Assembly (NCBI RefSeq): GCF_000378125.1
Contig: NZ_KB899243.1
Coordinates: 310,001 to 374,000, forward strand
Reading direction: 5' to 3'
Origin: Rudaea cellulosilytica DSM 22992
GTDB lineage: Bacteria > Pseudomonadota > Gammaproteobacteria > Xanthomonadales > Rhodanobacteraceae
DNA: 64,000 nt
Below the pieces are notes generated by a model. The model was given only the letters and a program-made list of their open reading frames with translations. It did not search any database and was not told the DNA's origin. Shown here piece by piece: positions 1 through 64,000 of the stretch. How positions within the stretch are numbered: the first letter of the stretch is position 1; the number at the start of each line of letters is the position of its first letter. The translations under genes were made by a program, and so were the position numbers.

Positions 1-2
1 GC

Positions 3-188
3 CGCGAAATGGCCGCGGTCTACGTGCCGACCACGCCCAATCCGACCGGCGGCTATCTCGAAATCGTGCCGGTCGACGAGCTGATCGCGACCGACTGGAG
101 CGTCGACCAGGCGATGGCCTTCATCCTCTCCGGGGGCGCGGCGGGCCCGGACAAGCTGCCCGACATGCCGCGCGAACGCGCGCCATGA
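3..188 (+). CDS. DUF502 family membrane protein, C-terminal end (partial)
   Basis: Only the last 61 codons lie in the window and the 5' part is off the left edge. The visible protein contains VYVPTTPNPTGGYLEIVP followed by a segment ending in AMAFILSGG. Both are hallmarks of the DUF502 family of small inner-membrane proteins, in which the first motif follows two transmembrane helices. Function is unknown in the family. The stop codon TGA overlaps the start of the next gene (ATGA), so the M14 peptidase gene is probably translationally coupled to it. I am fairly sure of the family, because the PTTPNPTGG motif is distinctive. Confidence 0.75.
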   Translation, partial: REMAAVYVPTTPNPTGGYLEIVPVDELIATDWSVDQAMAFILSGGAAGPDKLPDMPRERAP

Positions 189-2020
189 TGAAACGGGTGT
201 GGAATTTCGCGATCGGCGTGTGCCTGCTCGCCGTCGCAACGGCGGCCGCGCAGGCCGCCGACTGGACCACGCCCGCCGAAGCGGCGCATTTCAAGACGAC
301 GCCGAGCTATGCCGACACGCGCGCTTATCTCGAAAAGCTCGCCGCGGCAGCACCCGACAGACTCAAATTGACGCGCTTTGGCGTCTCGCCGGAAGGTCGC
401 GACCTGATGCTGGTCGTCGCCGCGAGCGGCGGCGAGTTCACACCCGAAGCCGCGCGCGCTTCCGGCAAGGAGATCGTGTTCGTCCAGGCCGGCATCCATG
501 CGGGCGAGATCGAGGGCAAGGACGCGGGGCTGATGTTGCTGCGCGACCTCGTCGATGCGAAAGCGGCTGGGGCGCGAACATCGCCCGCCGCGGAGAGGCT
601 CAAGCATGCGCTCGACCACGCGATCCTCCTCTACCTGCCGATCTTCAACGTCGACGGCCACGAGAATTCCAATCCCTACCTGCGCATCAACCAGAACGGC
701 CCCGCCGAGATGGGGTTTCGCGCCACCGCGCAGAACCTCAATCTCAACCGCGACTACATCAAGGCCTATGCGCCCGAGATGCAGGCCTGGCTCGCGCTGT
801 GGAACGCATGGCTGCCGGATTTCCTCGCCGACATCCACACCACAGACGGCGCCGACTACCGCTACGACCTGACCTGGTACTCCGAGGATTGGGGGCCGCT
901 CGACAACGGCGTCAAGGCATGGCAGGACACCGCGCTGAAGAAGAGAATCTTTGCGGCGACGAACAAGCGCGGTCATCTGCTCTCGCCGTATCTCGAATTG
1001 AAGGACCACCGCGACATCACCAAGGGCATCGAGAACTTCGGCTCGGGCCAGCGCTTTTCGACGGGGTACGTCGCGCTGCAGAACCGTGCCGCGCTGCTGG
1101 TCGAAACGCACATGCTCAAACCATATGAGGTGCGCGTACGCGTCATCTACGATCTCGTCACCGCGATCCTCGATGACATCCGCGCGCACCCGGGCGAACT
1201 GCGCCGCGTTGTCGAAGCCGCCGACCGCAATACGATTGCGCGCGCAAACCAGCCAGACGCGACGCTGCCGATCCTGTTCGCCGCAGGCGACAAGCCCGTG
1301 GCGATGATACTGAAGGGATTCGACTTCACCCAGACGAAAAGCGAAATCTCCGGCGACATCTGGACGCAATACGATCCGGCGCGACCGAAGGACTACTCGA
1401 TTCCCAACTGGCGCGATCTCGTCGTCGCCAAGAGCGCGATGTTGCCGGTGGCGTATCTCGTGCCGGCCGGCTGGCCACAGGTCATCGCGAAATTGAAGCT
1501 GCATGGCCTGCGCGTGGAGACGACGACGCAGCCGCTAACGCTCGCCGTACAGCGATATCAAATCGACGATCCGCAGTGGGCAAGCACGCCGTTCGAGGGA
1601 CACCTCATGCTGCGCAAGTTCGTGGCAAAAACGGAAAATGCGACGCTGACCTTTCCGCCCGGTTCCGCAGTGGTACGTATGGATCAGCGTGCCGCGAACG
1701 TCGCCGTCAACCTGCTCGAGCCCGACGCGCCCGACTCGCTGCTGCGTTGGGGCACGTTCAACGCGATCTTCGAGCAGAAAGAAAGCGCCGATGCGCGCGT
1801 GCTCGAGAAGCTCGCACGCGACATGCTCGCGCAAGACACCTCGTTCAAGGCCGAGTTCGAAGAACGACTGAAGAACGACGCCGGTTTCGCTGCCGATCCA
1901 CGTGCGCGGCTGGAGTTCTTCTATCGCCGCTCGCCGTGGTATGCCAAGCAGAACATCGGCGCGTATCCGGTCGTCAAGCTCGATGCCGCCGCGCTGGCCA
2001 TGGCGCGTGCTGCCCCTTGA
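185..2020 (+). CDS. Secreted M14-family zinc carboxypeptidase
   Basis: A 611-residue zinc carboxypeptidase that should remove C-terminal residues from peptides outside the cytoplasm. Residues 1-24 form a signal peptide ending AAAQA. The M14 zinc site is visible as HAGE (H105, E108) and the later ligand H218 in DIHTTDG. The conserved NRDY (around R189) fits the substrate-carboxylate site, and E307 in LLVETH fits the catalytic glutamate. The C-terminal half after about residue 340 has no recognised motif and is longer than in classical pancreatic-type enzymes. The gene starts inside the stop codon of the DUF502 gene; a second ATG follows directly at 188. A strong terminator follows at 2148-2175. 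Confidence 0.88.
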   Translation: MMKRVWNFAIGVCLLAVATAAAQAADWTTPAEAAHFKTTPSYADTRAYLEKLAAAAPDRLKLTRFGVSPEGRDLMLVVAASGGEFTPEAARASGKEIVFVQAGIHAGEIEGKDAGLMLLRDLVDAKAAGARTSPAAERLKHALDHAILLYLPIFNVDGHENSNPYLRINQNGPAEMGFRATAQNLNLNRDYIKAYAPEMQAWLALWNAWLPDFLADIHTTDGADYRYDLTWYSEDWGPLDNGVKAWQDTALKKRIFAATNKRGHLLSPYLELKDHRDITKGIENFGSGQRFSTGYVALQNRAALLVETHMLKPYEVRVRVIYDLVTAILDDIRAHPGELRRVVEAADRNTIARANQPDATLPILFAAGDKPVAMILKGFDFTQTKSEISGDIWTQYDPARPKDYSIPNWRDLVVAKSAMLPVAYLVPAGWPQVIAKLKLHGLRVETTTQPLTLAVQRYQIDDPQWASTPFEGHLMLRKFVAKTENATLTFPPGSAVVRMDQRAANVAVNLLEPDAPDSLLRWGTFNAIFEQKESADARVLEKLARDMLAQDTSFKAEFEERLKNDAGFAADPRARLEFFYRRSPWYAKQNIGAYPVVKLDAAALAMARAAP

Positions 2021-2147
2021 CGGCACGCCGGCCATACCCCGCTCAGCACCGGATTGCGGCGACCATGCCTTCCGGCACTGCCCGCGCCGGCAAGAACCGA
2101 GCAGAGTGTGCCGCGAAAGCAGTCTCCTGCCTTCATTATTTGTCATC

Positions 2148-2175
2148 CGGCCGGCGCTTCACCGGCCGTTTTTTT
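2148..2175 (+). terminator. Rho-independent terminator after the M14 peptidase gene
   Basis: A perfect 7-bp GC stem (CGGCCGG at 2148-2154 pairs with CCGGCCG at 2162-2168) has a 7-base loop and is followed by seven T residues. It lies between two genes that read the same way, so it separates the M14 and M13 peptidase transcripts. Confidence 0.88.
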
Positions 2176-2261
2176 GTGCATGACTTTCCGCACTGCTGCG
2201 CGCCGCAGCCAGTGCTTACCGTGACCCACCGCAAACTCTTCGGAACCCGGGAAAATCTGCC

Positions 2262-4307
2262 ATGACCCATCGCCTGCGCCACCCGCTCGCTCTCGCCATC
2301 GCCTTCGCCTTCACCGGTGCAGCCCATGCGCTTTCGCCCACCTCCGGCAGCGCGCTCGATCCGGCGTCCTTCGATGCGAAGTTCAAGCCTTGTGACGATT
2401 TCTACGACCACGTCAATGCAAAATGGCTCGCGGCCAATCCGATTCCGGGTGATCGCACACGCTGGGGCACGTTCGACGAGCTGCGCGAGGCCAGCCTCAA
2501 GGCCCAGCACAAGCTGATCGAGGATCCGGCGATCGCCGCTGCGGCAAAAGGCACGATCGAACAAAAACTCGGCGATTTCTATGTAAGCGGCATGGACGAA
2601 GCCGCGATCGAAAAGGCCGGCATCGCGCCGCTCAAGCCGGAACTGGCGAAGATCGCCGCGATCAAGTCGACCAGCGATCTCGCCGCCTACATGATCGATG
2701 CACATGCACGCGGACTCGGCGGCTACTTCGGCTTCGGCGCCTACCCCGACTTCAAGAATTCGAGCACGGTCATCGGCTTCGCCGGCGAAGACGGCCTCGG
2801 CCTGCCGGAGCGCGCCTACTATCTGGAGGACAAGCCGGACTACGTGAAAATCCGCAGCGAGTACCTTGAGCATATCGAGAAGACGCTGGTCCTGGCTGGC
2901 GTCAAGGCGGACGAGGCCAAGCAGGATGCGCAATGGATCATGGCGCTGGAAACGCGCGACGCAAAAGCCTCGCTGTCGCCAATCGAGGCGCGCGATCCGA
3001 AAAACCAGTATCACTACGCGAGTGTCGCCGAGGCAGAGAAGGCGACGCCGCATTTTTCCTGGACCAAGTTCCTCGCCGCGCAGGGCTTGAAGGACGTGCA
3101 AGGCTTCTCGCTCTCGCATCCGGAATGGTTCGCCGAGTTCGACAAGATGCTGGCCGAGATCCCGGTAGCGCAGTGGAAGGCCTACCTGCGCTTCCACGCG
3201 ATCGACGACGCTTCACCGTACTTGTCGCGCGCCTTCGTCGAGGAGCACTTCGACTTCAGGGCACACAAGCTGCGCGGACAGAAAGAGATCGAGCCGCGCT
3301 GGAAACGCGTGCTCGGTGCCGTGAATGGGCAGATGGGTCAGGCGCTCGGCCAGCTCTATGTCAAAGAAAATTTCCCGCCCGAGGCAAAGCAGCGTGCCGA
3401 GCAGCTCGTCGCCAACCTGCAGGCCGCGCTGAAGCTGCGCATCGAGAAGCTCGACTGGATGAGCGAGGCGACCAAGGCCAAGGCGCTGGAAAAACTCTCG
3501 GCGTTCACGCCGAAAATCGGCTATCCGGACAAATGGCGCGACTGGACCGGCCTGTCGATCGCGCGCGCGGGCTACGTCGACAACCTGCTCGCCGCGAGCA
3601 AGTTCAATCACGACTGGCGCATGGGCCGCATCGGCAAGCCGGTCGACAAGACCGAATGGGGCATGACGCCGCAGACGGTGAATGCCTCGTACAACCCGCT
3701 GAAGAACGAGATCACCTTCCCCGCAGCGATCCTGCAGCCGCCCTACTTCGATGCCAAGGCCGACGACGCGCTCAACTATGGCGGCATCGGCGCGGTGATC
3801 GGCCACGAGATCACGCACGGCTTCGACGACAAGGGCAGCCAGTTCGATGCGCAGGGCAACAACAGCAACTGGTGGACCGACGACGACCGCAAGAAATTCA
3901 CCGAGCGCGCGGACAAGCTCGTTGCCCAGTTCGACGGCTATGTCGCGCTCGAGGATCTGCACGTGAAGGGCAAGCTCACGCTCGGCGAGAACATCGCCGA
4001 CCTCGGTGGCCTCAACGTCGCCTACGACGCGCTGCAGATTGCGCTGGCGAAGAATCCCGCCGAGGCGAAGTCGAAGATCGACGGTTTCAGCCAGGACCAG
4101 CGCTTCTTCCTCAACTTCGCGCGCCTGTGGCGCACGAACACGCTGCCGGCGACGGCGAAGGTCAATCTCAACACCGATCCGCATGCGCCGGGCCAGTTCC
4201 GCGCGATCGCCGCGCCGTCGAACATGCCCGCATTCGCACAAGCGTTCTCATGCAAGGCCGGCGATGCAATGGTGCGCGGTGGCGAGGCGCAGGTGAAGAT
4301 TTGGTAA
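2262..4307 (+). CDS. Secreted M13-family (neprilysin/PepO-like) metallopeptidase
   Basis: A 681-residue zinc endopeptidase of family M13, which cleaves oligopeptides in the periplasm or outside the cell. Residues 1-23 look like a signal peptide. The zinc motif HEITH is at H515-H519 and the third ligand is E576 in ENIADLGG, the M13 variant of ExxxD. The upstream VNASYNPLKNEITFPAAI stretch corresponds to the substrate-binding NAFY region of neprilysin, with NASY here. The C-terminus ends in tryptophan (VKIW) and a cysteine lies about 20 residues earlier, as in the family. Length fits M13. It has its own transcript, bounded by terminators at 2148-2175 and 4386-4415. Confidence 0.93.
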   Translation: MTHRLRHPLALAIAFAFTGAAHALSPTSGSALDPASFDAKFKPCDDFYDHVNAKWLAANPIPGDRTRWGTFDELREASLKAQHKLIEDPAIAAAAKGTIEQKLGDFYVSGMDEAAIEKAGIAPLKPELAKIAAIKSTSDLAAYMIDAHARGLGGYFGFGAYPDFKNSSTVIGFAGEDGLGLPERAYYLEDKPDYVKIRSEYLEHIEKTLVLAGVKADEAKQDAQWIMALETRDAKASLSPIEARDPKNQYHYASVAEAEKATPHFSWTKFLAAQGLKDVQGFSLSHPEWFAEFDKMLAEIPVAQWKAYLRFHAIDDASPYLSRAFVEEHFDFRAHKLRGQKEIEPRWKRVLGAVNGQMGQALGQLYVKENFPPEAKQRAEQLVANLQAALKLRIEKLDWMSEATKAKALEKLSAFTPKIGYPDKWRDWTGLSIARAGYVDNLLAASKFNHDWRMGRIGKPVDKTEWGMTPQTVNASYNPLKNEITFPAAILQPPYFDAKADDALNYGGIGAVIGHEITHGFDDKGSQFDAQGNNSNWWTDDDRKKFTERADKLVAQFDGYVALEDLHVKGKLTLGENIADLGGLNVAYDALQIALAKNPAEAKSKIDGFSQDQRFFLNFARLWRTNTLPATAKVNLNTDPHAPGQFRAIAAPSNMPAFAQAFSCKAGDAMVRGGEAQVKIW

Positions 4308-4385
4308 CGATTCGTATTGAACGTGGTCACGGATGACCGCCTTTTGATTCTCGTGATCACGCAGATCGCAAAGATATCTGCAAAG

Positions 4386-4417
4386 AAAAAGGGCGCGGAA
4401 AATTCCGCGCCCTTTTT
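4386..4417. terminator. Bidirectional rho-independent terminator
   Basis: A 10-bp stem, GGGCGCGGAA (4391-4400) with TTCCGCGCCC (4403-4412), is flanked by five A on the left and five T on the right. It can therefore end both the M13 peptidase transcript from the left and the lipoprotein transcript from the right. It sits between these convergent genes. Confidence 0.88.
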
Positions 4418-4443
4418 GCTCCGTTCGAACAGCCGGACTGGAC

Positions 4444-4932
4444 TTACTTGACCTGGAACGTGGTCGTCGACAGCGGTTTACCGTCGGAGACGACTTCGAG
4501 TGTGTAATTGCCGACCGGCCAACCCGACGGCTTGGTCAGCTTGTCGTCGATCGTGCCGGTGCTCGGCGCCGCGATCGTCTTGGCGTTGTCGGCAACGGTC
4601 TGGCCATCCTGGAACTTCCAGCGCAGATTGACCGCCACATTCGGCACCGTAGTCGTCAATGCGATCGTCGCGTAGATCGTGTCCTTGGTGCCGAAGGTGC
4701 CCACCGGCGCGCTGATCTTGCCGCTGGCATCGACCGCATTGCCGAGCACGACCGAGTTGACCTGTGCCGGAAGCGCAGGAGCTGGCGCAGGGGCCGGTGC
4801 GGGCGCGGGAGCCGCCGGAACGGGAGCCGGTGCCGGAGCCGGCGCCGGCGCCTCTTTCTTGCCGCAGGCCGCCAATGCCACGGCGCCGGCCAGAACGATC
4901 GTCAACGGAATGCGTTTGCTGAGCTTGTTCAT
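4444..4932 (-). CDS. Small lipoprotein with a Pro-Ala linker
   Basis: A 162-residue protein with a lipoprotein signal (lipobox LAAC, so Cys about residue 22 would be lipidated). An alternating Pro-Ala linker follows, roughly residues 27-55, then a compact domain of about 105 residues rich in beta-prone segments and ending STTTFQVK. The linker should hold the domain away from the membrane. I do not recognise the domain; the pattern of a disordered linker then an Ig-like domain is an impression only. I chose the ATG at 4932 because AGAGGG lies just upstream and the signal peptide begins directly after it; an in-frame start at 4983 would add 17 unlikely residues. Confidence 0.72.
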   Translation of the reverse strand: MNKLSKRIPLTIVLAGAVALAACGKKEAPAPAPAPAPVPAAPAPAPAPAPAPALPAQVNSVVLGNAVDASGKISAPVGTFGTKDTIYATIALTTTVPNVAVNLRWKFQDGQTVADNAKTIAAPSTGTIDDKLTKPSGWPVGNYTLEVVSDGKPLSTTTFQVK

Positions 4933-4994
4933 AACTACCCTCTGTCGTATGGATTCAAGTTTGGGCGTCTCGAAAGCCTGCATTCGATAATCTT

Positions 4995-5100
4995 CGCGCC
5001 GGCGTGCTCGGAACTCTCATGTACTTCTGCGTACACTCCGATTCCTGCGCTCCGGCACCGCGCCTGACCCCAGAAGGGATCGGCTCTTCGCTCGCTGCGG
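4995..5100. repeat. Dispersed intergenic repeat, copy 1
   Basis: This stretch, between the lipoprotein gene and the LysM gene, resembles the reverse complement of 45440-45545. Shared landmarks include GCCGGCGTGCTCGGAA, CTCATGTACT (CTCATTTACT in the other copy) and TTCCTGCGCTCCGGC, ending near CTTCGCTCGCT. It looks like a short non-coding dispersed element of about 100 bases. Confidence 0.6.
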
Positions 5101-5140
5101 CTTTCAGGGCGCCCGTTTGTCGCGCATGCGTGCGCTGCGA

Positions 5141-5434
5141 TCAGGCCGTTGCCTTGCCGGAAGCTGGCGCGGCGGGAATCGTGAGCACCTGTCCCGGATG
5201 GATCAGGTCGGGATTCTTGATCTTGTCGGTGTTGGCATCGAAGATCTTCTTCCATTGATTAGCATCGCCGTAGAAATGCTTTGCGATCTTCGACAGGCTA
5301 TCGCCGCTGACGACGGTGTAGGTCTGACTCGAAGCAGCCGAGCCTGCCGTCGATGCCGCGGTCGGCGTCGGCGTCATGTTGACCTTCACTTCGCTGTTGA
5401 CGTCGGAAAAATCCGCTTTCGGATCGTTGCTCAT
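5141..5434 (-). CDS. LysM-domain peptidoglycan-binding protein
   Basis: A 97-residue protein with one LysM domain at about residues 38-87 (YTVVSGDSLSKIAKHFYGD through IHPGQVLTIP). LysM binds N-acetylglucosamine-containing glycans such as peptidoglycan. No signal peptide is visible: the N-terminus is acidic then Thr/Ala-rich. It resembles the small cytoplasmic LysM proteins of the YgaU/Kbp type, but lacks their N-terminal BON domain. The start has a strong ribosome-binding site (AGGAGGAG). The gene stands alone between two minus-strand neighbours. Confidence 0.85.
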   Translation of the reverse strand: MSNDPKADFSDVNSEVKVNMTPTPTAASTAGSAASSQTYTVVSGDSLSKIAKHFYGDANQWKKIFDANTDKIKNPDLIHPGQVLTIPAAPASGKATA

Positions 5435-5645
5435 GATCGATATCTCCTCCTGCCCTGGTTGGAAAGTGCGATGAGGGTCTCAAGACCCGACGCACCCGCA
5501 CCATACACGTTTTTTTCTGCACACGCATGCGCTCCGCCGCACGAAAATTCGCTCGGTTCATCACTAACGATTACCTAACAAATTCGCGCAAGGTCGATCG
5601 ATGCAACGCGGACAAAGACAGCGCTATCGTCGGAGTTATTAGCGC

Positions 5646-6287
5646 TCAATCGCGACTGCGCAGCGCTTGCGCACGCCAATAACGCAGCAACACGAACCCC
5701 GCCGCCGCGCCGCCGAGATGGGCGAAGTGCGCGACGCCTTCCTGTGTGCCGGTGATGCCCATATACATTTCTATCGCGATGAAAATCGCGACTGCTATGG
5801 GCGCAGGAGTAGGAAAAGGAGTAAACAAGGAGATGATTCGTGCGCGAGGGTAAATCATTGCGTAGGCGAGCAGAATTCCAAACACGCCACCTGAAGCACC
5901 AATCGTCGGATAAAAATCCCCTGTTTTGAAGAAATGGATCGTCGCGAGTTGCGCCAGCGCCGCACCAACTACGCTAACGGAATAGAAAATAGTAAATCGA
6001 CGCGCGCCAAGCGCCTGCTCGACAGGGCCGCCGAACATCCACAGACCAAGCATGTTGAACGCGATGTGCGGAAAACCGCCATGCAGGAAACCGTAGCTGA
6101 CCAGTTGCCACGGCTCGAACGCAACACGCAGCACGCTGCCGTCGCCGAGATCGAAAAGACGCGAGCCATCGACCGGCCACAGCGCGAAATGCGCGGTCAG
6201 CCAATCGCCCGCGACCTGCTGCAGCAGAAAGACGATTACGTTCGCGATCAGCAACGCGCGTGTGACGGGAGGTAGGTTCTGCATCAA
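5646..6287 (-). CDS. Rhomboid-family intramembrane serine protease
   Basis: A 213-residue integral membrane protein with about six hydrophobic segments. Rhomboids cleave transmembrane substrates within the lipid bilayer. The catalytic serine is S132 in the GASGG motif (residues 130-134), and the partner histidine is most likely H190 in HFAHLGG. The upstream HIAFNMLGLWMFG (from about H74) is the conserved TM2 element holding the oxyanion residues His and Asn. Length fits a basic six-helix rhomboid. The gene is 22 bases downstream of the alkyltransferase-like gene on the same strand and may be co-transcribed. No substrate can be inferred. Confidence 0.92.
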   Translation of the reverse strand: MMQNLPPVTRALLIANVIVFLLQQVAGDWLTAHFALWPVDGSRLFDLGDGSVLRVAFEPWQLVSYGFLHGGFPHIAFNMLGLWMFGGPVEQALGARRFTIFYSVSVVGAALAQLATIHFFKTGDFYPTIGASGGVFGILLAYAMIYPRARIISLFTPFPTPAPIAVAIFIAIEMYMGITGTQEGVAHFAHLGGAAAGFVLLRYWRAQALRSRD

Positions 6288-6311
6288 AGATTCTCGTTCC
6301 TTGCGGGATGT

Positions 6312-6689
6312 TCAGAAACGCCAGATTTCCGCATCGAGATTGCGCTGCCAGCCGAACAATGCAAGGTCGACGCGACCCGCTTTGACCGCAACGCCCTCGT
6401 CGATCAGGCGCGCGCGCTGTTCGCGGAACGCGCGGCTGCCCGGCTTGAACGCGAAACGGCCATCGGCGCGCAGCACGCGATGCCAAGGCAGCTTGGCGTC
6501 GGCGCCCGCGTCGCCGAGCACGCGCCCGACCAGGCGCGCGTGCCGCGGCAGGCCGGCGCGCGCGGCAATTTCGCCGTAGCTCGCGACGCGTCCACGCGGA
6601 ATCGCGGCAATCGTGCGCACGATGGCCGCATGTTCGGGCTTGACACCCGTGGCGGCAACCTGTTTCGCCGGGGACTTCGCTTTCGCCAT
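6312..6689 (-). CDS. Alkyltransferase-like protein (ATL, MGMT fold)
   Basis: A 125-residue protein with the DNA-binding domain of O6-alkylguanine-DNA alkyltransferases. The alkyl-acceptor motif PCHRV is replaced by PWHRV at residues 68-72, with tryptophan W69 at the cysteine position. This is typical of ATL proteins, which bind O6-alkylguanine and flag it for nucleotide excision repair instead of removing the alkyl group. The helix motif RGRVASYGEIA (about 32-42) is also conserved. The reading frame stays open far upstream (to 7394), overlapping other genes, but the homologous protein starts at MAKAKS, so the ATG at 6689 is used. Confidence 0.85.
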   Translation of the reverse strand: MAKAKSPAKQVAATGVKPEHAAIVRTIAAIPRGRVASYGEIAARAGLPRHARLVGRVLGDAGADAKLPWHRVLRADGRFAFKPGSRAFREQRARLIDEGVAVKAGRVDLALFGWQRNLDAEIWRF

Positions 6690-6746
6690 ACGCTCCACTT
6701 CGTCTCCCCGGCACGTTAGCATAGGCGCCAATTCTGGGAGAAATTC

Positions 6747-7154
6747 ATGCAATCGTTCGAGGAAATCCGTGCGTACATCGCGGCGAAGCATCCGCTGCGC
6801 ATCAACGATCCATACTTGATCTGCTTCGACGTCGAACTCGAGCAGGGCAAGCGTCACCAAGGGCTGTACCTCGCGGAACTCAACGACGAAACCGGCGCCA
6901 CCTATCTGCGCGTGTCGACGCCGATCGGCCCGCTCACCGGCATGGATGCGCGCCGCTGCCTGCGTTTCAACTGGGAACAGCGCCTGGGATTTCTCGCGGT
7001 CAGCGACCTCGACGGCTCGCCCTACCTGCATCTGTGCGAAAACCGTCCGTACGAATTGCTCAACGCGAAGGAAATCGATCGCCTCGTCGCCGAACTCGGC
7101 CCGCTCGGCGACAAGCTCGAACAAGCGATTTCGCAGGGCGACGACACGCTCTGA
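6747..7154 (+). CDS. Conserved hypothetical protein
   Basis: A 135-residue soluble protein with no signal peptide or membrane segment. The sequence is of balanced composition and has a good ribosome-binding site (GGGAGAA, about 6 bases before the ATG), so it is very likely a real gene. It contains a beta-rich central part (YLICFDVELEQGKRHQGLYL and LRVSTPIGPL) and a helical C-terminus (residues 105-130). I do not recognise a family. The arrangement vaguely recalls small alpha/beta chaperone-like proteins (YbjN or type III chaperone folds), but I would not assign this. It is divergent from the alkyltransferase-like gene. Confidence 0.7.
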   Translation: MQSFEEIRAYIAAKHPLRINDPYLICFDVELEQGKRHQGLYLAELNDETGATYLRVSTPIGPLTGMDARRCLRFNWEQRLGFLAVSDLDGSPYLHLCENRPYELLNAKEIDRLVAELGPLGDKLEQAISQGDDTL

Positions 7155-7292
7155 AAACGGAAACTGCGGTCCGTCCCTCCGGCACGGCTTCAATGCGCTC
7201 GGCTTGACCTTTCTTGAAGATTGCTTACATCCGTATACCCAATTGGGAGTATCGTTGCGCCGACGCGATGCATGAGTCAGGAGGAGTGAATC

Positions 7293-8540
7293 ATGAGCGC
7301 ACGCATGAGAACCTCGGGAACGTTCTTGGCCGCCGTTGTTGCCCTCGCCACGCTTTCGGCTTGTTCGACCATTGCCACAGCACCGAAGGCACAAGGCATT
7401 TCAAAGCAACCAACGAATTCGACTCCCAACTATGTCGGCACCGAGTTCAGCCGGGCCGAACTCGAGCAGATGCTCGCACCGGTCGCGCTGTATCCGAACG
7501 ATGTGCTCGGCCTGGTGCTTTTGGCAGCGACGGCCCCGGACGATGTACTCGCCGCGGCGGAATGGTCGCGCGGCCATTCCGAACTTGACGGCGATGCCGC
7601 GATCGACGCGGGCTCGAAGCAAGGTTGGGATCCGGCCGTCACTGCGCTCCTCGCGTTTCCGCAGATCCTGGAAATGCTCAGCGAACAGATCGACTGGACT
7701 CGCCGGCTCGGCGACATCGTGCTCGCCCAGAGCGCGGACGTCAGCCTCGCGATCAGGGACTTGCGCCGGCGCTCGGTCGAGTCCGGCGTCCTCGATGGCG
7801 TCCCGGACAATCTGTACGTCTTCGACGGCAGCGGCGACGTGTTCATCGACAGCGGCTTCAAGGGCTATTACTACATCCCCACCTGCAATTCTTCCGTTGC
7901 CTACGGAACCTGGCCTTGGCCCGACTACCCGCCTGCGGATTCGAACGGCTGGATTCGGCGCTACTACTGGGTTCCGTGTACCTGGGACACCTATTACCAC
8001 GTCCACCGCCGCGTCTTCGCTCACAGCTACCGGAACTGGCACAAGCATCACCAGCACGATCCCGCACATCCCTGCCCGCCGCGCAGTGCCGTCGCGTGGA
8101 AGCACGTCGATCATGCGGATCGGCACGCAATCGCGTACGCCACACACTCCAATGCGCCGCGCAATGTCGACGCATCGCCACTCGCCATTGCCCGCCCATC
8201 GGCCTGGGCGCCGCGCGAATCACGAGCAGCGCGAGAATCGTTGCCGCCCGCGCGCTACAGCAGCCGCGAGAGTCCCGCCGTGGGCGCACGCCCGGGTTCG
8301 GTCTTCCATTTCAACGGGGCCTTAGGCGGCGGTCGCATGGTTTCGGCGAGTAGCGGCGGTTCTCCGGTTTCCTTTGGCGGCAGTCACGGCAGTTCCGGCG
8401 GCGGATCTTCCACCCACGGCGCGTCGAGCGGTGGCGGTTCGTCGTCCGGCTCGTCTGCGTCGAGCAGCGCGTCGACATCCATCTCTACGTCCTCTTCCAG
8501 CAGCAGCTCGGGCTCGGCGAGTTCCTCGCGCGCCCACTGA
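7293..8540 (+). CDS. DUF3300-domain lipoprotein with Ser-rich tail
   Basis: A 415-residue protein with a lipoprotein signal (LSACST, Cys near residue 24). The DUF3300 domain covers about residues 48-160, with the family signature LAPVALYPNDVLGLVLLAAT. The middle region is Tyr/Trp/His-rich (residues 195-260). The last 65 residues are almost only Ser, Gly and Thr, an apparently disordered tail. The function of DUF3300 is unknown. A strong ribosome-binding site (CAGGAGGAG) precedes the ATG. The protein should be anchored in the envelope and is probably exported to the outer membrane or periplasm. It converges with the response-regulator gene 11 bases beyond its stop. Confidence 0.85.
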   Translation: MSARMRTSGTFLAAVVALATLSACSTIATAPKAQGISKQPTNSTPNYVGTEFSRAELEQMLAPVALYPNDVLGLVLLAATAPDDVLAAAEWSRGHSELDGDAAIDAGSKQGWDPAVTALLAFPQILEMLSEQIDWTRRLGDIVLAQSADVSLAIRDLRRRSVESGVLDGVPDNLYVFDGSGDVFIDSGFKGYYYIPTCNSSVAYGTWPWPDYPPADSNGWIRRYYWVPCTWDTYYHVHRRVFAHSYRNWHKHHQHDPAHPCPPRSAVAWKHVDHADRHAIAYATHSNAPRNVDASPLAIARPSAWAPRESRAARESLPPARYSSRESPAVGARPGSVFHFNGALGGGRMVSASSGGSPVSFGGSHGSSGGGSSTHGASSGGGSSSGSSASSSASTSISTSSSSSSSGSASSSRAH

Positions 8541-8551
8541 TCCGCTGATCG

Positions 8552-9334
8552 TCACTCGCCGCGCCGCCCGGTCAGGCGCAGAAACGCTTCGTGCTGGTAG
8601 CGGCTCATGCGCAATTGCTGGCCGCCGCTCAGCATCAGCACGTGGTGGCCGTTGAACCAGGGATGGATCGCCGTGATGCGGCTGACGTTGACGATTGCCG
8701 AACGATGTACGCGCACGAAGTGACGCGGATTCAGACGTGCTTCGAGTGCCATCATCGTCTCGCGGACTTCGTGCACCTGCTTGCCGACATGCACGCGCAC
8801 GAGGTTGCGGTTCGCCTCGATCCAGTCGACGTCGCGCACGTCGACGAAGACCAAATGTTCGTCGACCGGCACCGGGATGCGTTCGAGGTAGTCCTGCTCG
8901 CGACGCAGTTCGTTGAGTGCGCGCAGCACTTGCGCCGAAGCGGCCTGCTCGATGGCTGCATCAGCGGCAGCGAGGCGGCGCTTGGCGCGTTCGAGTGTGG
9001 CGAGAAAGCGGTCGCGACTGAACGGCTTCACCAGGTAGTCGACCGCGTTCGCCTCGAACGCGCGCACCGCGTAGCGCTCGTACGCGGTGACGAACACAAT
9101 GGCCGGGCCGCGCTCGTGGCCGATCTGCGCGGCGACATCGATCCCGCTCATCGCCGGCATCTGGATATCGAGAAAGACCAGGTCGGGAGCGAGCTTGCGT
9201 ATCGCCTTGAGCGCGCTCGCGCCGTCGCCGCATTCGCCGACGCACTCGAAGCTGGCGTCCTCATTGAGCAGGCGCACGATCGCCAGCCGCGCGATCGGCT
9301 CGTCGTCGACGACCAGCACTCTGATCCGGCTCAT
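8552..9334 (-). CDS. LytTR-type response regulator (AlgR/LytR family)
   Basis: A 260-residue transcription factor. The receiver domain covers residues 4-120, with acidic pocket residues VDDE (9-12), phospho-acceptor D56 in FLDIQMP, and the conserved K in VDYLVKPF. The LytTR DNA-binding domain occupies about residues 160-255 (RIPVPVDEHLVFVDVRDVDWIEA, then HFVRVHRSAIVN). LytTR regulators bind direct-repeat sites. The sensor kinase gene lies directly upstream, with two bases between its stop codon and this ATG, so the two form a two-component system. Targets are not evident in the window. Confidence 0.92.
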   Translation of the reverse strand: MSRIRVLVVDDEPIARLAIVRLLNEDASFECVGECGDGASALKAIRKLAPDLVFLDIQMPAMSGIDVAAQIGHERGPAIVFVTAYERYAVRAFEANAVDYLVKPFSRDRFLATLERAKRRLAAADAAIEQAASAQVLRALNELRREQDYLERIPVPVDEHLVFVDVRDVDWIEANRNLVRVHVGKQVHEVRETMMALEARLNPRHFVRVHRSAIVNVSRITAIHPWFNGHHVLMLSGGQQLRMSRYQHEAFLRLTGRRGE

Positions 9335-9336
9335 GC

Positions 9337-10503
9337 TCAGGCCGCCCTCGCGACGCGTCGCGTCGCATCCGCAGCGAGTTGCTTCAGCGGCAAGCGAATG
9401 CGGCAGATCACGCCTCGAGGCAACAGTTCACCGAGCTCGATATGACCGGCGTCGGCGTACAGTTCCTTTAGCCGCAGGCGGGTATTGGACAGGCCGATGC
9501 CACGCCGGAACAACTCCTCGGGCGGTCCGGCCAGCACACTGTTGCGATTGCGCACATCGATGCAGAGATTCGCCGCGACGCGATAGCAGTCGATCTCCAC
9601 GCAATCCGCGCCGACTTGCTTGCCGATGCCGTGCTGGATCGCGTTCTCGACGATAGGCTGCAGGATCAGGCTCGGCACGGCGTAGCGCGACAATTCGGGA
9701 TCAATGTCGACGCGGCTGGTCAGCCGATCCTTGAAGCGCACGCGCTGGATGCCGAGATAGAGATCGATCAACTCCAGCTCCTCGCCCAGCGAGATTTCCT
9801 GGCGCTCGTCGTCGAGATAGGTGCGCAGCAGTTCGGCCAGGCGCAGCAGCATGTCCTCGGCAGCAGCCGCATCCTCACGCGCTAGCGTCGCTGCGGCATG
9901 CAGCGTGTTGAACAAGAAATGGGGATGCAACTGCATTTTCAGCAACTGCAGGTGCGATTGCGCGAGCTGCGCCTGCAGGCGGCTCGCCTGCGCTTCGCGA
10001 CCGACTTTCTGCTGATAGAAATGTACCGTCTGGCGCATGCCTAGAATCAACCAATAGGCGACGAAGTCCATCGCCGCGTGCTGGCCGAGGAACTGGGTGA
10101 ATTGATAGCCGATGCTGGTGTATTCCTCCTGAACAAAATGCGTGATCACCGCCCCCAGCACCACGGCTGCAACGGTGAAAATCAGGCTTGCTCCGAAGTT
10201 TGCCCTGAGCAGCCGCCAGCGATTCGGCGGCTCGATCGGCTCATGCGGCGCAAGCCAGAGTACCGGCGGCACCAGCACGGCGAGCGTCCCCCACTGGATC
10301 ATCGACCAACGCACGTAGTCGGAAATGCGCCAGGTATGCCCATTGAGCCAGTCGGCCATCAGGCTCGGCACGGCGAACAGCACCGCGACCATCAGCCACA
10401 GCGCGACGTACAGGAGAACCCGCAACAAAAGCTCGTGCGGATCTATCCGCTCTCGCGTCACCGGCAATTCCAAATCGATTGGATGGGCGCTCATCGTACG
10501 CAT
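9337..10503 (-). CDS. LytS/AlgZ-type sensor histidine kinase
   Basis: A 388-residue membrane histidine kinase. Several transmembrane helices occupy about residues 25-165 and there is no obvious extracellular sensor domain. The His_kinase phospho-acceptor region follows with HPHFLFNTLH, then a HATPase domain containing the N-box (VENAIQHGIG) and a GIGLSNTRLR G-box. This domain order is that of the LytS/AlgZ/YehU class, which pairs with LytTR regulators such as the next gene. The start is uncertain: the ATG at 10503 or the one at 10494 both suit the protein, and neither has a strong ribosome-binding site. Confidence 0.88.
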   Translation of the reverse strand: MRTMSAHPIDLELPVTRERIDPHELLLRVLLYVALWLMVAVLFAVPSLMADWLNGHTWRISDYVRWSMIQWGTLAVLVPPVLWLAPHEPIEPPNRWRLLRANFGASLIFTVAAVVLGAVITHFVQEEYTSIGYQFTQFLGQHAAMDFVAYWLILGMRQTVHFYQQKVGREAQASRLQAQLAQSHLQLLKMQLHPHFLFNTLHAAATLAREDAAAAEDMLLRLAELLRTYLDDERQEISLGEELELIDLYLGIQRVRFKDRLTSRVDIDPELSRYAVPSLILQPIVENAIQHGIGKQVGADCVEIDCYRVAANLCIDVRNRNSVLAGPPEELFRRGIGLSNTRLRLKELYADAGHIELGELLPRGVICRIRLPLKQLAADATRRVARAA

Positions 10504-10703
10504 GAGATGGCACGACGGAAAGGATGGTTGCAACGGATTGCGATTCGTCCGCGCATGGCGACGATTCGTCCCATTCCGGTAGCGCGCTCCGACTCCGCGC
10601 ATGAGGATTGTGCGCATACCGGAGTGCAGTCAGCGATCTCGATTCCTCCCAAGGGTAGCGGCGATGCCTGTACTCCGGTTCCCATCGACTCCAGGAATTT
10701 TCA

Positions 10704-11063
10704 ATGCGCAGCCTATGCCTGCTCCTTCTCCTCGCCGCGGTCGATGCAAACGCGGCCGGAACCACCCACTACCTCAATCTGGTCAATACCGCGCAGAACA
10801 GCATCACCGCGTTCTCGGTCGCGCCTGCGGGAAGCAATCATTTTCGCCCGCTGCCCTTCGGCGACCAGCCGCTGCACGGCGGCGGCGACTCGGCCACGGT
10901 AGCCCTGCGCGACGACGACGGCTGTCTGCGCGATCTGCGCACCGAGTTCCGCAACGGCCGCGTCCTGATCCAGAAGAACTTCGACGTATGCAAATACCGC
11001 AGCTACCACACCGGACAATACCTGCGCGGGAATGCGCAAACCGTGGTCGCCAAAATGCCGTAA
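10704..11063 (+). CDS. Small secreted protein of unknown function
   Basis: A 119-residue protein with a clear signal peptide (residues 1-17, cleavage near ANA-AG). The mature part carries two cysteines (in DDGCLRDLR and FDVCKYRS) that could form one disulfide. AGGAA lies 7 bases before the ATG. No family is recognised. It probably acts in the periplasm. It is divergent from the LytS-type kinase gene, which leaves open a link to that two-component system but does not show one. Confidence 0.65.
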   Translation: MRSLCLLLLLAAVDANAAGTTHYLNLVNTAQNSITAFSVAPAGSNHFRPLPFGDQPLHGGGDSATVALRDDDGCLRDLRTEFRNGRVLIQKNFDVCKYRSYHTGQYLRGNAQTVVAKMP

Positions 11064-11160
11064 GCCCGTTCTTGATCCGGCTCTTGATCCTCGGATCCCC
11101 GTTTGTCGCGGCGAGGGCATGCCGGAAACGTCCGCAGGATCGCGCGCACGATGCGCGCGA

Positions 11161-11196
11161 GTTCGTTGCACGCACACGGACGTGCGTTCAACGAAC
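11161..11196. repeat. Imperfect 15-bp inverted repeat
   Basis: Arms at 11161-11175 (GTTCGTTGCACGCAC) and 11182-11196 (GTGCGTTCAACGAAC) pair with one mismatch around a 6-base loop. No T-tract follows, so this is not a standard terminator. Confidence 0.65.
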
Positions 11197-11260
11197 CCCG
11201 GCATGACCTCGCGGACTCGTCGCGCAGCGGCGAGCGCGGCATCCGGGGCGCATTCTCTTT

Positions 11261-11296
11261 GGTGACTTTCTCTTGGGCGAGCAAGAGAAAGTCACC
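11261..11296. repeat. Perfect 15-bp inverted repeat
   Basis: GGTGACTTTCTCTTG (11261-11275) is perfectly complementary to 11282-11296 around the loop GGCGAG. An element with a TTACTTTCTCTTG-type arm is, to my recollection, common between genes in Xanthomonadaceae genomes, so this is probably a dispersed repeat of that lineage. It is not followed by a T-tract. Confidence 0.75.
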
Positions 11297-11375
11297 CGCG
11301 CGCCGGACGCGCGCGGAAAAGCGAAGGGACGCGGTTGCAAGAACAGAGCAAGATCAAAAGCACCCCTCACCCTAC

Positions 11376-11408
11376 CCTCTCCCCTGACATGAACATCGGG
11401 GGGAGAGG
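11376..11408. repeat. Inverted repeat with CCTCTCCCC arms
   Basis: CCTCTCCCC (11376-11384) pairs with GGGGAGAGG (11400-11408) around a 15-base loop. It sits just downstream of the pit stop codon and resembles the CCCTCTCCCC-type intergenic repeats of many proteobacteria. Confidence 0.65.
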
Positions 11409-11439
11409 AATCGCCTTTCCGGCGCGCAGAGGTTGCGTC

Positions 11440-12570
11440 TTACGCGAACACCGCTTCGACAAACCGCACGAGTACGTAAGCAATCACGCCAGCGATCGGA
11501 ATCGTCAGCAGCCACGCCCAGACCATGCGCTCGACGACGGTCCATTTGATCGCACGCGGATTCTTGGCTACGCCGACACCCATGATCGCCGCCGAGATGT
11601 TGTGCGTGGTCGACACCGGAATGCCGACGGTCGACGCGGCGATGATGACCGCGGCCGAACTCGTTTCCGCGGCGAAACCGTTGATCGGATGCAGCTTGAC
11701 CATCTTGTGGCCGAGCGTCTTGATGATGCGCCAGCCGCCCGCGGCGGTGCCTGCGGCCATGGTCAGCGCGCAGACGATCTTGATCCACAGCGCGATCTCG
11801 AACGTCTTCGATGCATCCTGCTCGACGCGCAGGAAATGCAGGAACCACGGCAGCTGATCGAGCGAACCCGCGCTCGTCGCTCCCGCCAACGCCAGCGCGA
11901 TGATGCCCATGGTCTTCTGCGCATCGTTCATGCCGTGCGACAGGCCCATCGCGCTGGCCGAAATGATCTGCGCCTTGCCGAAGAAGGCGTTGACGAATTT
12001 CGGCCGGCCGAACTGACTGATCGTCGGGCTCCTGCTTGAGCCGAGCCAGGAGATCAGGGCGAACAGCAGGCCCATGACGACGACACCGAGGACGAACCCG
12101 CCGAGCGGCGAGGTGATCATCGGCAGGATCACCTTCGGCCACAGGCCCTTGCCGTCCCACCAGTGCACGCCGGCCTGGTTCCAGATCAGCGCGTTCCAGT
12201 CGTTGTGGGCACCGGCGAGCGCCGCGCCGCAAAGGCCGCCGACGAGCGCATGCGAAGAGGACGACGGCAGGCCCCACCACCAGGTGATGAGATCCCAGAT
12301 CGTGGCACCGAGCAGCGCGCAGATCAGCAACTCGGGGGTGACGTTGACGACGTGGGAATCGATCAGCCCGGACGAGATCGTCTTGGCCACGGCCGTGCCC
12401 CAGAGCGCACCGAGGAGGTTCGTTGCCGCGGCGAGCAGCACGGCCTGGCCGGGACTGAGCACCTTGGTCGCGACGACGGTCGCGATCGAGTTGGCCGTGT
12501 CGTGAAAACCGTTGATGTACTCGAAAACGAGGGCGACAAAAACGACGGCGAGAACGAGCGTCAGGGTCAC
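11440..12570 (-). CDS. pit: PiT-family low-affinity inorganic phosphate transporter
   Basis: A 376-residue inner-membrane protein of the inorganic phosphate transporter (PiT) family, which imports metal-phosphate by proton or sodium symport. The PiT signature appears twice in inverted form: FEYINGFHDTANSIATVVAT (about residues 16-35) and the second-half SHGMNDAQKTMGIIALAL. About ten hydrophobic helices are present. Translation starts at GTG 12570, with GGGAG 8 bases upstream. The DUF47 gene is 16 bases upstream on the same strand, the usual pairing. The operon is divergent from the Pho-box-controlled pst operon, so low- and high-affinity phosphate uptake sit back to back. Confidence 0.93.
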   Translation of the reverse strand: MTLTLVLAVVFVALVFEYINGFHDTANSIATVVATKVLSPGQAVLLAAATNLLGALWGTAVAKTISSGLIDSHVVNVTPELLICALLGATIWDLITWWWGLPSSSSHALVGGLCGAALAGAHNDWNALIWNQAGVHWWDGKGLWPKVILPMITSPLGGFVLGVVVMGLLFALISWLGSSRSPTISQFGRPKFVNAFFGKAQIISASAMGLSHGMNDAQKTMGIIALALAGATSAGSLDQLPWFLHFLRVEQDASKTFEIALWIKIVCALTMAAGTAAGGWRIIKTLGHKMVKLHPINGFAAETSSAAVIIAASTVGIPVSTTHNISAAIMGVGVAKNPRAIKWTVVERMVWAWLLTIPIAGVIAYVLVRFVEAVFA

Positions 12571-12586
12571 GCGATGGCTCCCGTTC

Positions 12587-13216
12587 TCAGGAATTCTTCA
12601 GCGCAATCGCATAGATCACGTTGCCCGCATCGCGGCAGCGGTCGATGGCCTTTTCCAACAATTCGAACAGATCCTTGCGCAACAGCAGGCGGGCGACGTC
12701 CTGCTCCTGGGTGAACAGGTCGCGGTAGAGGTCGAGGATCAGGCGGTCGGCTTCGCCTTCGATCGCCTGCATGCGGTCGTTGAGCTCCTTCATCTTGTCA
12801 AGCGGCATGCCTTTGCGCAGCAGGCCGACCATCTCGGCGATGACGTCGCAACCCTTCTCGAGCATGACCGCGCGCGAACCGAAGTCGACATCCATGAGCT
12901 GGGCGGCGAACAGCGCGTAACGCTCGGCGAATTTCTCCACCGTCTTCGGGATCTTGTACAACGCGGCGGACAGGGCCTCGATGTCCTCGCGTTCGAGCGC
13001 GGTGACGAAGGTATTGACCAGCTCGGCGCTGATGTCGTTGAAAATCTGCTTCTCGCGCCGGCGCGCGAGGCGGAATTCGTCGAGCGAGGGATTCGGCGTC
13101 TTCTGCTTCGACAGCGCGATCAGTGCACGCGCGCTCTGGCGCGCGGCATCGGCGCTGGCCTCGAGCAGGCCGTAAAACTTGTCGCCCTTGCCGAATATGG
13201 TCTGTAACGAAAACAT
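12587..13216 (-). CDS. DUF47 (PhoU-like) Pit accessory protein
   Basis: A 209-residue all-helical protein of the DUF47/TIGR00153 family, related in fold to PhoU and encoded next to pit genes in many bacteria. It is thought to regulate Pit activity, and the coupling here (16-base gap to pit) supports that. The typical N-terminus FSLQTIFGKGDKFYGLLE is present. Three possible starts lie close together: GTG 13231, ATG 13225 and ATG 13216. I chose 13216 because relatives begin MFSLQ and a G-rich stretch is well placed before it. Confidence 0.88.
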   Translation of the reverse strand: MFSLQTIFGKGDKFYGLLEASADAARQSARALIALSKQKTPNPSLDEFRLARRREKQIFNDISAELVNTFVTALEREDIEALSAALYKIPKTVEKFAERYALFAAQLMDVDFGSRAVMLEKGCDVIAEMVGLLRKGMPLDKMKELNDRMQAIEGEADRLILDLYRDLFTQEQDVARLLLRKDLFELLEKAIDRCRDAGNVIYAIALKNS

Positions 13217-13390
13217 GTGATCCATCCCCACAAAATTGGCCGCAAGTTTACCGTTTTGTTACGACGGCCGGGAATGGGGTGTCGGAAACAGTCAATCGGT
13301 CGATTGTCCGGCACCGCCTGTTTTGCGCTGCCACCTTCAATATGCTGATTCTTAAACGATTCCCGGCCGGCCATTCCCGCCCCTCGGCCT

Positions 13391-13408
13391 TTGTCATAAA
13401 AGTTTCAA
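13391..13408 (+). promoter_or_regulatory. Pho box upstream of pstS
   Basis: TTGTCATAAAAGTTTCAA closely matches the PhoB-binding consensus CTGTCATAWAWCTGTCAY. The first half TGTCATA is exact and the second half TTTCAA is weaker. It lies 92 bases before the pstS start, the expected place. PhoB itself is not encoded in the window. Confidence 0.75.
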
Positions 13409-13499
13409 ATTCCCCGCGTAGCCTGCGCCAGCGTAAAGGAGCGGCGCGGGGTACGTCGTCCGCGCCTCCGCAAGAATTTCCACCTACGGAGGTTTTCAC

Positions 13500-14537
13500 A
13501 TGCTTCAAGTCAATGCGTTTCACAGCATTCGTCATTCCATCACGGCGTTCGCCGTGGCCGCCACATTGTTCGCGGGTTCGGCTCAGGCCGTCGACGTCAC
13601 CGGCGCCGGCTCGACCTTCGTCCAGCCGATCGTCACCAAGTGGTCGGCGACCTACGCCGAGAAGACCGGCAACCACATCAACTACGGTGGCGGCGGTTCC
13701 GGCGCGGGCATCGCGCAGATCAAGGCCGCGACGATCGATTTCGGCGCCTCGGACAAGCCGCTGTCGCCAGACGAGCTCTCGGCCGCGGGCCTGGGCCAGT
13801 TCCCGATCGTGATCGGCGGCGTCGTGCCGGTAGTCAACATCGAAGGCGTCAAGGCCGGCGAAATCAAGCTGACCGGCGCCCAGCTCGGTGACATCTACCT
13901 CGGCAAGATCAAGAAGTGGAACGATCCGGCGCTGGCCGCGAACAATGCCGGCGTCAAGCTGCCGGATGCGGCGATCCAGGTCGTCTCGCGCTCGGATGGC
14001 TCGGGCACCACGTTCAACTACACCAACTATCTTTCCAAGGTCAACGCCGAGTGGAAGGAGAAGGTCGGCGAAGGCACCTCGGTGCAGTGGCCGGTCGGCG
14101 TCGGCGGCAAGGGCAACGCGGGCGTTGCCGCCTACGTGCAGCAGATCAATGGCTCGATCGGCTACGTCGAACTCGCCTACGCGCTGCAGAACAAGATGGC
14201 CTATACCCAGGTGCAGAACTCGGCCGGCAAGTTCGTCACGCCGAACCTGGCAAGCTTCGCCGCGGCCGCCTCGCACGCGGACTGGAAGAGCGCGAAAGAC
14301 TTCCAACTCGTGATCACCAATGCGCCGGGCGATGACTCCTGGCCGATCACCGCGACCGCGTTCGCGCTGATCTACAAGACGCCGAAGGATGCCGCGCATT
14401 CCAAGGCGGTAGTCGACTTCTTCAAGTACGCCTACAGCGAAGGCGGCAAGGCTGCCGAGGCGCTGGACTACGTGCCGCTGCCGGCCGCGCTGGTCGCGCA
14501 GATCGAGGCCTACTGGAAGGCGGAAGTCAAACTGTAA
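13500..14537 (+). CDS. pstS: Phosphate ABC transporter, periplasmic binding protein PstS
   Basis: A 345-residue periplasmic phosphate-binding protein. The signal peptide ends near residue 30 (SAQA-VDVTGAGSTF). Phosphate-contacting motifs are present: GAGSTFVQP at the mature N-terminus, DFGASDKPL, and SDGSGTTFNYTNYL. Length fits PstS. A strong ribosome-binding site (ACGGAGG) precedes the ATG and a Pho box lies upstream, so expression should rise in phosphate starvation. It heads pstS-pstC-pstA-pstB-phoU. A terminator-like hairpin directly after the gene (14548-14584) should make pstS more abundant than the permease genes. Confidence 0.96.
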   Translation: MLQVNAFHSIRHSITAFAVAATLFAGSAQAVDVTGAGSTFVQPIVTKWSATYAEKTGNHINYGGGGSGAGIAQIKAATIDFGASDKPLSPDELSAAGLGQFPIVIGGVVPVVNIEGVKAGEIKLTGAQLGDIYLGKIKKWNDPALAANNAGVKLPDAAIQVVSRSDGSGTTFNYTNYLSKVNAEWKEKVGEGTSVQWPVGVGGKGNAGVAAYVQQINGSIGYVELAYALQNKMAYTQVQNSAGKFVTPNLASFAAAASHADWKSAKDFQLVITNAPGDDSWPITATAFALIYKTPKDAAHSKAVVDFFKYAYSEGGKAAEALDYVPLPAALVAQIEAYWKAEVKL

Positions 14538-14547
14538 GCTCCCTCCC

Positions 14548-14584
14548 CGCCCCTCGTGGATGCATTCGCGAGGGGCGCTTTTTT
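14548..14584 (+). terminator. Intra-operon terminator between pstS and pstC
   Basis: CGCCCCTCG (14548-14556) pairs with CGAGGGGCG (14569-14577), followed by C and six T. It fits an intrinsic terminator, yet pstCAB-phoU follow directly. It is best read as partial termination that sets the ratio of binding protein to permease. Its right side lies only about 30 bases before pstC. Confidence 0.8.
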
Positions 14585-14615
14585 ACTGCAGCGCAAACAG
14601 TTTCCGGAATCGATC

Positions 14616-15596
14616 ATGGCTGCGAGTGCCGAATCCATCGCCATCCCGCAGAGCGACGAGCAGCGCGCGCGCCGCGACGGCTTCGCCGACCGCCTGTTCC
14701 GCCGCATCGTCGCCGGTGCCGGCATCTTCGTCCTCGTCACCCTCGCCGGCGTCGCCCTGACCACGCTCTGGGGCGGGCGTGAGGCGTTCGCCACGTTCGG
14801 CTTCAAGTTCCTCGCGTCCAGCGAATGGGACACGGTCGGCAAGCAATTCGGCGCGCTCGCGCCGGTCTATGGCACGCTGGTGACGGCGGCCATCGCCTTG
14901 ATCATCGCGGTGCCGGTCAGCTTCGGCATTGCGCTTTACCTGACCGAGATCGCACCGCCCTGGCTGCGCACGCCGGTCGCCTCGGCGATCGAACTGCTCG
15001 CCGGCATCCCCTCGATCATCTACGGCATGTGGGGCCTGTTCGTGTTCGTGCCGATCATGGGCAGATACATCATCCCCTGGCTCAACGACCATGTCGGTGA
15101 ATGGCCGGTAATCGGCGGCTTGTTCAAGGGGCCGCCGCTCGGCCTCGGCATGCTCACCGCCGGCATCGTGCTCGCGATCATGATCATCCCGTTCATTTCC
15201 TCGGTGATGCGCGAGGTGTTCCTGACCGTACCGACCCGGCTCAAGGAATCCGCCTATGCGCTCGGCTCGACGACCTGGGAAGTGGCCTGGGACATCGTCC
15301 TGCCGTACACGCGCACCGCGGTGATCGGCGGCATCTTCCTCGGCCTCGGCCGCGCGCTCGGCGAGACGATGGCGGTGACCTTCGTGCTCGGCAACGTGCA
15401 TCGCCTGTCACTGTCCCTGCTCGAACCGGGCAACTCGATCGCGGCGACGATCGCGAACGAATTCGCCGAAGCGGATTCGGAAATCTTCCGCTCCTCGCTG
15501 ATCGCGCTCGCGTTCCTGCTCTTCGTCGTCACCTTCATCGTGCTCGCGATCGCCAAGCTGATGCTGCGCCAGATGGAAAAGAAGGAAGGCAAATGA
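14616..15596 (+). CDS. pstC: Phosphate ABC transporter permease PstC
   Basis: A 326-residue inner-membrane permease with about six transmembrane helices. It pairs with PstA to form the phosphate channel. The ABC permease EAA loop is visible (KESAYALGSTTWEVAWDIVLPYTRTAVIGGI and onward, residues about 208-240). The N-terminal cytoplasmic tail of about 30 residues is charged. I chose the ATG at 14616: an in-frame ATG at 14556 falls inside the preceding terminator hairpin and adds 20 residues not expected in the family. The stop overlaps the pstA start (ATGA). Confidence 0.94.
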   Translation: MAASAESIAIPQSDEQRARRDGFADRLFRRIVAGAGIFVLVTLAGVALTTLWGGREAFATFGFKFLASSEWDTVGKQFGALAPVYGTLVTAAIALIIAVPVSFGIALYLTEIAPPWLRTPVASAIELLAGIPSIIYGMWGLFVFVPIMGRYIIPWLNDHVGEWPVIGGLFKGPPLGLGMLTAGIVLAIMIIPFISSVMREVFLTVPTRLKESAYALGSTTWEVAWDIVLPYTRTAVIGGIFLGLGRALGETMAVTFVLGNVHRLSLSLLEPGNSIAATIANEFAEADSEIFRSSLIALAFLLFVVTFIVLAIAKLMLRQMEKKEGK

Positions 15597-16468
15597 GCGA
15601 CGAGGCACGCCAGGCGGTCGCCGATCGCCTCTATTTCCGCCGCCGCATCGTCAACGGCGTCGGCCTCGTCTTCGCGACGCTGTCGACCGGCTTCGGCCTG
15701 TTCTGGCTGGCCTGGATTCTGTGGACGACGTTCTACACCGGCATTTCTTCGCTCAACGGCAAGCTGTTCACGATGATGACGCCACCGCCCGGCGACGAGG
15801 GCGGTCTGCTCAACGCTTTCGCCGGCAGCGCGATGATCTGCCTGCTCGCGATCCTGATCGGCGCGCCGATCGGCATCGCCGCGGGTACCTATCTCGCCGA
15901 ATACGCGAAGAAGTCGCGCCTCGGCGAGGCGATCCGCTTCTTCAACGACATCCTGCTGTCGGCGCCGTCGATCGTGCTCGGCATGTTCGTCTACACCGTC
16001 GTGGTCAAGCAGATCGGCCACTATTCGGCGCTCTCCGGCTCGCTTGCGTTGGCGCTGATCGTGCTGCCCGTGGTCGTGCGCACGACCGACGAGATGCTCA
16101 AGCTCGTGCCGAGCGCGATGCGCGAGGCCGGACTCTCGCTCGGCGTGCCGCAGTGGAAGGTGACGATGCAGGTCCTCTACCGCGCCGCCCTGCCCGGCAT
16201 CGTCACCGGCGTGCTGCTTGCGCTCGCGCGCATCTCGGGCGAGACCGCGCCGCTGCTGTTCACCGCGTTCGACAACCAGTTCTGGAGCATGAACGTCGCC
16301 CAGCCGATGGCCTCGGTGCCGGTCGTGATCTACAAATTCGCGATGAGCGCTGACGCCGGCTGGAAGTCACTGGCCTGGGCCGGCGCGTTGATCGTCACGC
16401 TGTTCGTGCTCGCCCTGAGCCTGCTCTCGCGCGCGATACTCCTGCGCAACAAGGTGTCCAATGACTAA
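15593..16468 (+). CDS. pstA: Phosphate ABC transporter permease PstA
   Basis: A 291-residue inner-membrane permease, partner of PstC. About six hydrophobic helices are visible and the EAA loop is present ([18 protein letters not shown] and onward, about residues 176-210). The ATG overlaps the pstC stop by four bases, so the two are translationally coupled. The 3' end overlaps the pstB start by eight bases. Length and order match the standard pstSCAB layout. Confidence 0.94.
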
Positions 16469-17309
16469 TCCGAACATTCCACTTGCGACGACAGGCAGCG
16501 TTTCGCTGATCACGCCGCCGCCAAGCACTGACGCGAAAGCGACGGCTGCTGCCGCAGCACCGAAGATGTCCGCCAAGGGCCTCGACTTCTATTACGACAA
16601 ATTCCACGCGCTGAAGAACGTCAGCCTCGACATCGCGGAGAAGAAAGTCACCGCGCTGATCGGCCCCTCGGGCTGCGGCAAGTCGACGTTGCTGCGTATC
16701 TTCAACCGCATCTATTCGATCTACCCGAAGCTCGAGGCCAAGGGCCAAGTGCTGCTCGACGGCGAGAACATCCTCGATCCGAAGTATCCGCTCAACCGCC
16801 TGCGCAGCAAGGTCGGCATGGTGTTCCAGAAGCCGGTGCCGTTCCCGATGTCGATCTACGACAACGTCGCCTACGCGATCCGCCACTACGAGAAGCTGTC
16901 GAAGGCGGACATGGACGCGCGCGTCGAGGAAGCGCTGCGCCAGGGCGCGCTGTGGGACGAGGTGAAGTCCAAGCTCAACGGCAGCGCGCTCGGCCTCTCC
17001 GGCGGCCAGCAACAGCGCCTGTGCATCGCGCGCGCGGTCGCGCTGAAGCCGGAAGTGATCCTGCTCGACGAACCGACCTCGGCGCTCGACCCGATCGCGA
17101 CCGGCAAGATCGAGCAGCTCGTCGAGGAACTGAAGGAGCGCTACACGATCGCGATCGTCACCCACAACATGCAGCAGGCCTCGCGCGTCTCCGACTACAC
17201 TGCATTTATGTACCTGGGCGAGTTGATCGAGTTCGGCGACACGACCACGATCTTCGAGAACCCGACGAAGAAAATGACCGAAGACTACATCACAGGACGC
17301 TACGGCTGA
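16461..17309 (+). CDS. pstB: Phosphate ABC transporter ATPase PstB
   Basis: A 282-residue ATPase that drives phosphate import. The Walker A motif GPSGCGKST lies at residues 68-76, the signature LSGGQQQR follows, and Walker B is VILLDEP, with the switch histidine in [11 protein letters not shown]. The first 35 residues form an Ala/Thr/Pro-rich extension (from [12 protein letters not shown] to about APKM) that most PstB proteins lack. A methionine at residue 36 ([10 protein letters not shown]) could be the start used, but the upstream ATG overlaps pstA in the normal way. Confidence 0.96.
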
Positions 17310-17313
17310 TCCC

Positions 17314-18024
17314 ATGTCCGAACATATCGTAAAGAGTTTCGACGACGAACTTTCCCAGCTCAATGCGGCGATCGCGCGCATGGGCGAATCCGCGCAGTTC
17401 CAGTTCGCCGCGACGATGAGCGCGCTGCGCATGCGCGACGTGGAGGCCGCCGCGCGCGTGATCCGCGACGACATCGACGTCGATGCGCTCGAACGTGACA
17501 TCGAGTCACGCGCGATCCGCGTGCTCGCGCTGCGCCAGCCGATCGCGCGCGACCTGCGCGAGGTGATCTCGACCCTGCGCGTCGTCGTCGAGCTCGAGCG
17601 CATCTGCGATTTCTCGGCCAACATCTGCAAGCGCGTGATTGCGCTCAACACGCATTCGCCCGAGCAGTGGCTGGTCGAGATCGGCGAGCTCGGCGAACTG
17701 GCGAAGAAGCAGCTTGCCGACGTCGTCACCGCGTTCGGCGAACGCAATCAGGAAAAGGCGATCACGGTCTGGGCCTGCGACGAACAGATCGACGACACCT
17801 ACACTGGCATCTCGCGCCGCCTGATCGACTACATGAAGACCGACCCGCACAACGTCGCGATCGGCACGCATCTGATGTTCATCGCCAAGAACGTCGAGCG
17901 CATCGGCGACCACGTCACCAACATCGCCGAATCGATCTACTACCTCGTCACCGGCAACGTGCTCGACGCGCCACGCCCGAAGGGCGACAAGACCAGCCTG
18001 GATCAGGTCGAAGCGAACAACTGA
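17314..18024 (+). CDS. phoU: Phosphate signalling regulator PhoU
   Basis: A 236-residue all-helical protein made of two PhoU three-helix repeats (about residues 15-110 and 120-215). In Escherichia coli PhoU couples the Pst transporter to the PhoR kinase and restrains phosphate uptake. Metal-binding E/DxxxD motifs of the family are visible in RDDIDVDALERDIE and ACDEQIDDTY. It lies 4 bases after pstB as the last gene of the operon. The phoB and phoR genes are not in the window. Confidence 0.95.
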   Translation: MSEHIVKSFDDELSQLNAAIARMGESAQFQFAATMSALRMRDVEAAARVIRDDIDVDALERDIESRAIRVLALRQPIARDLREVISTLRVVVELERICDFSANICKRVIALNTHSPEQWLVEIGELGELAKKQLADVVTAFGERNQEKAITVWACDEQIDDTYTGISRRLIDYMKTDPHNVAIGTHLMFIAKNVERIGDHVTNIAESIYYLVTGNVLDAPRPKGDKTSLDQVEANN

Positions 18025-18175
18025 AGGCTCAAGTTCGCATGCGTACTGGCGCGCGCGACGCCTTGGATCGGCTTTGCCTATTGGGAGCGTGCGCGCTCGC
18101 AGAATTGGCCGTCCGGATGGAGACACCGGCGCCTATGGAAATTCCCAGGATCGCATCGGACCGCTGCGTGAACCG

Positions 18176-18266
18176 TGGTGCCCGGAGCCGGAATCGAACC
18201 GGCACGAAGCTATTAGGCTCCGGCGGATTTTAAGTCCGCTGCGTCTACCAATTTCGCCATCCGGGC
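18176..18266 (-). tRNA. tRNA-Leu (anticodon UAA)
   Basis: The minus strand folds as a class II tRNA: acceptor stem GCCCGGA with TCCGGGC, a D-arm containing TTGGTAGACGC, anticodon stem with TAA between ACT and AATCC, a long variable arm, the T-arm GGTTCGATTCC, and a genome-encoded CCA. It is the last gene of a Gly-Cys-Leu cluster downstream of pgsA. Confidence 0.95.
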
Positions 18267-18377
18267 ATTGCTAGCCGCATCTATCACAGCGAGAGAATAC
18301 CGCATTGCGCGCGAAGCGCGCCGGGTGTGTGGCCGCAGGCGATCGCTTCGCGATCACGGATGAGAACACAAACACTG

Positions 18378-18451
18378 TGGAGGCGAGGGTCGGAATCGAA
18401 CCGGCGTACACGGCTTTGCAGGCCGCTGCATGACCACTCTGCCACCCCGCC
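18378..18451 (-). tRNA. tRNA-Cys (anticodon GCA)
   Basis: The minus strand folds as a cloverleaf with acceptor stem GGCGGGG/CCTCGCC (one G-U pair), anticodon GCA, T-arm GGTTCGATTCC, discriminator U (the identity base of tRNA-Cys) and encoded CCA. It lies between tRNA-Gly and tRNA-Leu. Confidence 0.95.
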
Positions 18452-18491
18452 TCTGCATGATGGCTTCCGGAAGCGTAGCAACGCCCTCCGG

Positions 18492-18524
18492 AAAAAACAA
18501 AACCCCGGTTTTGGCGCCGAGGTT
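18492..18524 (-). terminator. Possible terminator between tRNA-Gly and tRNA-Cys
   Basis: On the minus strand an 8-bp stem (AACCTCGG with CCGGGGTT, one G-U pair) and an 8-base loop are followed by TTGTTTTTT. It could end transcription from tRNA-Gly, or only attenuate it, because tRNA-Cys lies just beyond with no separate promoter that I can identify. Confidence 0.6.
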
Positions 18525-18602
18525 TTCAAGCTCTTCCGTGAAGAGTGCGGCAGTGGACGGCCGCTTCTTGTTCTTCGTATTCACGGACGAATACATAAAT
18601 AT

Positions 18603-18678
<76 letters not shown>

Positions 18679-18738
18679 GTGAGCCGAAAATGATGCCGTT
18701 TCAGACGGCGCCTGTCAACAGGAAAATGACGATTTCGG

Positions 18739-19299
18739 TCAGCGCCGGTCGCGCAGCACCGGCCAGGCCACACGCAGGTACTCAAAAGCCGACCAGATAG
18801 TCATCGCCGCGGCGATCACGAGCAGGGTTTCGCCGACGTGGAACAGGCGCAGGCCTTCCAGGTCGTGCTGGTAGAGCAGCACCTCGATCGCGACGATCTG
18901 CATCACCGTCTTGATCTTGCCGAGCGCGGCGACGTTGACACGCGTGCGCTCACCGATCTCGGCCATCCATTCGCGCAACGCCGAAATCGTGATCTCGCGG
19001 CCGACGATGACCGCACTGGTCACCGCGAGCAGTGGGGTCGGATTCTCCTGCACGAGCAGGAACAGCGTCACCGCGACCATGAGCTTGTCGGCGACCGGGT
19101 CGAGGAACGCGCCGAACGCCGACCACATGTTGTAGCGCCGCGCGATGTAGCCGTCGAGCCAGTCGGTGATCGCGGCGAGCAGGAAGATCAGCGCGGCGGT
19201 GACGTTCGCACCACGGAAATCCAGGTAGAACACGACCACCATGACCGGCAGCAGCGCGATGCGGAACAGGGTGAGAATGGTCGGCCAGGTCAGGTGCAT
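18739..19299 (-). CDS. pgsA: CDP-diacylglycerol-glycerol-3-phosphate 3-phosphatidyltransferase
   Basis: A 186-residue inner-membrane enzyme that makes phosphatidylglycerol phosphate from CDP-diacylglycerol and glycerol-3-phosphate, the committed step to phosphatidylglycerol and cardiolipin. The CDP-alcohol phosphatidyltransferase signature DGxxARxxxxxxxxGxxxDxxxD is complete in DWLDGYIARR...AFLDPVADKL (about residues 47-75). Four or more hydrophobic helices are visible. It follows uvrC by 60 bases, as in many Gammaproteobacteria, and three tRNA genes follow it. Confidence 0.95.
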   Translation of the reverse strand: MHLTWPTILTLFRIALLPVMVVVFYLDFRGANVTAALIFLLAAITDWLDGYIARRYNMWSAFGAFLDPVADKLMVAVTLFLLVQENPTPLLAVTSAVIVGREITISALREWMAEIGERTRVNVAALGKIKTVMQIVAIEVLLYQHDLEGLRLFHVGETLLVIAAAMTIWSAFEYLRVAWPVLRDRR

Positions 19300-19359
19300 T
19301 GCGTGGATGGTGCGGAAATTTCGACTCGTCGCAGTGTGACACAGGAAAGCAACGCGAGT

Positions 19360-21258
19360 TCAGCCGTGGAACAGCGCGTAGATCTTCTCGGCCAGCTCGC
19401 GACTCATACCCTTGACCTTCGCGATCTCCTCGATGCCCGCATTGACCACGCCGGGCAGGCCGCCGAAATGCCTGAGCAGCGCCGCACGGCGCTTGGCGCC
19501 GATACCGGTGATGTCTTCGAGCTTGCTCGTGTCGCGCGCCTTCTGCCGTTGCTTGCGGTGACCGGTGATCGCAAAGCGGTGTGCCTCGTCGCGCACACTC
19601 TGAACCAGATGCAACGCAGGCGATTCCGGGCCGGGCCACAAAGTCTTGCCGCTGGCACCGAGAATCAGCGTCTCGTGCCCGGCCCTACGCTCGACGCCCT
19701 TGGCCACGCCGACGACGAGAACGTCGTTGATCGCGAGATCTTCGAGCACGTCCAACGCCTGTTTGACCTGGCCCTTGCCGCCATCGATCAGCAGGATGTC
19801 CGGCAGGTTGGCTGGCTCTGCAGCCTCGGGCTCACCGCCTTCGCTTTCGTTGGCTGGCGCAGCGCGCCGGAAGCGCCTTTCCAGCGCCTGGCGCATCGCG
19901 GCGTAGTCGTCGCCCGGCTCGATCCCGGCGATGTTGTAACGGCGATATTGCGCCTTGATCGGCCCCTCCGGCCCGTAGACGACGCAGGATGCAACGGTCG
20001 CCTCGCCCATCGTGTGGCTGATGTCGAAGCACTCCAGGCGCCGCGGCACCTCGTCGAGGCCGAGCAGGTCGCGCAGCGACTCGAAGCGCTCGCGCTGCGT
20101 CTCGTTGCTCGCCAGGCGGGCAGCCAGGGCGGCTTCGGCGTTCTTCGCCGCAAGTTCGAGGAAACGCGCGCGTTCGGCGCGCACGCTGTGCTTGATCGCG
20201 ACCTCATGCCCGGCCTGCTCGGTGAACGCCTGCGCGAGCAGTTCGGCATCGGGCAGCGCCTGTTCGACGAGCAGTTCGCGCGGCACCGGCTTGTCGACGT
20301 AGTACTGCGCGATGAACGAGGTCAGCACGTCGGCAACCTCGGCGTCATGCGGCAATTTCGGAAAGAAATCGCGCGAGCCGAGATTGACGCCGTTGCGGAA
20401 ATACATGACCGACACGCAGGCGACGCCGCCGGCGATGCGGCAGGCGATCGCGTCGAGGTCGGCGCTCGCGCCCTGCACGTAGTTCTTCGCCAGCAGGCGC
20501 TTCAGCGTCGACACCTGGTCGCGCAGCTTCGCCGCCTTCTCGAATTCCAGTGTGCGGCTCGCGGTTTCCATCGCGCCGACCAGTTCGCCGATCACCGCAT
20601 CGCTCTTGCCGTCTAGGAACATCGCCGCGTGGCGTGCGCTTTCCTGATACTCGCCCTTGTCGATCAGGCCGACGCAAGGCGCGCTGCAGCGGCCGATCTG
20701 GTACTGCAGGCACGGCCGCGAGCGATTGCGGAAGTAGCTGTCCTCGCACTGGCGCACGAGGAAGATCTTCTGCATGTGATTGAGGCTTTCGCGCACCGCC
20801 CACGCACTCGGGAACGGGCCGAAGTACTTGCCCTTGCCCGCCTTCGCCCCGCGATGGAATGCCATGCGCGGGTAATCATTCACTTGCGGAAAAGGGCTGT
20901 CCTGCCCTTTTCCGCCTTCGCCTTCCGACAGATAGATGTACGGATAGCTTTTGTCGTCGCGCAGCAGGATGTTGTAGCGCGGCTTGAGCGACTTGATCAG
21001 CTGCGCCTCGAGCAGCAGCGCCTCGCCTTCGGTGCGCGTCAGCGTCGTCTCCATGCGCGCGATCTGCCCGATCATCGACATGATGCGCGGCTCGAGGCGC
21101 GGCTTGAGGAAGTAGCTGCCGACGCGCTTCTTGAGGTTGCCGGCCTTGCCGACGTAAAGCAATTCGCCGCGCGCGTCGAACATGCGGTAGACGCCGGGCG
21201 AGCTGGTCAGCGTGCGGACGAACTCTTTGCCGTCGAAGGAGTTGGCGCTTTCGGTCAT
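19360..21258 (-). CDS. uvrC: UvrABC excinuclease subunit C
   Basis: A 632-residue nuclease that makes both incisions around DNA damage in nucleotide excision repair. The N-terminal GIY-YIG domain (about residues 15-95, with GVYRMFD and LLYVGKAGNLKKRVGSYF) performs the 3' cut. A UvrB-binding UVR motif lies near residues 206-240 (ETASRTLEFEKAAKLRDQV). The RNase H-like endonuclease domain for the 5' cut covers roughly 260-540 (ECFDISHTMGEATVASCVV). A helix-hairpin-helix pair ends the protein (ITGIGAKRRAALLRHFG). The start overlaps the upstream phosphatase stop by four bases. The alkyltransferase-like protein at 6312-6689 would feed this pathway. Confidence 0.97.
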   Translation of the reverse strand: MTESANSFDGKEFVRTLTSSPGVYRMFDARGELLYVGKAGNLKKRVGSYFLKPRLEPRIMSMIGQIARMETTLTRTEGEALLLEAQLIKSLKPRYNILLRDDKSYPYIYLSEGEGGKGQDSPFPQVNDYPRMAFHRGAKAGKGKYFGPFPSAWAVRESLNHMQKIFLVRQCEDSYFRNRSRPCLQYQIGRCSAPCVGLIDKGEYQESARHAAMFLDGKSDAVIGELVGAMETASRTLEFEKAAKLRDQVSTLKRLLAKNYVQGASADLDAIACRIAGGVACVSVMYFRNGVNLGSRDFFPKLPHDAEVADVLTSFIAQYYVDKPVPRELLVEQALPDAELLAQAFTEQAGHEVAIKHSVRAERARFLELAAKNAEAALAARLASNETQRERFESLRDLLGLDEVPRRLECFDISHTMGEATVASCVVYGPEGPIKAQYRRYNIAGIEPGDDYAAMRQALERRFRRAAPANESEGGEPEAAEPANLPDILLIDGGKGQVKQALDVLEDLAINDVLVVGVAKGVERRAGHETLILGASGKTLWPGPESPALHLVQSVRDEAHRFAITGHRKQRQKARDTSKLEDITGIGAKRRAALLRHFGGLPGVVNAGIEEIAKVKGMSRELAEKIYALFHG

Positions 21259-21725
21259 TGCGCCTTTATGGGCCTTCCGAGCCTCTCAATCAACCCGTCC
21301 ACGCCGCGTTCTGCGAGCGTGACGACGTGGTCGAAGTCTTGCGCGTCGCCGTAATAAGGATCGGGCAGGTCACGCGGATCGGCGAGCCCGGCCCAAGGCA
21401 GGAACATTGCGATCCGGTCGTGGCCTTCGCCCGGGGCAAGGCTGGTGAGGTCACGCAGATTCATGCGATCCATCACGAGCAGTTTGTCGAAGAGCACAAA
21501 ATCGCGGGCGGTCACCTGGCGCGCGCGGTGCGCGGAAAGATCGTAGCCGCGCGCCAGCGCACTCGCGCGCGAGCGCGGATCGGCCGCGTCGCCCGCATGC
21601 CAGCCGCCAGTGCCGGCCGAGTCGACTTCGATATCGAGCCCCGCGCGCGCGAAGCGCGCGCGTGACACTGCTTCGACCACGGGCGAACGACAGATGTTGC
21701 CCATGCAGACAAACAAAATTCGCAT
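21255..21725 (-). CDS. Low-molecular-weight protein tyrosine phosphatase
   Basis: A 156-residue cytoplasmic phosphatase. The P-loop CX5R is at C7-R13 (CMGNICRS) at the very start, and the general acid aspartate is D122 in DPYYGD. Both features and the length fit the family, which dephosphorylates tyrosine-phosphorylated proteins and is often linked to polysaccharide export. Here no capsule genes are near. It overlaps uvrC by four bases and lies 22 bases after the aldolase gene, so it may be at the distal end of the D-amino-acid operon transcript. Confidence 0.92.
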   Translation of the reverse strand: MRILFVCMGNICRSPVVEAVSRARFARAGLDIEVDSAGTGGWHAGDAADPRSRASALARGYDLSAHRARQVTARDFVLFDKLLVMDRMNLRDLTSLAPGEGHDRIAMFLPWAGLADPRDLPDPYYGDAQDFDHVVTLAERGVDGLIERLGRPIKAQ

Positions 21726-21747
21726 GCTTCAAATATAGCGCAAAAAC

Positions 21748-22914
21748 TCAACAGGCTTTACCGCGCGCCGACACCGGCCAGAGCACTTCGACCTTGCCGT
21801 GGCGCACGCCGACATACCAGTCGTGCAGGTTGCAGGTCGGATCGCAGTGACCGGGGATGAGCTTGAGTTTTTCGTTGATGCGCAGGACATCGTGCTTGTC
21901 TTCGATGATGCCGTGCTCGTCCGAAGCACTGATGTATTTCACGTCGTCGCGACCGTGGATCACGGGCAGGCCGCTGTCGAGCGACTGCACCTTGAGCCCC
22001 GCATCGCAGACGGCCTGACCGGGCTTGGCGTGGCTCATCACCGAGGTGAGGATGAACAGCGCGTTCTCCCATTCACCGCGGTCGATGCGATCTCCTAGCG
22101 AGTCCCTGATGCGCCCGTAGTCCGCATCCATGAAGGCGTAGCTGCCGCATTGCAGTTCGTTGTAAACCCCGGAATTCGATTCGAATGGGTACGAACCCGT
22201 GCCGCCGCCCGAGACGAGTTCGGGATCGAGGCCCGCCGCTTGTAGCGCGGCGACCGCGGCTTTCGTTACCGCAATGGCGGCGTCGAGTCTGGCCTTGCGA
22301 TCGGCGAAGCTCTCCAGATGCTGCATGCTGCCCTGGTAGGCCTGGATGCCGGCGAACTTCAGGCCCGGTGCTGCGGTGACGGCCTGTGCTATCTCGACCG
22401 CAGCATCGGCCGTGCCGACACCGCAACGCCCCTGGCCGCAGTCGATCTCGACAAGGCATTGCAGCGTCGTGCCGTGTTTCTGCGCGGCCGCCGAAAGCTC
22501 GGCCACGTTCGCCGGATCGTCGATACAGACGCTGATGCGCGCGCCGTACTTCGGCAGGCGCGCGAGGCGATCGATCTTCAGCGCATCGCGCACCTCGTTC
22601 GAGACGAGGACGTCCTTGATGCCGCCGCGCGCAAACGCTTCGGCTTCGGAAACCTTCTGGCAGCAGACACCGACCGCGCCGCCCAGGCTTTCCTGCAGCT
22701 TCTGCACGTCCACCGACTTGTGCATCTTGCCGTGGCTGCGGTGGCGCATGCCGTGCGCCCTCGCGTATTCGCCCATCTTGCGGATGTTGCGCTCGAGCGC
22801 ATCGAGGTCGAGGATCAGGCATGGCGTCTGGATGTCGGCCTCGGCCATGCCGGGCAGCGCGGGAATGTCGTAGCCGACTTCGAGGCCGGTGAAATCCATC
22901 GTTGCCGAGCTCAT
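21748..22914 (-). CDS. BhcC-like D-3-hydroxyaspartate aldolase (D-threonine aldolase family)
   Basis: A 388-residue PLP enzyme with an alanine-racemase-type barrel. The PLP lysine is K63 in HRSHGKMHKS. The C-terminal metal site is in GHCDPTCNLHDWYVG, a signature of the D-threonine aldolase/D-serine dehydratase group. The long N-terminal match to the 3-hydroxy-D-aspartate aldolase BhcC (VGYDIPALPGM, QTPCLILDLDALERNIRKMG) makes that the closest known function: it splits beta-hydroxyaspartate to glycine and glyoxylate. D-threonine aldolase activity is also possible. The ATG overlaps the stop of the upstream serine hydrolase gene (ATGA). The frame is open further upstream, but that part lies inside the hydrolase gene. 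Confidence 0.85.
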   Translation of the reverse strand: MSSATMDFTGLEVGYDIPALPGMAEADIQTPCLILDLDALERNIRKMGEYARAHGMRHRSHGKMHKSVDVQKLQESLGGAVGVCCQKVSEAEAFARGGIKDVLVSNEVRDALKIDRLARLPKYGARISVCIDDPANVAELSAAAQKHGTTLQCLVEIDCGQGRCGVGTADAAVEIAQAVTAAPGLKFAGIQAYQGSMQHLESFADRKARLDAAIAVTKAAVAALQAAGLDPELVSGGGTGSYPFESNSGVYNELQCGSYAFMDADYGRIRDSLGDRIDRGEWENALFILTSVMSHAKPGQAVCDAGLKVQSLDSGLPVIHGRDDVKYISASDEHGIIEDKHDVLRINEKLKLIPGHCDPTCNLHDWYVGVRHGKVEVLWPVSARGKAC

Positions 22915-23975
22915 CGATCGAGGAACAACTGGCCTATCGTCAACGCCAACGGGTACGGCTGGAATTCGTTGCGATTGGTAAGGATGATGACGGCGACGTG
23001 CTGCTTCGGCCAGCGGATGATGACGTTGTTGAATCCGATGCTTTCGCCGGAGTGCCACACGGTGTCGCCGCTGAGACGCCAGCCGAAGCCGAAGTCGACG
23101 TCAGGATCGGCAATCGGTTCGGTCGGCGTGAACGCGAGCTTGCGCGACTCCGCGTTCAACAACTTGTCGGTATACAGCGCCGCGTCCCATTTGGCCAGAT
23201 CGTCGACGGACGAGTAGATGCCCCCGTCGCCGCGCGTGGCACTGGTGACGCTCTGATCGGTGCGCGTCCATTTGCCGTCGGCTTCGGTATAGCCGTAGGC
23301 GCGGTTCGCCACCTCGGGGCCGCGGCCGTGCTCGTACATCAGCGTGTGCTCCATGCCGAGCGGCTGGAAGATGCGCTTCTTCATGAAGTCGGCGAGACCC
23401 ACACCGGAGGTGCGTTCGACGACCAGGCCGAGCAGCACGAAAGCACCGTTACTGTAGCGATGCGCGCTGCCAGGTTCGAAATAGAGACGGTTCTGCGCCG
23501 CGATCATGCGCAGCACGTCGTGGTCGTCGATCTGCGCGGTGCGATCCGCCGGAATCAGATCCTCGTAATCGATCAGGCCGCTGGTATGGGTCAGCAGATT
23601 GCGCAGGGTGATCTTGCCGTCACTGGCCGGCAGTTCGGGCAACCATTTGCGCACGGGATCATCGAGCCGCAGCTTGCCGTCCTGTTTCAGCAAGAGGATG
23701 CTGGCGGCAGTGAATTGCTTGGATACCGAGGCGAGGCGGTAGTTGGTTTCGGGGCCGGCTTTGGTGTGCTCCTCGAGATTCGCGTAGCCGAAACCGCAGC
23801 GGACGACGGTCTTGCCGTCCTTGACGACGATCAGCGAAGCGCCGGCCACGTTGCCAGCGTAGCGGCTCATCATCGCGTCGATCCGGGCATCGTTCACCGG
23901 CGTTGCTGATTGCGCACGCACGCAGGCGAGCATGCCCACCAATGCGATCGTGGAGAAGACAAGCTTGCGCATCAT
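22911..23975 (-). CDS. Secreted beta-lactamase-fold serine hydrolase
   Basis: A 354-residue exported enzyme of the serine beta-lactamase/D-aminopeptidase/esterase group (MEROPS S12-like). The signal peptide ends near residue 23 (AQSA). The nucleophile motif SxxK is S83-V-S-K86, the second motif is YSN, and the third is HSG in place of KTG, typical of class C-like peptidases and esterases. AAGGAG lies 9 bases before the chosen ATG. It is 13 bases after the preceding hydrolase and overlaps the aldolase by four bases. In this operon a D-aminopeptidase or D-amino-acid amidase role is plausible but not proven by sequence. Confidence 0.86.
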   Translation of the reverse strand: MMRKLVFSTIALVGMLACVRAQSATPVNDARIDAMMSRYAGNVAGASLIVVKDGKTVVRCGFGYANLEEHTKAGPETNYRLASVSKQFTAASILLLKQDGKLRLDDPVRKWLPELPASDGKITLRNLLTHTSGLIDYEDLIPADRTAQIDDHDVLRMIAAQNRLYFEPGSAHRYSNGAFVLLGLVVERTSGVGLADFMKKRIFQPLGMEHTLMYEHGRGPEVANRAYGYTEADGKWTRTDQSVTSATRGDGGIYSSVDDLAKWDAALYTDKLLNAESRKLAFTPTEPIADPDVDFGFGWRLSGDTVWHSGESIGFNNVIIRWPKQHVAVIILTNRNEFQPYPLALTIGQLFLDR

Positions 23976-23988
23976 GTATGCGGACTCC

Positions 23989-25548
23989 TTATTCGCAGCC
24001 GTGCTCACGCGTAAAGGCCAGATCCTCGAAGTCGGTGCTGAAGTCGGCGTCGGGATCGACCTTGGCCAGATGCAGCGTGCCGTCGGGTTTTTCCGGCAGA
24101 CGCAGCCAGGCTTCGACATCGACCGCGTCGCTGTCCCAATGCACGAGATACTTGTCGCCGACACGCATGACCTGTCCGGCCATCCGCGGCGATTTCGCCG
24201 ACGCAAAGCGTACCGCCCTGCCCTGGGCGCAGATGCGCGCCTCGCCGAACCACGGGTCGCGCCATACCCCCAGTTGCGCCTTCAGTTCCGCCACTGTCGC
24301 GGGTTTGCGCGAGGACGTGTCGGGGATATGCGAGGCGCGTTGCTGCTTGTCCGCCTGCTCCAGTTCGTCGGCATAGCTGGCCACACTGCGCGCTTTGTCC
24401 GGCGCGGTGAAATGCTTGGTCAGCGTCTCGATCAGCACGCTGCGTGCGTGGTCGGCATCGGCGTTGATGAGAACGACGAAACCGCTCTTGCGCATCGGCA
24501 GCAGCAACATCGCCGAGTACATGCCCGACAGCGTGCCGGTATGCGACACGGTCATCTGCCCATCGACATCAGCGATGCGCCAGCCGTAGCCATAGCCGTA
24601 GAACAGCGTGCCGTCCCAGTCGCGCTTGCGTTTGGAAATCGGCATCGGCGTATAGCTCGTCCATTCCCGGCGCCGCTGCTCCGGCGCCAGCCATTCGAGT
24701 TGCCGCGGCGTCGGCACCAGCCAGTTCTTTGCCCAGGTCAGCATGTCGTTCAGGCTGCAACGCACGCCGCCGGCAGAGTCCATCGTCTGTGCCTGCACGA
24801 TGGGATCCTTCGCCGCTTCGAACACGTATCTGCCATCGCGCCAGACATTCCGATCAGCGACGTTGCCGATCTCATCGCGATTCCACGTGCCGATCCGGCA
24901 GCGCGTCATGCCCATCGGCTCGAAGATTTCGCGGCGCATCAGCTCGGGATACGCCGCGCCGCCGGCCGCGGCCGCGAGCTGGCCGGCGACGATATACAGC
25001 GTGTTGTCGTAGGCGTAACCCGAGCGGAAGCTGTAGGCCGGCTTGAGGTATTGCAGCCCGGCGACGACGTCGTCGGGCGTGAACTGGTTCGGCGTCGGCC
25101 ACAGCATCAGGTCGCCCGCGCCTTCGGGCAGGCCACTGCGATGCACGAGCAGATCGCCGACCTGCATGTTCGCCGTCACCCACGGGTCGTGCATGCGGAA
25201 CGACGGCAGGTATTTCGTGACCGGATCCTCCCAGCGCAGCTTGCCCTGCTGCACGAGCCGCGCGAGCAGCGTGGAGGTCATCGCCTTGGTGTTGGATGCG
25301 ATCTGGAACAGCGTATCCGCATCCATCGGCTTGCCGGAGGCGAGATTGCCGACTGCGCGCGTGTAGACCACCTTGCCATCGTCGATGACGCCGACCGCGA
25401 TGCCAGGCAGGTGATAGCGCGCGACCACGGCATCGACGATGCCGTCGACATCGGAATTCGAGTTCGTACTCGTCGCGGGCGCAGCAGCGGCGGCTGCGAA
25501 GAACGCGAACATCGACGCTGCCAAGATGGATTTGACGAAACTGTTCAC
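23989..25548 (-). CDS. Secreted beta-lactamase-fold serine hydrolase with C-terminal domain
   Basis: A 519-residue exported S12-like serine hydrolase. The signal peptide covers about residues 1-23. Catalytic motifs are S85-N-T-K88, YDN, and HTG in VSHTGTLSG. A further domain of about 120 residues after residue 400 (VAELKAQLGVWRDPWFGEARIC) resembles the beta-barrel lobes added to D-aminopeptidases. Translation most likely starts at GTG 25548, which overlaps the upstream decarboxylase stop as GTGA and is preceded by GGGAG; another GTG lies at 25560. It is co-translated with the decarboxylase gene, so it belongs to the dgc operon. Confidence 0.86.
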   Translation of the reverse strand: MNSFVKSILAASMFAFFAAAAAAPATSTNSNSDVDGIVDAVVARYHLPGIAVGVIDDGKVVYTRAVGNLASGKPMDADTLFQIASNTKAMTSTLLARLVQQGKLRWEDPVTKYLPSFRMHDPWVTANMQVGDLLVHRSGLPEGAGDLMLWPTPNQFTPDDVVAGLQYLKPAYSFRSGYAYDNTLYIVAGQLAAAAGGAAYPELMRREIFEPMGMTRCRIGTWNRDEIGNVADRNVWRDGRYVFEAAKDPIVQAQTMDSAGGVRCSLNDMLTWAKNWLVPTPRQLEWLAPEQRRREWTSYTPMPISKRKRDWDGTLFYGYGYGWRIADVDGQMTVSHTGTLSGMYSAMLLLPMRKSGFVVLINADADHARSVLIETLTKHFTAPDKARSVASYADELEQADKQQRASHIPDTSSRKPATVAELKAQLGVWRDPWFGEARICAQGRAVRFASAKSPRMAGQVMRVGDKYLVHWDSDAVDVEAWLRLPEKPDGTLHLAKVDPDADFSTDFEDLAFTREHGCE

Positions 25549-26828
25549 GCGTTCTCCCACTCCTGCACCGACTGCTCGCCGGCGAGCATATCCTCGAAAG
25601 TCTGACGCCGTCGCACCACGGCATATCGGCCGCGGTCGAGCAGCACCTCGGCGGCGAGCGGCCGCGAATTGTAGTTCGACGCCATCGACGCGCCGTAGGC
25701 GCCGGTGGTTCGGATCATCAGCAGGTCGCCGGCTTCGCAGCGCGGCAGTTCACGATCGACGGCGAAGGCGTCGCCTGTCTCGCAGACCGGTCCGACGATA
25801 TCGTAGGTTTGCGCGGGTCGCGGCTCCCGCGTCACCGGTACGATCTCATGCCAGGCATCGTACAGGCTCGGTCGCAGCAGTTCGGTCATGGCCGCGTCGG
25901 TCACGAGGAAACAGCGCTGCCGGCCCTGCTTCACGCGAATCACACGCGTCAGCAATGCCCCAGCCTCGGCCACGAGCCAGCGCCCCGGTTCGAGCAGGAT
26001 GCGGCCATCGAAGCCGGTCAGCGCGTGACGAATGGCGGCGACATAGTCCTCGATCGCAATCGGCCGGTCGCGATCGGCGCGATAACACACGCCGAGACCG
26101 CCGCCGACATCGATGCTGTTGATCGCGTGACCGGCGCCAATGAGTTCCCGCCAGAAATCGGCCACGCGTTGCAGTGCGATGCGAATCGGATCGAGATCGA
26201 GCATCTGCGAACCGATATGCACGTGCAGACCGTCGAGACGCACATGCGTGAGCTGTGCACTGGCGGCGAACCAACGGCGCGCCTCGTCGATGCCGACGCC
26301 GAACTTGTTCTCCGATTTGCCGGTGGAAATCTTGGCGTGGGTCAGCGCGTCGACATCGGGATTGACGCGCACCGCGGCACGCGCGATCACGCCCCGCTCC
26401 GCCGCCAACCGCTGCAGAAGATGCAGTTCGTCCTCGGACTCCACATTGAAGCGGGCGACGCCGACGGCCAGCGCCTCGACGATTTCGTCGGCGCTCTTGC
26501 CGACGCCGGAAAACACGATGCGTTGCGCCGGAATGCCGGCGCGCAGGCTACGCCGCATTTCGCCAGCCGAAACGATGTCGGCGCCGAACCCGGCTTGCGC
26601 CATCAACTGCAGGATCGCGACGTTGCTGTTGGCTTTGGCTGCGTAGCAGACCAGCGCATCGAGCCCGCGCAGGGCGGTCTGCAATGCGCCGATGCGTTGC
26701 CGGATCGACGATGCGGAATAGACATGGCACGGCGTTCCAAGCTTTTGCGCCAAGCTCGGCAGGTCGACGCCGTCCCAGCAGACGTCGATGGCGCGTGGGG
26801 ATTCGATGGTGGTCGACATACGGGTCAT
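25545..26828 (-). CDS. LysA-type PLP decarboxylase (diaminopimelate decarboxylase family)
   Basis: A 427-residue fold-type III PLP decarboxylase. PLP lysine K65 is in CYAAKANSN. The glycine-rich phosphate loop is SIDVGGGLG, the active-site cysteine C349 is in GPVCETGD, and the tyrosine Y378 is in GAYGASMASNYNSRP. These match diaminopimelate decarboxylase, which turns meso-DAP into L-lysine at the D-centre. What is odd is the place: it sits in a D-glutamate operon, 55 bases after dgcA and overlapping a secreted hydrolase gene. It may use DAP salvaged from cell-wall peptides, or be the ordinary lysine biosynthesis gene. The start at 26828 has an alternative at 26819; neither has a clear ribosome-binding site. 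Confidence 0.85.
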   Translation of the reverse strand: MTRMSTTIESPRAIDVCWDGVDLPSLAQKLGTPCHVYSASSIRQRIGALQTALRGLDALVCYAAKANSNVAILQLMAQAGFGADIVSAGEMRRSLRAGIPAQRIVFSGVGKSADEIVEALAVGVARFNVESEDELHLLQRLAAERGVIARAAVRVNPDVDALTHAKISTGKSENKFGVGIDEARRWFAASAQLTHVRLDGLHVHIGSQMLDLDPIRIALQRVADFWRELIGAGHAINSIDVGGGLGVCYRADRDRPIAIEDYVAAIRHALTGFDGRILLEPGRWLVAEAGALLTRVIRVKQGRQRCFLVTDAAMTELLRPSLYDAWHEIVPVTREPRPAQTYDIVGPVCETGDAFAVDRELPRCEAGDLLMIRTTGAYGASMASNYNSRPLAAEVLLDRGRYAVVRRRQTFEDMLAGEQSVQEWENA

Positions 26829-26883
26829 GATCGGTTCGACAATGCCTCGTTGACGCCCTGAGTCGCGACGTCGCGGCTCACGT

Positions 26884-27870
26884 TCATCCGCCCCAGAAAC
26901 CGGGCGAAGTTGGCATCAGCATGCCTCCCTGCAGGCGGACGCCATCGGGATAATCGTTCGCGAGCCAGAGCGGCCCGTCGAGGTCGATGAATTCTGCTTC
27001 GCGCGCGATTTCCAGCGCCGGCGCAATGCCCAGCGACGAGCAGACCATGCAGCCGACCATGACGATGAAACCTTCGGCGCGTGCCGCGCGCAGCAAGCGC
27101 CAGGCTTCGGTCAGGCCGCCGGTCTTGTCGAGCTTGATGTTGATCGCCTGATAGCGGCCGAGCAACGAGGACAGGTCCGACGAGGTGTGGCAGGACTCGT
27201 CGGCACAGATTGGAATGCGGCTGACAAAACCCCGTAGCGCTTCGTCCGCATCGGCCGGCAGCGGCTGTTCGAGCAGGTCGACTTTGAGGCGCACCAGCGC
27301 GTCTTGCGTCTCGCGCAGAATGTCGATCGTCCAGCTTTCGTTCGGATCGACGATGAGCCGCGCTGCGGGCGCCGCGCTGCGCACCGCTTCGATGCGCGCG
27401 ATCGGATCCTCGGCATCGACCTTGATCTTGATCAGTCCGGCATCGGCGATACTCGCCGCTGCCTTCGCCATCGCCTGCGGCGTATCGATGACGACCGTTA
27501 TCGCGGTCTCGAGCGGTCGATGCGGCGGCCGCGCCAGTTGACTATGCACAGGCACGCGCGTGAGCGTCGACTCGAGATCCCACAGCGCCGCGTCGAGCGC
27601 ATTGCGTGCGGCACCGGCGCCGAGTCGCGCCTGCAATTCGTCGCGGCCCATGCCCGCGGCAAGCTCGTCGCGCAGTGACTCGACTTGCGCGATCACCGCA
27701 GCAACCGATTCGCCATAGCGCGCATACGGAACCGATTCGCCGCGACCGACGCAGCCGGCCTGTTCGAGCTCGACCGTGACCACGTCCGCCGCGGTCTTCA
27801 CGCCGCGCGAAATGCCGAACGGCGAGTGCAGCGGAAAGCTGCGCGGCTGGACGCTCAGCCTGCGCAGCAT
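26884..27870 (-). CDS. dgcA: Enolase-superfamily epimerase, probable N-acetyl-D-glutamate racemase DgcA
   Basis: A 328-residue enzyme of the mandelate-racemase/dipeptide-epimerase branch of the enolase superfamily. Catalytic KxK is K148-I-K150. Metal ligands are D175 (in VDPNESW), E201 (in LLEQPL) and D224 (in CADESCH). The second catalytic lysine is in INIKLDKTGG (K246 or K249). Relatives include L-Ala-D/L-Glu epimerases, but adjacency to a DUF1611 gene and a LysR gene matches the DgcN-DgcA-DgcR module, where DgcA racemises N-acetyl-D-glutamate to the L form. The ATG lies inside dgcN (16-base overlap). The same frame stays open upstream antiparallel to nothing real: it is the shadow of dgcN. 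Confidence 0.83.
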   Translation of the reverse strand: MLRRLSVQPRSFPLHSPFGISRGVKTAADVVTVELEQAGCVGRGESVPYARYGESVAAVIAQVESLRDELAAGMGRDELQARLGAGAARNALDAALWDLESTLTRVPVHSQLARPPHRPLETAITVVIDTPQAMAKAAASIADAGLIKIKVDAEDPIARIEAVRSAAPAARLIVDPNESWTIDILRETQDALVRLKVDLLEQPLPADADEALRGFVSRIPICADESCHTSSDLSSLLGRYQAINIKLDKTGGLTEAWRLLRAARAEGFIVMVGCMVCSSLGIAPALEIAREAEFIDLDGPLWLANDYPDGVRLQGGMLMPTSPGFWGG

Positions 27871-28898
27871 GAAAGCAGATGGTCGACGATCGCTTCTACG
27901 CCCATGCTGACCGGGTCCTGGCACGGCAGGCCGAGCCGGTCGCCGATTTCTCGACACATCGCGGCGGCTTCCGCGGCGCGAAGATTGGACGTGTTGAGCG
28001 CGACGCCGACGGCCTTGACCGCAGGATTGGTCAGGCGCGCGGCGGTGAGGTTCGCTTCCAGGCAAAGCTTGAGTTCGGGAATCGGATAGTGCGGCAGCCC
28101 GCGCATGTGCTTGCGCGTGGGTTCGTGGCAGAGCACGAGCGCATCGGCTTGCGCGCCATGCAGCAGGCCGAGCGACACGCCGGCATACGAGGGATGGAAC
28201 AGCGAGCCCTGGCCCTCGATCAGATCCCAACCGCCGTCGTCGCGCGCCGGCGAAATCTGCTCGACCGAGCCGGAGATGAAATCGGCAATCACGGCATCGA
28301 CCGGCACGCCGTCGCCAGCGATGAAAATCCCGGTCTGCCCGGTCGCGCGGAAATCCGCGACAAGGCCGCGCTTGTGCAGGCTGCGCTCGAGCGCGAGCGC
28401 GGTATACATTTTCCCGACCGAACAATCCGTACCGACCGTCAGCAGGCGGCGGCCGGCGCGCTTCCTGCCGTTGCCGACGGGGATGCGGCCCTTCGGTTCG
28501 CGCGCATCGAACAGCACGCGGCCATTGCGCTCGGCCGCGGCGACGATGTCCGCGTTGTCGCGCAACTTCTCGTGCAGGCCGGCAATCACGTTGAGGCCGG
28601 CGTCGAGTGCGGCGATGATGTCGGCGACGGTTTCCTTCGCCATCACGCCACCCGCGTTGGCGGTACCGACCACCATCGTGTTCGCGCCGGCGGCCCTGGC
28701 CTGCGCCGGCGTCATGTCGGGCAGATCGAGCGTCTGGTTGCAGTCTGCACGCCGGTTCTGTCCGATGCACCAATCGGGCCGCCAATACGCCAATCCGCGC
28801 GCGGTCTTGATGGCCAGATCGTCGGCCCGACCACCCAGATACAGCAGGTACGGCGGTCCCCAACGGTTGCTGCCGGTCGCTTCGCCGTGGCTGCTCAT
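27855..28898 (-). CDS. dgcN: DUF1611 family, probable D-glutamate N-acetyltransferase DgcN
   Basis: A 347-residue cytoplasmic protein of the DUF1611 family. A P-loop-like motif GTDCSVGK is at residues 146-153, and the region IEGQGSLFHPSYAGVS and the segment VKAVGVALNTS are family landmarks. DgcN is described as acetylating D-glutamate with acetyl-CoA so that DgcA can racemise the product. The gene is the first of the minus-strand operon and overlaps dgcA. AGGAG sits about 10 bases before the ATG at 28898, and a promoter of the shared three-copy class lies at 28944-29009. The frame runs on to 29069, but that would cross the promoter. Confidence 0.83.
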   Translation of the reverse strand: MSSHGEATGSNRWGPPYLLYLGGRADDLAIKTARGLAYWRPDWCIGQNRRADCNQTLDLPDMTPAQARAAGANTMVVGTANAGGVMAKETVADIIAALDAGLNVIAGLHEKLRDNADIVAAAERNGRVLFDAREPKGRIPVGNGRKRAGRRLLTVGTDCSVGKMYTALALERSLHKRGLVADFRATGQTGIFIAGDGVPVDAVIADFISGSVEQISPARDDGGWDLIEGQGSLFHPSYAGVSLGLLHGAQADALVLCHEPTRKHMRGLPHYPIPELKLCLEANLTAARLTNPAVKAVGVALNTSNLRAAEAAAMCREIGDRLGLPCQDPVSMGVEAIVDHLLSCCAG

Positions 28899-28943
28899 GA
28901 AATCCGCACTCCTGCCTGAATCCGTCCATCGAAAGGTTCGAGG

Positions 28944-29009
28944 AGCATAACCAGCGGCCAGCGTCGGCCACCAATGAAAAGACCGGTACGTGGCATAACT
29001 TTGGGTTGT
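28944..29009 (-). promoter_or_regulatory. Predicted DgcR-type promoter of dgcN (site a)
   Basis: In the sense of dgcN: operator ACAACCCAAAGTTAT (29009-28995), 10 bases, conserved block GGTCTTTTCATTGGTGGC (28984-28967) with -35-like TTGGTG, 19 bases, then -10-like TATGCT (28949-28944). The predicted start of transcription is about 40 bases before dgcN. A further GGTTAT lies at 29010-29015 and ATAACC at 28947-28952. The site lies between the divergent dgcN and dgcR genes, so the regulator could also control itself. Confidence 0.7.
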
Positions 29010-29067
29010 GGTTATCCTAGTTCGGCGCCACCAGCCCCACCGGACAAACAGACGGATCGAAATCCTC

Positions 29068-29970
29068 ATGCACCTGCGCTACATCGAACTCTTTCATGCC
29101 GTGCTGACCACCGGCAGCATCACTGCCGCGGCGAAGCTGCTGAATATCTCGCAGCCGGCGGCGAGCAAAGCGTTGCAGCACGCCGAGGACCGGCTCGGCT
29201 TCGCCCTGTTCAGCCGTGTGCGCGGGCGCCTGCAGGCGACGCCGCAGGCGCTGCTGATGCGCGACCGCATCGAGAAGATCATCCAGGACGTGCACGATCT
29301 GGAACGCCTGACCAAGAACATGGGTCAGCCGGGCAATTGCCCGCTGCGCGTCACCTGCACGCCGACGCTGGCGCTGACTCTGCTTGCCGGCGCGACGACG
29401 CTGCTGCGCAAGGCCATTCCCGATGTGATGGCCGAACTGTCCACGCAGCACTCGGCAGCGATGTGCGAATCGCTGACCCTGCGCGACACCGACATCGGCC
29501 TCACCTTGCAGGACACCGGCCATCAAAACCTGCGCCAGCGCGTGCTCTGCCGTGGCCAGGTCATGGTAATCGCGCCGCCGGGCTGGTGGCCGGAGAAGGA
29601 GTTGACGCAACCGCTGCCGATCGAGGCGCTGGCCAACCAGCCGATGATCGGCATCACCGTGCGCGACGCGCTGGGCCGCGCGCTGCACGGCCATCTCGCC
29701 CAGGTTTCTCCTGCGCCGCGCATCGCGGTCTCGGTACAGACGTACCAGTTGGCGCATGCGCTCGTCGCCAAGGGCGAGGGCCTCGCGGTGGTCGATCCGT
29801 TCACGGCCCGCTGCGGCGACGCGAACAGCGTGCAGATGCGTCCGCTGAAACCGCATCTCGAAGTCGTGCTGTATGCGATGCATCGGCCCGACAATCCGCT
29901 CGATCCGGTGCAGAAGCGATTCCTCGATCTGGTGCGGCAACTGGCGCAGAAGATGCTCGCGCAGCGCTAG
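29068..29970 (+). CDS. dgcR: LysR-family regulator, probable DgcR
   Basis: A 300-residue LysR-type transcription factor. The N-terminal winged helix-turn-helix spans about residues 1-60 (FHAVLTTGSITAAAKLLNISQPAASKALQHAEDRLG) and an effector-binding domain follows from about residue 90. It is divergent from dgcN with 169 bases between the two starts, the classic LysR layout, and it matches the DgcR-DgcN-DgcA module described for D-glutamate use. The likely inducer is D-glutamate or N-acetylated glutamate. The frame is open 60 bases further upstream, but the ATG at 29068 begins the family's usual MxLRxIELFHAV. Confidence 0.88.
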   Translation: MHLRYIELFHAVLTTGSITAAAKLLNISQPAASKALQHAEDRLGFALFSRVRGRLQATPQALLMRDRIEKIIQDVHDLERLTKNMGQPGNCPLRVTCTPTLALTLLAGATTLLRKAIPDVMAELSTQHSAAMCESLTLRDTDIGLTLQDTGHQNLRQRVLCRGQVMVIAPPGWWPEKELTQPLPIEALANQPMIGITVRDALGRALHGHLAQVSPAPRIAVSVQTYQLAHALVAKGEGLAVVDPFTARCGDANSVQMRPLKPHLEVVLYAMHRPDNPLDPVQKRFLDLVRQLAQKMLAQR

Positions 29971-30055
29971 CCGCGAAACGCAGCTGCGGCTCGGCATCGT
30001 CGACGACGATTCTCGGCAGTTGAGAACGTCGAAGCCCCGCCCATCCAGGCCGCCC

Positions 30056-30120
30056 ACAACCTCCGGTTATGCAAAGCCACGACCTTTTCATTGGTGGCTC
30101 GCTACCGCCGCACCTATGCT
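30056..30120 (+). promoter_or_regulatory. Predicted DgcR-type promoter of ggt-gltS-dadA (site b)
   Basis: In the sense of ggt: operator ACAACCTCCGGTTAT (30056-30070), 10 bases, block GACCTTTTCATTGGTGGC (30081-30098) containing TTGGTG, 18 bases after it, then TATGCT (30115-30120). The layout equals site (a), although this one points the other way along the chromosome and lies after the dgcR stop. Transcription would begin near 30127, giving a leader of about 137 bases. Confidence 0.7.
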
Positions 30121-30263
30121 TTGCCCGCGCGATGCGATTGCATTTGCCGGACGACTGCAGCAACTTCCACGGCACATCCCTTGCTCGTCCCGCCACCGCG
30201 CTGTTTGAGGCGCGTTCGTCCATGGAAAAGTCCGATACTGGCAATACCCGCTGGAGCAAGAAC

Positions 30264-32000
30264 ATGAGCAAGCGCATCGCGCCGCACTCGCGCACGAAAT
30301 TCCCCGGCCCATCGTGGCCGCATCGATTCGCCTTGGCCGCGGGCCTCATTGCGCTCACGGCAACGGCGTTCGCCCGGGATGCGGGAACGACGACGAAGAC
30401 AGCGGCGATCGCGAGCGCGAACGCGCACGCCACCGAAGCCGGCTTCAGCGTGCTCGCCGAAGGCGGCAACGCGGTCGACGCGGCGGTGGCTGTCGCCACG
30501 TCACTATCGGTGGTGCAGCCGGAAGCGTCCGGCATCGGCGGCGGCTTCCTCGCGCTGATCCACGACGCGGCGAGTGGCAAGGACACGTTCATCGACTCGC
30601 GCGAGATGGCACCGGCGGCGGTGAAATCCGCCGACTATCTCAACGCGGACGGCACGCCCAATCGCGACACCTCGCTCAACGGTCCGTTGGCTGCAGGCAT
30701 TCCCGGATCGCCCGCCGGTCTTGCCTACATCGCGCAGAAGTTCGGCAAGCTGCCGCTGACGAAATCGGTGCAGCCCGCGATTATGCTGGCGGAAAAAGGC
30801 TTCCATCCGAGCGAGGCGATGGCACGATCGATCGCCTACCGCGCCGACGTATTGCATCGCTACGCCGCGTCGACGGCCAAGTTCTTCCCGAACGGCAAGG
30901 CGCCGACGACGAACGACCTCTTCCGCGACGAGGCGCAGGCACGCACGTTGAAAGCATTCGCGGAAAAAGGCGCCGACGGTTTCTACAAGGGCGAAGTCGC
31001 CGAGGAAATGGTCGCGGCGGTGAAGGCGGCCGGCGGCACGTGGACGACGGCCGACCTCGCGAGCTACCGGACCCGGGAACGCGCGCCGATCGAGCTGACC
31101 TACAACGGCTACAGAATCATCACCGCACCACCGGTGTCGTCGGGCGGCGTCGTCGTCGGCGAAGTGCTGAACATCCTCGCCGGCATCGATTTGAAGAGCC
31201 TCGATCAAGCGCATCGCATCCATTACGAAGTCGAAGCGATGCGTCGTGCGTATCGCGACCACAACGAATATCTCGGCGATCCGGATTTCGTGAAGATGCC
31301 GATGGACATGCTGCTCTCGCCCTACTACGCGGACGGACTGCGCCAGAGCATCCTGCCCGAGCAGGCGACGAAATCCGAATGGCTGCCGGCGGTGCACGCC
31401 AAGGAGCCGGGCATGCACACCACGCATTTCTCGATCATCGACAAGGACGGCAACATGGTGTCGATGACCTGCACGGTCAACACCACGCTCGGCTCTGCCT
31501 TCGTCGCCGGCAAGAGCGGCGTGCTGCTCAACAACGAGATGGACGACTTCGCCCTGGTCGCCGGCCAGCCGAATGCGTTCGGCCTGATCGGCGGCGAAGC
31601 CAACGCGCCGGTCGCGGGCAAGCGCATGCTCTCGTCGATGACGCCGAGCATCATCATCGGCAAAGATCGCCTCGCCGTCATCGGCTCGCCCGGCGGCTCG
31701 ACGATCATGACTCAGGTGCTCGAAGGCATGCTCGCGTTCATGGACGGCAAGAGCGCGTCCGAGATCACCGCGCAGAAGCGCTTCCATCACCAATACCTGC
31801 CCGACACGGTCGAGATCGAACCGGGCAGCCTGCCCGCGGACGTGGTCGCAAAGCTCAAAGCGATGGGCCACGACGTGCGCGAGCGCGAGCCGTGGGGCAA
31901 TATGAATGTCGTGGTCTGGGACAAGACGACGAACACGAAGACGGCGGCGAGCGATCCGCGCAGCAAGAGCGGCCTCGGCAAAGTCCAAGCGATGCGCTGA
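30264..32000 (+). CDS. ggt: Gamma-glutamyltranspeptidase
   Basis: A 578-residue periplasmic N-terminal nucleophile hydrolase that removes or transfers gamma-glutamyl groups. A signal peptide with an extended charged n-region runs to about residue 38 (TATAFA). The autoprocessing nucleophile is T387 in HTTHFSI, which becomes the N-terminus of the small subunit. The oxyanion GSPGGS motif is in [15 protein letters not shown] lies 8 bases before the chosen ATG 30264; in-frame ATG 30222 is possible. In this context it may free D- or L-glutamate from gamma-glutamyl peptides, such as gamma-D-Glu links in cell-wall or polyglutamate material. GltS, 6 bases downstream, would import the product. Confidence 0.94.
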
Positions 32001-32006
32001 CAGCGC

Positions 32007-33212
32007 GTGCTGACCCTCGATCCGATCCAGACCCTTGCGGCCGGCGGCCTCTGCCTGCTCGCCGGCTACGCCATCCGGCGGCGCTTGCCGCTGCTGGCGC
32101 GGTTCAACATTCCTGCCGCGGTGATCGGCGGCCTGGTCGTCGCGCTCGCGTTGCTGTTGTGCCGGCATTGGGATGTCGTGCCGGTGCAGTTCGATGCGTC
32201 GCTGTCGAAGCCATTGATGATCGCGTTCTTCGCCAGCGTCGGCTTCAACGCGAGCGTGAAACTGCTCCGGGTCAGCGGCCCGCAAGTCGCGCTGTTGCTC
32301 ACTCTGGCGACGTTTCTCGCCATCGTGCAGGATCTCATCGGCATCGGCGTGGCCAAGGCATTCGGCCTGCATCCGTTATTCGGCATCGCCGCCGGATCGT
32401 CGACGCTCGCCGGCGGACCGGCCACCGGGCTCGCGTTCGCACCGCTGCTCGAACAGGCCGGCCTCGCCGGCGCGGCGAGCATCGCGATGGCCTCGGCGAT
32501 GGCCGGCATCGTGCTGGGCTCGATCCTCGGCGCACCGCTGGCGACGATGCTGATCGAGCGCCACCGGCTCGTGCGCGAATCCTCCGAGGTCGATGCGTCC
32601 AGCGCACAGATTATCTCCGCAACGACGGTGGATGGCGGCAGCGAAACGGAGCGGATCCAGCGCACGCTCAAGCACATCGTCCTGCTTCTGGTCGCGATGG
32701 GCGTGGGCGCATGGATCAGCGACGGCGTGCACGCGCTCGGCGTGACCCTGCCGAGCTACACCGGCGCGATGCTCGTCGGCGCGCTGATTCGCAACCTCGA
32801 CGATGGGTTCGGCTGGTTCCGTTTGTCGATGCCGAGCATCGAAGGCATCGGCAGCATCTGCCTCTCGTTGTTCATCTCGGTTGCGCTGATGGACCTGCAC
32901 CTGTGGGAACTCGCCGGCATGGCCACGCCGCTGCTCGTCGATCTCGCCTTGCAGACGATCATCGTCGTCGCGTTCTGCTGCTGGCCGCTGTTGCGCCTGA
33001 TGGGTCGCGACTACGACGCGGCCGTCATCACCGGCGGCTTCGCCGGCTTCATGCTCGGCATCACCGCCAACGCGATGGCGGTGATGGACTCGCTGGTCGA
33101 ACGCTTCGGGCCCGCACCGCGTGCCTTCCTCGTCGCGCCGCTGGTCGGCGCGTTCCTGATCGACTTCACCAATGCCATCGTGATCACGTTCTTCATCAAC
33201 GGCTGGAAGTGA
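32007..33212 (+). CDS. gltS: Sodium/glutamate symporter GltS
   Basis: A 401-residue inner-membrane protein of the glutamate:Na+ symporter (ESS) family, with about ten hydrophobic helices in two inverted halves. Family features include the N-terminal [11 protein letters not shown] and the re-entrant glycine-rich loops [12 protein letters not shown] and the second-half [18 protein letters not shown]. GltS imports glutamate, and the Escherichia coli protein handles D-glutamate as well. Translation starts at GTG 32007, six bases after ggt. The stop overlaps the dadA start by one base. The neighbouring ggt and dadA genes support a role in uptake of glutamate freed outside the cell. Confidence 0.93.
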
Positions 33213-34465
33213 TGCGCGTGCTCGTCGCGGGCAGTGGCGTCATCGGCGTGAGCAGCGCTTGGTATCTGACGCGCGCCGGTTTCGAAGTGACCGTCGTGGA
33301 GCGCCAGCCCGCGCCCGCGCACGAGACCAGCTTCGCCAACGCCGGCCAGATCTCGCCGGGTTACGCCTCGCCCTGGGCCGCGCCCGGCGTGCCATTGAAA
33401 GCAATGAAGTGGCTGTTCTCCAAGGATGCGCCGCTGGTGATCCAGCCGGGCCTGGATCCGCGTCAATACCTGTGGCTGCTGCAAATGCTGCGCAATTGCA
33501 CGACGCAGCGTTACGCGATCAACAAGGCACGCATGCTGCGCCTGGCCGAATACAGCCGCGATTGCCTCGACGAGTTGCGTGCGGAAACCGGCATAACCTA
33601 CGAAGGCCAGCAACTCGGCACCACGCAGTTGTTCCGCACGCAAGCGCAGCTCGACGATGCAAACAGGGATATTGCGGTGCTCGAGCAATATGGCGTGCCA
33701 TACGAAGTACTCGATCGCGCCGGTATCGTGAAGGTGGAGCCGGCGCTGGCCGGCGTGGTCGACCGCCTGGCAGGCGCACTGCGCCTGCCGCGCGACCAGA
33801 CCGGCGATTGCGCGCTGTTCACGCAGCGGCTGGCCGAGCGTGCGCAAGCGGCAGGCGTGGAGTTCCGCTACAACGCCACGGTCGAAGCGCTCGAAGCGTC
33901 GGCAACCCGAATTACCGGCATACGCATCGATGGCAAAACCGAGAAGGCCGATCGCTACGTGCTCGCGCTCGGCAGTTACACGCCGCAACTACTTGCCGCG
34001 GTCGGTGTCCGCCTGCCGGTCTACCCGCTGAAAGGTTATTCGCTGACGCTGCCGATCACCGATCCGGCGATGGCGCCCGCATCGACCGTGCTCGATGAAA
34101 ACCACAAGGTCGCCGTGACCCGGCTCGAGCAACGCATCCGTATCGGCGGCATCGCCGAAGTGTGCGGCTACAACCTGTCGCTGCCGCCGCGGCGCCGCGC
34201 GACACTGGAAAAAGTCGTCGCCGATTTGTACCCGCACGGAGGCGATCTGACCCGAGCCGAATTCTGGACGGGCTTGCGCCCGGCGACGCCGGACGGCACG
34301 CCGGTGGTCGGTGCTGCCGGCTTCGACAACTTGTATCTCAACACCGGCCACGGCACGCTCGGCTGGACGATGGCCTGCGGATCGGGACGCTATCTCGCCG
34401 ATCTGATCGCCGGCGCGACGCCGCAGATCAGCAGCGAAGGGCTGGATATTTCCCGCTATGGCTGA
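33212..34465 (+). CDS. D-amino acid dehydrogenase (DadA-type, FAD)
   Basis: A 417-residue flavoprotein that oxidises D-amino acids to 2-oxo acids and passes electrons to the respiratory chain at the inner face of the membrane. The N-terminal Rossmann FAD motif [13 protein letters not shown] is at residues 7-19. The DadA-typical [22 protein letters not shown] (about 36-57) and the C-terminal [15 protein letters not shown] are complete. Length fits DadA. It overlaps gltS by one base and precedes the third serine hydrolase by 3 bases. DadA prefers D-Ala; with the transaminase at 35717-36580 it could drain D-glutamate amino groups through D-alanine. Confidence 0.93.
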
Positions 34466-34468
34466 ACC

Positions 34469-35689
34469 ATGAACATCGGACGCGTGCTGTCGATCTGTGG
34501 CCTATCCTGCCTGCTGCTCGCCGCCGGCGCGGCCCGCGCGGACGGCCCTGTTGCCACGGTGCGCGTCGCCTTCGATCGCGACGGCATCACTTCCGTGCGG
34601 ACCGAGGGCTTCGCCGACAAGGACGCCGCGCGCGCGATCACCGCCAACGACCCTGTGCGCGTCGCCTCGATTTCCAAGCTGGTCACCATGATCGGCGTGA
34701 TGCGTCTGGTCGAGATCGGCAAACTCGAACTGGACGCCGATGTTTCCAGGTATCTGGGATTCAAGCTGCGCAATCCCGCGTTTCCGGATGCGCCGATCAG
34801 CTTGCGCATGCTCGTGTCGCACCGCTCCAGCCTCAGCGATGCCGCGGGCTACTGGCAGACGCCGCTCGACGGCCGCCTGCACGACACGCTGGCCAATCCT
34901 CGCGCGTGGGACGGCGAGCACGCGCCGGGTACCTTTTTCCGCTACACCAACCTTAATTTTCCGGTCGTGGCGCAAACGATGGAGCGCGTCACCGGCGAGC
35001 GCTTCGATCGCCTCATGCAACGCCTCGTGCTCAAGCCGCTCGGCACCGACGCCTGTTTCGGCTGGGCCGCCTGCGACGAGGCGACCGTCGCGCGCGCAGT
35101 GACGCTATACGACGCCGGCGGCAAACCGCTCGTGGACGACAATCACGGCCGCAGGCCGGACTGCACGGTGCGGCCTGCGCGCGATGGCAGTTGCGACTTG
35201 TCGCGCTATCGCCCGGGCGACAACGGCGCGCTGTTCGGGCCGCAGGGCGGCCTGCGCATTTCCGGCGTCGATCTCGCGCGCATCGGCATGATGCTGCTCG
35301 GCGACGGCACGCTCGCCCTCAACGGCGCACGGCTGCTGACGCGCGAATCCGCGCGCGCGATGGCCAAGCCGCTATGGCAATACGACGGCCGCAACGGGCT
35401 GACCTTCGAGGAGGATAGCGACGACCATCAGCCGGGGTTCTTCTGCCGCTGGGGCATGGGCATGCAGATTCTCGCCACGCATGCCGAGGGTTGCCGCGAG
35501 GATCCGTTTGGCGACGGTGTTGCGCGCATCGGCCATTCCGGCACCGCCTATGGCGTACAGGCGGGCATTTGGCTGGATCGCGAGCGCGGCAGCGGCGTCG
35601 TGTGGTTCGCGACGGGCATGCCCGAAGAACGAACGGGCGGACGCTCGGCGTTCAGCGCACTCGAAGAAAAGCTCGCGAGCGGAAAGTGA
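34469..35689 (+). CDS. Secreted beta-lactamase-fold serine hydrolase
   Basis: A 406-residue exported S12-like enzyme, the third of the island. The signal peptide covers about residues 1-24 (ARA-DG). Motifs are S67-I-S-K70, YTN in RYTNLNFP, and HSG in IGHSGTAYG. It is the last gene of the ggt-gltS-dadA operon, 3 bases after dadA. The sequence around the active site is of the D-aminopeptidase/esterase kind rather than a true beta-lactamase. Cysteines in FGWAACDE, DCTV, GSCD, FFCR and EGCRED suggest disulfides in the periplasm. The exact substrate cannot be read from the sequence. Confidence 0.86.
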   Translation: MNIGRVLSICGLSCLLLAAGAARADGPVATVRVAFDRDGITSVRTEGFADKDAARAITANDPVRVASISKLVTMIGVMRLVEIGKLELDADVSRYLGFKLRNPAFPDAPISLRMLVSHRSSLSDAAGYWQTPLDGRLHDTLANPRAWDGEHAPGTFFRYTNLNFPVVAQTMERVTGERFDRLMQRLVLKPLGTDACFGWAACDEATVARAVTLYDAGGKPLVDDNHGRRPDCTVRPARDGSCDLSRYRPGDNGALFGPQGGLRISGVDLARIGMMLLGDGTLALNGARLLTRESARAMAKPLWQYDGRNGLTFEEDSDDHQPGFFCRWGMGMQILATHAEGCREDPFGDGVARIGHSGTAYGVQAGIWLDRERGSGVVWFATGMPEERTGGRSAFSALEEKLASGK

Positions 35690-35716
35690 TCCGCCGACAT
35701 CGATCGCGATTGCGGA

Positions 35717-36580
35717 TCAATCGGCTTCGCGTTGCTTGAGCGCCTGGAACTCGTCGAACAGGCGGCGCCAGAGCGGACCGGGCTCGCCCTCACCCACTGC
35801 TTGGCTGTCGAGCGAGGTGACCGGCAAGGCCTCGCGCGTCGAACTCGCGATCCAGATTTCATCGGCCGTGAGCAGTTCGTCGCGGCGCACTTCGCGCACC
35901 TCAAGCGGCAGCTTCAGCGCATCGAGCACGTCGGCGACGACGAGGCGCGTGATGCTCGGCAAGCGCTCGTGGCTCGCGGGCGGCGTAGCGACGCGTCCGT
36001 CCCTGACCACGAACACGGCGCTCGAACTGCCTTCGGCGAGGCGCTCGCCGCGCACAAGGATCGCCTCGTCGGCACCGCGCCGCCTGGCTTCGATCTTCAG
36101 CATCACCGGACCGACCAAAGCGACGGACTTGATGTCGCAACGCTGCCAGCGGATGTCTTCGAGCGTGGCTGCCGAGATACCGCGCTGAAGCAGTTCGGGT
36201 TTCGGCGGCGCGAGCCGAAAGCAGAAACCGAACACCGTCGGCTGCATGCCCCGCTCGGGCAGGAAATCGCGCCCCTTGCCGGCACCGCGCGAGATTTCGA
36301 GATAGATGCCCATGTCACCGCCGCCATTGGCGTCGATCAGCTCATGCACGAGTTCGGTCCAGCGCGCATGCGAATGCGGATTGGCTATTTCGAGCGCGGC
36401 CAGGCCGTCCTGCAAACGATCGAAGTGCGCGTCGAGTCGGAACGGTCTGCCGGCATATACCGGCACGACTTCGTAGATGCCGTCGCCGAACAGGAAGCCG
36501 CGATCGAGTGGCGAGATGCGCGCATCGATCAGCGGAACAATGACGCCGTTGAGCAGGGAATTGGGGAGTGCGTCGGCCAT
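35717..36580 (-). CDS. D-amino acid transaminase (class IV aminotransferase)
   Basis: A 287-residue fold-type IV PLP aminotransferase. The PLP lysine is K151 in CDIKSVAL, where D-amino acid transaminases usually have DIKS. The N-terminal RGFLFGDGIYEVVPVY and the C-terminal EGSSSAVFVV and IWIASSTREALPV (phosphate binding) are family landmarks. The enzyme exchanges amino groups between D-alanine and 2-oxoglutarate to form D-glutamate, and also runs in reverse. It converges with the ggt operon, ending 28 bases from the last gene of that operon, and lies after the TPR-sulfotransferase gene on the minus strand. Confidence 0.9.
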   Translation of the reverse strand: MADALPNSLLNGVIVPLIDARISPLDRGFLFGDGIYEVVPVYAGRPFRLDAHFDRLQDGLAALEIANPHSHARWTELVHELIDANGGGDMGIYLEISRGAGKGRDFLPERGMQPTVFGFCFRLAPPKPELLQRGISAATLEDIRWQRCDIKSVALVGPVMLKIEARRRGADEAILVRGERLAEGSSSAVFVVRDGRVATPPASHERLPSITRLVVADVLDALKLPLEVREVRRDELLTADEIWIASSTREALPVTSLDSQAVGEGEPGPLWRRLFDEFQALKQREAD

Positions 36581-36625
36581 GTCGGTGCTACGGTTCCGGA
36601 GAATCGATGAAATCGGGATTTGCGT

Positions 36626-38239
36626 TCATTCCAGCGCGACCCCAGCGGCCTGCAGGCGTCTGCGCAACGGATCGAGCTTGTCACCGTAGCGCGCGCTGCG
36701 CGCAGTGTCGCGGCGCAACGGCTGGCGCACCTGCGCGGCGCTCGGGGCGCTGAGCACGGCGCGTTCGGTCTTGTGGAATTCGAGACAGGCGCGGTCGAAC
36801 GGCAGGTCGCAGAAATCGAGCAGGCGGCGAATCTCGGCGTCCGGATCGGCCTGCAGGTTTTCGTACTCGAGATCAAGCACACGGTCGGGATACTGCTCGT
36901 GCCAGAAGCGCGTGAGGCGCAGGAAGTCGATGCAGTAGTCGGCCAACTCATCGAGATCGCAGGCAAACGCGCTGCGTTCGCTGAAAAGTTGGCGGAAGCA
37001 CGCCAGGCAGGTCTCCACCGGATCGCGCCGGATGATCACCACACGCGCCGCCGGCAGCATCGCCAATGCCGGCCCGACGAGGTACCAGCTCAGCAGGCTC
37101 TTGTCGGTGAAGCGTGGCTTGGTTTCGCGCCAACGCGCGGTGCGCGCGAGGTATTCGCGACCGAGACGCTGCCAGTCCTGCGCCGTGGCATCGGCTGCCC
37201 AAAGCGGATAGGCCGAATTGCGACGCCGGGTTTCCGCATCGATGATTTCAGTAAGGTCCTTGATCTCGTTGGCGCCTTCGACCTGCGGATGCGAAGCGAG
37301 GATCTGTTCGACCAGGGTCGAACCGGAACGCGGAATGCTGACGATGAAGATGACCTCGCCGCCAAGCCGCTCGTCCAGCGGTGAGGGTGTTCCACTGGCG
37401 AACACGCGCTGGATCTCGTCCACGCGCTTGCGTTCACCCGCCGCATCCCACTTCACGCGCCGGCGCCGTGACGCGTTGGCGGTGCGGAACGCCTCGAAGG
37501 CTTGCGCATAATCGCCGCGACTTTCCAAGGCCTTCGCGTAGGTGAAGCCGAGCAATTCGCGGTCGCGTGGCGACAGGTTCGGGCGCGCCAAGGCGCTCTG
37601 CAGGGATGCGGCATCCGCGGCATCGAAGCGCAGCGTGTTGAGATTCGACAGGCCGAACCATCCTTCGGCGTTGCCGGGGTCGCGACGCAGCACTTCGCGA
37701 AAACCCGCGATCGCGGCATCGACCTCGCCGAGGCTCGCCTGCGCCTTGGCCAACGACAGTCGCGCGGAAACATGCGCAGGATCGAGTTCGAGCGCGCGGC
37801 GCAACGCGGCGACCGCATCGATGGTATGCACCTGCTGCACCAGCGCCTCGCCGAGATTGAACCAGGCCGATGCGGAACGCGGCGCGAGCTCGCAGGCATG
37901 GCGCAGATGCTTCACCGCATCGGTGGTTTCGCCGTGTTCGTGCAGCGCGATCCCGAGGCAGACGTGGATGTCGGCGTCGTCGGGATGCGCGGCCAGCACG
38001 CGCCGGAAGCAATCGATCGCGCGCGCGTGATCACCGAGGCGCTGCACCGCCATACCGAGCAGGCGCGTGGCGCTCAAATCGTTCGGCGCCAGCGCGAGCA
38101 CGTTCGACAACGAGTGCTCGGCGGCGGCGAAGTCGCGGCGCTCCCATTCCTCGCGTGCGCGCGCGAACATGCGCGCTGCCGTGCGCGAAAGCGGAGGTTG
38201 TGATGTTTCCTGTGCAGGTCGTTCTGGCTGAAGCGTCAT
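36626..38239 (-). CDS. TPR-repeat sulfotransferase
   Basis: A 537-residue protein combining an N-terminal tetratricopeptide array (about residues 15-250, roughly six repeats with A/G/P pattern such as ALHEHGETTDAVKHLRHACEL) with a C-terminal sulfotransferase domain. The domain shows the 5'-phosphosulfate loop SIPRSGSTLVEQIL (about residue 285) and the 3'-phosphate element RVVIIRRDPVETCLACFRQLF. It should move sulfate from PAPS to a protein, glycan or lipid; the acceptor is unknown. I chose ATG 38239; a TTG at 38257 in the same frame is possible. The gene lies after the TonB receptor, beyond a terminator. Confidence 0.88.
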   Translation of the reverse strand: MTLQPERPAQETSQPPLSRTAARMFARAREEWERRDFAAAEHSLSNVLALAPNDLSATRLLGMAVQRLGDHARAIDCFRRVLAAHPDDADIHVCLGIALHEHGETTDAVKHLRHACELAPRSASAWFNLGEALVQQVHTIDAVAALRRALELDPAHVSARLSLAKAQASLGEVDAAIAGFREVLRRDPGNAEGWFGLSNLNTLRFDAADAASLQSALARPNLSPRDRELLGFTYAKALESRGDYAQAFEAFRTANASRRRRVKWDAAGERKRVDEIQRVFASGTPSPLDERLGGEVIFIVSIPRSGSTLVEQILASHPQVEGANEIKDLTEIIDAETRRRNSAYPLWAADATAQDWQRLGREYLARTARWRETKPRFTDKSLLSWYLVGPALAMLPAARVVIIRRDPVETCLACFRQLFSERSAFACDLDELADYCIDFLRLTRFWHEQYPDRVLDLEYENLQADPDAEIRRLLDFCDLPFDRACLEFHKTERAVLSAPSAAQVRQPLRRDTARSARYGDKLDPLRRRLQAAGVALE

Positions 38240-38316
38240 GTCATTGCCGGCTGCCAATGCCTGTCACGCGAAGGGACAGGCTGCGATGCAGGCTACACAA
38301 GACACCCGAAGCGCGC

Positions 38317-38346
38317 AAAAAAATGCCGGGCAGATCCCTGCCCGGC
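38317..38346 (-). terminator. Rho-independent terminator of the TonB receptor gene
   Basis: On the minus strand GCCGGGCAG and CTGCCCGGC form a perfect 9-bp stem with a short loop, followed by ATTTTTTT. It lies 20 bases after the receptor stop codon. Confidence 0.88.
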
Positions 38347-38365
38347 GCTGGAGAACTCGCACACT

Positions 38366-41300
38366 TCAGAAGTCGTAGGCCACGGAGAAGCGGACATAAC
38401 GGGGCGCTGTCGAATCGAGGATCCTGCCATAGTCGACCCTCGGATTGGACGTTGAACGGAAACTGTCGCCGTAGTACAGCGCCACCTGGTTGTTGAACAC
38501 GTTGAAGATGCCCAGGTTGAAGTCGAGCTTGTGATCGGCCCAGTCCGGCCGGTAGTCCACGCTGAGATTGAGCTGATGATTCCACGGCAGACGGCCGAGC
38601 GAACCCGGCGGCACCGGCTTGCCGCCGCACCAGTAATAGGTGCTGGAACCGTGCAAGGCAACTTGATCGACGCCGTAACGGCCACGGCACATGCGCGGCG
38701 AGCCGGAGGCGATGTACAGGTTGCCGCCGAGCGTCCATTCCGAAGTGAGCGCATACGCGCCGAAGACCTTGAGCTGGTGCTTGCGGTCGTTCGGCTGGAC
38801 ACCATTGGAGTGCTCCATTCTTTCCGGGAAATCCCAAGCGGTGGTAATCGATTCGTAGGACCCGCCCTGCGCGGAATACGTGCTCACCGGCCCTTCCGTG
38901 TTGCCCCAGGTGCGCGAGAACACGTAGTCGATCTTGGCGAACCATTTGCTGTCCCAGGCGTGTTCCAGCGACAGGTCGATCGAGTAGTAGCGGCGCTTCG
39001 GGCCTTCGATGAAGCCCTGGTCCGCCTTGGTGAACTTCACCGGCACGAGGCTGCCGTCCGGCGACTTCATCAACAGATTGTTGGTTTCGCCCGGATTGAC
39101 CAGAACCAGGCTCTGCGCGTATTGGTCGCAGTCGGCCGGCGTCATCCAGGCATAGCCCTGCGCGCGCCCGGCCGCGCATTCATTCTGGATGGCGTCGTAG
39201 TCGTCGATGATGCGGTTCATGCGCTGGTACGTACCTGTCGCACCGAATGTCCAGTTCGTGCCAAGCATGTCGAACTGCTGCTGCATGCCGAAGACGAAGT
39301 TGTCGGAAAACTCGGCCTTGATGTTCTGCGCGGCGGAGATGCGTGGGTCCTTGGCCTGGCCGTATTCGCTGTCGATCGACACGCCCGTCGTCGGATTCTG
39401 CGGCAGCGGCGTGAATCCGATCGGTTCGCCGGTGGTCGGATTGACGCCGGTGTAGGTGCCGTAAACGCCGGCGTTCGTCACCGGTGCGGCGATCGACAGC
39501 GCTACATTCGCCGGCAGCGCCAGATAGTAACGGCCGGCATTGCCGAATACTTTCAAACTGGAATCGCCGTGCACGTCCCAGCTGAAGCCGATGCGCGGCG
39601 CCCATTGCGGCTTGGTCTCACGGATATATGCCTCGCCTGACGCATCGTAGTTCACGAACGCGTCGTCGCGCAGGCCGAGGTTCAGCAACAGATTCGGCGT
39701 CACCTGCCAGTTGTCCATAATGTATGCGGCACGCTGCGAGACGCGCACCGAGGCGGCCGAAATGTCGACGTGTTTTTGCACGTAGTAGCAATGCACCTTG
39801 CCGGTGGAGTCGGGATGGCATTGCGTCGACGGTGCGACATACGGCGGCACGCTGGGATCGACGCCGAATACCGGCTGACCGGGGGTGCTTGTGCCGTAGA
39901 TCCATTGATAGCCGGTTCCCGGGTTCACCGAGCCGTCGTTCAGATCCTGGGAATTGATGTTGTCGATGCCGAGCTGGAAGTCGTGATCGCCCCGCTTCCA
40001 GTCCACACTCAAACGATAATTCGTCACCGTTTCGCGATGATTGGGATCTGCGATCGACGAATTGCTCTGCGAGTTGATGATGCCGCCGGGCGGAACGAAC
40101 GCGGGATCCTGGTTGGATGCGCTGGCGACGTGCGGCAACGACGGATTGAAGCCGGGATAGGCAGGTTGCTGCGTGTAGTACTCGCCGTGCATCTTGCCGA
40201 ACGTCGCGTTCAGGGTCAGGTTGTCGGTGAGGTAGGATGTGTAATTCGCCACCCACATGCGGAACGCGGTCTTGTTGGTCTGGTCGAGGCCGGTAAAATC
40301 GCCGCGCTGCTGGGTGGCATAGTCGAAGTCGTAGATCGTTCCCCAGGTCTTGTGCTCGTTCTGCAGGCCGGTGAGGCTGAAGACGTTGGCATCGTTGATG
40401 TTCCAGTTGACCTTGGCGTAGACCTTCGGATCGTGCACGGTCACGTCTTCGCTGTTGGCGCTGCTGAAGGCTCCGGTGGTCCGATAATGGGTGTTGTCCT
40501 GTTCGACACCAAGAAAGAAGAACAACCTGTCCTGGATGATCGGACCGCTGACATAGGCGTCGTAGATCGTTTCGCTGTGATTGTTGTTCTTGCGGAAGAC
40601 AGCTATATCGCCGGGCCTGCTACCCTGCTCCGTGATCAGCGGGTTGGCGTAGTAATAATTGATCGGATCGTCGCGCAGGCTACCCGGCTGCCACAGCGCG
40701 CGTGCGCCGAAATGCCAATCGTTGGAACCGCTCTTGCCGATCTGGTTGATCACGCCGCCGATCGAGCGGCCATAGCGAGCGTCATAGCCGCTGATGGAAG
40801 TCTGCTGCTGCTCGATGGCGCCGTAGGGCAGCGAGACGCCACCCATGTTGTTGAGCAGCTCCGTGGTGTTCATGCCGTCCACGTAGTAGGCATTCTCGGC
40901 CGCGGAGGCTCCGCCGAACACCAATGTCCCGGTACCCAGCGGGCCGGTGCCCAATTCGGCCGAAGCCATGTTGACGCCCGGCGCGAGCATGGCGACGTCC
41001 TCGGCGCTGCGCGCGATCGGCAACTGCTGCAACTGCTTCGCCGTGATCGTCGTCACCTGGTTGGTGGTGGACACGTCGATCGTCGCCGCCTGCCCCGTGA
41101 CCTTGATCGTATTGAGGGTCTCGGCCGACGTGGCCGCTGCCTTCGTCACGAAGTCCACCGCGACCGCACCCGCCGCCACCGGGCTGACATCCTTGCGCGA
41201 GTCTACGACCTTGCCGTCGCGCAGCAGCGTAACGGTGTAGCTGCCGACCGGCAGTGTGACCGAGTACTTGCCGTTCGCATCCACCTCCACGGTGCGATTG

Positions 41301-41488
41301 AAACCCGCACCGCCGGTGATCTGGATCGTTTCGCCGGCCGCCACCGGAACCGTGCCGTAGATGGTGCCGTTGGTCGCCTGCGCCCACACCGTATTGGCGA
41401 GGCTGAAAGTGACCGCTCCGATGGCGAGTGCCAGCGCCTTGCGCCGGAAGATGTTCTTGCGATGCAACGTACGCGACTTGCCCTTCAT
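38366..41488 (-). CDS. Oar-type TonB-dependent receptor with N-terminal beta-sandwich
   Basis: A 1040-residue outer-membrane receptor for TonB-dependent uptake of a large substrate. After a signal peptide (to about residue 37, NTVWA) comes a carboxypeptidase-regulatory-like beta-sandwich (about 40-125, GTIYGTVPVAAGETIQITGG). The plug domain follows (about 140-250, ITAKQLQQLPIARSAEDVAMLAPGVN) and then a long barrel ending in aromatic YVRFSVAYDF. This architecture is that of Oar/OmpA-like receptors, often linked to peptide or protein substrates. The start is ATG 41488 with GGGGAG about 8 bases upstream; the open frame beyond it is not coding. The promoter at 41629-41694 is of the dgc class, suggesting the substrate belongs to the same regulon. 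Confidence 0.93.
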   Translation of the reverse strand: MKGKSRTLHRKNIFRRKALALAIGAVTFSLANTVWAQATNGTIYGTVPVAAGETIQITGGAGFNRTVEVDANGKYSVTLPVGSYTVTLLRDGKVVDSRKDVSPVAAGAVAVDFVTKAAATSAETLNTIKVTGQAATIDVSTTNQVTTITAKQLQQLPIARSAEDVAMLAPGVNMASAELGTGPLGTGTLVFGGASAAENAYYVDGMNTTELLNNMGGVSLPYGAIEQQQTSISGYDARYGRSIGGVINQIGKSGSNDWHFGARALWQPGSLRDDPINYYYANPLITEQGSRPGDIAVFRKNNNHSETIYDAYVSGPIIQDRLFFFLGVEQDNTHYRTTGAFSSANSEDVTVHDPKVYAKVNWNINDANVFSLTGLQNEHKTWGTIYDFDYATQQRGDFTGLDQTNKTAFRMWVANYTSYLTDNLTLNATFGKMHGEYYTQQPAYPGFNPSLPHVASASNQDPAFVPPGGIINSQSNSSIADPNHRETVTNYRLSVDWKRGDHDFQLGIDNINSQDLNDGSVNPGTGYQWIYGTSTPGQPVFGVDPSVPPYVAPSTQCHPDSTGKVHCYYVQKHVDISAASVRVSQRAAYIMDNWQVTPNLLLNLGLRDDAFVNYDASGEAYIRETKPQWAPRIGFSWDVHGDSSLKVFGNAGRYYLALPANVALSIAAPVTNAGVYGTYTGVNPTTGEPIGFTPLPQNPTTGVSIDSEYGQAKDPRISAAQNIKAEFSDNFVFGMQQQFDMLGTNWTFGATGTYQRMNRIIDDYDAIQNECAAGRAQGYAWMTPADCDQYAQSLVLVNPGETNNLLMKSPDGSLVPVKFTKADQGFIEGPKRRYYSIDLSLEHAWDSKWFAKIDYVFSRTWGNTEGPVSTYSAQGGSYESITTAWDFPERMEHSNGVQPNDRKHQLKVFGAYALTSEWTLGGNLYIASGSPRMCRGRYGVDQVALHGSSTYYWCGGKPVPPGSLGRLPWNHQLNLSVDYRPDWADHKLDFNLGIFNVFNNQVALYYGDSFRSTSNPRVDYGRILDSTAPRYVRFSVAYDF

Positions 41489-41987
41489 GATTCTTACTCC
41501 CCAATCGTGGGAACTCAGGTAATGTTGTCTCGACGCAGCGATCGCTTGCTGCCGCATCTTGTTGTCGGCATTCCGCGCAGCCCCATGGTCATGACCACTG
41601 ACCAGCCGCATTGCGCGGTACGCGTTCGAGCATACTTATCCCGCCGTGGCAACCACCAATGAAAAGACCAGCACCCCGCATAGCTGTGGGTTATGGTTTT
41701 TGCAGACCGCCGCGGCGCCGCGCGCCCTCGGAAACCGCGGTCTGACGCGAAAGCGCGGGCGTCGGCAAGAGCGCCCCCAACAGACGCCGGGCGGGCTGGA
41801 GTCGCCTCTACGCGCGCGGAGCGTCCATGTACGATGCGCGCCGATGACTGTGTCCGCGCTGCGCGAACTGCCAAGCAAATCCGTGCTCGCCGCCGAGACT
41901 GCAGTCTTTAGTCTTTCCCGGAGCGCAGAAATTCGCGCCTGGCGTCGCCGCCAAACGGGAAAACCATCGAATCATTTGGAGGGCGGA
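41489..41987. other. Divergent intergenic region between TonB receptor and M61 peptidase
   Basis: These 499 bases hold the dgc-class promoter of the receptor gene at 41629-41694. Between 41695 and 41987 I see no gene and no other convincing promoter. A stretch around 41700-41830 is GC-rich and low in structure. Confidence 0.55.
41629..41694 (-). promoter_or_regulatory. Predicted DgcR-type promoter of the TonB receptor (site c)
   Basis: In the sense of the receptor gene: operator ATAACCCACAGCTAT (41694-41680), 10 bases, block GGTCTTTTCATTGGTGGT (41669-41652) containing TTGGTG, 19 bases, then TATGCT (41634-41629). It has the same spacing and order as sites (a) and (b), 12 kb away from them. 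The leader to the receptor ATG would be about 135 bases. Confidence 0.7.
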
Positions 41988-43886
41988 ATGAAACGATTGA
42001 CACGGTTGCTCGGCGCAGCGGCCCTGGTGGCGTCTATGCCTTGCATGGCAGAAGCAGGCAACGACGTGCCAACCGGCACCGTCGCGCTGACGGTACGCCT
42101 GCCCGATCCGGGTCAGAAACTCCTCTACGTGCACGAAATCATTCCCGCCAAACCGGGACCGCTGACGCTCTACTACCCGAAATGGATTCCCGGCGACCAC
42201 TCGCCCGACGGGCCGATAGAGCAAGTCATGGGCTTGCAGTTCACGGCCGGCGGCCAGCACATCGCATGGCGGCGCGACGAGCTGGACCGGTTTGCATTTC
42301 ATCTGACCGTGCCGGCAGGTGTGCAGCAACTCGAAGTCGATTTCCAGTTCCCAGCGGAAAAGCGAGTGACGCCGAACCTGATCGACCTCACCTGGGATCA
42401 CGTCGCGTTGTACCAGGCGGGGTCTCCGACCAAGGCGCAACTCTTTCAACCGACGCTCGTGATTCCCGCCGGCTGGCAGCACGCGAGTGCACTGGAGACG
42501 GCAACTCAAGACGGCGGTCGCATCGCGTTCAAGCCCGTGCCGTTCGATATGCTGGTCGACTCGCCGGTGATCGCCGGAAAATATTTCCGCTCGATCGAGA
42601 TCACGCCGAAAGGTTCGAAGGTGCAGCGCTGGCTCGACATGGTCGGCGATTCTGCGGCGGCCATCGGCATTTCCGACAAGCAGCTCGCCGGCTTCCGCAA
42701 TCTGATCGCACAGGCGCAGGCGCTGTTCCACTCGCATCATTACGACCGCTACCACCTGCTGTTGACCTTGAGCGATCACACCTCGGTCGGCGGCCTGGAG
42801 CATCACCAGTCGAGCGACGACCGCGCGCGCAGCGGCGCGAAGATGTTCGCCGATGCCGACCACTTCATGCTCGACGGCTCGCTGCTGCCGCACGAATACA
42901 CGCATTCGTGGAACGGCAAGTTCATGCGTCCCGCCGGTCTTGCGACGCCCGATTTCGAACAGCCCATGCGTCCCGAGCTGCTCTGGGTTTACGAGGGACT
43001 GACGGTTTACCTCGGCGATGTCCTGACCGTGCGCAGCGGCCTGTGGTCGGCCGACACCTGGCGCGAGGCCGTGGCCTACCGCGCCGAGGAAATGGTTCGC
43101 CGCACCGGCCGCGCCTGGCGGCCGCTGATCGACACGACCGTCGCCGTCGACTACTCCGCGCCGAGCGCGTGGGCCAACTGGCGCCGGCAAAACGACTTTT
43201 ATCGCGAAGGCCAACTGCTGTGGCTGGCCGTCGACATGAAAATCCGCGAGCTGAGCCACGACAAGCACTCCGTCGACGATTTCGCGCAGATCTTCTTCGG
43301 TGTCGACGACGGCAGTTTCGTCGTCCACGCCTACACCGTCGACGACGTCGTCGCCGCGTTGAACAAGGTGCAGCCCTGGGATTGGGCGAATTTCCTGCAC
43401 GGCTGGGTGAACGGCACGGACGAACGGCAAGTGCCGCTGCTGTCCGGCATCGAGGCCAGCGGCTGGAAATTGGCCTACGCCGACAAATCGTCCGGTTACC
43501 AGAATGCGCTCGAAAACGTCGGCAATGGCGAGCTCGAAGGCAAGGGCATCAACGCGATGTCCACGCTCGGCGTGTTCCTGCACGACGACGGCAAAGTCGC
43601 GGACGTGCTCTGGGACGGTCCGGCGTTCAAGGCCGGCCTCGCGCCCGGCATGAAACTCGTTTCCATCGACGAGCGCCCTTTCAGCGCGGCCGTGCTGCGT
43701 GAAGAAATCATCGCCGCGCAGCAGAGCAAGAAGCCGTTGCAACTGAATTTGGAACACGACGGCGTCAACGAACTGCACGCGATCCAATACGATGGTGGGC
43801 TGAAATACCCCGTCCTGGTCCGCGTCCCGGGCAAGACCGACTACCTGCAACGAATCCTCGCGCCGAAACCGGTTGGCAAGGGCTAG
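41988..43886 (+). CDS. Secreted M61-family peptidase with PDZ domain
   Basis: A 632-residue periplasmic or secreted aminopeptidase of family M61 (glycyl aminopeptidase type). The signal peptide ends near residue 22 (AEA). The zinc motif HEYTH is at H302-H306, with the third ligand E336 in YEGLTVYLGDVL. A PDZ domain occupies about residues 520-610 (GVFLHDDGKVADVLWDGPAFKAGLAPGMKLVSIDE). It prefers substrates with small N-terminal residues. The ATG 41988 follows GGAGGGCGGA. Upstream in-frame codons run back through the receptor promoter region and are not coding. The next gene starts at or near its stop codon. Confidence 0.93.
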   Translation: MKRLTRLLGAAALVASMPCMAEAGNDVPTGTVALTVRLPDPGQKLLYVHEIIPAKPGPLTLYYPKWIPGDHSPDGPIEQVMGLQFTAGGQHIAWRRDELDRFAFHLTVPAGVQQLEVDFQFPAEKRVTPNLIDLTWDHVALYQAGSPTKAQLFQPTLVIPAGWQHASALETATQDGGRIAFKPVPFDMLVDSPVIAGKYFRSIEITPKGSKVQRWLDMVGDSAAAIGISDKQLAGFRNLIAQAQALFHSHHYDRYHLLLTLSDHTSVGGLEHHQSSDDRARSGAKMFADADHFMLDGSLLPHEYTHSWNGKFMRPAGLATPDFEQPMRPELLWVYEGLTVYLGDVLTVRSGLWSADTWREAVAYRAEEMVRRTGRAWRPLIDTTVAVDYSAPSAWANWRRQNDFYREGQLLWLAVDMKIRELSHDKHSVDDFAQIFFGVDDGSFVVHAYTVDDVVAALNKVQPWDWANFLHGWVNGTDERQVPLLSGIEASGWKLAYADKSSGYQNALENVGNGELEGKGINAMSTLGVFLHDDGKVADVLWDGPAFKAGLAPGMKLVSIDERPFSAAVLREEIIAAQQSKKPLQLNLEHDGVNELHAIQYDGGLKYPVLVRVPGKTDYLQRILAPKPVGKG

Positions 43887-43930
43887 TGACGCGGCAAACA
43901 ATGGCGCAGCCGGAAGCGAGGCGAACATCG

Positions 43931-45436
43931 ATGCACAGGATGCCGATTGAAGCAAAACGCGGCTCGCGTCTGCATATCGCGATATTGACCGCGCTGTTGG
44001 CGATGGGGCTGCCTGCAGCCGCTTGCGCCGGTGCGAACGGCGGCGATCTGCGCGCGGTCGTCGATCTCGTGACCGCCGGGCAATTCCACGCGGCCGCAGC
44101 GCGCATCGACGCCGGATTGCAGCAGCCGGACCTGTCTGCGGCAACGCGCCGCGCATTCGAGTTCCAGCGCGAACGCATGGCGCGCATGCGCTACGACTTC
44201 AGCCTCGACGCCGATCAAGTCGAGTCGAAGCTGCGCGAGAAGATTCCCGATCTCAGCGATGCCGATTTCGCGCGCTGGGATGCGCAAGGCTTGTTCGAGT
44301 TCATGGTCATCGACGGCGAGCGCAAGTATTTCAAACGCTCGCCATCCAACCTGTTTCACCTGAGTGCGGAAGCGCGCGCACGCGGTAACGGGCTCGCTTC
44401 AACCGCCGACAGCGGTCTGCCCAAAGACGTCAACGACCACTACCTCGATTTCGATCAGCAGACGATCCGCCAGGCGCTGGCGACGGGCCACTCCAGCGTG
44501 CTGCCGCAGCGTGTGCGGGTGACGCAGAAATTGACCGTGGATGCCGATGCGGTGCCCGCTGGCAAGACCATCCGCGCATGGATTCCCTACCCTCGTGCGA
44601 TCAAGGGCCAGCAGGAAAGCATCCGTTTCGTTTCCAGCGAACCTTCCAAGCATCGCATCGCGCCCGAGTCGGCACTGCAACGCACGGCGTACCTCGAAGC
44701 AACGGCAAAGGCCGGCAAGCCGACCGTGTTCTCGGCGACCTACGAAGTGACGCTGCAGTCACAATTCCACGCGATCGAGGCGGACAAGGTCGTGCCGGCC
44801 AAGATCAAGCCCGAGCTCGCGCCGTTCGTCGCCGAGCGTGCGCCGCACATCGTGTTCAGCGAACCGCTGCGCGTGTTTTCCCGGCAGGTCGTCGGCGATG
44901 AAACCAACCTCTACCGCATCGCGCAGAAAATCTTCGCCGCGGTCGACGAGATTCCCTGGGCCGGTGCACGCGAATATTCGACGATCGCCAATCTCAGCGA
45001 CTACACCTTGCATGCAGGCCACGGCGACTGCGGCGAGCAGACCCTGCTGCTGATCGCGCTGATGCGCCTGAACGGTATCCCAGCGCGCTGGCAGTCCGGC
45101 TGGACCTTCACCGCCGGCGACTACGAGAACATCCACGACTGGGCCGAAATTTACCTTGCACCCTACGGCTGGATTCCCGTGGACGTCACTTACGGTCGCC
45201 TCGACTCCGCCGATCCTGCGCTGAAATGGTTCTACCTCGGCGGCCTCGACAATTTCCGCATTGCCTTCAACGACGACTTCGCGCAGGAGTTCGTTCCGCC
45301 CAAGCGTTTCTTCCGCTCCGACAACGTCGATTCGCAGCGCGGCGAAATCGAATGGGACGAAGGCAACCTTTACTACGACAAATGGAACTACGCCTTCAGC
45401 TGGAAAATCCTGCCGTCGAAAGGAACCTCTGAATAA
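43931..45436 (+). CDS. Secreted transglutaminase-like (papain-fold) protein
   Basis: A 501-residue exported protein with a transglutaminase-like core at about residues 320-430. The triad is C367 (in GHGDCGEQ), H402 (in IHDWAE) and D418 (in PVDVTYG). Bacterial members usually act as peptidases or amidases rather than cross-linkers. The N-terminal 300 residues show a signal peptide (to about 34, ACAGA) and a helical then beta-rich region. Start choices are GTG 43886 (overlapping the M61 stop), ATG 43901, ATG 43931 and ATG 43940; I chose 43931 because GAGGCGA is placed about 9 bases before it and the hydrophobic leader follows. It is likely in one transcript with the M61 peptidase gene. Confidence 0.85.
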   Translation: MHRMPIEAKRGSRLHIAILTALLAMGLPAAACAGANGGDLRAVVDLVTAGQFHAAAARIDAGLQQPDLSAATRRAFEFQRERMARMRYDFSLDADQVESKLREKIPDLSDADFARWDAQGLFEFMVIDGERKYFKRSPSNLFHLSAEARARGNGLASTADSGLPKDVNDHYLDFDQQTIRQALATGHSSVLPQRVRVTQKLTVDADAVPAGKTIRAWIPYPRAIKGQQESIRFVSSEPSKHRIAPESALQRTAYLEATAKAGKPTVFSATYEVTLQSQFHAIEADKVVPAKIKPELAPFVAERAPHIVFSEPLRVFSRQVVGDETNLYRIAQKIFAAVDEIPWAGAREYSTIANLSDYTLHAGHGDCGEQTLLLIALMRLNGIPARWQSGWTFTAGDYENIHDWAEIYLAPYGWIPVDVTYGRLDSADPALKWFYLGGLDNFRIAFNDDFAQEFVPPKRFFRSDNVDSQRGEIEWDEGNLYYDKWNYAFSWKILPSKGTSE

Positions 45437-45562
45437 ACGTAGCGAGCGAAGACAGGTCGCGCGTCGCCGGAGCGCAGGAACCGGAGTTTACGAATAGTAA
45501 ATGAGGATTCCGAGCACCGCCGGCGCGTGGGCTGCCGAGCACAGTAGTTTATTCAGAGGTTC
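45423..45562. repeat. Dispersed repeat, copy 2, with 16-bp terminal inverted repeats
   Basis: GAACCTCTGAATAAAC at 45423-45438 is a perfect inverted repeat of 45547-45562, 108 bases apart. The left arm covers the end of the transglutaminase-like gene (GTSE stop). The interior is related, in reverse, to 4995-5100: it shares GGAACCGGAGT, TAAATGAGGATTCCGAGCA and GCCGGAGCGCAGGAA. This fits a small MITE-like or REP-like element that inserted at the gene's 3' end and supplied the stop codon. Confidence 0.65.
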
Positions 45563-45601
45563 TAACAGAATTGACTGTTACTCCCAATCCCGCAGGTTCG
45601 C

Positions 45602-46390
45602 ATGTTTGCCAAGCGCCATCGCATCGCCTCCCTCACCTCGCTGCTTCTCGTGGCCGTGCTGTGCTTCACCGGTTGCGCCGCTTCTTCGACGCAGACCAAG
45701 CCGCGCGATTTGCCTTGGCGGGATTCGCGTCAACTCGTGCTCGTGATCATTCCGGACTGGAATGCCGACCACGGCCGCCTGCGCACCTATGCGCGCGACG
45801 ATGGGCACTGGCGCGCCGTGAACGCGGCGCAACCGGTCACGATCGGCCACGCCGGGGCTGCCTGGGGCCTGGGCTTGAACGCAACGCACGCCGACGGCCC
45901 GATCAAACACGAAGGCGACGGCCGCAGCGCGGCGGGCGTGTTCCGCATCGGCGATGCATTCGGCTACGCCGACCACGCCGACACCGGGCTGGCGTATCGC
46001 GCCTTGCAGGCCTCCGACTACTGCGTAGACGTCGACGGCTCGCCGATGTACAACCGCATCGTCGATGCGAATGCGGTCGATGCGAAAGGTTCGACCGAAC
46101 CGATGCGCCGCGACCTGCACATGAACGGTGACCAGCGCTACCGCCTCGGCTTCGTCATCGAGCATAACGCGGCCGGCCAAAGCGGCGCAGGCAGCTGCAT
46201 CTTCGCCCACCTGTGGCAGTCGCCGACCGACACCACGACGGGCTGCACGGCGATGAGCGATGTCACGATGCAAGCCATGCTCGCCTGGCTCAAGCGCGAG
46301 GACGCGCCCATCTTCGTGCTGCTGCCGGAGCGCGAATACGCGCGCCTGCAGGCACAATGGGATCTTCCGCCAGCGGAGGTGCAACCTTGA
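45602..46390 (+). CDS. L,D-transpeptidase (YkuD-family) lipoprotein
   Basis: A 262-residue envelope protein with a lipoprotein signal (FTGCAA, Cys near residue 25) and a YkuD catalytic domain. The nucleophile is C215 in TTGCTAMSD and the catalytic histidine is H203 in IFAHLWQ; the spacing between them (11 residues) is short for the family. These enzymes link peptidoglycan peptides or attach lipoproteins, using a D-Ala leaving group at a DAP donor; YafK-like members instead hydrolyse bonds. The arrangement is closest to YafK/DpaA-like proteins. Its stop overlaps the symporter start. Confidence 0.82.
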   Translation: MFAKRHRIASLTSLLLVAVLCFTGCAASSTQTKPRDLPWRDSRQLVLVIIPDWNADHGRLRTYARDDGHWRAVNAAQPVTIGHAGAAWGLGLNATHADGPIKHEGDGRSAAGVFRIGDAFGYADHADTGLAYRALQASDYCVDVDGSPMYNRIVDANAVDAKGSTEPMRRDLHMNGDQRYRLGFVIEHNAAGQSGAGSCIFAHLWQSPTDTTTGCTAMSDVTMQAMLAWLKREDAPIFVLLPEREYARLQAQWDLPPAEVQP

Positions 46391-47622
46391 ACGCAACGAC
46401 GCGCGTGCTGATCGGTCTGGTGCTGGGCGCGCTCGCCGGACTCGCCCTCGACGCTTACGACTCCGCCGTTGCGGTAAAGGTCGCAGACTGGATCCAGCCC
46501 CTGGGCCGCCTGTGGCTCAATGCGCTGCAGATGACCGTGGTGCCGCTGGTGTTCGCACTCGTTGTCGTCGGCGTCAATGCGGCGAGCGACGCGGCCGCGT
46601 CGGGACGCATCGCGCGGCGCGCGCTCGTCGTATTCGTCGTGCTGCTGACGATCGGAGTGACCGTGGCGGCAGTGGCCGCGCCGATGTTGTACGGCCTGTT
46701 CACGCGCCATCCTTCCCTGGCCGCGGCCCTCGGTGGCGCAGTGTCCGCGGGTGCGCCGTCGGCAACGCAAGTCGGCTGGGCCGACTGGCTCAACGGCATC
46801 GTGCCGAGCAACGCGCTGATGGCCGCCGCGCAGAGCGCGATGCTGCCGCTGGTCGTGTTCGCCCTGTTCTTCGGCTTTGCCGTGTCGCGCATCGAGGCGG
46901 CTCGGCGCGAACTGCTGGTGACTTTTTTCCAGGCGATTGCCGATGCGATGATCGTCACCGTGCGCTGGGTGCTCGAGGCGGCGCCGTTCGGCGTGTTCGC
47001 GCTGATCCTCGCGGTGTGCGCGCGCGCGGGCATGCACATGATCGGCGCGCTCGGCGTCTACGTGCTCGTCGAAAGCACGCTGTACGTGATGGCCACGCTG
47101 CTGATGCTGCTGGTCGCCTGGCTGTGGGGCGGCGAAAGCTTGCGCCGCTACGTGCCGGCGCTGGTGCCGGCGCAGATCGTGGCCGCGAGCACGCAGTCCT
47201 CGCTGGCCGCGCTGCCGGCGATGCTGGAAAGCGCGCAACGCCTGGGCTATCCGCAGCGAATCGCGGCGCTGGTATTGCCGATGGCGGTGAGCCTGTGCCG
47301 GTTGACGAGCCCGGTGCAGTACATCGCTTCGTCGTGCTTCATCGCCTGGGCGCTCGGCATCGACCTCGGCCCCGCGCAACTCATCGCGGGTGCGGCGCTC
47401 GCGGTCGTGATCAGCCTCGGCGCGGTCAGTCTGCCCGGACAGGTGAGTTTCCTTGCGACCAACATGCCCGTGGCGCAGGCGATGGGCGTGCCGGTGGGGC
47501 CGCTCGCGCTGATGCTTGCGGTGGACGCTCTGCCCGATGCCATCGGCACGGCGGGCAACGTCACTGCCGACATCACCGCGGTCAGCGTGGTGACCCGCCA
47601 GTCCTCGGCGGATGCGGCTTGA
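46387..47622 (+). CDS. Dicarboxylate/amino acid:cation symporter (DAACS)
   Basis: A 411-residue inner-membrane transporter of the glutamate/aspartate:cation family (DAACS, GltP/DctA-like). The conserved QSSLAALPAM (about 258-267; serine-rich hairpin of HP1) and the NMPVAQAMGVP near residue 360 (HP2 region) are visible. About eight hydrophobic helices plus two hairpins fit the fold. Start is TTG 46387, with GGAGG 7 bases upstream, and overlaps the L,D-transpeptidase stop; there is no ATG nearby. It may import glutamate, aspartate or related D-isomers, but the selectivity cannot be told from sequence. Confidence 0.87.
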   Translation: MNATTRVLIGLVLGALAGLALDAYDSAVAVKVADWIQPLGRLWLNALQMTVVPLVFALVVVGVNAASDAAASGRIARRALVVFVVLLTIGVTVAAVAAPMLYGLFTRHPSLAAALGGAVSAGAPSATQVGWADWLNGIVPSNALMAAAQSAMLPLVVFALFFGFAVSRIEAARRELLVTFFQAIADAMIVTVRWVLEAAPFGVFALILAVCARAGMHMIGALGVYVLVESTLYVMATLLMLLVAWLWGGESLRRYVPALVPAQIVAASTQSSLAALPAMLESAQRLGYPQRIAALVLPMAVSLCRLTSPVQYIASSCFIAWALGIDLGPAQLIAGAALAVVISLGAVSLPGQVSFLATNMPVAQAMGVPVGPLALMLAVDALPDAIGTAGNVTADITAVSVVTRQSSADAA

Positions 47623-47647
47623 ACGCGATCGCCGACCAAGCCCGGCG

Positions 47648-48409
47648 CTATTTCCGCAGTAGCTTTTCTGCGTGGGCAAGATCCTCGGCAGTATCGACAC
47701 CCGGAGGAAATATTTCCGGCGCGATGCGCACGGCAATGCGATAGCCATGCTCGAGCGCGCGCAATTGCTCGAGCGATTCGGCGCGTTCTAGCGGCGTCGG
47801 TGCAAGCCGCGCGAAGGTGCGCAGGAAGCCTGCGCGATACGCGTAGATGCCGATGTGGCGCAACAGCGGCACCTGCTGCGGCAACGCATCTCGCGACTTC
47901 GCGAACGCGTCGCGCGGCCACGGCACCGCGGCGCGGCTGAAGTACAACGCGTGACCGTCGCCCGTGCAGACGACCTTGACGCAATTCGGGTTGAGGAATT
48001 CCTCGATGCTCGCGACCGGCGTCGCCAGAGTCGCCATCGGCGCGTCGCCTTGCGCGAGCGCTGCGGCGACCTCGCGAATGCCGCTCGCCGGCGCGAGCGG
48101 TTCGTCGCCTTGCAGGTTGACCACGATCGCGTCGTCTGGCCAACCCAACGCCTCCACGCACTCGGCGAGGCGATCGCTGCCCGAGGTGTGATCGGCGCGC
48201 GTCATCGCAACCGTCGCGCCGGAACCGTCAAGCGCCGCGACGATGCGCGCATCGTCGGTCGCGACGACGACCTGCGCCGCGCCGGCCGCCTGCGCACGGC
48301 GCACGACGTGGCGGATCATCGGCTCGCCGGCCAGCGGCAGCAGCGGCTTGCCGGGCAGGCGCGTCGATGCATAGCGCGCAGGAATGGCGACGATGAAAGG
48401 CTGCGTCAT
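47648..48409 (-). CDS. kdsB: 3-deoxy-manno-octulosonate cytidylyltransferase
   Basis: A 253-residue cytoplasmic enzyme that activates KDO as CMP-KDO for lipid A core synthesis. The N-terminal nucleotide-binding motif [15 protein letters not shown] is at residues 9-23, and the active-site QGDEPL and [12 protein letters not shown] motifs are complete. The frame remains open upstream to 48595, but relatives begin [22 protein letters not shown], so the ATG 48409 is used. It is convergent with the symporter (25 bases apart). Its presence shows a KDO-containing LPS. Confidence 0.95.
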
Positions 48410-48476
48410 GCTGGCGATGGTTCGCGCTGTTGTTGCGGGGCCTGCATCATAGTGCAATGCCGCGGCGCGATTGAAT

Positions 48477-50090
48477 TCACGGCTGCGGCAACCGCTCGAT
48501 GTGGCGCTTCGCCTTTTCCTCGGCGACCATCTTGCGCACGTCGGCGAGCAATTGCTTGGCGTCGAACACGATGCCGTCCTTGATCGTGTACTCAACCCCG
48601 CCCACGCGCTGCACCTTGCCGTCCTCGCCGAGGCGGATATGGCCGGTGCCGTAGAGCACCTTGAAGTTGCCCAGCGGATTTTCCTTGAGCACGACGAGAT
48701 CGGCGAACTTGCCGGGCTCGATCGTGCCGAGTCGCTGTTCCTCGCCGAGCGCCTGCGCGCCGTTGAGCGTCGCTGCGCGGATCACCTCGAGCGGATGGAA
48801 TCCGGCTTCGCGCAGCAGCTCGAGTTCCTGGATGGTGCCGAAACCGTAGAGCTGGTAGATGAAGCCCGAGTCGGAGCCGACCGTGACACGGCCGCCGCGG
48901 TTCTTGTAGTCGTTGACGAAGCCCATCCAGCGCCGATAGTTGTCGCGCCAGGCGACTTCGTCCTCCGTACCCCAATCGAAGAAGAAGCTGCCGTGGTGGT
49001 CGCGGTTCGGCGTGTAGAAATCCCACAGTTGCGGCAAAGTATACTCCTCATGCCAGTCCGCGCGCCGCGCGCGCATGAGGTCGCGCGAGGCGTTGTAGAT
49101 CGTGAAGGTGGGGTCGATCGTGAAATCGAGTTTGAGCAGTTCGCTGATGACGGCCTCGTACTTGTCGCTACCCTTGGTCGCGGCCTGCGCCCACAGGCGC
49201 CCGGCCTGGCCGAAGCGGTCGGCTTCGTTGTTGTAGTTGTATGCCGGCGGGTAGTCCTGCACGGTGCGATCGTCGAACAGCGCTTCGGGCAGGCCGTACC
49301 AGTGTTCCATCGAGGTCAGGCCCCAGCGCGCCGTGGTCAGCACGTTGACGCGCGCCACGTCGAGCTGCGCGTGATGGCAGGCGCTGCGCATGCCCAGCTT
49401 CTTCAGTTCTGCGAACGCGGCCTCGAGCACGTCGGGCCGGTAGCCGAAGCATTTCATGCCGACGATCCCCTTGGCTTTCATCTCGCGCACCCACTCGCGC
49501 GCCTGCTCCGGCCGTGTCATCGGCGCGTGCTCCTTGAAGCCGAACGCGGCGTACGCAAAGATGCGCGGCGCGGTGATCGCGTTCGCCGCGCTGCGTTTGG
49601 CCTCGCTCACACACCAGTCGACGCCGTTCATGCAGCCGGGCTCGCGCACTGTGGTGATGCCGTTGCCAAGCCAGAGCTTGTAGACGTATTCGGCCGGCGT
49701 ACCCTGCTCGGCGCCGCCGATGTGGCCGTGCATGTCGATAATTCCAGGTATGACGTAGTGGCCGCTAAGATCCATCTCGCGGCCGCCTGCGGCGAGCTTG
49801 GGCCGCTTGTCCGCATCGATGGTCGCGCCGGGATTGCCGACCGACTGCACCTTGACGATATGGTTGCCCTCGATCACCACGTCAGCCGCCCCGAACGCCG
49901 GGCTGCCGGTGCCGTTGATCACGGTGACACCGCGCAGGATCAGCTGCGAATACGGCCCTTCGCCTTCGTGACGCGGCGGTGCTGGTACCACCTCGCCGCT
50001 CGGTTGAGCGGGCGCGGCCACCACAAACGAAACGTCGTGCGTGCAAAGCAGGGCCACAGCAAGCGCAGCTAGTCCGACCCGATTACGCAT
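48477..50090 (-). CDS. Secreted amidohydrolase-superfamily protein
   Basis: A 537-residue metal-dependent hydrolase of the imidazolonepropionase-like/prolidase group of the amidohydrolase superfamily. A signal peptide covers residues 1-26 (FVVAA). The metal site includes HxH (H121, H123 in [10 protein letters not shown]), a lysine in MKCFGYRP, the H in CHHAQLDV, and the D in [12 protein letters not shown]. Members in Xanthomonads act on dipeptides with C-terminal hydrophobic or cyclic residues, but the substrate here is not known. Start: ATG 50090 with GGGGAG 6-8 bases before it. Confidence 0.86.
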
Positions 50091-50365
50091 GACATCTCCC
50101 CACTGGCAGCCGTCGAGTCTGGATAAAATATCAGAGATCACGCGCCACGGCGGATCGCGCATTCGGCGGCCGCGACGCGGGACGCACAGAACCCATCCGC
50201 ATCGCACAAGACAACGGCGGTATCGGCCATGACCATTTTGGCTCCGTGTCATGCAAACGAATCGGACCGGGTCTGTTTGCCCGACATGCGATAATTTTCC
50301 CGGTCGACGCGAAACCGCCAGATTTTCTCCATACGCATCGAACACCCTATGCCCATGCCGCGCAA

Positions 50366-51346
50366 ATGGACCCCGACTCGTGTGCTGCGGTGGACGATCT
50401 GGACATCGCCGCACCTCGGCTTGATCGAGTTCACTTGTTGAACCGCTCGCCGCTCTACGCCCCCACACTGATGGCCGCGAGCGCGGTGTTGTTCGCGCTG
50501 ATGGCGATCGCGCTGCGCTTCGCCACTGCGCAGGTCAGCGCGTTCGAGGCGGGTTTCTTCCGCAGTCTGTTCGGCCTGGTGTTCGCACTGCCGCTGCTGA
50601 TCAAGCCAGGACTCGGCATGTTGCGCACGCGCAGCTTCGGCCTGTACCTGGTGCGCGGCACGACCGGCACGCTGTCGATGCTCGCGAGCTTCTGGGCGCT
50701 GGCCCACCTACCGCTCGCGCAGGCGATATCGATCTCGTACTCGACGCCGCTGTTCGTCACCGTTGGCGCCGTGTTCATCCTCGGCGAAATCGTGCGCGCG
50801 CGACGCTGGAGTGCGGTCGTGATCGGCTTCGTCGGTGTGCTCATTATCATGCGCCCCGGGGGCATGCATTTCTCGTCCGACATGTTGATTGCGCTCGCCG
50901 GCGCGGCATTCGCGGCGATGTCGTATATCGCGATCAAGTATCTGTCGCGTACGGAATCGCCCGACGCCGTGGTGATCTACATGTCGGCGATCATGACCGT
51001 GATGTCGCTGGTGCCTGCACTGCTGCACTGGACCTGGCCCGACGCGACGGGCTGGTTCTGGCTCGTGCTGACCGGTCTGCTCGCGACCATCGCCCAGGTA
51101 TGCATGACGCGCGCCTACCAAGCCGGCGAAGTGTCGGCGCTGATTCCGATCAACTTCATCCAGTTGCCGGTCGTGGTTGCTTGTGCCTGGTTCGCATTCG
51201 GCCAGACCATCGACACGGCAACCGTGATCGGCGCGGTCATCATCATAGGCGCGAACATCTACATCGCGCGGCGCGAAGCGATGCTTGCTCGTCACACCGT
51301 GACCGACCCGAAGATTGCGCCGAGCGAGTCGGGACAATCCGCTTGA
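50366..51346 (+). CDS. EamA/DMT-superfamily transporter
   Basis: A 326-residue inner-membrane protein with ten hydrophobic segments forming two EamA halves (about 30-165 and 180-310). Motifs of the drug/metabolite transporter superfamily include FEAGFFRSLFG and GTTGTLSMLASFWALAHLPLAQAISISYSTPLF. The N-terminal 25 residues before the first helix are polar. The start is uncertain: ATG 50366 has no good ribosome-binding site, while starts near 50438 (TTG) or 50471 (ATG) would give a more typical length. The substrate cannot be inferred. Confidence 0.85.
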   Translation: MDPDSCAAVDDLDIAAPRLDRVHLLNRSPLYAPTLMAASAVLFALMAIALRFATAQVSAFEAGFFRSLFGLVFALPLLIKPGLGMLRTRSFGLYLVRGTTGTLSMLASFWALAHLPLAQAISISYSTPLFVTVGAVFILGEIVRARRWSAVVIGFVGVLIIMRPGGMHFSSDMLIALAGAAFAAMSYIAIKYLSRTESPDAVVIYMSAIMTVMSLVPALLHWTWPDATGWFWLVLTGLLATIAQVCMTRAYQAGEVSALIPINFIQLPVVVACAWFAFGQTIDTATVIGAVIIIGANIYIARREAMLARHTVTDPKIAPSESGQSA

Positions 51347-51415
51347 GAGCGCGTCGCGCGTCCGCCGATGCCCTGCTTCGGTTACATTTCGCGCATCACA
51401 CCCGGGACAAGCAGC

Positions 51416-52033
51416 ATGGGCAACGAGGAAAACGGCATCGGAACGCAGCTGAGGCAGACCACGGCCCGCGTTCGCTTCAGCGAAATCGGCAGTTTCTCCG
51501 CGCTGGCCTTCAGCCTGCTGGCGCTGGTGACCTCGGTCTACCAGACTCGGCTGATGCAGTCGCAGACCGAGCTGATGCAGACGCAGGCGCGCGCGAGCGT
51601 CTGGCCCTACGTCACGATCGGCAAGAACGAGGACACCACTCCAGGCCGCGAGGCATTTTTCTGGCGGGTCGACAACAACGGCGTCGGCCCGGCGAAGATC
51701 GAGTCCGTGCGCGTGCTGGTTGACGGCCAGCCCTATCGCAACTGGAAGGACGTGTTCGCCAAGATTGCGCCCGACCAGGAATTCCATGGCCAGACATCCT
51801 CGCTCAACGGCATCGTGCTGCCGCCAAGCACGAATCGCGAAACGGTGGTCGAGATAGTCAAGCCGAACACGCCCGAGCGCGCCAAGGCGTTCCAGACGGC
51901 GGTGCCGCGCACGACGATCGAGGTGTGCTATTGCTCGGTCTACGACGATTGCTGGCTCGTGCATTCGCTGCAGACCGAGAACAAGCCCGTGCCACGCTGC
52001 GAGACCAAAGACAGCGTGCAGTTCGAGCAGTAG
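51416..52033 (+). CDS. Membrane-anchored protein of unknown family, paralogue 1
   Basis: A 205-residue protein with one N-terminal transmembrane helix (about residues 24-43), a short heptad-like linker (YQTRLMQSQTELMQTQARASVWP) and a soluble domain of about 140 residues. The soluble domain carries NNGVGPAKIESVRV, LPPSTNRET, VCYCSVYDDCW and a C-terminal VQFEQ, all shared with the next gene. Three or more cysteines could form a disulfide or metal site. I do not recognise a family. An in-frame start at 51368 is possible. The gene lies 21 to 69 bases after the EamA gene, depending on the start. Confidence 0.65.
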   Translation: MGNEENGIGTQLRQTTARVRFSEIGSFSALAFSLLALVTSVYQTRLMQSQTELMQTQARASVWPYVTIGKNEDTTPGREAFFWRVDNNGVGPAKIESVRVLVDGQPYRNWKDVFAKIAPDQEFHGQTSSLNGIVLPPSTNRETVVEIVKPNTPERAKAFQTAVPRTTIEVCYCSVYDDCWLVHSLQTENKPVPRCETKDSVQFEQ

Positions 52034-52104
52034 GTACCGCGGTTTCTGGCCTCGCGCGCGTCGCCGCGCTACCCTTGCCGCAGATTCCACGTACGCGCAC
52101 TTGC

Positions 52105-52737
52105 ATGCCTAGCCCTCCACAACATCCGGATGAGGATTCCGCCGCGTCACTGGCTGAATCCCGGTCCGCGCAGGCTACTGCTTCGGCGCGGCAGTCCTCG
52201 ACCGCACAACTCAGCAGCATCGTCGCGCTCGCAGTCAGCGTGCTCGCGCTCGCCACGGGTGCTTACCAGACGCGGCTCATGCAGGCCCAGGCACGCGCGA
52301 GCGTGTGGCCGATCGTTTCGCTGGGGCTGAGCTACTTCGGCAACCGCGACAACGGCGGCTTCACCTGGGAGGTCGAGAACAACGGCGTCGGCCCGGCGCT
52401 GATCAAATCGGTCACACTGAGCCTCGACGGCAAGCCGATGCGCAACTGGGACGAGGTCTTCCACGCGTTGTTCGGCCACGGCCGCGAAAACGCGACCGTA
52501 TCGAGCATCAACGGCAACGTGCTGCCGCCGAGCACGAACCGAGAGACGACGATCGCCGCGATCCGCACGGCGCAACCCGACGAGGCCAAAGCCCTGTTCG
52601 AAGCCAAGGACCGCTTCAAGATGAGCGTCTGCTATTGCTCGGTCTACGACGAGTGCTGGGAAGCGCAGTGGCTCAAGCGCGACGTCACCCCGGTCACGCA
52701 ATGCTCGGTGGCCAACACGGTGCAATTCGAGCAGTAG
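52105..52737 (+). CDS. Membrane-anchored protein of unknown family, paralogue 2
   Basis: A 210-residue protein homologous along its length to the preceding one: a transmembrane helix (about 34-51), the linker GAYQTRLMQAQARASVWP, NNGVGPALIKSVTL, LPPSTNRETT, VCYCSVYDECW and C-terminal VQFEQ. The polar N-terminal part, about 30 residues, is rich in Ser, Pro and Gln. The two copies probably arose by tandem duplication but differ clearly, so the event is not recent. The function is unknown. The start ATG 52105 was chosen because the protein then matches its paralogue in length. Confidence 0.65.
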   Translation: MPSPPQHPDEDSAASLAESRSAQATASARQSSTAQLSSIVALAVSVLALATGAYQTRLMQAQARASVWPIVSLGLSYFGNRDNGGFTWEVENNGVGPALIKSVTLSLDGKPMRNWDEVFHALFGHGRENATVSSINGNVLPPSTNRETTIAAIRTAQPDEAKALFEAKDRFKMSVCYCSVYDECWEAQWLKRDVTPVTQCSVANTVQFEQ

Positions 52738-52741
52738 CCGC

Positions 52742-53989
<1,248 letters not shown>

Positions 53990-54093
53990 TGGCGCATGCG
54001 TGGCGGAAATCCTGATTTTAACGCATTCGCGCTGTCCTATCCGAGATCGTTACGAGCTGCAGGCCAACCCTGCTTCCCCCGGGTCGTATTGCC

Positions 54094-55779
54094 CTACGTG
54101 CGCGCGCCGCTTTCGCCGGCCTCTCGGTCCACTATGCGGTCGATCGCCTCACCCGGCAAAACGATTTTCTGATAAAGCCCCGCGTCCTCTGCGCTGAATT
54201 GGGTAACGCGGACCGCCCGCGGCATCGTGTCGACGTTGGTTTCGTCGATGCGCAATACCTCGACCCCGGCGACATCGCGCGCAAACGGGCGCGGCACGAG
54301 TATGCCCTGCGTGTTGGCGTGCTTGCCGTCGCTCGATGCGCCGACCAGGATGCCGCGCACCGGCGCCAGCGACACGCCATTCGCATCAAGTGCGTAGACC
54401 GCAACCGGGATCGGCGAAGACAGCAATTCGACGCCCGCCTCGACCGCGGCATCGCCTTGCGTGCGCAGCCAGCGCAAAGCGCCGTAGCGCCATTTCCGCT
54501 CGCCGCGGGTCATGGGCGCCAGCGCGATCAATTCGCCGACGCGCGCGCGCGCATCTTCGCCGGCCTTCCAGCGCAGACGATAGCCATGCCGGCTGCAATC
54601 CATCACCTCGGCACACGCATGCTTCGCCTCCGAGCGATCCGGCACGTGCAACGCCCAGCCGGCGACGGGCAAGCTCGTTTCGCCGGCGAGGGGCGAGGCG
54701 GACTCCAGGTCCTGACAGCCGGTCAGATGAGAATGCACGCGCGACAATCCGACTTCGGTTTCGAGCCACGCCTGCCCGACACTGCGCGGGGCCTCGCGTT
54801 CCGTGTAGCCCGACCAGACACGCCTGAGTGCATCGACGAGATCCACTGCGAGGGTCGCCGAGCCGTCGCCGTAAAGCGCGCGCAGCGTGATCTCACCTTG
54901 TCCGTGGCTGCCGGCGACGAGCGTGTCCAATTGCGCGAGCAGGGATCGAGGGTCAAGTGTCCACTCGGCACCCGCATCCACCCAAACCTCGGCGGGCATT
55001 GCCGGCGGCGACATGTCGCTTGTACTGCATACCGCAATTGCACCGTTCGCCGCGCGGCCGCGCCGCACCTCGCACCACGACGCCAACACCGGCAGGCTGG
55101 TATGCAGTTGCCGATTGCGTGCCTGAGTGAACTGATTCGGCTTGGCGAAGGCCAGCAACAACGCCTGAATATAGATCGAACGCGTGCTCGACCTCATGCC
55201 GCCCTGGACCAGGATGCTTTCCCTGTCGGCACAACCGCAGGCGATGGAGAAGCCGAACAAATCATGCAATCCCTGCCATACCCCAGCAGGAGGCGCGGCA
55301 AGCCTGCGGCAGGCCAGCCAAAGCCGCGCCTTCTGGCATGCGCTCGCGCGCACCAAGGCCTTGGCCACGCAGCCGCGCTGCAAAAAAGGCACGGTACCGG
55401 AACGCTCGGCGAGACCGCAGGCGACACCGCCATAGCCGAGCGCTAATTCGCGTTCGATCTCGTCGGCCAACCGTATCTCGTCGACGCGCTGCGTGGACAT
55501 CGGAAAAAACTCGCGCACCTCGTTCTTCACGTCATCGACGAGGGCGGCGGCGGTCAGTTCGAACGTTTCGAGCATGGCCAGGCGCTGACGCGGCGCCATG
55601 AGCAAGGTATTGAACTCGCGCAGCGCATCGCGCAAACGCATCCGCGCGAAATGCCGGTCGGCCAGCCGCAACCCGCCCAGCCAGCTGCGCAGGGCATGCG
55701 GGTCGGCGAAGGGCGACCCCGGTTCCGGCGCGGATTGCGTCGGCAGCATCGCTTCAAGACGATCCAAGACGATATTCAT
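54094..55779 (-). CDS. Large protein with PilZ-like motif, paralogue 1
   Basis: A 561-residue cytoplasmic protein, with no membrane segment or signal. The N-terminal 230 residues are helical (REFNTLLMAPRQRLAMLETFE, EVREFFPMS). A middle region contains NRQLHTSLPVLASWC. A region near residue 400 carries DCSRHGYRLRWKAGEDARARVGELIALA, which fits the D/NxSxxG half of a PilZ c-di-GMP-binding motif, but no clear RxxxR arm precedes it. A regulatory role, possibly with loss of c-di-GMP binding, is inference. The ATG follows GGGGGG. It is homologous throughout to the protein at 56114-57835. Confidence 0.65.
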   Translation of the reverse strand: MNIVLDRLEAMLPTQSAPEPGSPFADPHALRSWLGGLRLADRHFARMRLRDALREFNTLLMAPRQRLAMLETFELTAAALVDDVKNEVREFFPMSTQRVDEIRLADEIERELALGYGGVACGLAERSGTVPFLQRGCVAKALVRASACQKARLWLACRRLAAPPAGVWQGLHDLFGFSIACGCADRESILVQGGMRSSTRSIYIQALLLAFAKPNQFTQARNRQLHTSLPVLASWCEVRRGRAANGAIAVCSTSDMSPPAMPAEVWVDAGAEWTLDPRSLLAQLDTLVAGSHGQGEITLRALYGDGSATLAVDLVDALRRVWSGYTEREAPRSVGQAWLETEVGLSRVHSHLTGCQDLESASPLAGETSLPVAGWALHVPDRSEAKHACAEVMDCSRHGYRLRWKAGEDARARVGELIALAPMTRGERKWRYGALRWLRTQGDAAVEAGVELLSSPIPVAVYALDANGVSLAPVRGILVGASSDGKHANTQGILVPRPFARDVAGVEVLRIDETNVDTMPRAVRVTQFSAEDAGLYQKIVLPGEAIDRIVDREAGESGART

Positions 55780-56113
55780 AAGCCCCCCAGCCGATGAACG
55801 TGCCTAGCATCTAGTGTTGGATGACGCTCCCTGAACGACGATCAATATTTCAGACATATTCCGCGGTGGCACTGCATTTTCAGTCTATGCCCCGACGCTC
55901 ACCATAGCTCTTTCCGCGGGGCGTGTCGCGCACTGAAATTTGTACGAGATTTGGCCGCGACAATTACCGGCATCGCTCGACCAGGCCGAGCAAGATCAAT
56001 GAGCACTAGCCGTCGCGTCAAATTCTCTGCGAGGATCGCCGGCCCCAATCCGTAGACGGCGGGGTGTCCACTTCAGCGGATACGCTCGTCACGCGCCCGT
56101 ACGGACGTATGGG
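55780..56113. other. Intergenic region between the two PilZ-like paralogues
   Basis: In these 334 bases I see no gene. Base composition is less GC-rich than its neighbours, as expected for a promoter region feeding the minus-strand paralogue 1. No clear terminator or operator was identified. Confidence 0.5.
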
Positions 56114-57835
56114 TCACCCCGAGCTCGCCGTCGCGTCCGTTGCCGGCCCCACGATGCGCGCGAGGATTTCCTCGGGAAGCTGAATTTTCTGGTATAGCCC
56201 CTCATCGCGCACGCTGAACTGGGCCACGCGCACGGAGCGCGGCGTGACCTCGTCGACATCGCTGCTGAAACGCGCTACTTCGAGTACGGCGTTGCCCGGA
56301 GCGAACGGTCGCGGCACCCAGATGCTTGCTTCGCCAGCGCCGTCGTTTTTGCGTTTGGTTGCTGTGGCATCCGCATTGAAGAGGATGCCGCGCACGGGCG
56401 ATCCGGCCCTTCCGCCGACATCCAGGACATAGACGGCCACCGCGATCGGAGTCGAAGGCAACAGTTCGATGCCCGCATCGATACCCACTTTCGGATCGGC
56501 GCGCAGCCAGCGCAACGCGCCATAGGTCCATTGCCGCTCGTCTTGCTGCTGCTCGACCGGCGCGAGAGCGATCAATTCACCGACGCGGACGCGTGCATCC
56601 TCGCCGGACCGCCAATGCAGGCGGTATCCGTGCCGGCTGCTATCGACGACTTGTGCTCGCGCGCGCTGCTTCTGCTTGTCTGCGGGAACGCGTGTCGCCC
56701 AGCTCGCGGCGGATGTCGACACTTCACCGGCCAGCGACAGCGCGAACTCGATCTCCTGCTCACCCAACAAAAGGCCGTGCAGACCGGCAAGACCGACTTC
56801 GGTCTCGAACACGATATCGTCTGGACTGCGTGCGGACGCTCGCTCGATCCGTGCCGACCATACCCGCCGCAGCACTTCGACCGTGTCGGCGGCGAGCGTG
56901 GCCTGCGCGCCGCCGCGCTTGGCGCGCAGGTGCAATTCCGTTTCCCGCCCGCGCGCGGCGAGCAGAGAATCAAGCTGCGCGATCAGGGTCGAGACGTCGA
57001 GCAGCCAGCAATCCTCACCGTCGATCGGTCCGGAACGCGGCAGCGTGGGCGGTGTCGCGTCGCCTTTTGCGTAAACCGCGATCGTTCCCGCCAGTGCATG
57101 GCCTGGTCCGACGTCGCACCAGGACGCGAGTACCGGCAAGCTCGTGTGCAATTGGCGGTTCTGTTTCTGGGTGAAATGATTTGGCCGAGCGAACGCATGC
57201 AGCAGCGCCTGCGCATAGATCGAGCGCACCCCCGCGCGGATGCCGCCCGTCATCGTCACTTCGGCCTTGTCCGCGCAGCCGCTTGCGACGGCGAAGCGGA
57301 ACATGTCGTGCAACCCTTGCCAGGTACCGGCGTCGGGTTCGCAATGCATCCGGCTTGCCAGCCAGAGACGCGCGTTCTGGTGCAGACAGGCACGCACGAG
57401 TGCCTCTGCGACCATGCCACGATGCAGGATCTTCACCTTTCCCGCCGGCGCGCACAGGTCGCAGACGACGGCTACGTAGCCAAGCGCCAGTTCGCGCTCG
57501 ATCGCACTAGCAAGCAATGCGTCTTCGATGCGTTCGGCCGACATCGGAAAGAATTCGCGCGTCTCGTTTCTGGCGTCGTCGACAAGCGCCGCAGTCGCGT
57601 CTTCGAACACACCCAGCATGGGCAGGCGCTCGCGCGCGCCGAGCGGGGTGGCGTTGAACTCGCGCAATATCTCGCGCATCGGCGACAGCGCGGAGCCGCG
57701 ATTGGCCAACGACACTCCGTTCAATCGGCCGCGCAACGCCGTCGATGTGGAAAAGTACTCTGCCTTCGCGGTGGCGGACCGCGGCGGCAACATCGATTTC
57801 AGTCGGGCAAAAACAGCACTCTTATCTGCAGGCAT
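56114..57835 (-). CDS. Large protein with PilZ-like motif, paralogue 2
   Basis: A 573-residue cytoplasmic protein sharing the whole layout of the 54094-55779 protein, for example LREFNATPLGARERLPMLG, REFFPMS, NRQLHTSLPVLASWC and VVDSSRHGYRLHWRSGEDARVRVGELIALAP. The D-S-S-R-H-G matches the D/NxSxxG part of PilZ; again no convincing RxxxR lies just upstream. Three bases separate it from the acetyl-CoA hydrolase/transferase gene in front, so they should be one transcript. The ATG at 57835 has GAG a few bases upstream. Confidence 0.65.
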   Translation of the reverse strand: MPADKSAVFARLKSMLPPRSATAKAEYFSTSTALRGRLNGVSLANRGSALSPMREILREFNATPLGARERLPMLGVFEDATAALVDDARNETREFFPMSAERIEDALLASAIERELALGYVAVVCDLCAPAGKVKILHRGMVAEALVRACLHQNARLWLASRMHCEPDAGTWQGLHDMFRFAVASGCADKAEVTMTGGIRAGVRSIYAQALLHAFARPNHFTQKQNRQLHTSLPVLASWCDVGPGHALAGTIAVYAKGDATPPTLPRSGPIDGEDCWLLDVSTLIAQLDSLLAARGRETELHLRAKRGGAQATLAADTVEVLRRVWSARIERASARSPDDIVFETEVGLAGLHGLLLGEQEIEFALSLAGEVSTSAASWATRVPADKQKQRARAQVVDSSRHGYRLHWRSGEDARVRVGELIALAPVEQQQDERQWTYGALRWLRADPKVGIDAGIELLPSTPIAVAVYVLDVGGRAGSPVRGILFNADATATKRKNDGAGEASIWVPRPFAPGNAVLEVARFSSDVDEVTPRSVRVAQFSVRDEGLYQKIQLPEEILARIVGPATDATASSG

Positions 57836-57838
57836 ATC

Positions 57839-59995
57839 TCAATTCTTATCGGCGTCGGCGAGGGCTGCGAGCACAAGCCTGCGCATCAATTTTTCGGCCA
57901 AGGTCGCGGGGCGATGCAGGTTCAATCGCGCCAAAAGCATTTCCGCGTCGGCGACAGGCGGCGAGGACGTAAACGCTCGAAGCAAGAAAAATGCCATTTC
58001 CGACTTTTTGGCGGAAAGAGCTTTGAGCCGGGTCAATGCCGGCAACAGGCGCAACTCGGTTTCGTCGAAATCGCTGCCGAACGGATACGCGGGAAAGTGC
58101 GCCGAGAGCTCGCCGCGCTTCAGCGCTGCCATGAGGTTTTCTCCCGTGTTTGCGCGCCACGCAGCCGGAATCGCAAAATCGCGGCGCAGCTTGCCCGCGG
58201 CCTTGGCCTGGGCGGCAAGGCCGTCCTGGAAGCGCGCATCGGCAATCGCGAGCATGGCGAGGATGCAATCCTCGTCCGACTTGCCGCGCAGGTCGGCGAC
58301 GCCGTATTCGGTGACGTAAATGTCACGCAAGTGACGCGGAATGGTCGTGTGGCCGTAGTTCCAGAGGATGTTTGACTCCGTCCTGCCGGCATGCTCGCGC
58401 GTCGCGCGCAGCAGCAGGACCGAACGCCCGTCGGTCAGTGCATGCGCCATAGCGACGAAGTTGTACTGGCCGCCGACGCCGCTGATGACCTGACCGTCGG
58501 CCAGCGCATCCGAGGTCGCCGCGCCGAGCAGCGTGGCCATCATGCAGGTGTTGAAGAAACGCGCGTCGCGGCGCTGCAGCGCGTCGAGCGATTCGCGTCC
58601 GCCGTAGAGCTGGTTGATGTCGGAGACGCGCGTCATCGACAGGCCGTCGAAGGCAGCGCCATCGAGACCGCGCAGCCACGCGTAGAACGCCTTCGAGCCG
58701 AGATAGAACGCGCCGCGCAGATAGCGCCCCTCGCGCAGTCTGCGACCGGCGAGCACGCGGTTCCACTGCGTGCGCGCTTCGGCGTTGCCCAGATCGAGCG
58801 GCAGGCTCGACCCATCGGGCAACAGCAAGGTCGTGAATGCCAGCTGCGCACCCTCGGGCAGAAGGCCGAAGCGGAGCAGACGCGCGAACTCGGCCTTGTC
58901 GATGTACGGGCCGAGCGCGCCGCAGGCGTACAAGGCATCCGCCGCGTGCGCGTGCAGCGTGTCCTCGATGCTGCCGTCCTCGAGCGCTTGTTCTAGGGCG
59001 TAGTCGTCATAGACACGGCGCCTGAGGATGCCCGCTTCGGCAAGATGCATGAAGCCGTCCATGACCATCTCGCTGGCGCCGTACAGGCCGGTCGCGAAGC
59101 CGTCGAGGCCGCCGATGCGCGCGGCGAGCGTGCCCGCGCCCGTCTGCGCGCCGACGGCAGCGAGCGCGGCGCCGTATGCCGCGTTGTCACGCTGGCGCAG
59201 CAGCAGCGCGTGCACGATCGCATCCGACAGCGCGCCGATGCCGATCTGCAGGGTGCCGCCGTCGCGCACCAGCGCCGAGGCATGCAACCCGATCGCGTAT
59301 TCGACCGGATCGATTGGCGCACGCGGCAGCGCGAACAGCGTGTGCCGGTTCGCCTGGTCGAACAGCAGCGCGTCGAAAAAATCCGCCTCGACCTCGGCCT
59401 CGTTGCCGACGAACGGCAGGTCGGGATGAACGATGCCGACGACATACGGCCGCGCCGCGCCGGCATCGCGCATACGGTCGAGCAGATCCGCGGTGACGTC
59501 GGGATTGCAGGCGAGGCTGTAGCGAATACGCCCGGCTTCCTCGCGCGCGGCGATCAGCTGCACGATCACGTTGATGTCGCGATCGACCAGGTCGCGCGCG
59601 ACATGGGTGTAATTCATGCTCGCGTAATCGCGCTGCGCCGACTCGACGCCGAGCATCGCGCCCGACTGCACATAGAACTCGTGGATGCGCACGTTCGCCG
59701 GCAGCGTGCCGGCCTTCTGCGCGGCGACGTAGAGCAGGTCCGGATAGTCTTCGCCGAAATGACGCGCGAGGAACGGTTCGACGAAGCGCCGTTCGAGGTC
59801 GGATTTCGGTTGCGGTCGCGCCAGCGACAACGCCGTATATATGTCCAGCCGCAGCGCGGCATCGCCGGCGACACGTCGGTACAACGCGTTGAGCAGCACG
59901 TTCGGCTTGCCCAGGCCAAGTGGCGCGGCAACGCGCAGCTCTCCCCCGGCGCGCTCGACGATATGGGCGACGCAGGCACCCACCGAGGTGAGCAT
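57839..59995 (-). CDS. Acetyl-CoA hydrolase/transferase-family protein
   Basis: A 718-residue cytoplasmic enzyme of the CoA-transferase class I type. The acetyl-CoA hydrolase/transferase C-terminal domain is visible (RVSDINQLYGG and GVGGQYNFVAMA, about residues 500-570), with the GVGGQ loop that positions CoA. Members hydrolyse acetyl-CoA or swap CoA between short acids such as succinate, propionate and acetate. The length is greater than the usual 430-640 residues and includes a C-terminal helical tail. The start is taken at ATG 59995 with AAGGA upstream; the open frame continues to 60187, with GTG 60013 also possible. It is followed after three bases by the PilZ-like paralogue 2. Confidence 0.85.
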   Translation of the reverse strand: MLTSVGACVAHIVERAGGELRVAAPLGLGKPNVLLNALYRRVAGDAALRLDIYTALSLARPQPKSDLERRFVEPFLARHFGEDYPDLLYVAAQKAGTLPANVRIHEFYVQSGAMLGVESAQRDYASMNYTHVARDLVDRDINVIVQLIAAREEAGRIRYSLACNPDVTADLLDRMRDAGAARPYVVGIVHPDLPFVGNEAEVEADFFDALLFDQANRHTLFALPRAPIDPVEYAIGLHASALVRDGGTLQIGIGALSDAIVHALLLRQRDNAAYGAALAAVGAQTGAGTLAARIGGLDGFATGLYGASEMVMDGFMHLAEAGILRRRVYDDYALEQALEDGSIEDTLHAHAADALYACGALGPYIDKAEFARLLRFGLLPEGAQLAFTTLLLPDGSSLPLDLGNAEARTQWNRVLAGRRLREGRYLRGAFYLGSKAFYAWLRGLDGAAFDGLSMTRVSDINQLYGGRESLDALQRRDARFFNTCMMATLLGAATSDALADGQVISGVGGQYNFVAMAHALTDGRSVLLLRATREHAGRTESNILWNYGHTTIPRHLRDIYVTEYGVADLRGKSDEDCILAMLAIADARFQDGLAAQAKAAGKLRRDFAIPAAWRANTGENLMAALKRGELSAHFPAYPFGSDFDETELRLLPALTRLKALSAKKSEMAFFLLRAFTSSPPVADAEMLLARLNLHRPATLAEKLMRRLVLAALADADKN

Positions 59996-60203
59996 TTCAG
60001 GATTTCCTTGCACGCCGATCTCCTCGCAGTCGATTTGCCATGATCGCAAATCGCCGGCATGTGAGCCACGCGATACATCGTGGCACCGCAGTCGGGATAA
60101 CAAAAGGCACTTGCCAAACCTGCATTGCCGACCCAATCTGGCGCCCGTTTTTGCGCGTGGCAAGCCGCGCGAGTCGCCTTTTTCCAATCTGGAATCTCAC
60201 CAC

Positions 60204-61313
60204 ATGAAGCAACTCCTGTTCCTGCCCTTCGCTCTGGCCGCGCTGTTTTCTTCCGCCGGCCATGCGGCCACCGACGCGGAACGCTACAAACTTGCGCGCG
60301 ATGTGGTGCAGGATTTGGAACGCATCGTCGCGCCGTCAGGTATCCAGGAAACCTACAAAACGAAGATCGGCGGCATCGACCAGTGGATCAACGTGCGCGG
60401 CCAGGACAAGGCCAATCCGATCATTCTCTTCGTCCACGGCGGGCCGGCGTCGCCACTGATGCCGACGATTTGGGAATTCCAGCGTCCGATCGAGGAATAC
60501 TTCACCGTCGTCAACTGGGACCAGCGCGGCGCTGGCAAGACGTTCGGCGAAGTCGATTCAGAATCGATTTCCGGCAGCATCCACATTTCGAGCTATATCG
60601 AAGATGCGATCGAAGTCGCCGAGCACATCCGCAAGAAGTACGGCAAGCGCAAGATCATCCTCATGGGACACAGCTGGGGCACGGTCGTCGGCATGGGCGC
60701 CGCGCTGAAGCGCCCGGACCTGTTCTACGCCTATGTCGGCATCGGCCAGAACGTGAACACGATGGAGAACGAGCGAATCAGCTTCGAGTTCGGCCTAGCC
60801 CAGGCGAAGGCGCACAACAACGCCGAGGCGATCAAGGAAATAGAGTCGATCGCGCCGTACCCGGGTGGCAAACCGGTCACGCGCGAGCGCATCATCATTG
60901 CGCGCAAGTGGCCGCAGTTCTACGGCGGTTTGAGCGCATATCGCGAGACCTCTCCCTATTTCTTCGATGCGCCGCTGCTGTCGCCCGAATACGACTTCAA
61001 CGATCGCCAAGCGATCGACAAGGGCAACGTCTTCACGCTCGGCAGGATCATGCCCGAGTTCCTCGCAGTCGATTACACCGGAGTGCGCTCGTTCCCGATT
61101 CCCGTAGTGATGTTCATGGGGCGGCACGACTACACCACCCCTTCCGAACCGACGGCGAAATGGCTGGAGCAAGTGAAGGCACCCTACAAGCGCGGCGTCT
61201 GGTTCGAGCACTCCGCGCACATGATTCCGTGGGAGGAACCAGGCAAGACACTGATGAGTCTCGTCCAGTACGTGCGTCCGCTCGCCGGCAATGCGAACGA
61301 CGCCGAACGCTGA
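60204..61313 (+). CDS. Exported proline-iminopeptidase-like alpha/beta hydrolase
   Basis: A 369-residue alpha/beta hydrolase with a signal peptide (residues 1-21, GHA). The oxyanion motif HGGP is at 78-81, the WDQRGAG element follows, and the nucleophile elbow is GHSWG with S157. The acid is the aspartate of GRHDYTTP and the histidine is in EHSAHMIP. Proline iminopeptidases remove N-terminal proline; the exported forms of Xanthomonads act on secreted peptides. The ATG 60204 follows TCTGGAAT, and the signal peptide begins there. Confidence 0.88.
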   Translation: MKQLLFLPFALAALFSSAGHAATDAERYKLARDVVQDLERIVAPSGIQETYKTKIGGIDQWINVRGQDKANPIILFVHGGPASPLMPTIWEFQRPIEEYFTVVNWDQRGAGKTFGEVDSESISGSIHISSYIEDAIEVAEHIRKKYGKRKIILMGHSWGTVVGMGAALKRPDLFYAYVGIGQNVNTMENERISFEFGLAQAKAHNNAEAIKEIESIAPYPGGKPVTRERIIIARKWPQFYGGLSAYRETSPYFFDAPLLSPEYDFNDRQAIDKGNVFTLGRIMPEFLAVDYTGVRSFPIPVVMFMGRHDYTTPSEPTAKWLEQVKAPYKRGVWFEHSAHMIPWEEPGKTLMSLVQYVRPLAGNANDAER

Positions 61314-61414
61314 ACTACGCCCACCGCTGTTTCAATATCCTAGCGACTCTGTCGATTTCCACAGCGACCGTTCGTCGTTGCCCACGAGACCCTTTACTTT
61401 TCGCGAGAATCGCC

Positions 61415-62062
61415 ATGTCCAAGCTACGCGTACGAAGCTTCTCCATCTCCCTCGACGGCTACGGCGCCGGACCGGACCAGAGTCTCGACAATCCGCTCGG
61501 CCTGCGCGGCCCCGAGTTGTTCGAATGGTTCTTCGCATCGCGTACTTGGCGCGCCATGCAGGGCCTCGACGGCGGCGAGACCGGCATCGACGACGGCATC
61601 GCCGCGGCAGGCATGAGCGGCCTCGGCGCCTGGATTCTCGGCCGCAACATGTTCGGCCCTGTGCGCGGACCGTGGCCGGACGACAGTTGGAAAGGCTGGT
61701 GGGGAGACGAGCCGCCGTATCACGTACCGGTGTTCGTGCTCACCCATCATGCGCGAGCGCCGCTGGCGATGAAGGGCGGTACCGTATTCCACTTCGTTAC
61801 CGACGGCATCGAATCGGCGCTCGCGCAGGCGCGCGCGGTGGCGGGCAATCGCGACATCCGCCTCGGCGGCGGCGTGGCGACGGTGCGCGAGTACCTGCGC
61901 GCCGGGCTGATCGACGACCTGCATCTCGCCGTGCGCCCGCTCCTGCTCGGCCGCGGTGAGAATCTGTTTGCCGGCCTGGATCTGAACGCGCTCGGCTACG
62001 ACTGCGAAAAGTCCGTCGCCGGCGAGCGCGCGACGCACATGTATCTGCGCAAGCGCGCCTGA
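61415..62062 (+). CDS. RibD C-terminal/dihydrofolate reductase-like protein
   Basis: A 215-residue cytoplasmic protein with the RibD C-terminal (DHFR-like) fold: N-terminal LRVRSFSISLDGYGAG, the central GRNMFG and the nucleotide-site GGGVATVREYLRAGLIDDLHLAVRPLLLG. It probably reduces a small substrate with NADPH. This family is distinct from true dihydrofolate reductase and members are usually uncharacterised. The stop overlaps an ATG of the following VOC gene. Confidence 0.85.
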   Translation: MSKLRVRSFSISLDGYGAGPDQSLDNPLGLRGPELFEWFFASRTWRAMQGLDGGETGIDDGIAAAGMSGLGAWILGRNMFGPVRGPWPDDSWKGWWGDEPPYHVPVFVLTHHARAPLAMKGGTVFHFVTDGIESALAQARAVAGNRDIRLGGGVATVREYLRAGLIDDLHLAVRPLLLGRGENLFAGLDLNALGYDCEKSVAGERATHMYLRKRA

Positions 62063-62091
62063 TGCACGCGCAGCGACGCGGAACTGCCGCC

Positions 62092-62490
62092 ATGCCAACC
62101 GACCTGCAACACATCAGCGCGATCAGCCTGTTCGTCGACGACCTGCGCACGGCGAAGGCGTTCTATCGCAACGTCTTCGAGGTCGAGACGATCTTCGAAG
62201 ACGATGTCTCCGCCGCACTAAAATTCGACAAGCTGATCCTGAACCTGCTTCATGTCGACAGCGCCGGCGAGATCATCGAACCGCAGGCACCGGGCGCGCG
62301 CGATGCGGGCCCGCGTTGCCAGTTCAGCGTCTGGGTGGATGACGTCGACGCTCTGTGCGCGCGCCTGCGCGAGCGCGGCGTGAGCCTGCTCGCCGGCCCG
62401 AAGGATCGCCCCTGGGGCATGCGCACCGCCAACTTCGTCGATCCTGCCGGACACAGCTGGGAAGTCGCGCAAAAGATCGACGCCGGCTGA
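62092..62490 (+). CDS. VOC-family (glyoxalase/bleomycin-resistance fold) protein
   Basis: A 132-residue vicinal-oxygen-chelate protein (ISLFVDDLRTAKAFYRNVFE at the N-terminus, and WGMRTANFVDPAGHSWEVAQ near the C-terminus). Members bind a metal with H/E residues and act as lyases, dioxygenases or drug-binding proteins; no specific function can be assigned. An ATG at 62062 overlapping the DHFR-like stop is possible, but 62092 gives the family's usual N-terminus. It probably forms a two-gene operon with the upstream reductase-like gene. Confidence 0.82.
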   Translation: MPTDLQHISAISLFVDDLRTAKAFYRNVFEVETIFEDDVSAALKFDKLILNLLHVDSAGEIIEPQAPGARDAGPRCQFSVWVDDVDALCARLRERGVSLLAGPKDRPWGMRTANFVDPAGHSWEVAQKIDAG

Positions 62491-62515
62491 GGCCGTTCAC
62501 TGCCACCGCAGGCGA

Positions 62516-62914
62516 TCACTCCTTCGCGTCGAACCCGAGCGCCGCGGAGTTGATGCAGTAGCGCAGGCCAGTCGGTCGCGGGCCGTCCGGGAAGACGTGG
62601 CCCAGGTGCGAATCGCAGCGCGCGCATTTGACTTCGACGCGGCGCATGCCGTGGCTTGCGTCTTCCTGCTCGCTCACCGCGTTGGCGTCGATCGGCTGCC
62701 AGTAACTCGGCCAGCCGCTGCCGGATTCGTACTTGGCCTGCGAGGAAAACAGCTCGGCGCCGCAGGCCGCACAAAGATACGTGCCCGTCTCGTGATGGTC
62801 GTAATACTTGCCGGTGAACGGCCGCTCGGTGGCGGAACAGCGGCAGACGGCGTACTGCTCGGGATTGAGTTCCGCGCGCCACTGCGCGTCGGTCTTTTCG
62901 ATCTTCTCATTCAT
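62516..62914 (-). CDS. msrB: Peptide-methionine (R)-S-oxide reductase
   Basis: A 132-residue repair enzyme that reduces methionine-R-sulfoxide in proteins using thioredoxin. The catalytic cysteine is C120 in RYCINSAAL and the zinc site is C48-C51 (CAACGAEL) and C97-C100 ([10 protein letters not shown]). All family motifs are complete. AGGA lies 7 bases before ATG 62914, with ATG 62917 as an alternative. No signal peptide is seen, so it acts in the cytoplasm. Confidence 0.95.
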
Positions 62915-63088
62915 CATCTTTTCCTCATGTTTCCTGTCTGCCGGATTGGACGAAACATGCGGCCGAACCTTACACCTGCAAGCCATTGAAGATGAACCGG
63001 ACAAATGCGCGCCGATTGCCCCTCCACCCCGTTTCGGGCAAGCTTGCCGGCCTCACGTTAGCCTTGCGACGTCCCCGTGCTGCCATCC

Positions 63089-64000
63089 ATGCTGAACGAC
63101 CGCCGGCTCCGGCATCTGTCCCTGCGTCCCCTGCCGCTGTTGCTGCTGGTCGCGATGGCCGAACCGGTTTCCGCGCAGGTGGCGGTGATTGCCCCCTCGA
63201 CCACGCAGACGACCTGTCCCGCCGGGGTGATGCGCTGCATCGCGCCGAAGAACGACTACGGCAAGTGCAAGCGCAACGACCTGCTCGATTTTTTCGTGCC
63301 CGGCCTGCCGCCGGCCGGTGACCGCTCGAAAGCGCAGTCGACCGCCGATGCGAACAAGGTGACCTGGACCGACAAAAACCACGCTCAACTCGAAGACGAC
63401 GTGCGCATGCAGCGCCTCGACGCGCTGCTGCGCACCGATTTCCTCACCTACAACAGCGAGACCACCGACTACGTCGCCAACGGCCACGTGCGCTACCAGG
63501 ACGCTGGCATGCTCATGTCGGCGGACAAGGCGCGCGGCACGACCACGCCGAACGTGACCTATCTCGACAATGTGCGCTATCAGATGCTCGATCAGCGCGG
63601 CAACGGCATCGCCGCGGTCGTCAACCAGACCGACCCGGATCACTCGAAGATGACCCAGGGCACGTTCTCGACTTGCGATCCGAGCGAGCGCCAATGGGAG
63701 ATGCGCGCAAACGACCTCGAGATCGACAAGGTCAAGAACGAGGGCTACGGCCATGGCGTCACATTCGCCTACGAAGGCGTGCCGTTCCTGTGGCTGCCAT
63801 ACATGTCGTTCCCGATCGACGAGGAGCGTCATTCGGGTTTCCTGATGCCGGTCATCGGCTACAGTAACCGGCGCGGCTTCAAGCTCGGCATTCCGTACTA
63901 TCTGGACCTGGCGCCGAACTACGACCTCACCTTCAAACCGATCGAATATACGAAGCGTGGGCCGTTCCTCGACACCGAGTTCCGTTATCTGTCGGAATGG
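63089..64000 (+). CDS. lptD: LPS-assembly protein LptD, N-terminal part
   Basis: The gene starts at ATG 63089 and runs off the window; 304 codons are visible. The signal peptide is followed by cysteines in TTCPAGVMRC. The N-terminal jellyroll domain covers about residues 100-220 with TDFLTYNSETTDYVANGHVRYQD and the landmark FSTCDPSERQWEMRANDLEIDK. The barrel begins with VPFLWLPYMSFPIDEERHSGFLMP. LptD forms the outer-membrane pore that inserts LPS, with LptE. In related genomes it precedes surA and pdxA; these are not visible here. The upstream gene is divergent (msrB). Confidence 0.93.
   Translation, partial: MLNDRRLRHLSLRPLPLLLLVAMAEPVSAQVAVIAPSTTQTTCPAGVMRCIAPKNDYGKCKRNDLLDFFVPGLPPAGDRSKAQSTADANKVTWTDKNHAQLEDDVRMQRLDALLRTDFLTYNSETTDYVANGHVRYQDAGMLMSADKARGTTTPNVTYLDNVRYQMLDQRGNGIAAVVNQTDPDHSKMTQGTFSTCDPSERQWEMRANDLEIDKVKNEGYGHGVTFAYEGVPFLWLPYMSFPIDEERHSGFLMPVIGYSNRRGFKLGIPYYLDLAPNYDLTFKPIEYTKRGPFLDTEFRYLSEW

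Follow-up and report, generated by a model that had tools for sequence, protein, structure and literature searches.

A shared composite promoter marks a candidate DgcR-type regulon in Rudaea cellulosilytica and its relatives

Gene runs and composite sites at the locus

We analysed a 64,000-nucleotide stretch of the Rudaea cellulosilytica DSM 22992 genome (the window), in which three runs of genes each lie behind a copy of the same composite element (Table 1). The DgcR-like protein is a LysR-type regulator, with an N-terminal HTH_1 domain and a substrate-binding domain; a structure search gave AdmX and BenM as its nearest solved structures. It adjoins dgcN and dgcA, which are themselves adjacent and both exceed curated NCBIfam cut-offs. 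In this the locus resembles the DgcN-DgcA-DgcR pathway of Pseudoalteromonas sp. CF6-2, reportedly described by Yu et al. in 2023, for which no regulon past dgcNA is known to us; the DgcR-like protein is a putative counterpart of the DgcR studied there. The dgcA product also passes the L-Ala-D/L-Glu epimerase model PRK15129 (350.8 bits, cut-off 343), and another part of the genome holds a second lysA copy that exceeds the cut-off, within a frame of 927 aa (325 bits). We take the TonB-dependent receptor to be Oar-like. Frame w41808 is an antisense frame of an M61 peptidase gene.

Table 1. Genes and sites of the window, by position
Feature	Position	Strand	Evidence or context
DSD1/BhcC-type PLP aldolase (3-hydroxy-D-aspartate aldolase model)	21748..22902, start approximate	-	NF045642 741 bits, cut-off 690
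Second PF00144 hydrolase	22911..24128	-	D-aminopeptidase/AmpH models below cut-off
PF00144 serine hydrolase	23989..25560	-	AmpH/D-aminopeptidase models below cut-off
lysA, diaminopimelate decarboxylase	25545..26828	-	TIGR01048 473 bits, cut-off 297.9
dgcA, N-acetyl-D-Glu racemase	26884..27870	-	NF042940 438.8 bits, cut-off 400
dgcN, D-glutamate N-acetyltransferase	27855..28898	-	First behind site 1; NF041892 523 bits, cut-off 480
Site 1, composite	28944-29011	-	Before dgcN
Site 1, -10-like TATGCT	28944..28949	-	21 bp past box
Site 1, box TTTTCATTGG	28971..28980	-	Putative activation site, about -43 to -34
Site 1, 19-bp interrupted palindrome	28993..29011	-	Putative recognition site, centre about -65
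dgcR-like LysR-type regulator	29068..29970	+	Divergent from dgcN; Pfam PF00126 HTH_1 62 bits, PF03466 LysR_substrate 93 bits
Site 2, composite	30054-30120	+	Before ggt
Site 2, 19-bp palindrome	30054..30072	+	Putative recognition site
Site 2, box TTTTCATTGG	30085..30094	+	
Site 2, -10-like TATGCT	30115..30120	+	20 bp past box
ggt, gamma-glutamyltransferase	30222..32000, start possibly 30264	+	First behind site 2; TIGR00066 433 bits, cut-off 357.85
gltS, sodium/glutamate symporter	32007..33212	+	TIGR00210 320.4 bits, cut-off 310.75
dadA-like D-amino-acid dehydrogenase	33212..34465	+	PRK00711 686 bits, cut-off 383
PF00144 serine hydrolase	34469..35689	+	End of ggt run
D-amino-acid transaminase-like gene, class IV aminotransferase	35717..36580	-	Third in receptor run; TIGR01121 234 bits, below cut-off 277; PF01063
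TPR-sulfotransferase	36626..38257	-	Next after receptor
TonB-dependent receptor	38366..41488	-	Behind site 3; Plug + OMP_b-brl_4
Site 3, composite	41629-41696	-	Before TonB receptor
Site 3, -10-like TATGCT	41629..41634	-	21 bp past box
Site 3, box TTTTCATTGG	41656..41665	-	
Site 3, 19-bp palindrome	41678..41696	-	T-N11-A form

All three composites consist of a 19-bp palindrome (CCAYAACCNNNRGYTATGC), 12 bp, the box TTTTCATTGG, 20-21 bp and TATGCT, and they lie at the coordinates and on the strands given by the first-pass annotation, which had claimed a common order and spacing. That annotation described a 15-bp palindrome; the CCA on its 5' side and the GC on its 3' side are kept in relatives too. 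The T-N11-A signature that it noted in the third copy is literally present there and there only, C replacing T in sites 1 and 2. Searching the window for RGYTATGC-N8-GRYCTTTTCATTGGTGGY with up to three mismatches returned three matches, each of them exact, whereas 100 shuffles gave none. The exact 14-mer CTTTTCATTGGTGG and the exact palindrome CCAYAACCNNNRGYTATG each occur at these three places only in the whole 4.34-Mb genome; at up to two mismatches the 14-mer falls to background (9 genome places versus 14 for the reversed pattern), and the palindrome is found at 22 places versus 42.

Distribution of the composite

Among 147 genomes of the family, the composite (up to one mismatch) occurs in all 29 that have a DgcR orthologue versus 1 of 118 without (Fisher p 7e-30, kinship ignored), and each of the 29 carries 2 to 8 sites. 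The reversed pattern, even at up to two mismatches, had no match in the same genomes. Eight of the 36 genomes with a DgcN match have no DgcR, and none of these has a site at up to one mismatch. Across 369 genomes of the class the only site at this threshold was in the window's own genome, with one match for the reversed control; the class-level protein search scored six candidates per genome at most and so is a weak test of absence. Chance as the origin of the composites is ruled out by the window shuffles and by the reversed-pattern controls in family and class genomes. A viral scan found no relative. DgcR was undetected in genome G128 (95% complete), which has three exact sites and no dgcN match either, and in G142 (89% complete), which has one site with two mismatches.

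Taken alone, the box discriminates less well than the full composite: the exact 14-mer occurs at 30 places in 20 of the 147 genomes versus nine for the reversed pattern, and in four of the 20 (G017, G021, G030 and G090) it lies outside any composite. We aligned 99 sites, that is, the 100 found at up to one mismatch minus one too short at a contig end (L135). The -10 had been excluded from the search pattern, and TAY[GCT]CT follows the box by 20-21 bp in 87 of the 99 versus 1% in shuffles, being absent from the expected range in 12. The search patterns derive from the sites themselves and hold the palindrome-box distance fixed, so the conservation of their columns and of this distance is partly due to selection.

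Genes behind the sites and the candidate regulator

Of 103 sites across genomes, 47 precede TonB receptors, 24 dgcN, the commonest non-receptor target, and 15 gamma-glutamyltransferases; together with a D-aminoacylase-like amidohydrolase, named by eye (Amidohydro_3; PRK09061 below cut-off), these classes account for 90 of the 103. The first gene was taken as the best-scoring match starting at most 800 bases away, judged by a reference set that in part came from these clusters. Two amidohydrolase sites counted as having none because the aligned start preceded the allowed range. The 103 are 108 places minus five with two mismatches (G035, G050, G065, G091 and G063), the first four of which adjoin another LysR gene (one representative scanned) and have no TATGCT where expected. 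Most target genes are related in function but not homologous to one another. A DmpA-type protein, provisionally so named, matches Peptidase_S58. A motif scattered over unrelated genes is ruled out by exact-match uniqueness in the genome and by the gene families behind the sites; in the 147 family genomes the motif tracks the DgcR orthologue, so that the search of genome and relatives proposed at first pass favours that annotation's reading of one regulator's sites. Among the contig loci of relatives (80 of 94 stretches listed), six of the 80 lack both the regulator and any regulon gene within the stretch. L211 and L233 are apparently chance matches, L212 and L246 are truncated where the contig ends, L199 is truncated by the limits of its stretch (an identical site in L129 precedes a TonB receptor), and L191 holds a homologue of gene c67.

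A conserved 19-bp DguR operator was reportedly described by He et al. in 2014 for dguRABC of Pseudomonas aeruginosa; the window palindrome is also 19 bp. DguR, likewise LysR-type and divergent from its target, is already known, being the regulator of dguA in D-Glu catabolism according to a passage in PMC10926688. We examined 30 of 66 Pseudomonas matches. At 24 of 24 loci with the dguR-dguA arrangement, a related palindrome and box with the same spacing lie between a dguA-like D-amino-acid dehydrogenase gene and a LysR gene whose product is 41-48% identical to the window's; the layout is absent at all six paralogous regulators, which have another recognition helix (LPAPTLSATLQ-like versus SQPAASK/SQPAVTK). 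The palindrome in the 24 loci is mostly CCATAACCTTTGTTTATRG and the box TATTCATTGT in 15, TATGCATTGT in 4 and others in 5, so that the box varies, and the -10 differs from the Rhodanobacteraceae form. Each of six Pseudomonas genomes carries a single site, which precedes a D-amino-acid dehydrogenase gene, in contrast to the several per genome before dgcN, ggt and receptors in the DgcR genomes of the family. Whereas the regulator of dguRABC is divergent from a dguA-type dehydrogenase, the divergent gene in the window is dgcN, and the dadA-like gene occupies third place behind ggt and gltS. In stretches from Pseudomonas, Solimonas, Hydrocarboniphaga and Aquitalea, in which no dgcN was seen, a homologue of the window's LysR regulator still adjoins most sites or lies close by. 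This points to the LysR protein as the regulator rather than to another gene of the cluster.

A single LysR-type regulator very probably binds the composite. The DgcR-like protein, the natural candidate of the first-pass annotation, is favoured by its co-occurrence with the sites and by the LysR homologues beside distant ones. In LysR-type activator promoters the recognition site lies near -65 and the activation site near -35, the latter usually the weaker half. Provided that TATGCT is the -10, from whose position the start site is taken, the palindrome here is centred at -65 and the box spans -43 to -34; unlike in usual LysR promoters, the box looks no less conserved than the palindrome, a result to which the search pattern is favourable. 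We are confident, as far as sequence can tell, that the composites are activator-type LysR promoters through which the DgcR-like regulator would switch on three gene runs. The regulator would recognise the palindrome, and the box would serve as an activation site placing a second dimer beside RNA polymerase at a promoter with TATGCT as -10 box and no good -35. Its ligand may be D-glutamate or a peptide carrying it, in whose presence it would activate three putative operons: dgcN-dgcA-lysA-hydrolases, ggt-gltS-dadA-hydrolase and TonB receptor-sulfotransferase-D-amino-acid transaminase. Jointly, the three runs would import peptidoglycan stem peptides and D-amino acids and break them down. Against this reading stand G128 and G142 with sites but no detected DgcR, the 12 aligned sites lacking TAY[GCT]CT in range, the T-N11-A signature in one window site of three, and the varying box and different -10 in Pseudomonas.

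Two other origins of the composite were weighed against a LysR promoter. An alternative sigma factor promoter, or a site for some other regulator of the cluster that went unseen, would suit the very rigid box and -10 and the sites of G128, in which DgcR is undetected, but we judge it highly improbable: sites are nearly absent from genomes lacking DgcR, and from Rhodanobacteraceae to Pseudomonas what remains next to the site is the LysR gene. Near-identical boxes inside 13 kb might also stem from a repeat that was duplicated or mobile. This we can practically dismiss, as the first-pass annotation did from its conserved boxes and variable gaps, because the flanks upstream of the palindrome carry 0.03-0.26 bit per column, the gaps show no more than partial conservation at their ends, and most of the genes that follow the sites lack homology to one another.

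What the regulon may serve

The regulon genes of the relatives look made for the import and digestion of D-glutamate and cell-wall peptides. The D-glutamate regulon proposed at first pass is supported, but D-glutamate alone may be too narrow; from gene content we give about an even chance to a wider role in scavenging peptidoglycan peptides and D-amino acids. More specifically, and tentatively, a DguR-type one-promoter D-glutamate switch may have been widened in Rhodanobacteraceae to a master switch of peptidoglycan stem-peptide scavenging. Dedicated TonB receptors would import muropeptides, Ggt would cut the gamma-D-Glu bond and AmpH-, AmpD- and DmpA-like enzymes the rest, while D-Glu, diaminopimelate and D-Ala would be consumed by DgcNA, LysA, DadA and the D-amino-acid transaminase. 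The regulon might instead serve free D-glutamate and related D-amino acids only, like Pseudomonas dguR-dguA, with the cell-wall-like genes as passengers. The rank of dgcN among the non-receptor targets and the single dehydrogenase site of the six Pseudomonas genomes speak for this, as does the occurrence of lysA in the stretches of just 10 of 31 site-bearing genomes and of an AmpD-like amidase in four. Receptors and gamma-glutamyltransferases carry their own sites, however, the dgcN run of the window includes an extra lysA and PF00144 hydrolases, and free glutamate should need no TonB receptor; we regard the restriction to free D-amino acids as possible but rather doubtful.

The literature searched described no multi-promoter regulon of this kind that includes receptors. 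We know of no TonB receptor for cell-wall peptides, and a non-exhaustive literature search returned none; if stem-peptide scavenging is indeed what the regulon serves, its receptors would be the first known to us. One regulator type would connect the two routes by which D-glutamate is used, that of dgcN and that of dguA. The candidate operator, palindrome-N12-TTTTCATTGG-N20/21-TATGCT, is sharply defined and searchable for one regulator in Rhodanobacteraceae and some other groups, and supplies a ready list of genes that may serve growth on D-amino acids and dead-cell walls, among them outer-membrane receptors and sulfotransferases.

The composite promoter in the Rudaea genome

The first-pass annotation had suggested that a composite promoter shared by three genes marks a regulon of DgcR, a LysR-type regulator. 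All three composites are present in the window with the proposed position and layout: counted with flanks, the palindrome CCAYAACCNNNRGYTATGC, 12 bp, the box TTTTCATTGG, 20 or 21 bp and TATGCT. This pattern matches three times in the window and never in 100 shuffles. Neither the 14-mer box nor the palindrome has a further exact match anywhere in the genome (4,343,639 bases, six contigs). At two mismatches both fall to background, the box with 9 places versus 14 for its reversed pattern and the palindrome with 22 versus 42. Strand and spacing suggest that the gene runs behind the sites are operons. The products of dgcN and dgcA exceed the cut-offs of curated profile models.

Features in the window and in stretches fetched from comparison genomes
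Feature	Location	Strand	Description
dgcA	window 26884-27870		in site 1 run
Site 1	window 28944-29011	minus	run: dgcN, dgcA, then lysA, two PF00144 hydrolases, DSD1/BhcC-type aldolase, all same strand
dgcR-like LysR gene	window 29068-29970	plus	between sites 1 and 2
Site 2	window 30054-30120	plus	run: ggt, gltS, dadA-like dehydrogenase, PF00144 hydrolase
TPR-sulfotransferase gene	window 36626-38257		behind TonB receptor
Site 3	window 41629-41696	minus	run: TonB receptor, TPR-sulfotransferase, D-amino-acid transaminase-like gene
M61 peptidase gene	window 41646-43886	plus	true start later; divergent from receptor
Second DgcN-like gene	G000:C1:525508-526482 (L182)		443 bits, below cut-off 480
Composite-like site	L131 (G118) 6154-6191	minus	1 mismatch; behind hexosaminidase-like, before glucokinase-like gene (names by eye)
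Composite-like site	L140 (G096) 5326-5363	minus	2 mismatches; behind hexosaminidase-like gene (name by eye)

Co-occurrence of the composite with DgcR

We searched 147 Rhodanobacteraceae genomes with YAACNNNNRGYTATG-N13-TTTTCATTGG, allowing up to two mismatches. The pattern lies at 108 places in 36 genomes and its reverse at none. The exact 14-mer is found at 30 places in 20 genomes, versus nine places for its reverse, and belongs to a composite in 16 of the 20 and not in four. DgcR orthologues (E ≤1e-50) are encoded in 29 genomes and DgcN matches in 36, 26 of these above the curated cut-off. This search of genome and relatives, suggested in the first-pass annotation, bears out its proposal: the composite tracks DgcR, with sites at ≤1 mismatch in 29/29 DgcR genomes (2 to 8 per genome) versus 1 (G128) of the 118 lacking it. 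Eight genomes with a DgcN match and without DgcR (G016, G036, G076, G101, G102, G111, G122 and G142) have no site at ≤1 mismatch; G142 has one at two mismatches. Neither G128 nor G142, both fragmentary assemblies, has a DgcR match at E 1e-5 above 24–26% identity. Comparison strongly supports the composite sites as putative targets of the DgcR-like regulator. The second DgcN-like gene of G000 has no composite within the fetched 8-kb stretch.

Among 369 genomes drawn from the class, the window's own is the sole one with a site at ≤1 mismatch (reversed control, 1), and just one other encodes a protein with E <1e-45, 35% identical to DgcR (up to six candidates scored per genome). The exact composite occurs in 94 stretches of the genome_contigs collection; among the 80 listed, 44 contain a DgcR homologue, 30 more a regulon gene and six neither. 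In these listed stretches, regulators of 39–49% identity accompany five of six Pseudomonas loci, one of two Hydrocarboniphaga loci and one locus each from Solimonas and Aquitalea.

Each of the six Pseudomonas genomes contains a single site at ≤1 mismatch. Among 79 genomes of the genus, 47 encode a DgcR homologue at E ≤1e-45 (66 matches). We inspected the 30 matches with loci. All 24 that adjoin a dguA-like dehydrogenase have palindrome and box at the window spacing (scores 18–22 of 22), versus none of the remaining six, which score 13–15 where letter-shuffled loci reach at most 15 (Fisher p 1.7e-6, shared ancestry ignored). The recognition helix differs in these six regulators. The box of the 24 reads TATTCATTGT in 15, TATGCATTGT in four and other forms in five; their −10 is unlike the TATGCT of the window sites. 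The excerpted text of PMC10926688 describes DguR as a LysR-type protein that regulates dguA and D-Glu catabolism, and that of PMC6131576 refers to this work too, with no further detail on the operator. The family system would be a DguR-type switch extended to a regulon of several promoters that includes outer-membrane receptors, binding and activation being putative. Searches of open-licence papers found no published account of a multi-promoter DgcR regulon.

Site architecture and first genes

Fetched stretches gave 103 sites in 31 genomes, five places being left out. The first gene is a TonB receptor of the window type at 33 sites, one of two other receptor types at 10 and 4, dgcN at 24, a gamma-glutamyltransferase of two types at 6 and 9, a D-aminoacylase-like amidohydrolase (named by eye) at 4 and another amidohydrolase at 2; seven further kinds occur once each, and 4 sites have none assigned. 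TAY[GCT]CT, whose columns lay outside the search pattern, follows the box by 21 bp in 80 of the 99 sites at ≤1 mismatch and by 20 bp in 7, and is absent in 12; shuffles have it at that distance in 1%. In this set, receptor sites mostly read CATAACC...AG.TATG and dgcN sites ACAAC...GTTATGCC.

With TATGCT as the −10, the centre of the palindrome would lie at −65 and the box would span −43 to −34, the layout of recognition and activation sites of LysR activators; the palindrome–box distance is the single one covered by the search pattern. In relatives, the place divergent from the receptor is often occupied by an M61 or amino-acid permease gene; the receptor's operator might therefore serve both directions. 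The TPR-sulfotransferase keeps its place behind the receptor in many mapped regulon clusters.

Given the composite-like sites in L131 and L140, the regulon may extend to cell-wall sugars in the genus of G118 and G096. Stretches L176–L179 (G050, G035, G065 and G091) have a TATAACYTNRGGTTATCG-like palindrome with TTTCATTGG beside another LysR gene. These sites, alike in the four genomes, differ from the composite by two mismatches and lack TATGCT; another LysR regulator may use them as an operator of related design.

Function of the putative regulon

The stem peptide consists of L-Ala, gamma-D-Glu, diaminopimelate and D-Ala. Because the window encodes a plausible enzyme for each part except L-Ala, we lean towards scavenging of peptidoglycan peptides over use of D-glutamate alone, giving it roughly an even chance. 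D-glutamate pathways with dgcN appear in PMC12363236 and PMC10845958. Since its score exceeds the cut-off of the L-Ala-D/L-Glu epimerase model as well as that of the DgcA model, the dgcA product may process cell-wall dipeptides.

The lysA in the dgcN run is an additional copy. A different one, above cut-off, sits elsewhere in the genome in a 927-aa open frame, probably of the fused aspartate kinase/decarboxylase type. Stretches from 10 of the 31 site-bearing genomes contain lysA; in others, dgcN is followed by gltS or a second ggt. Relatives' clusters also include an AmpD-like amidase (four genomes), S58 peptidases, amino-acid permeases and M61 peptidases.
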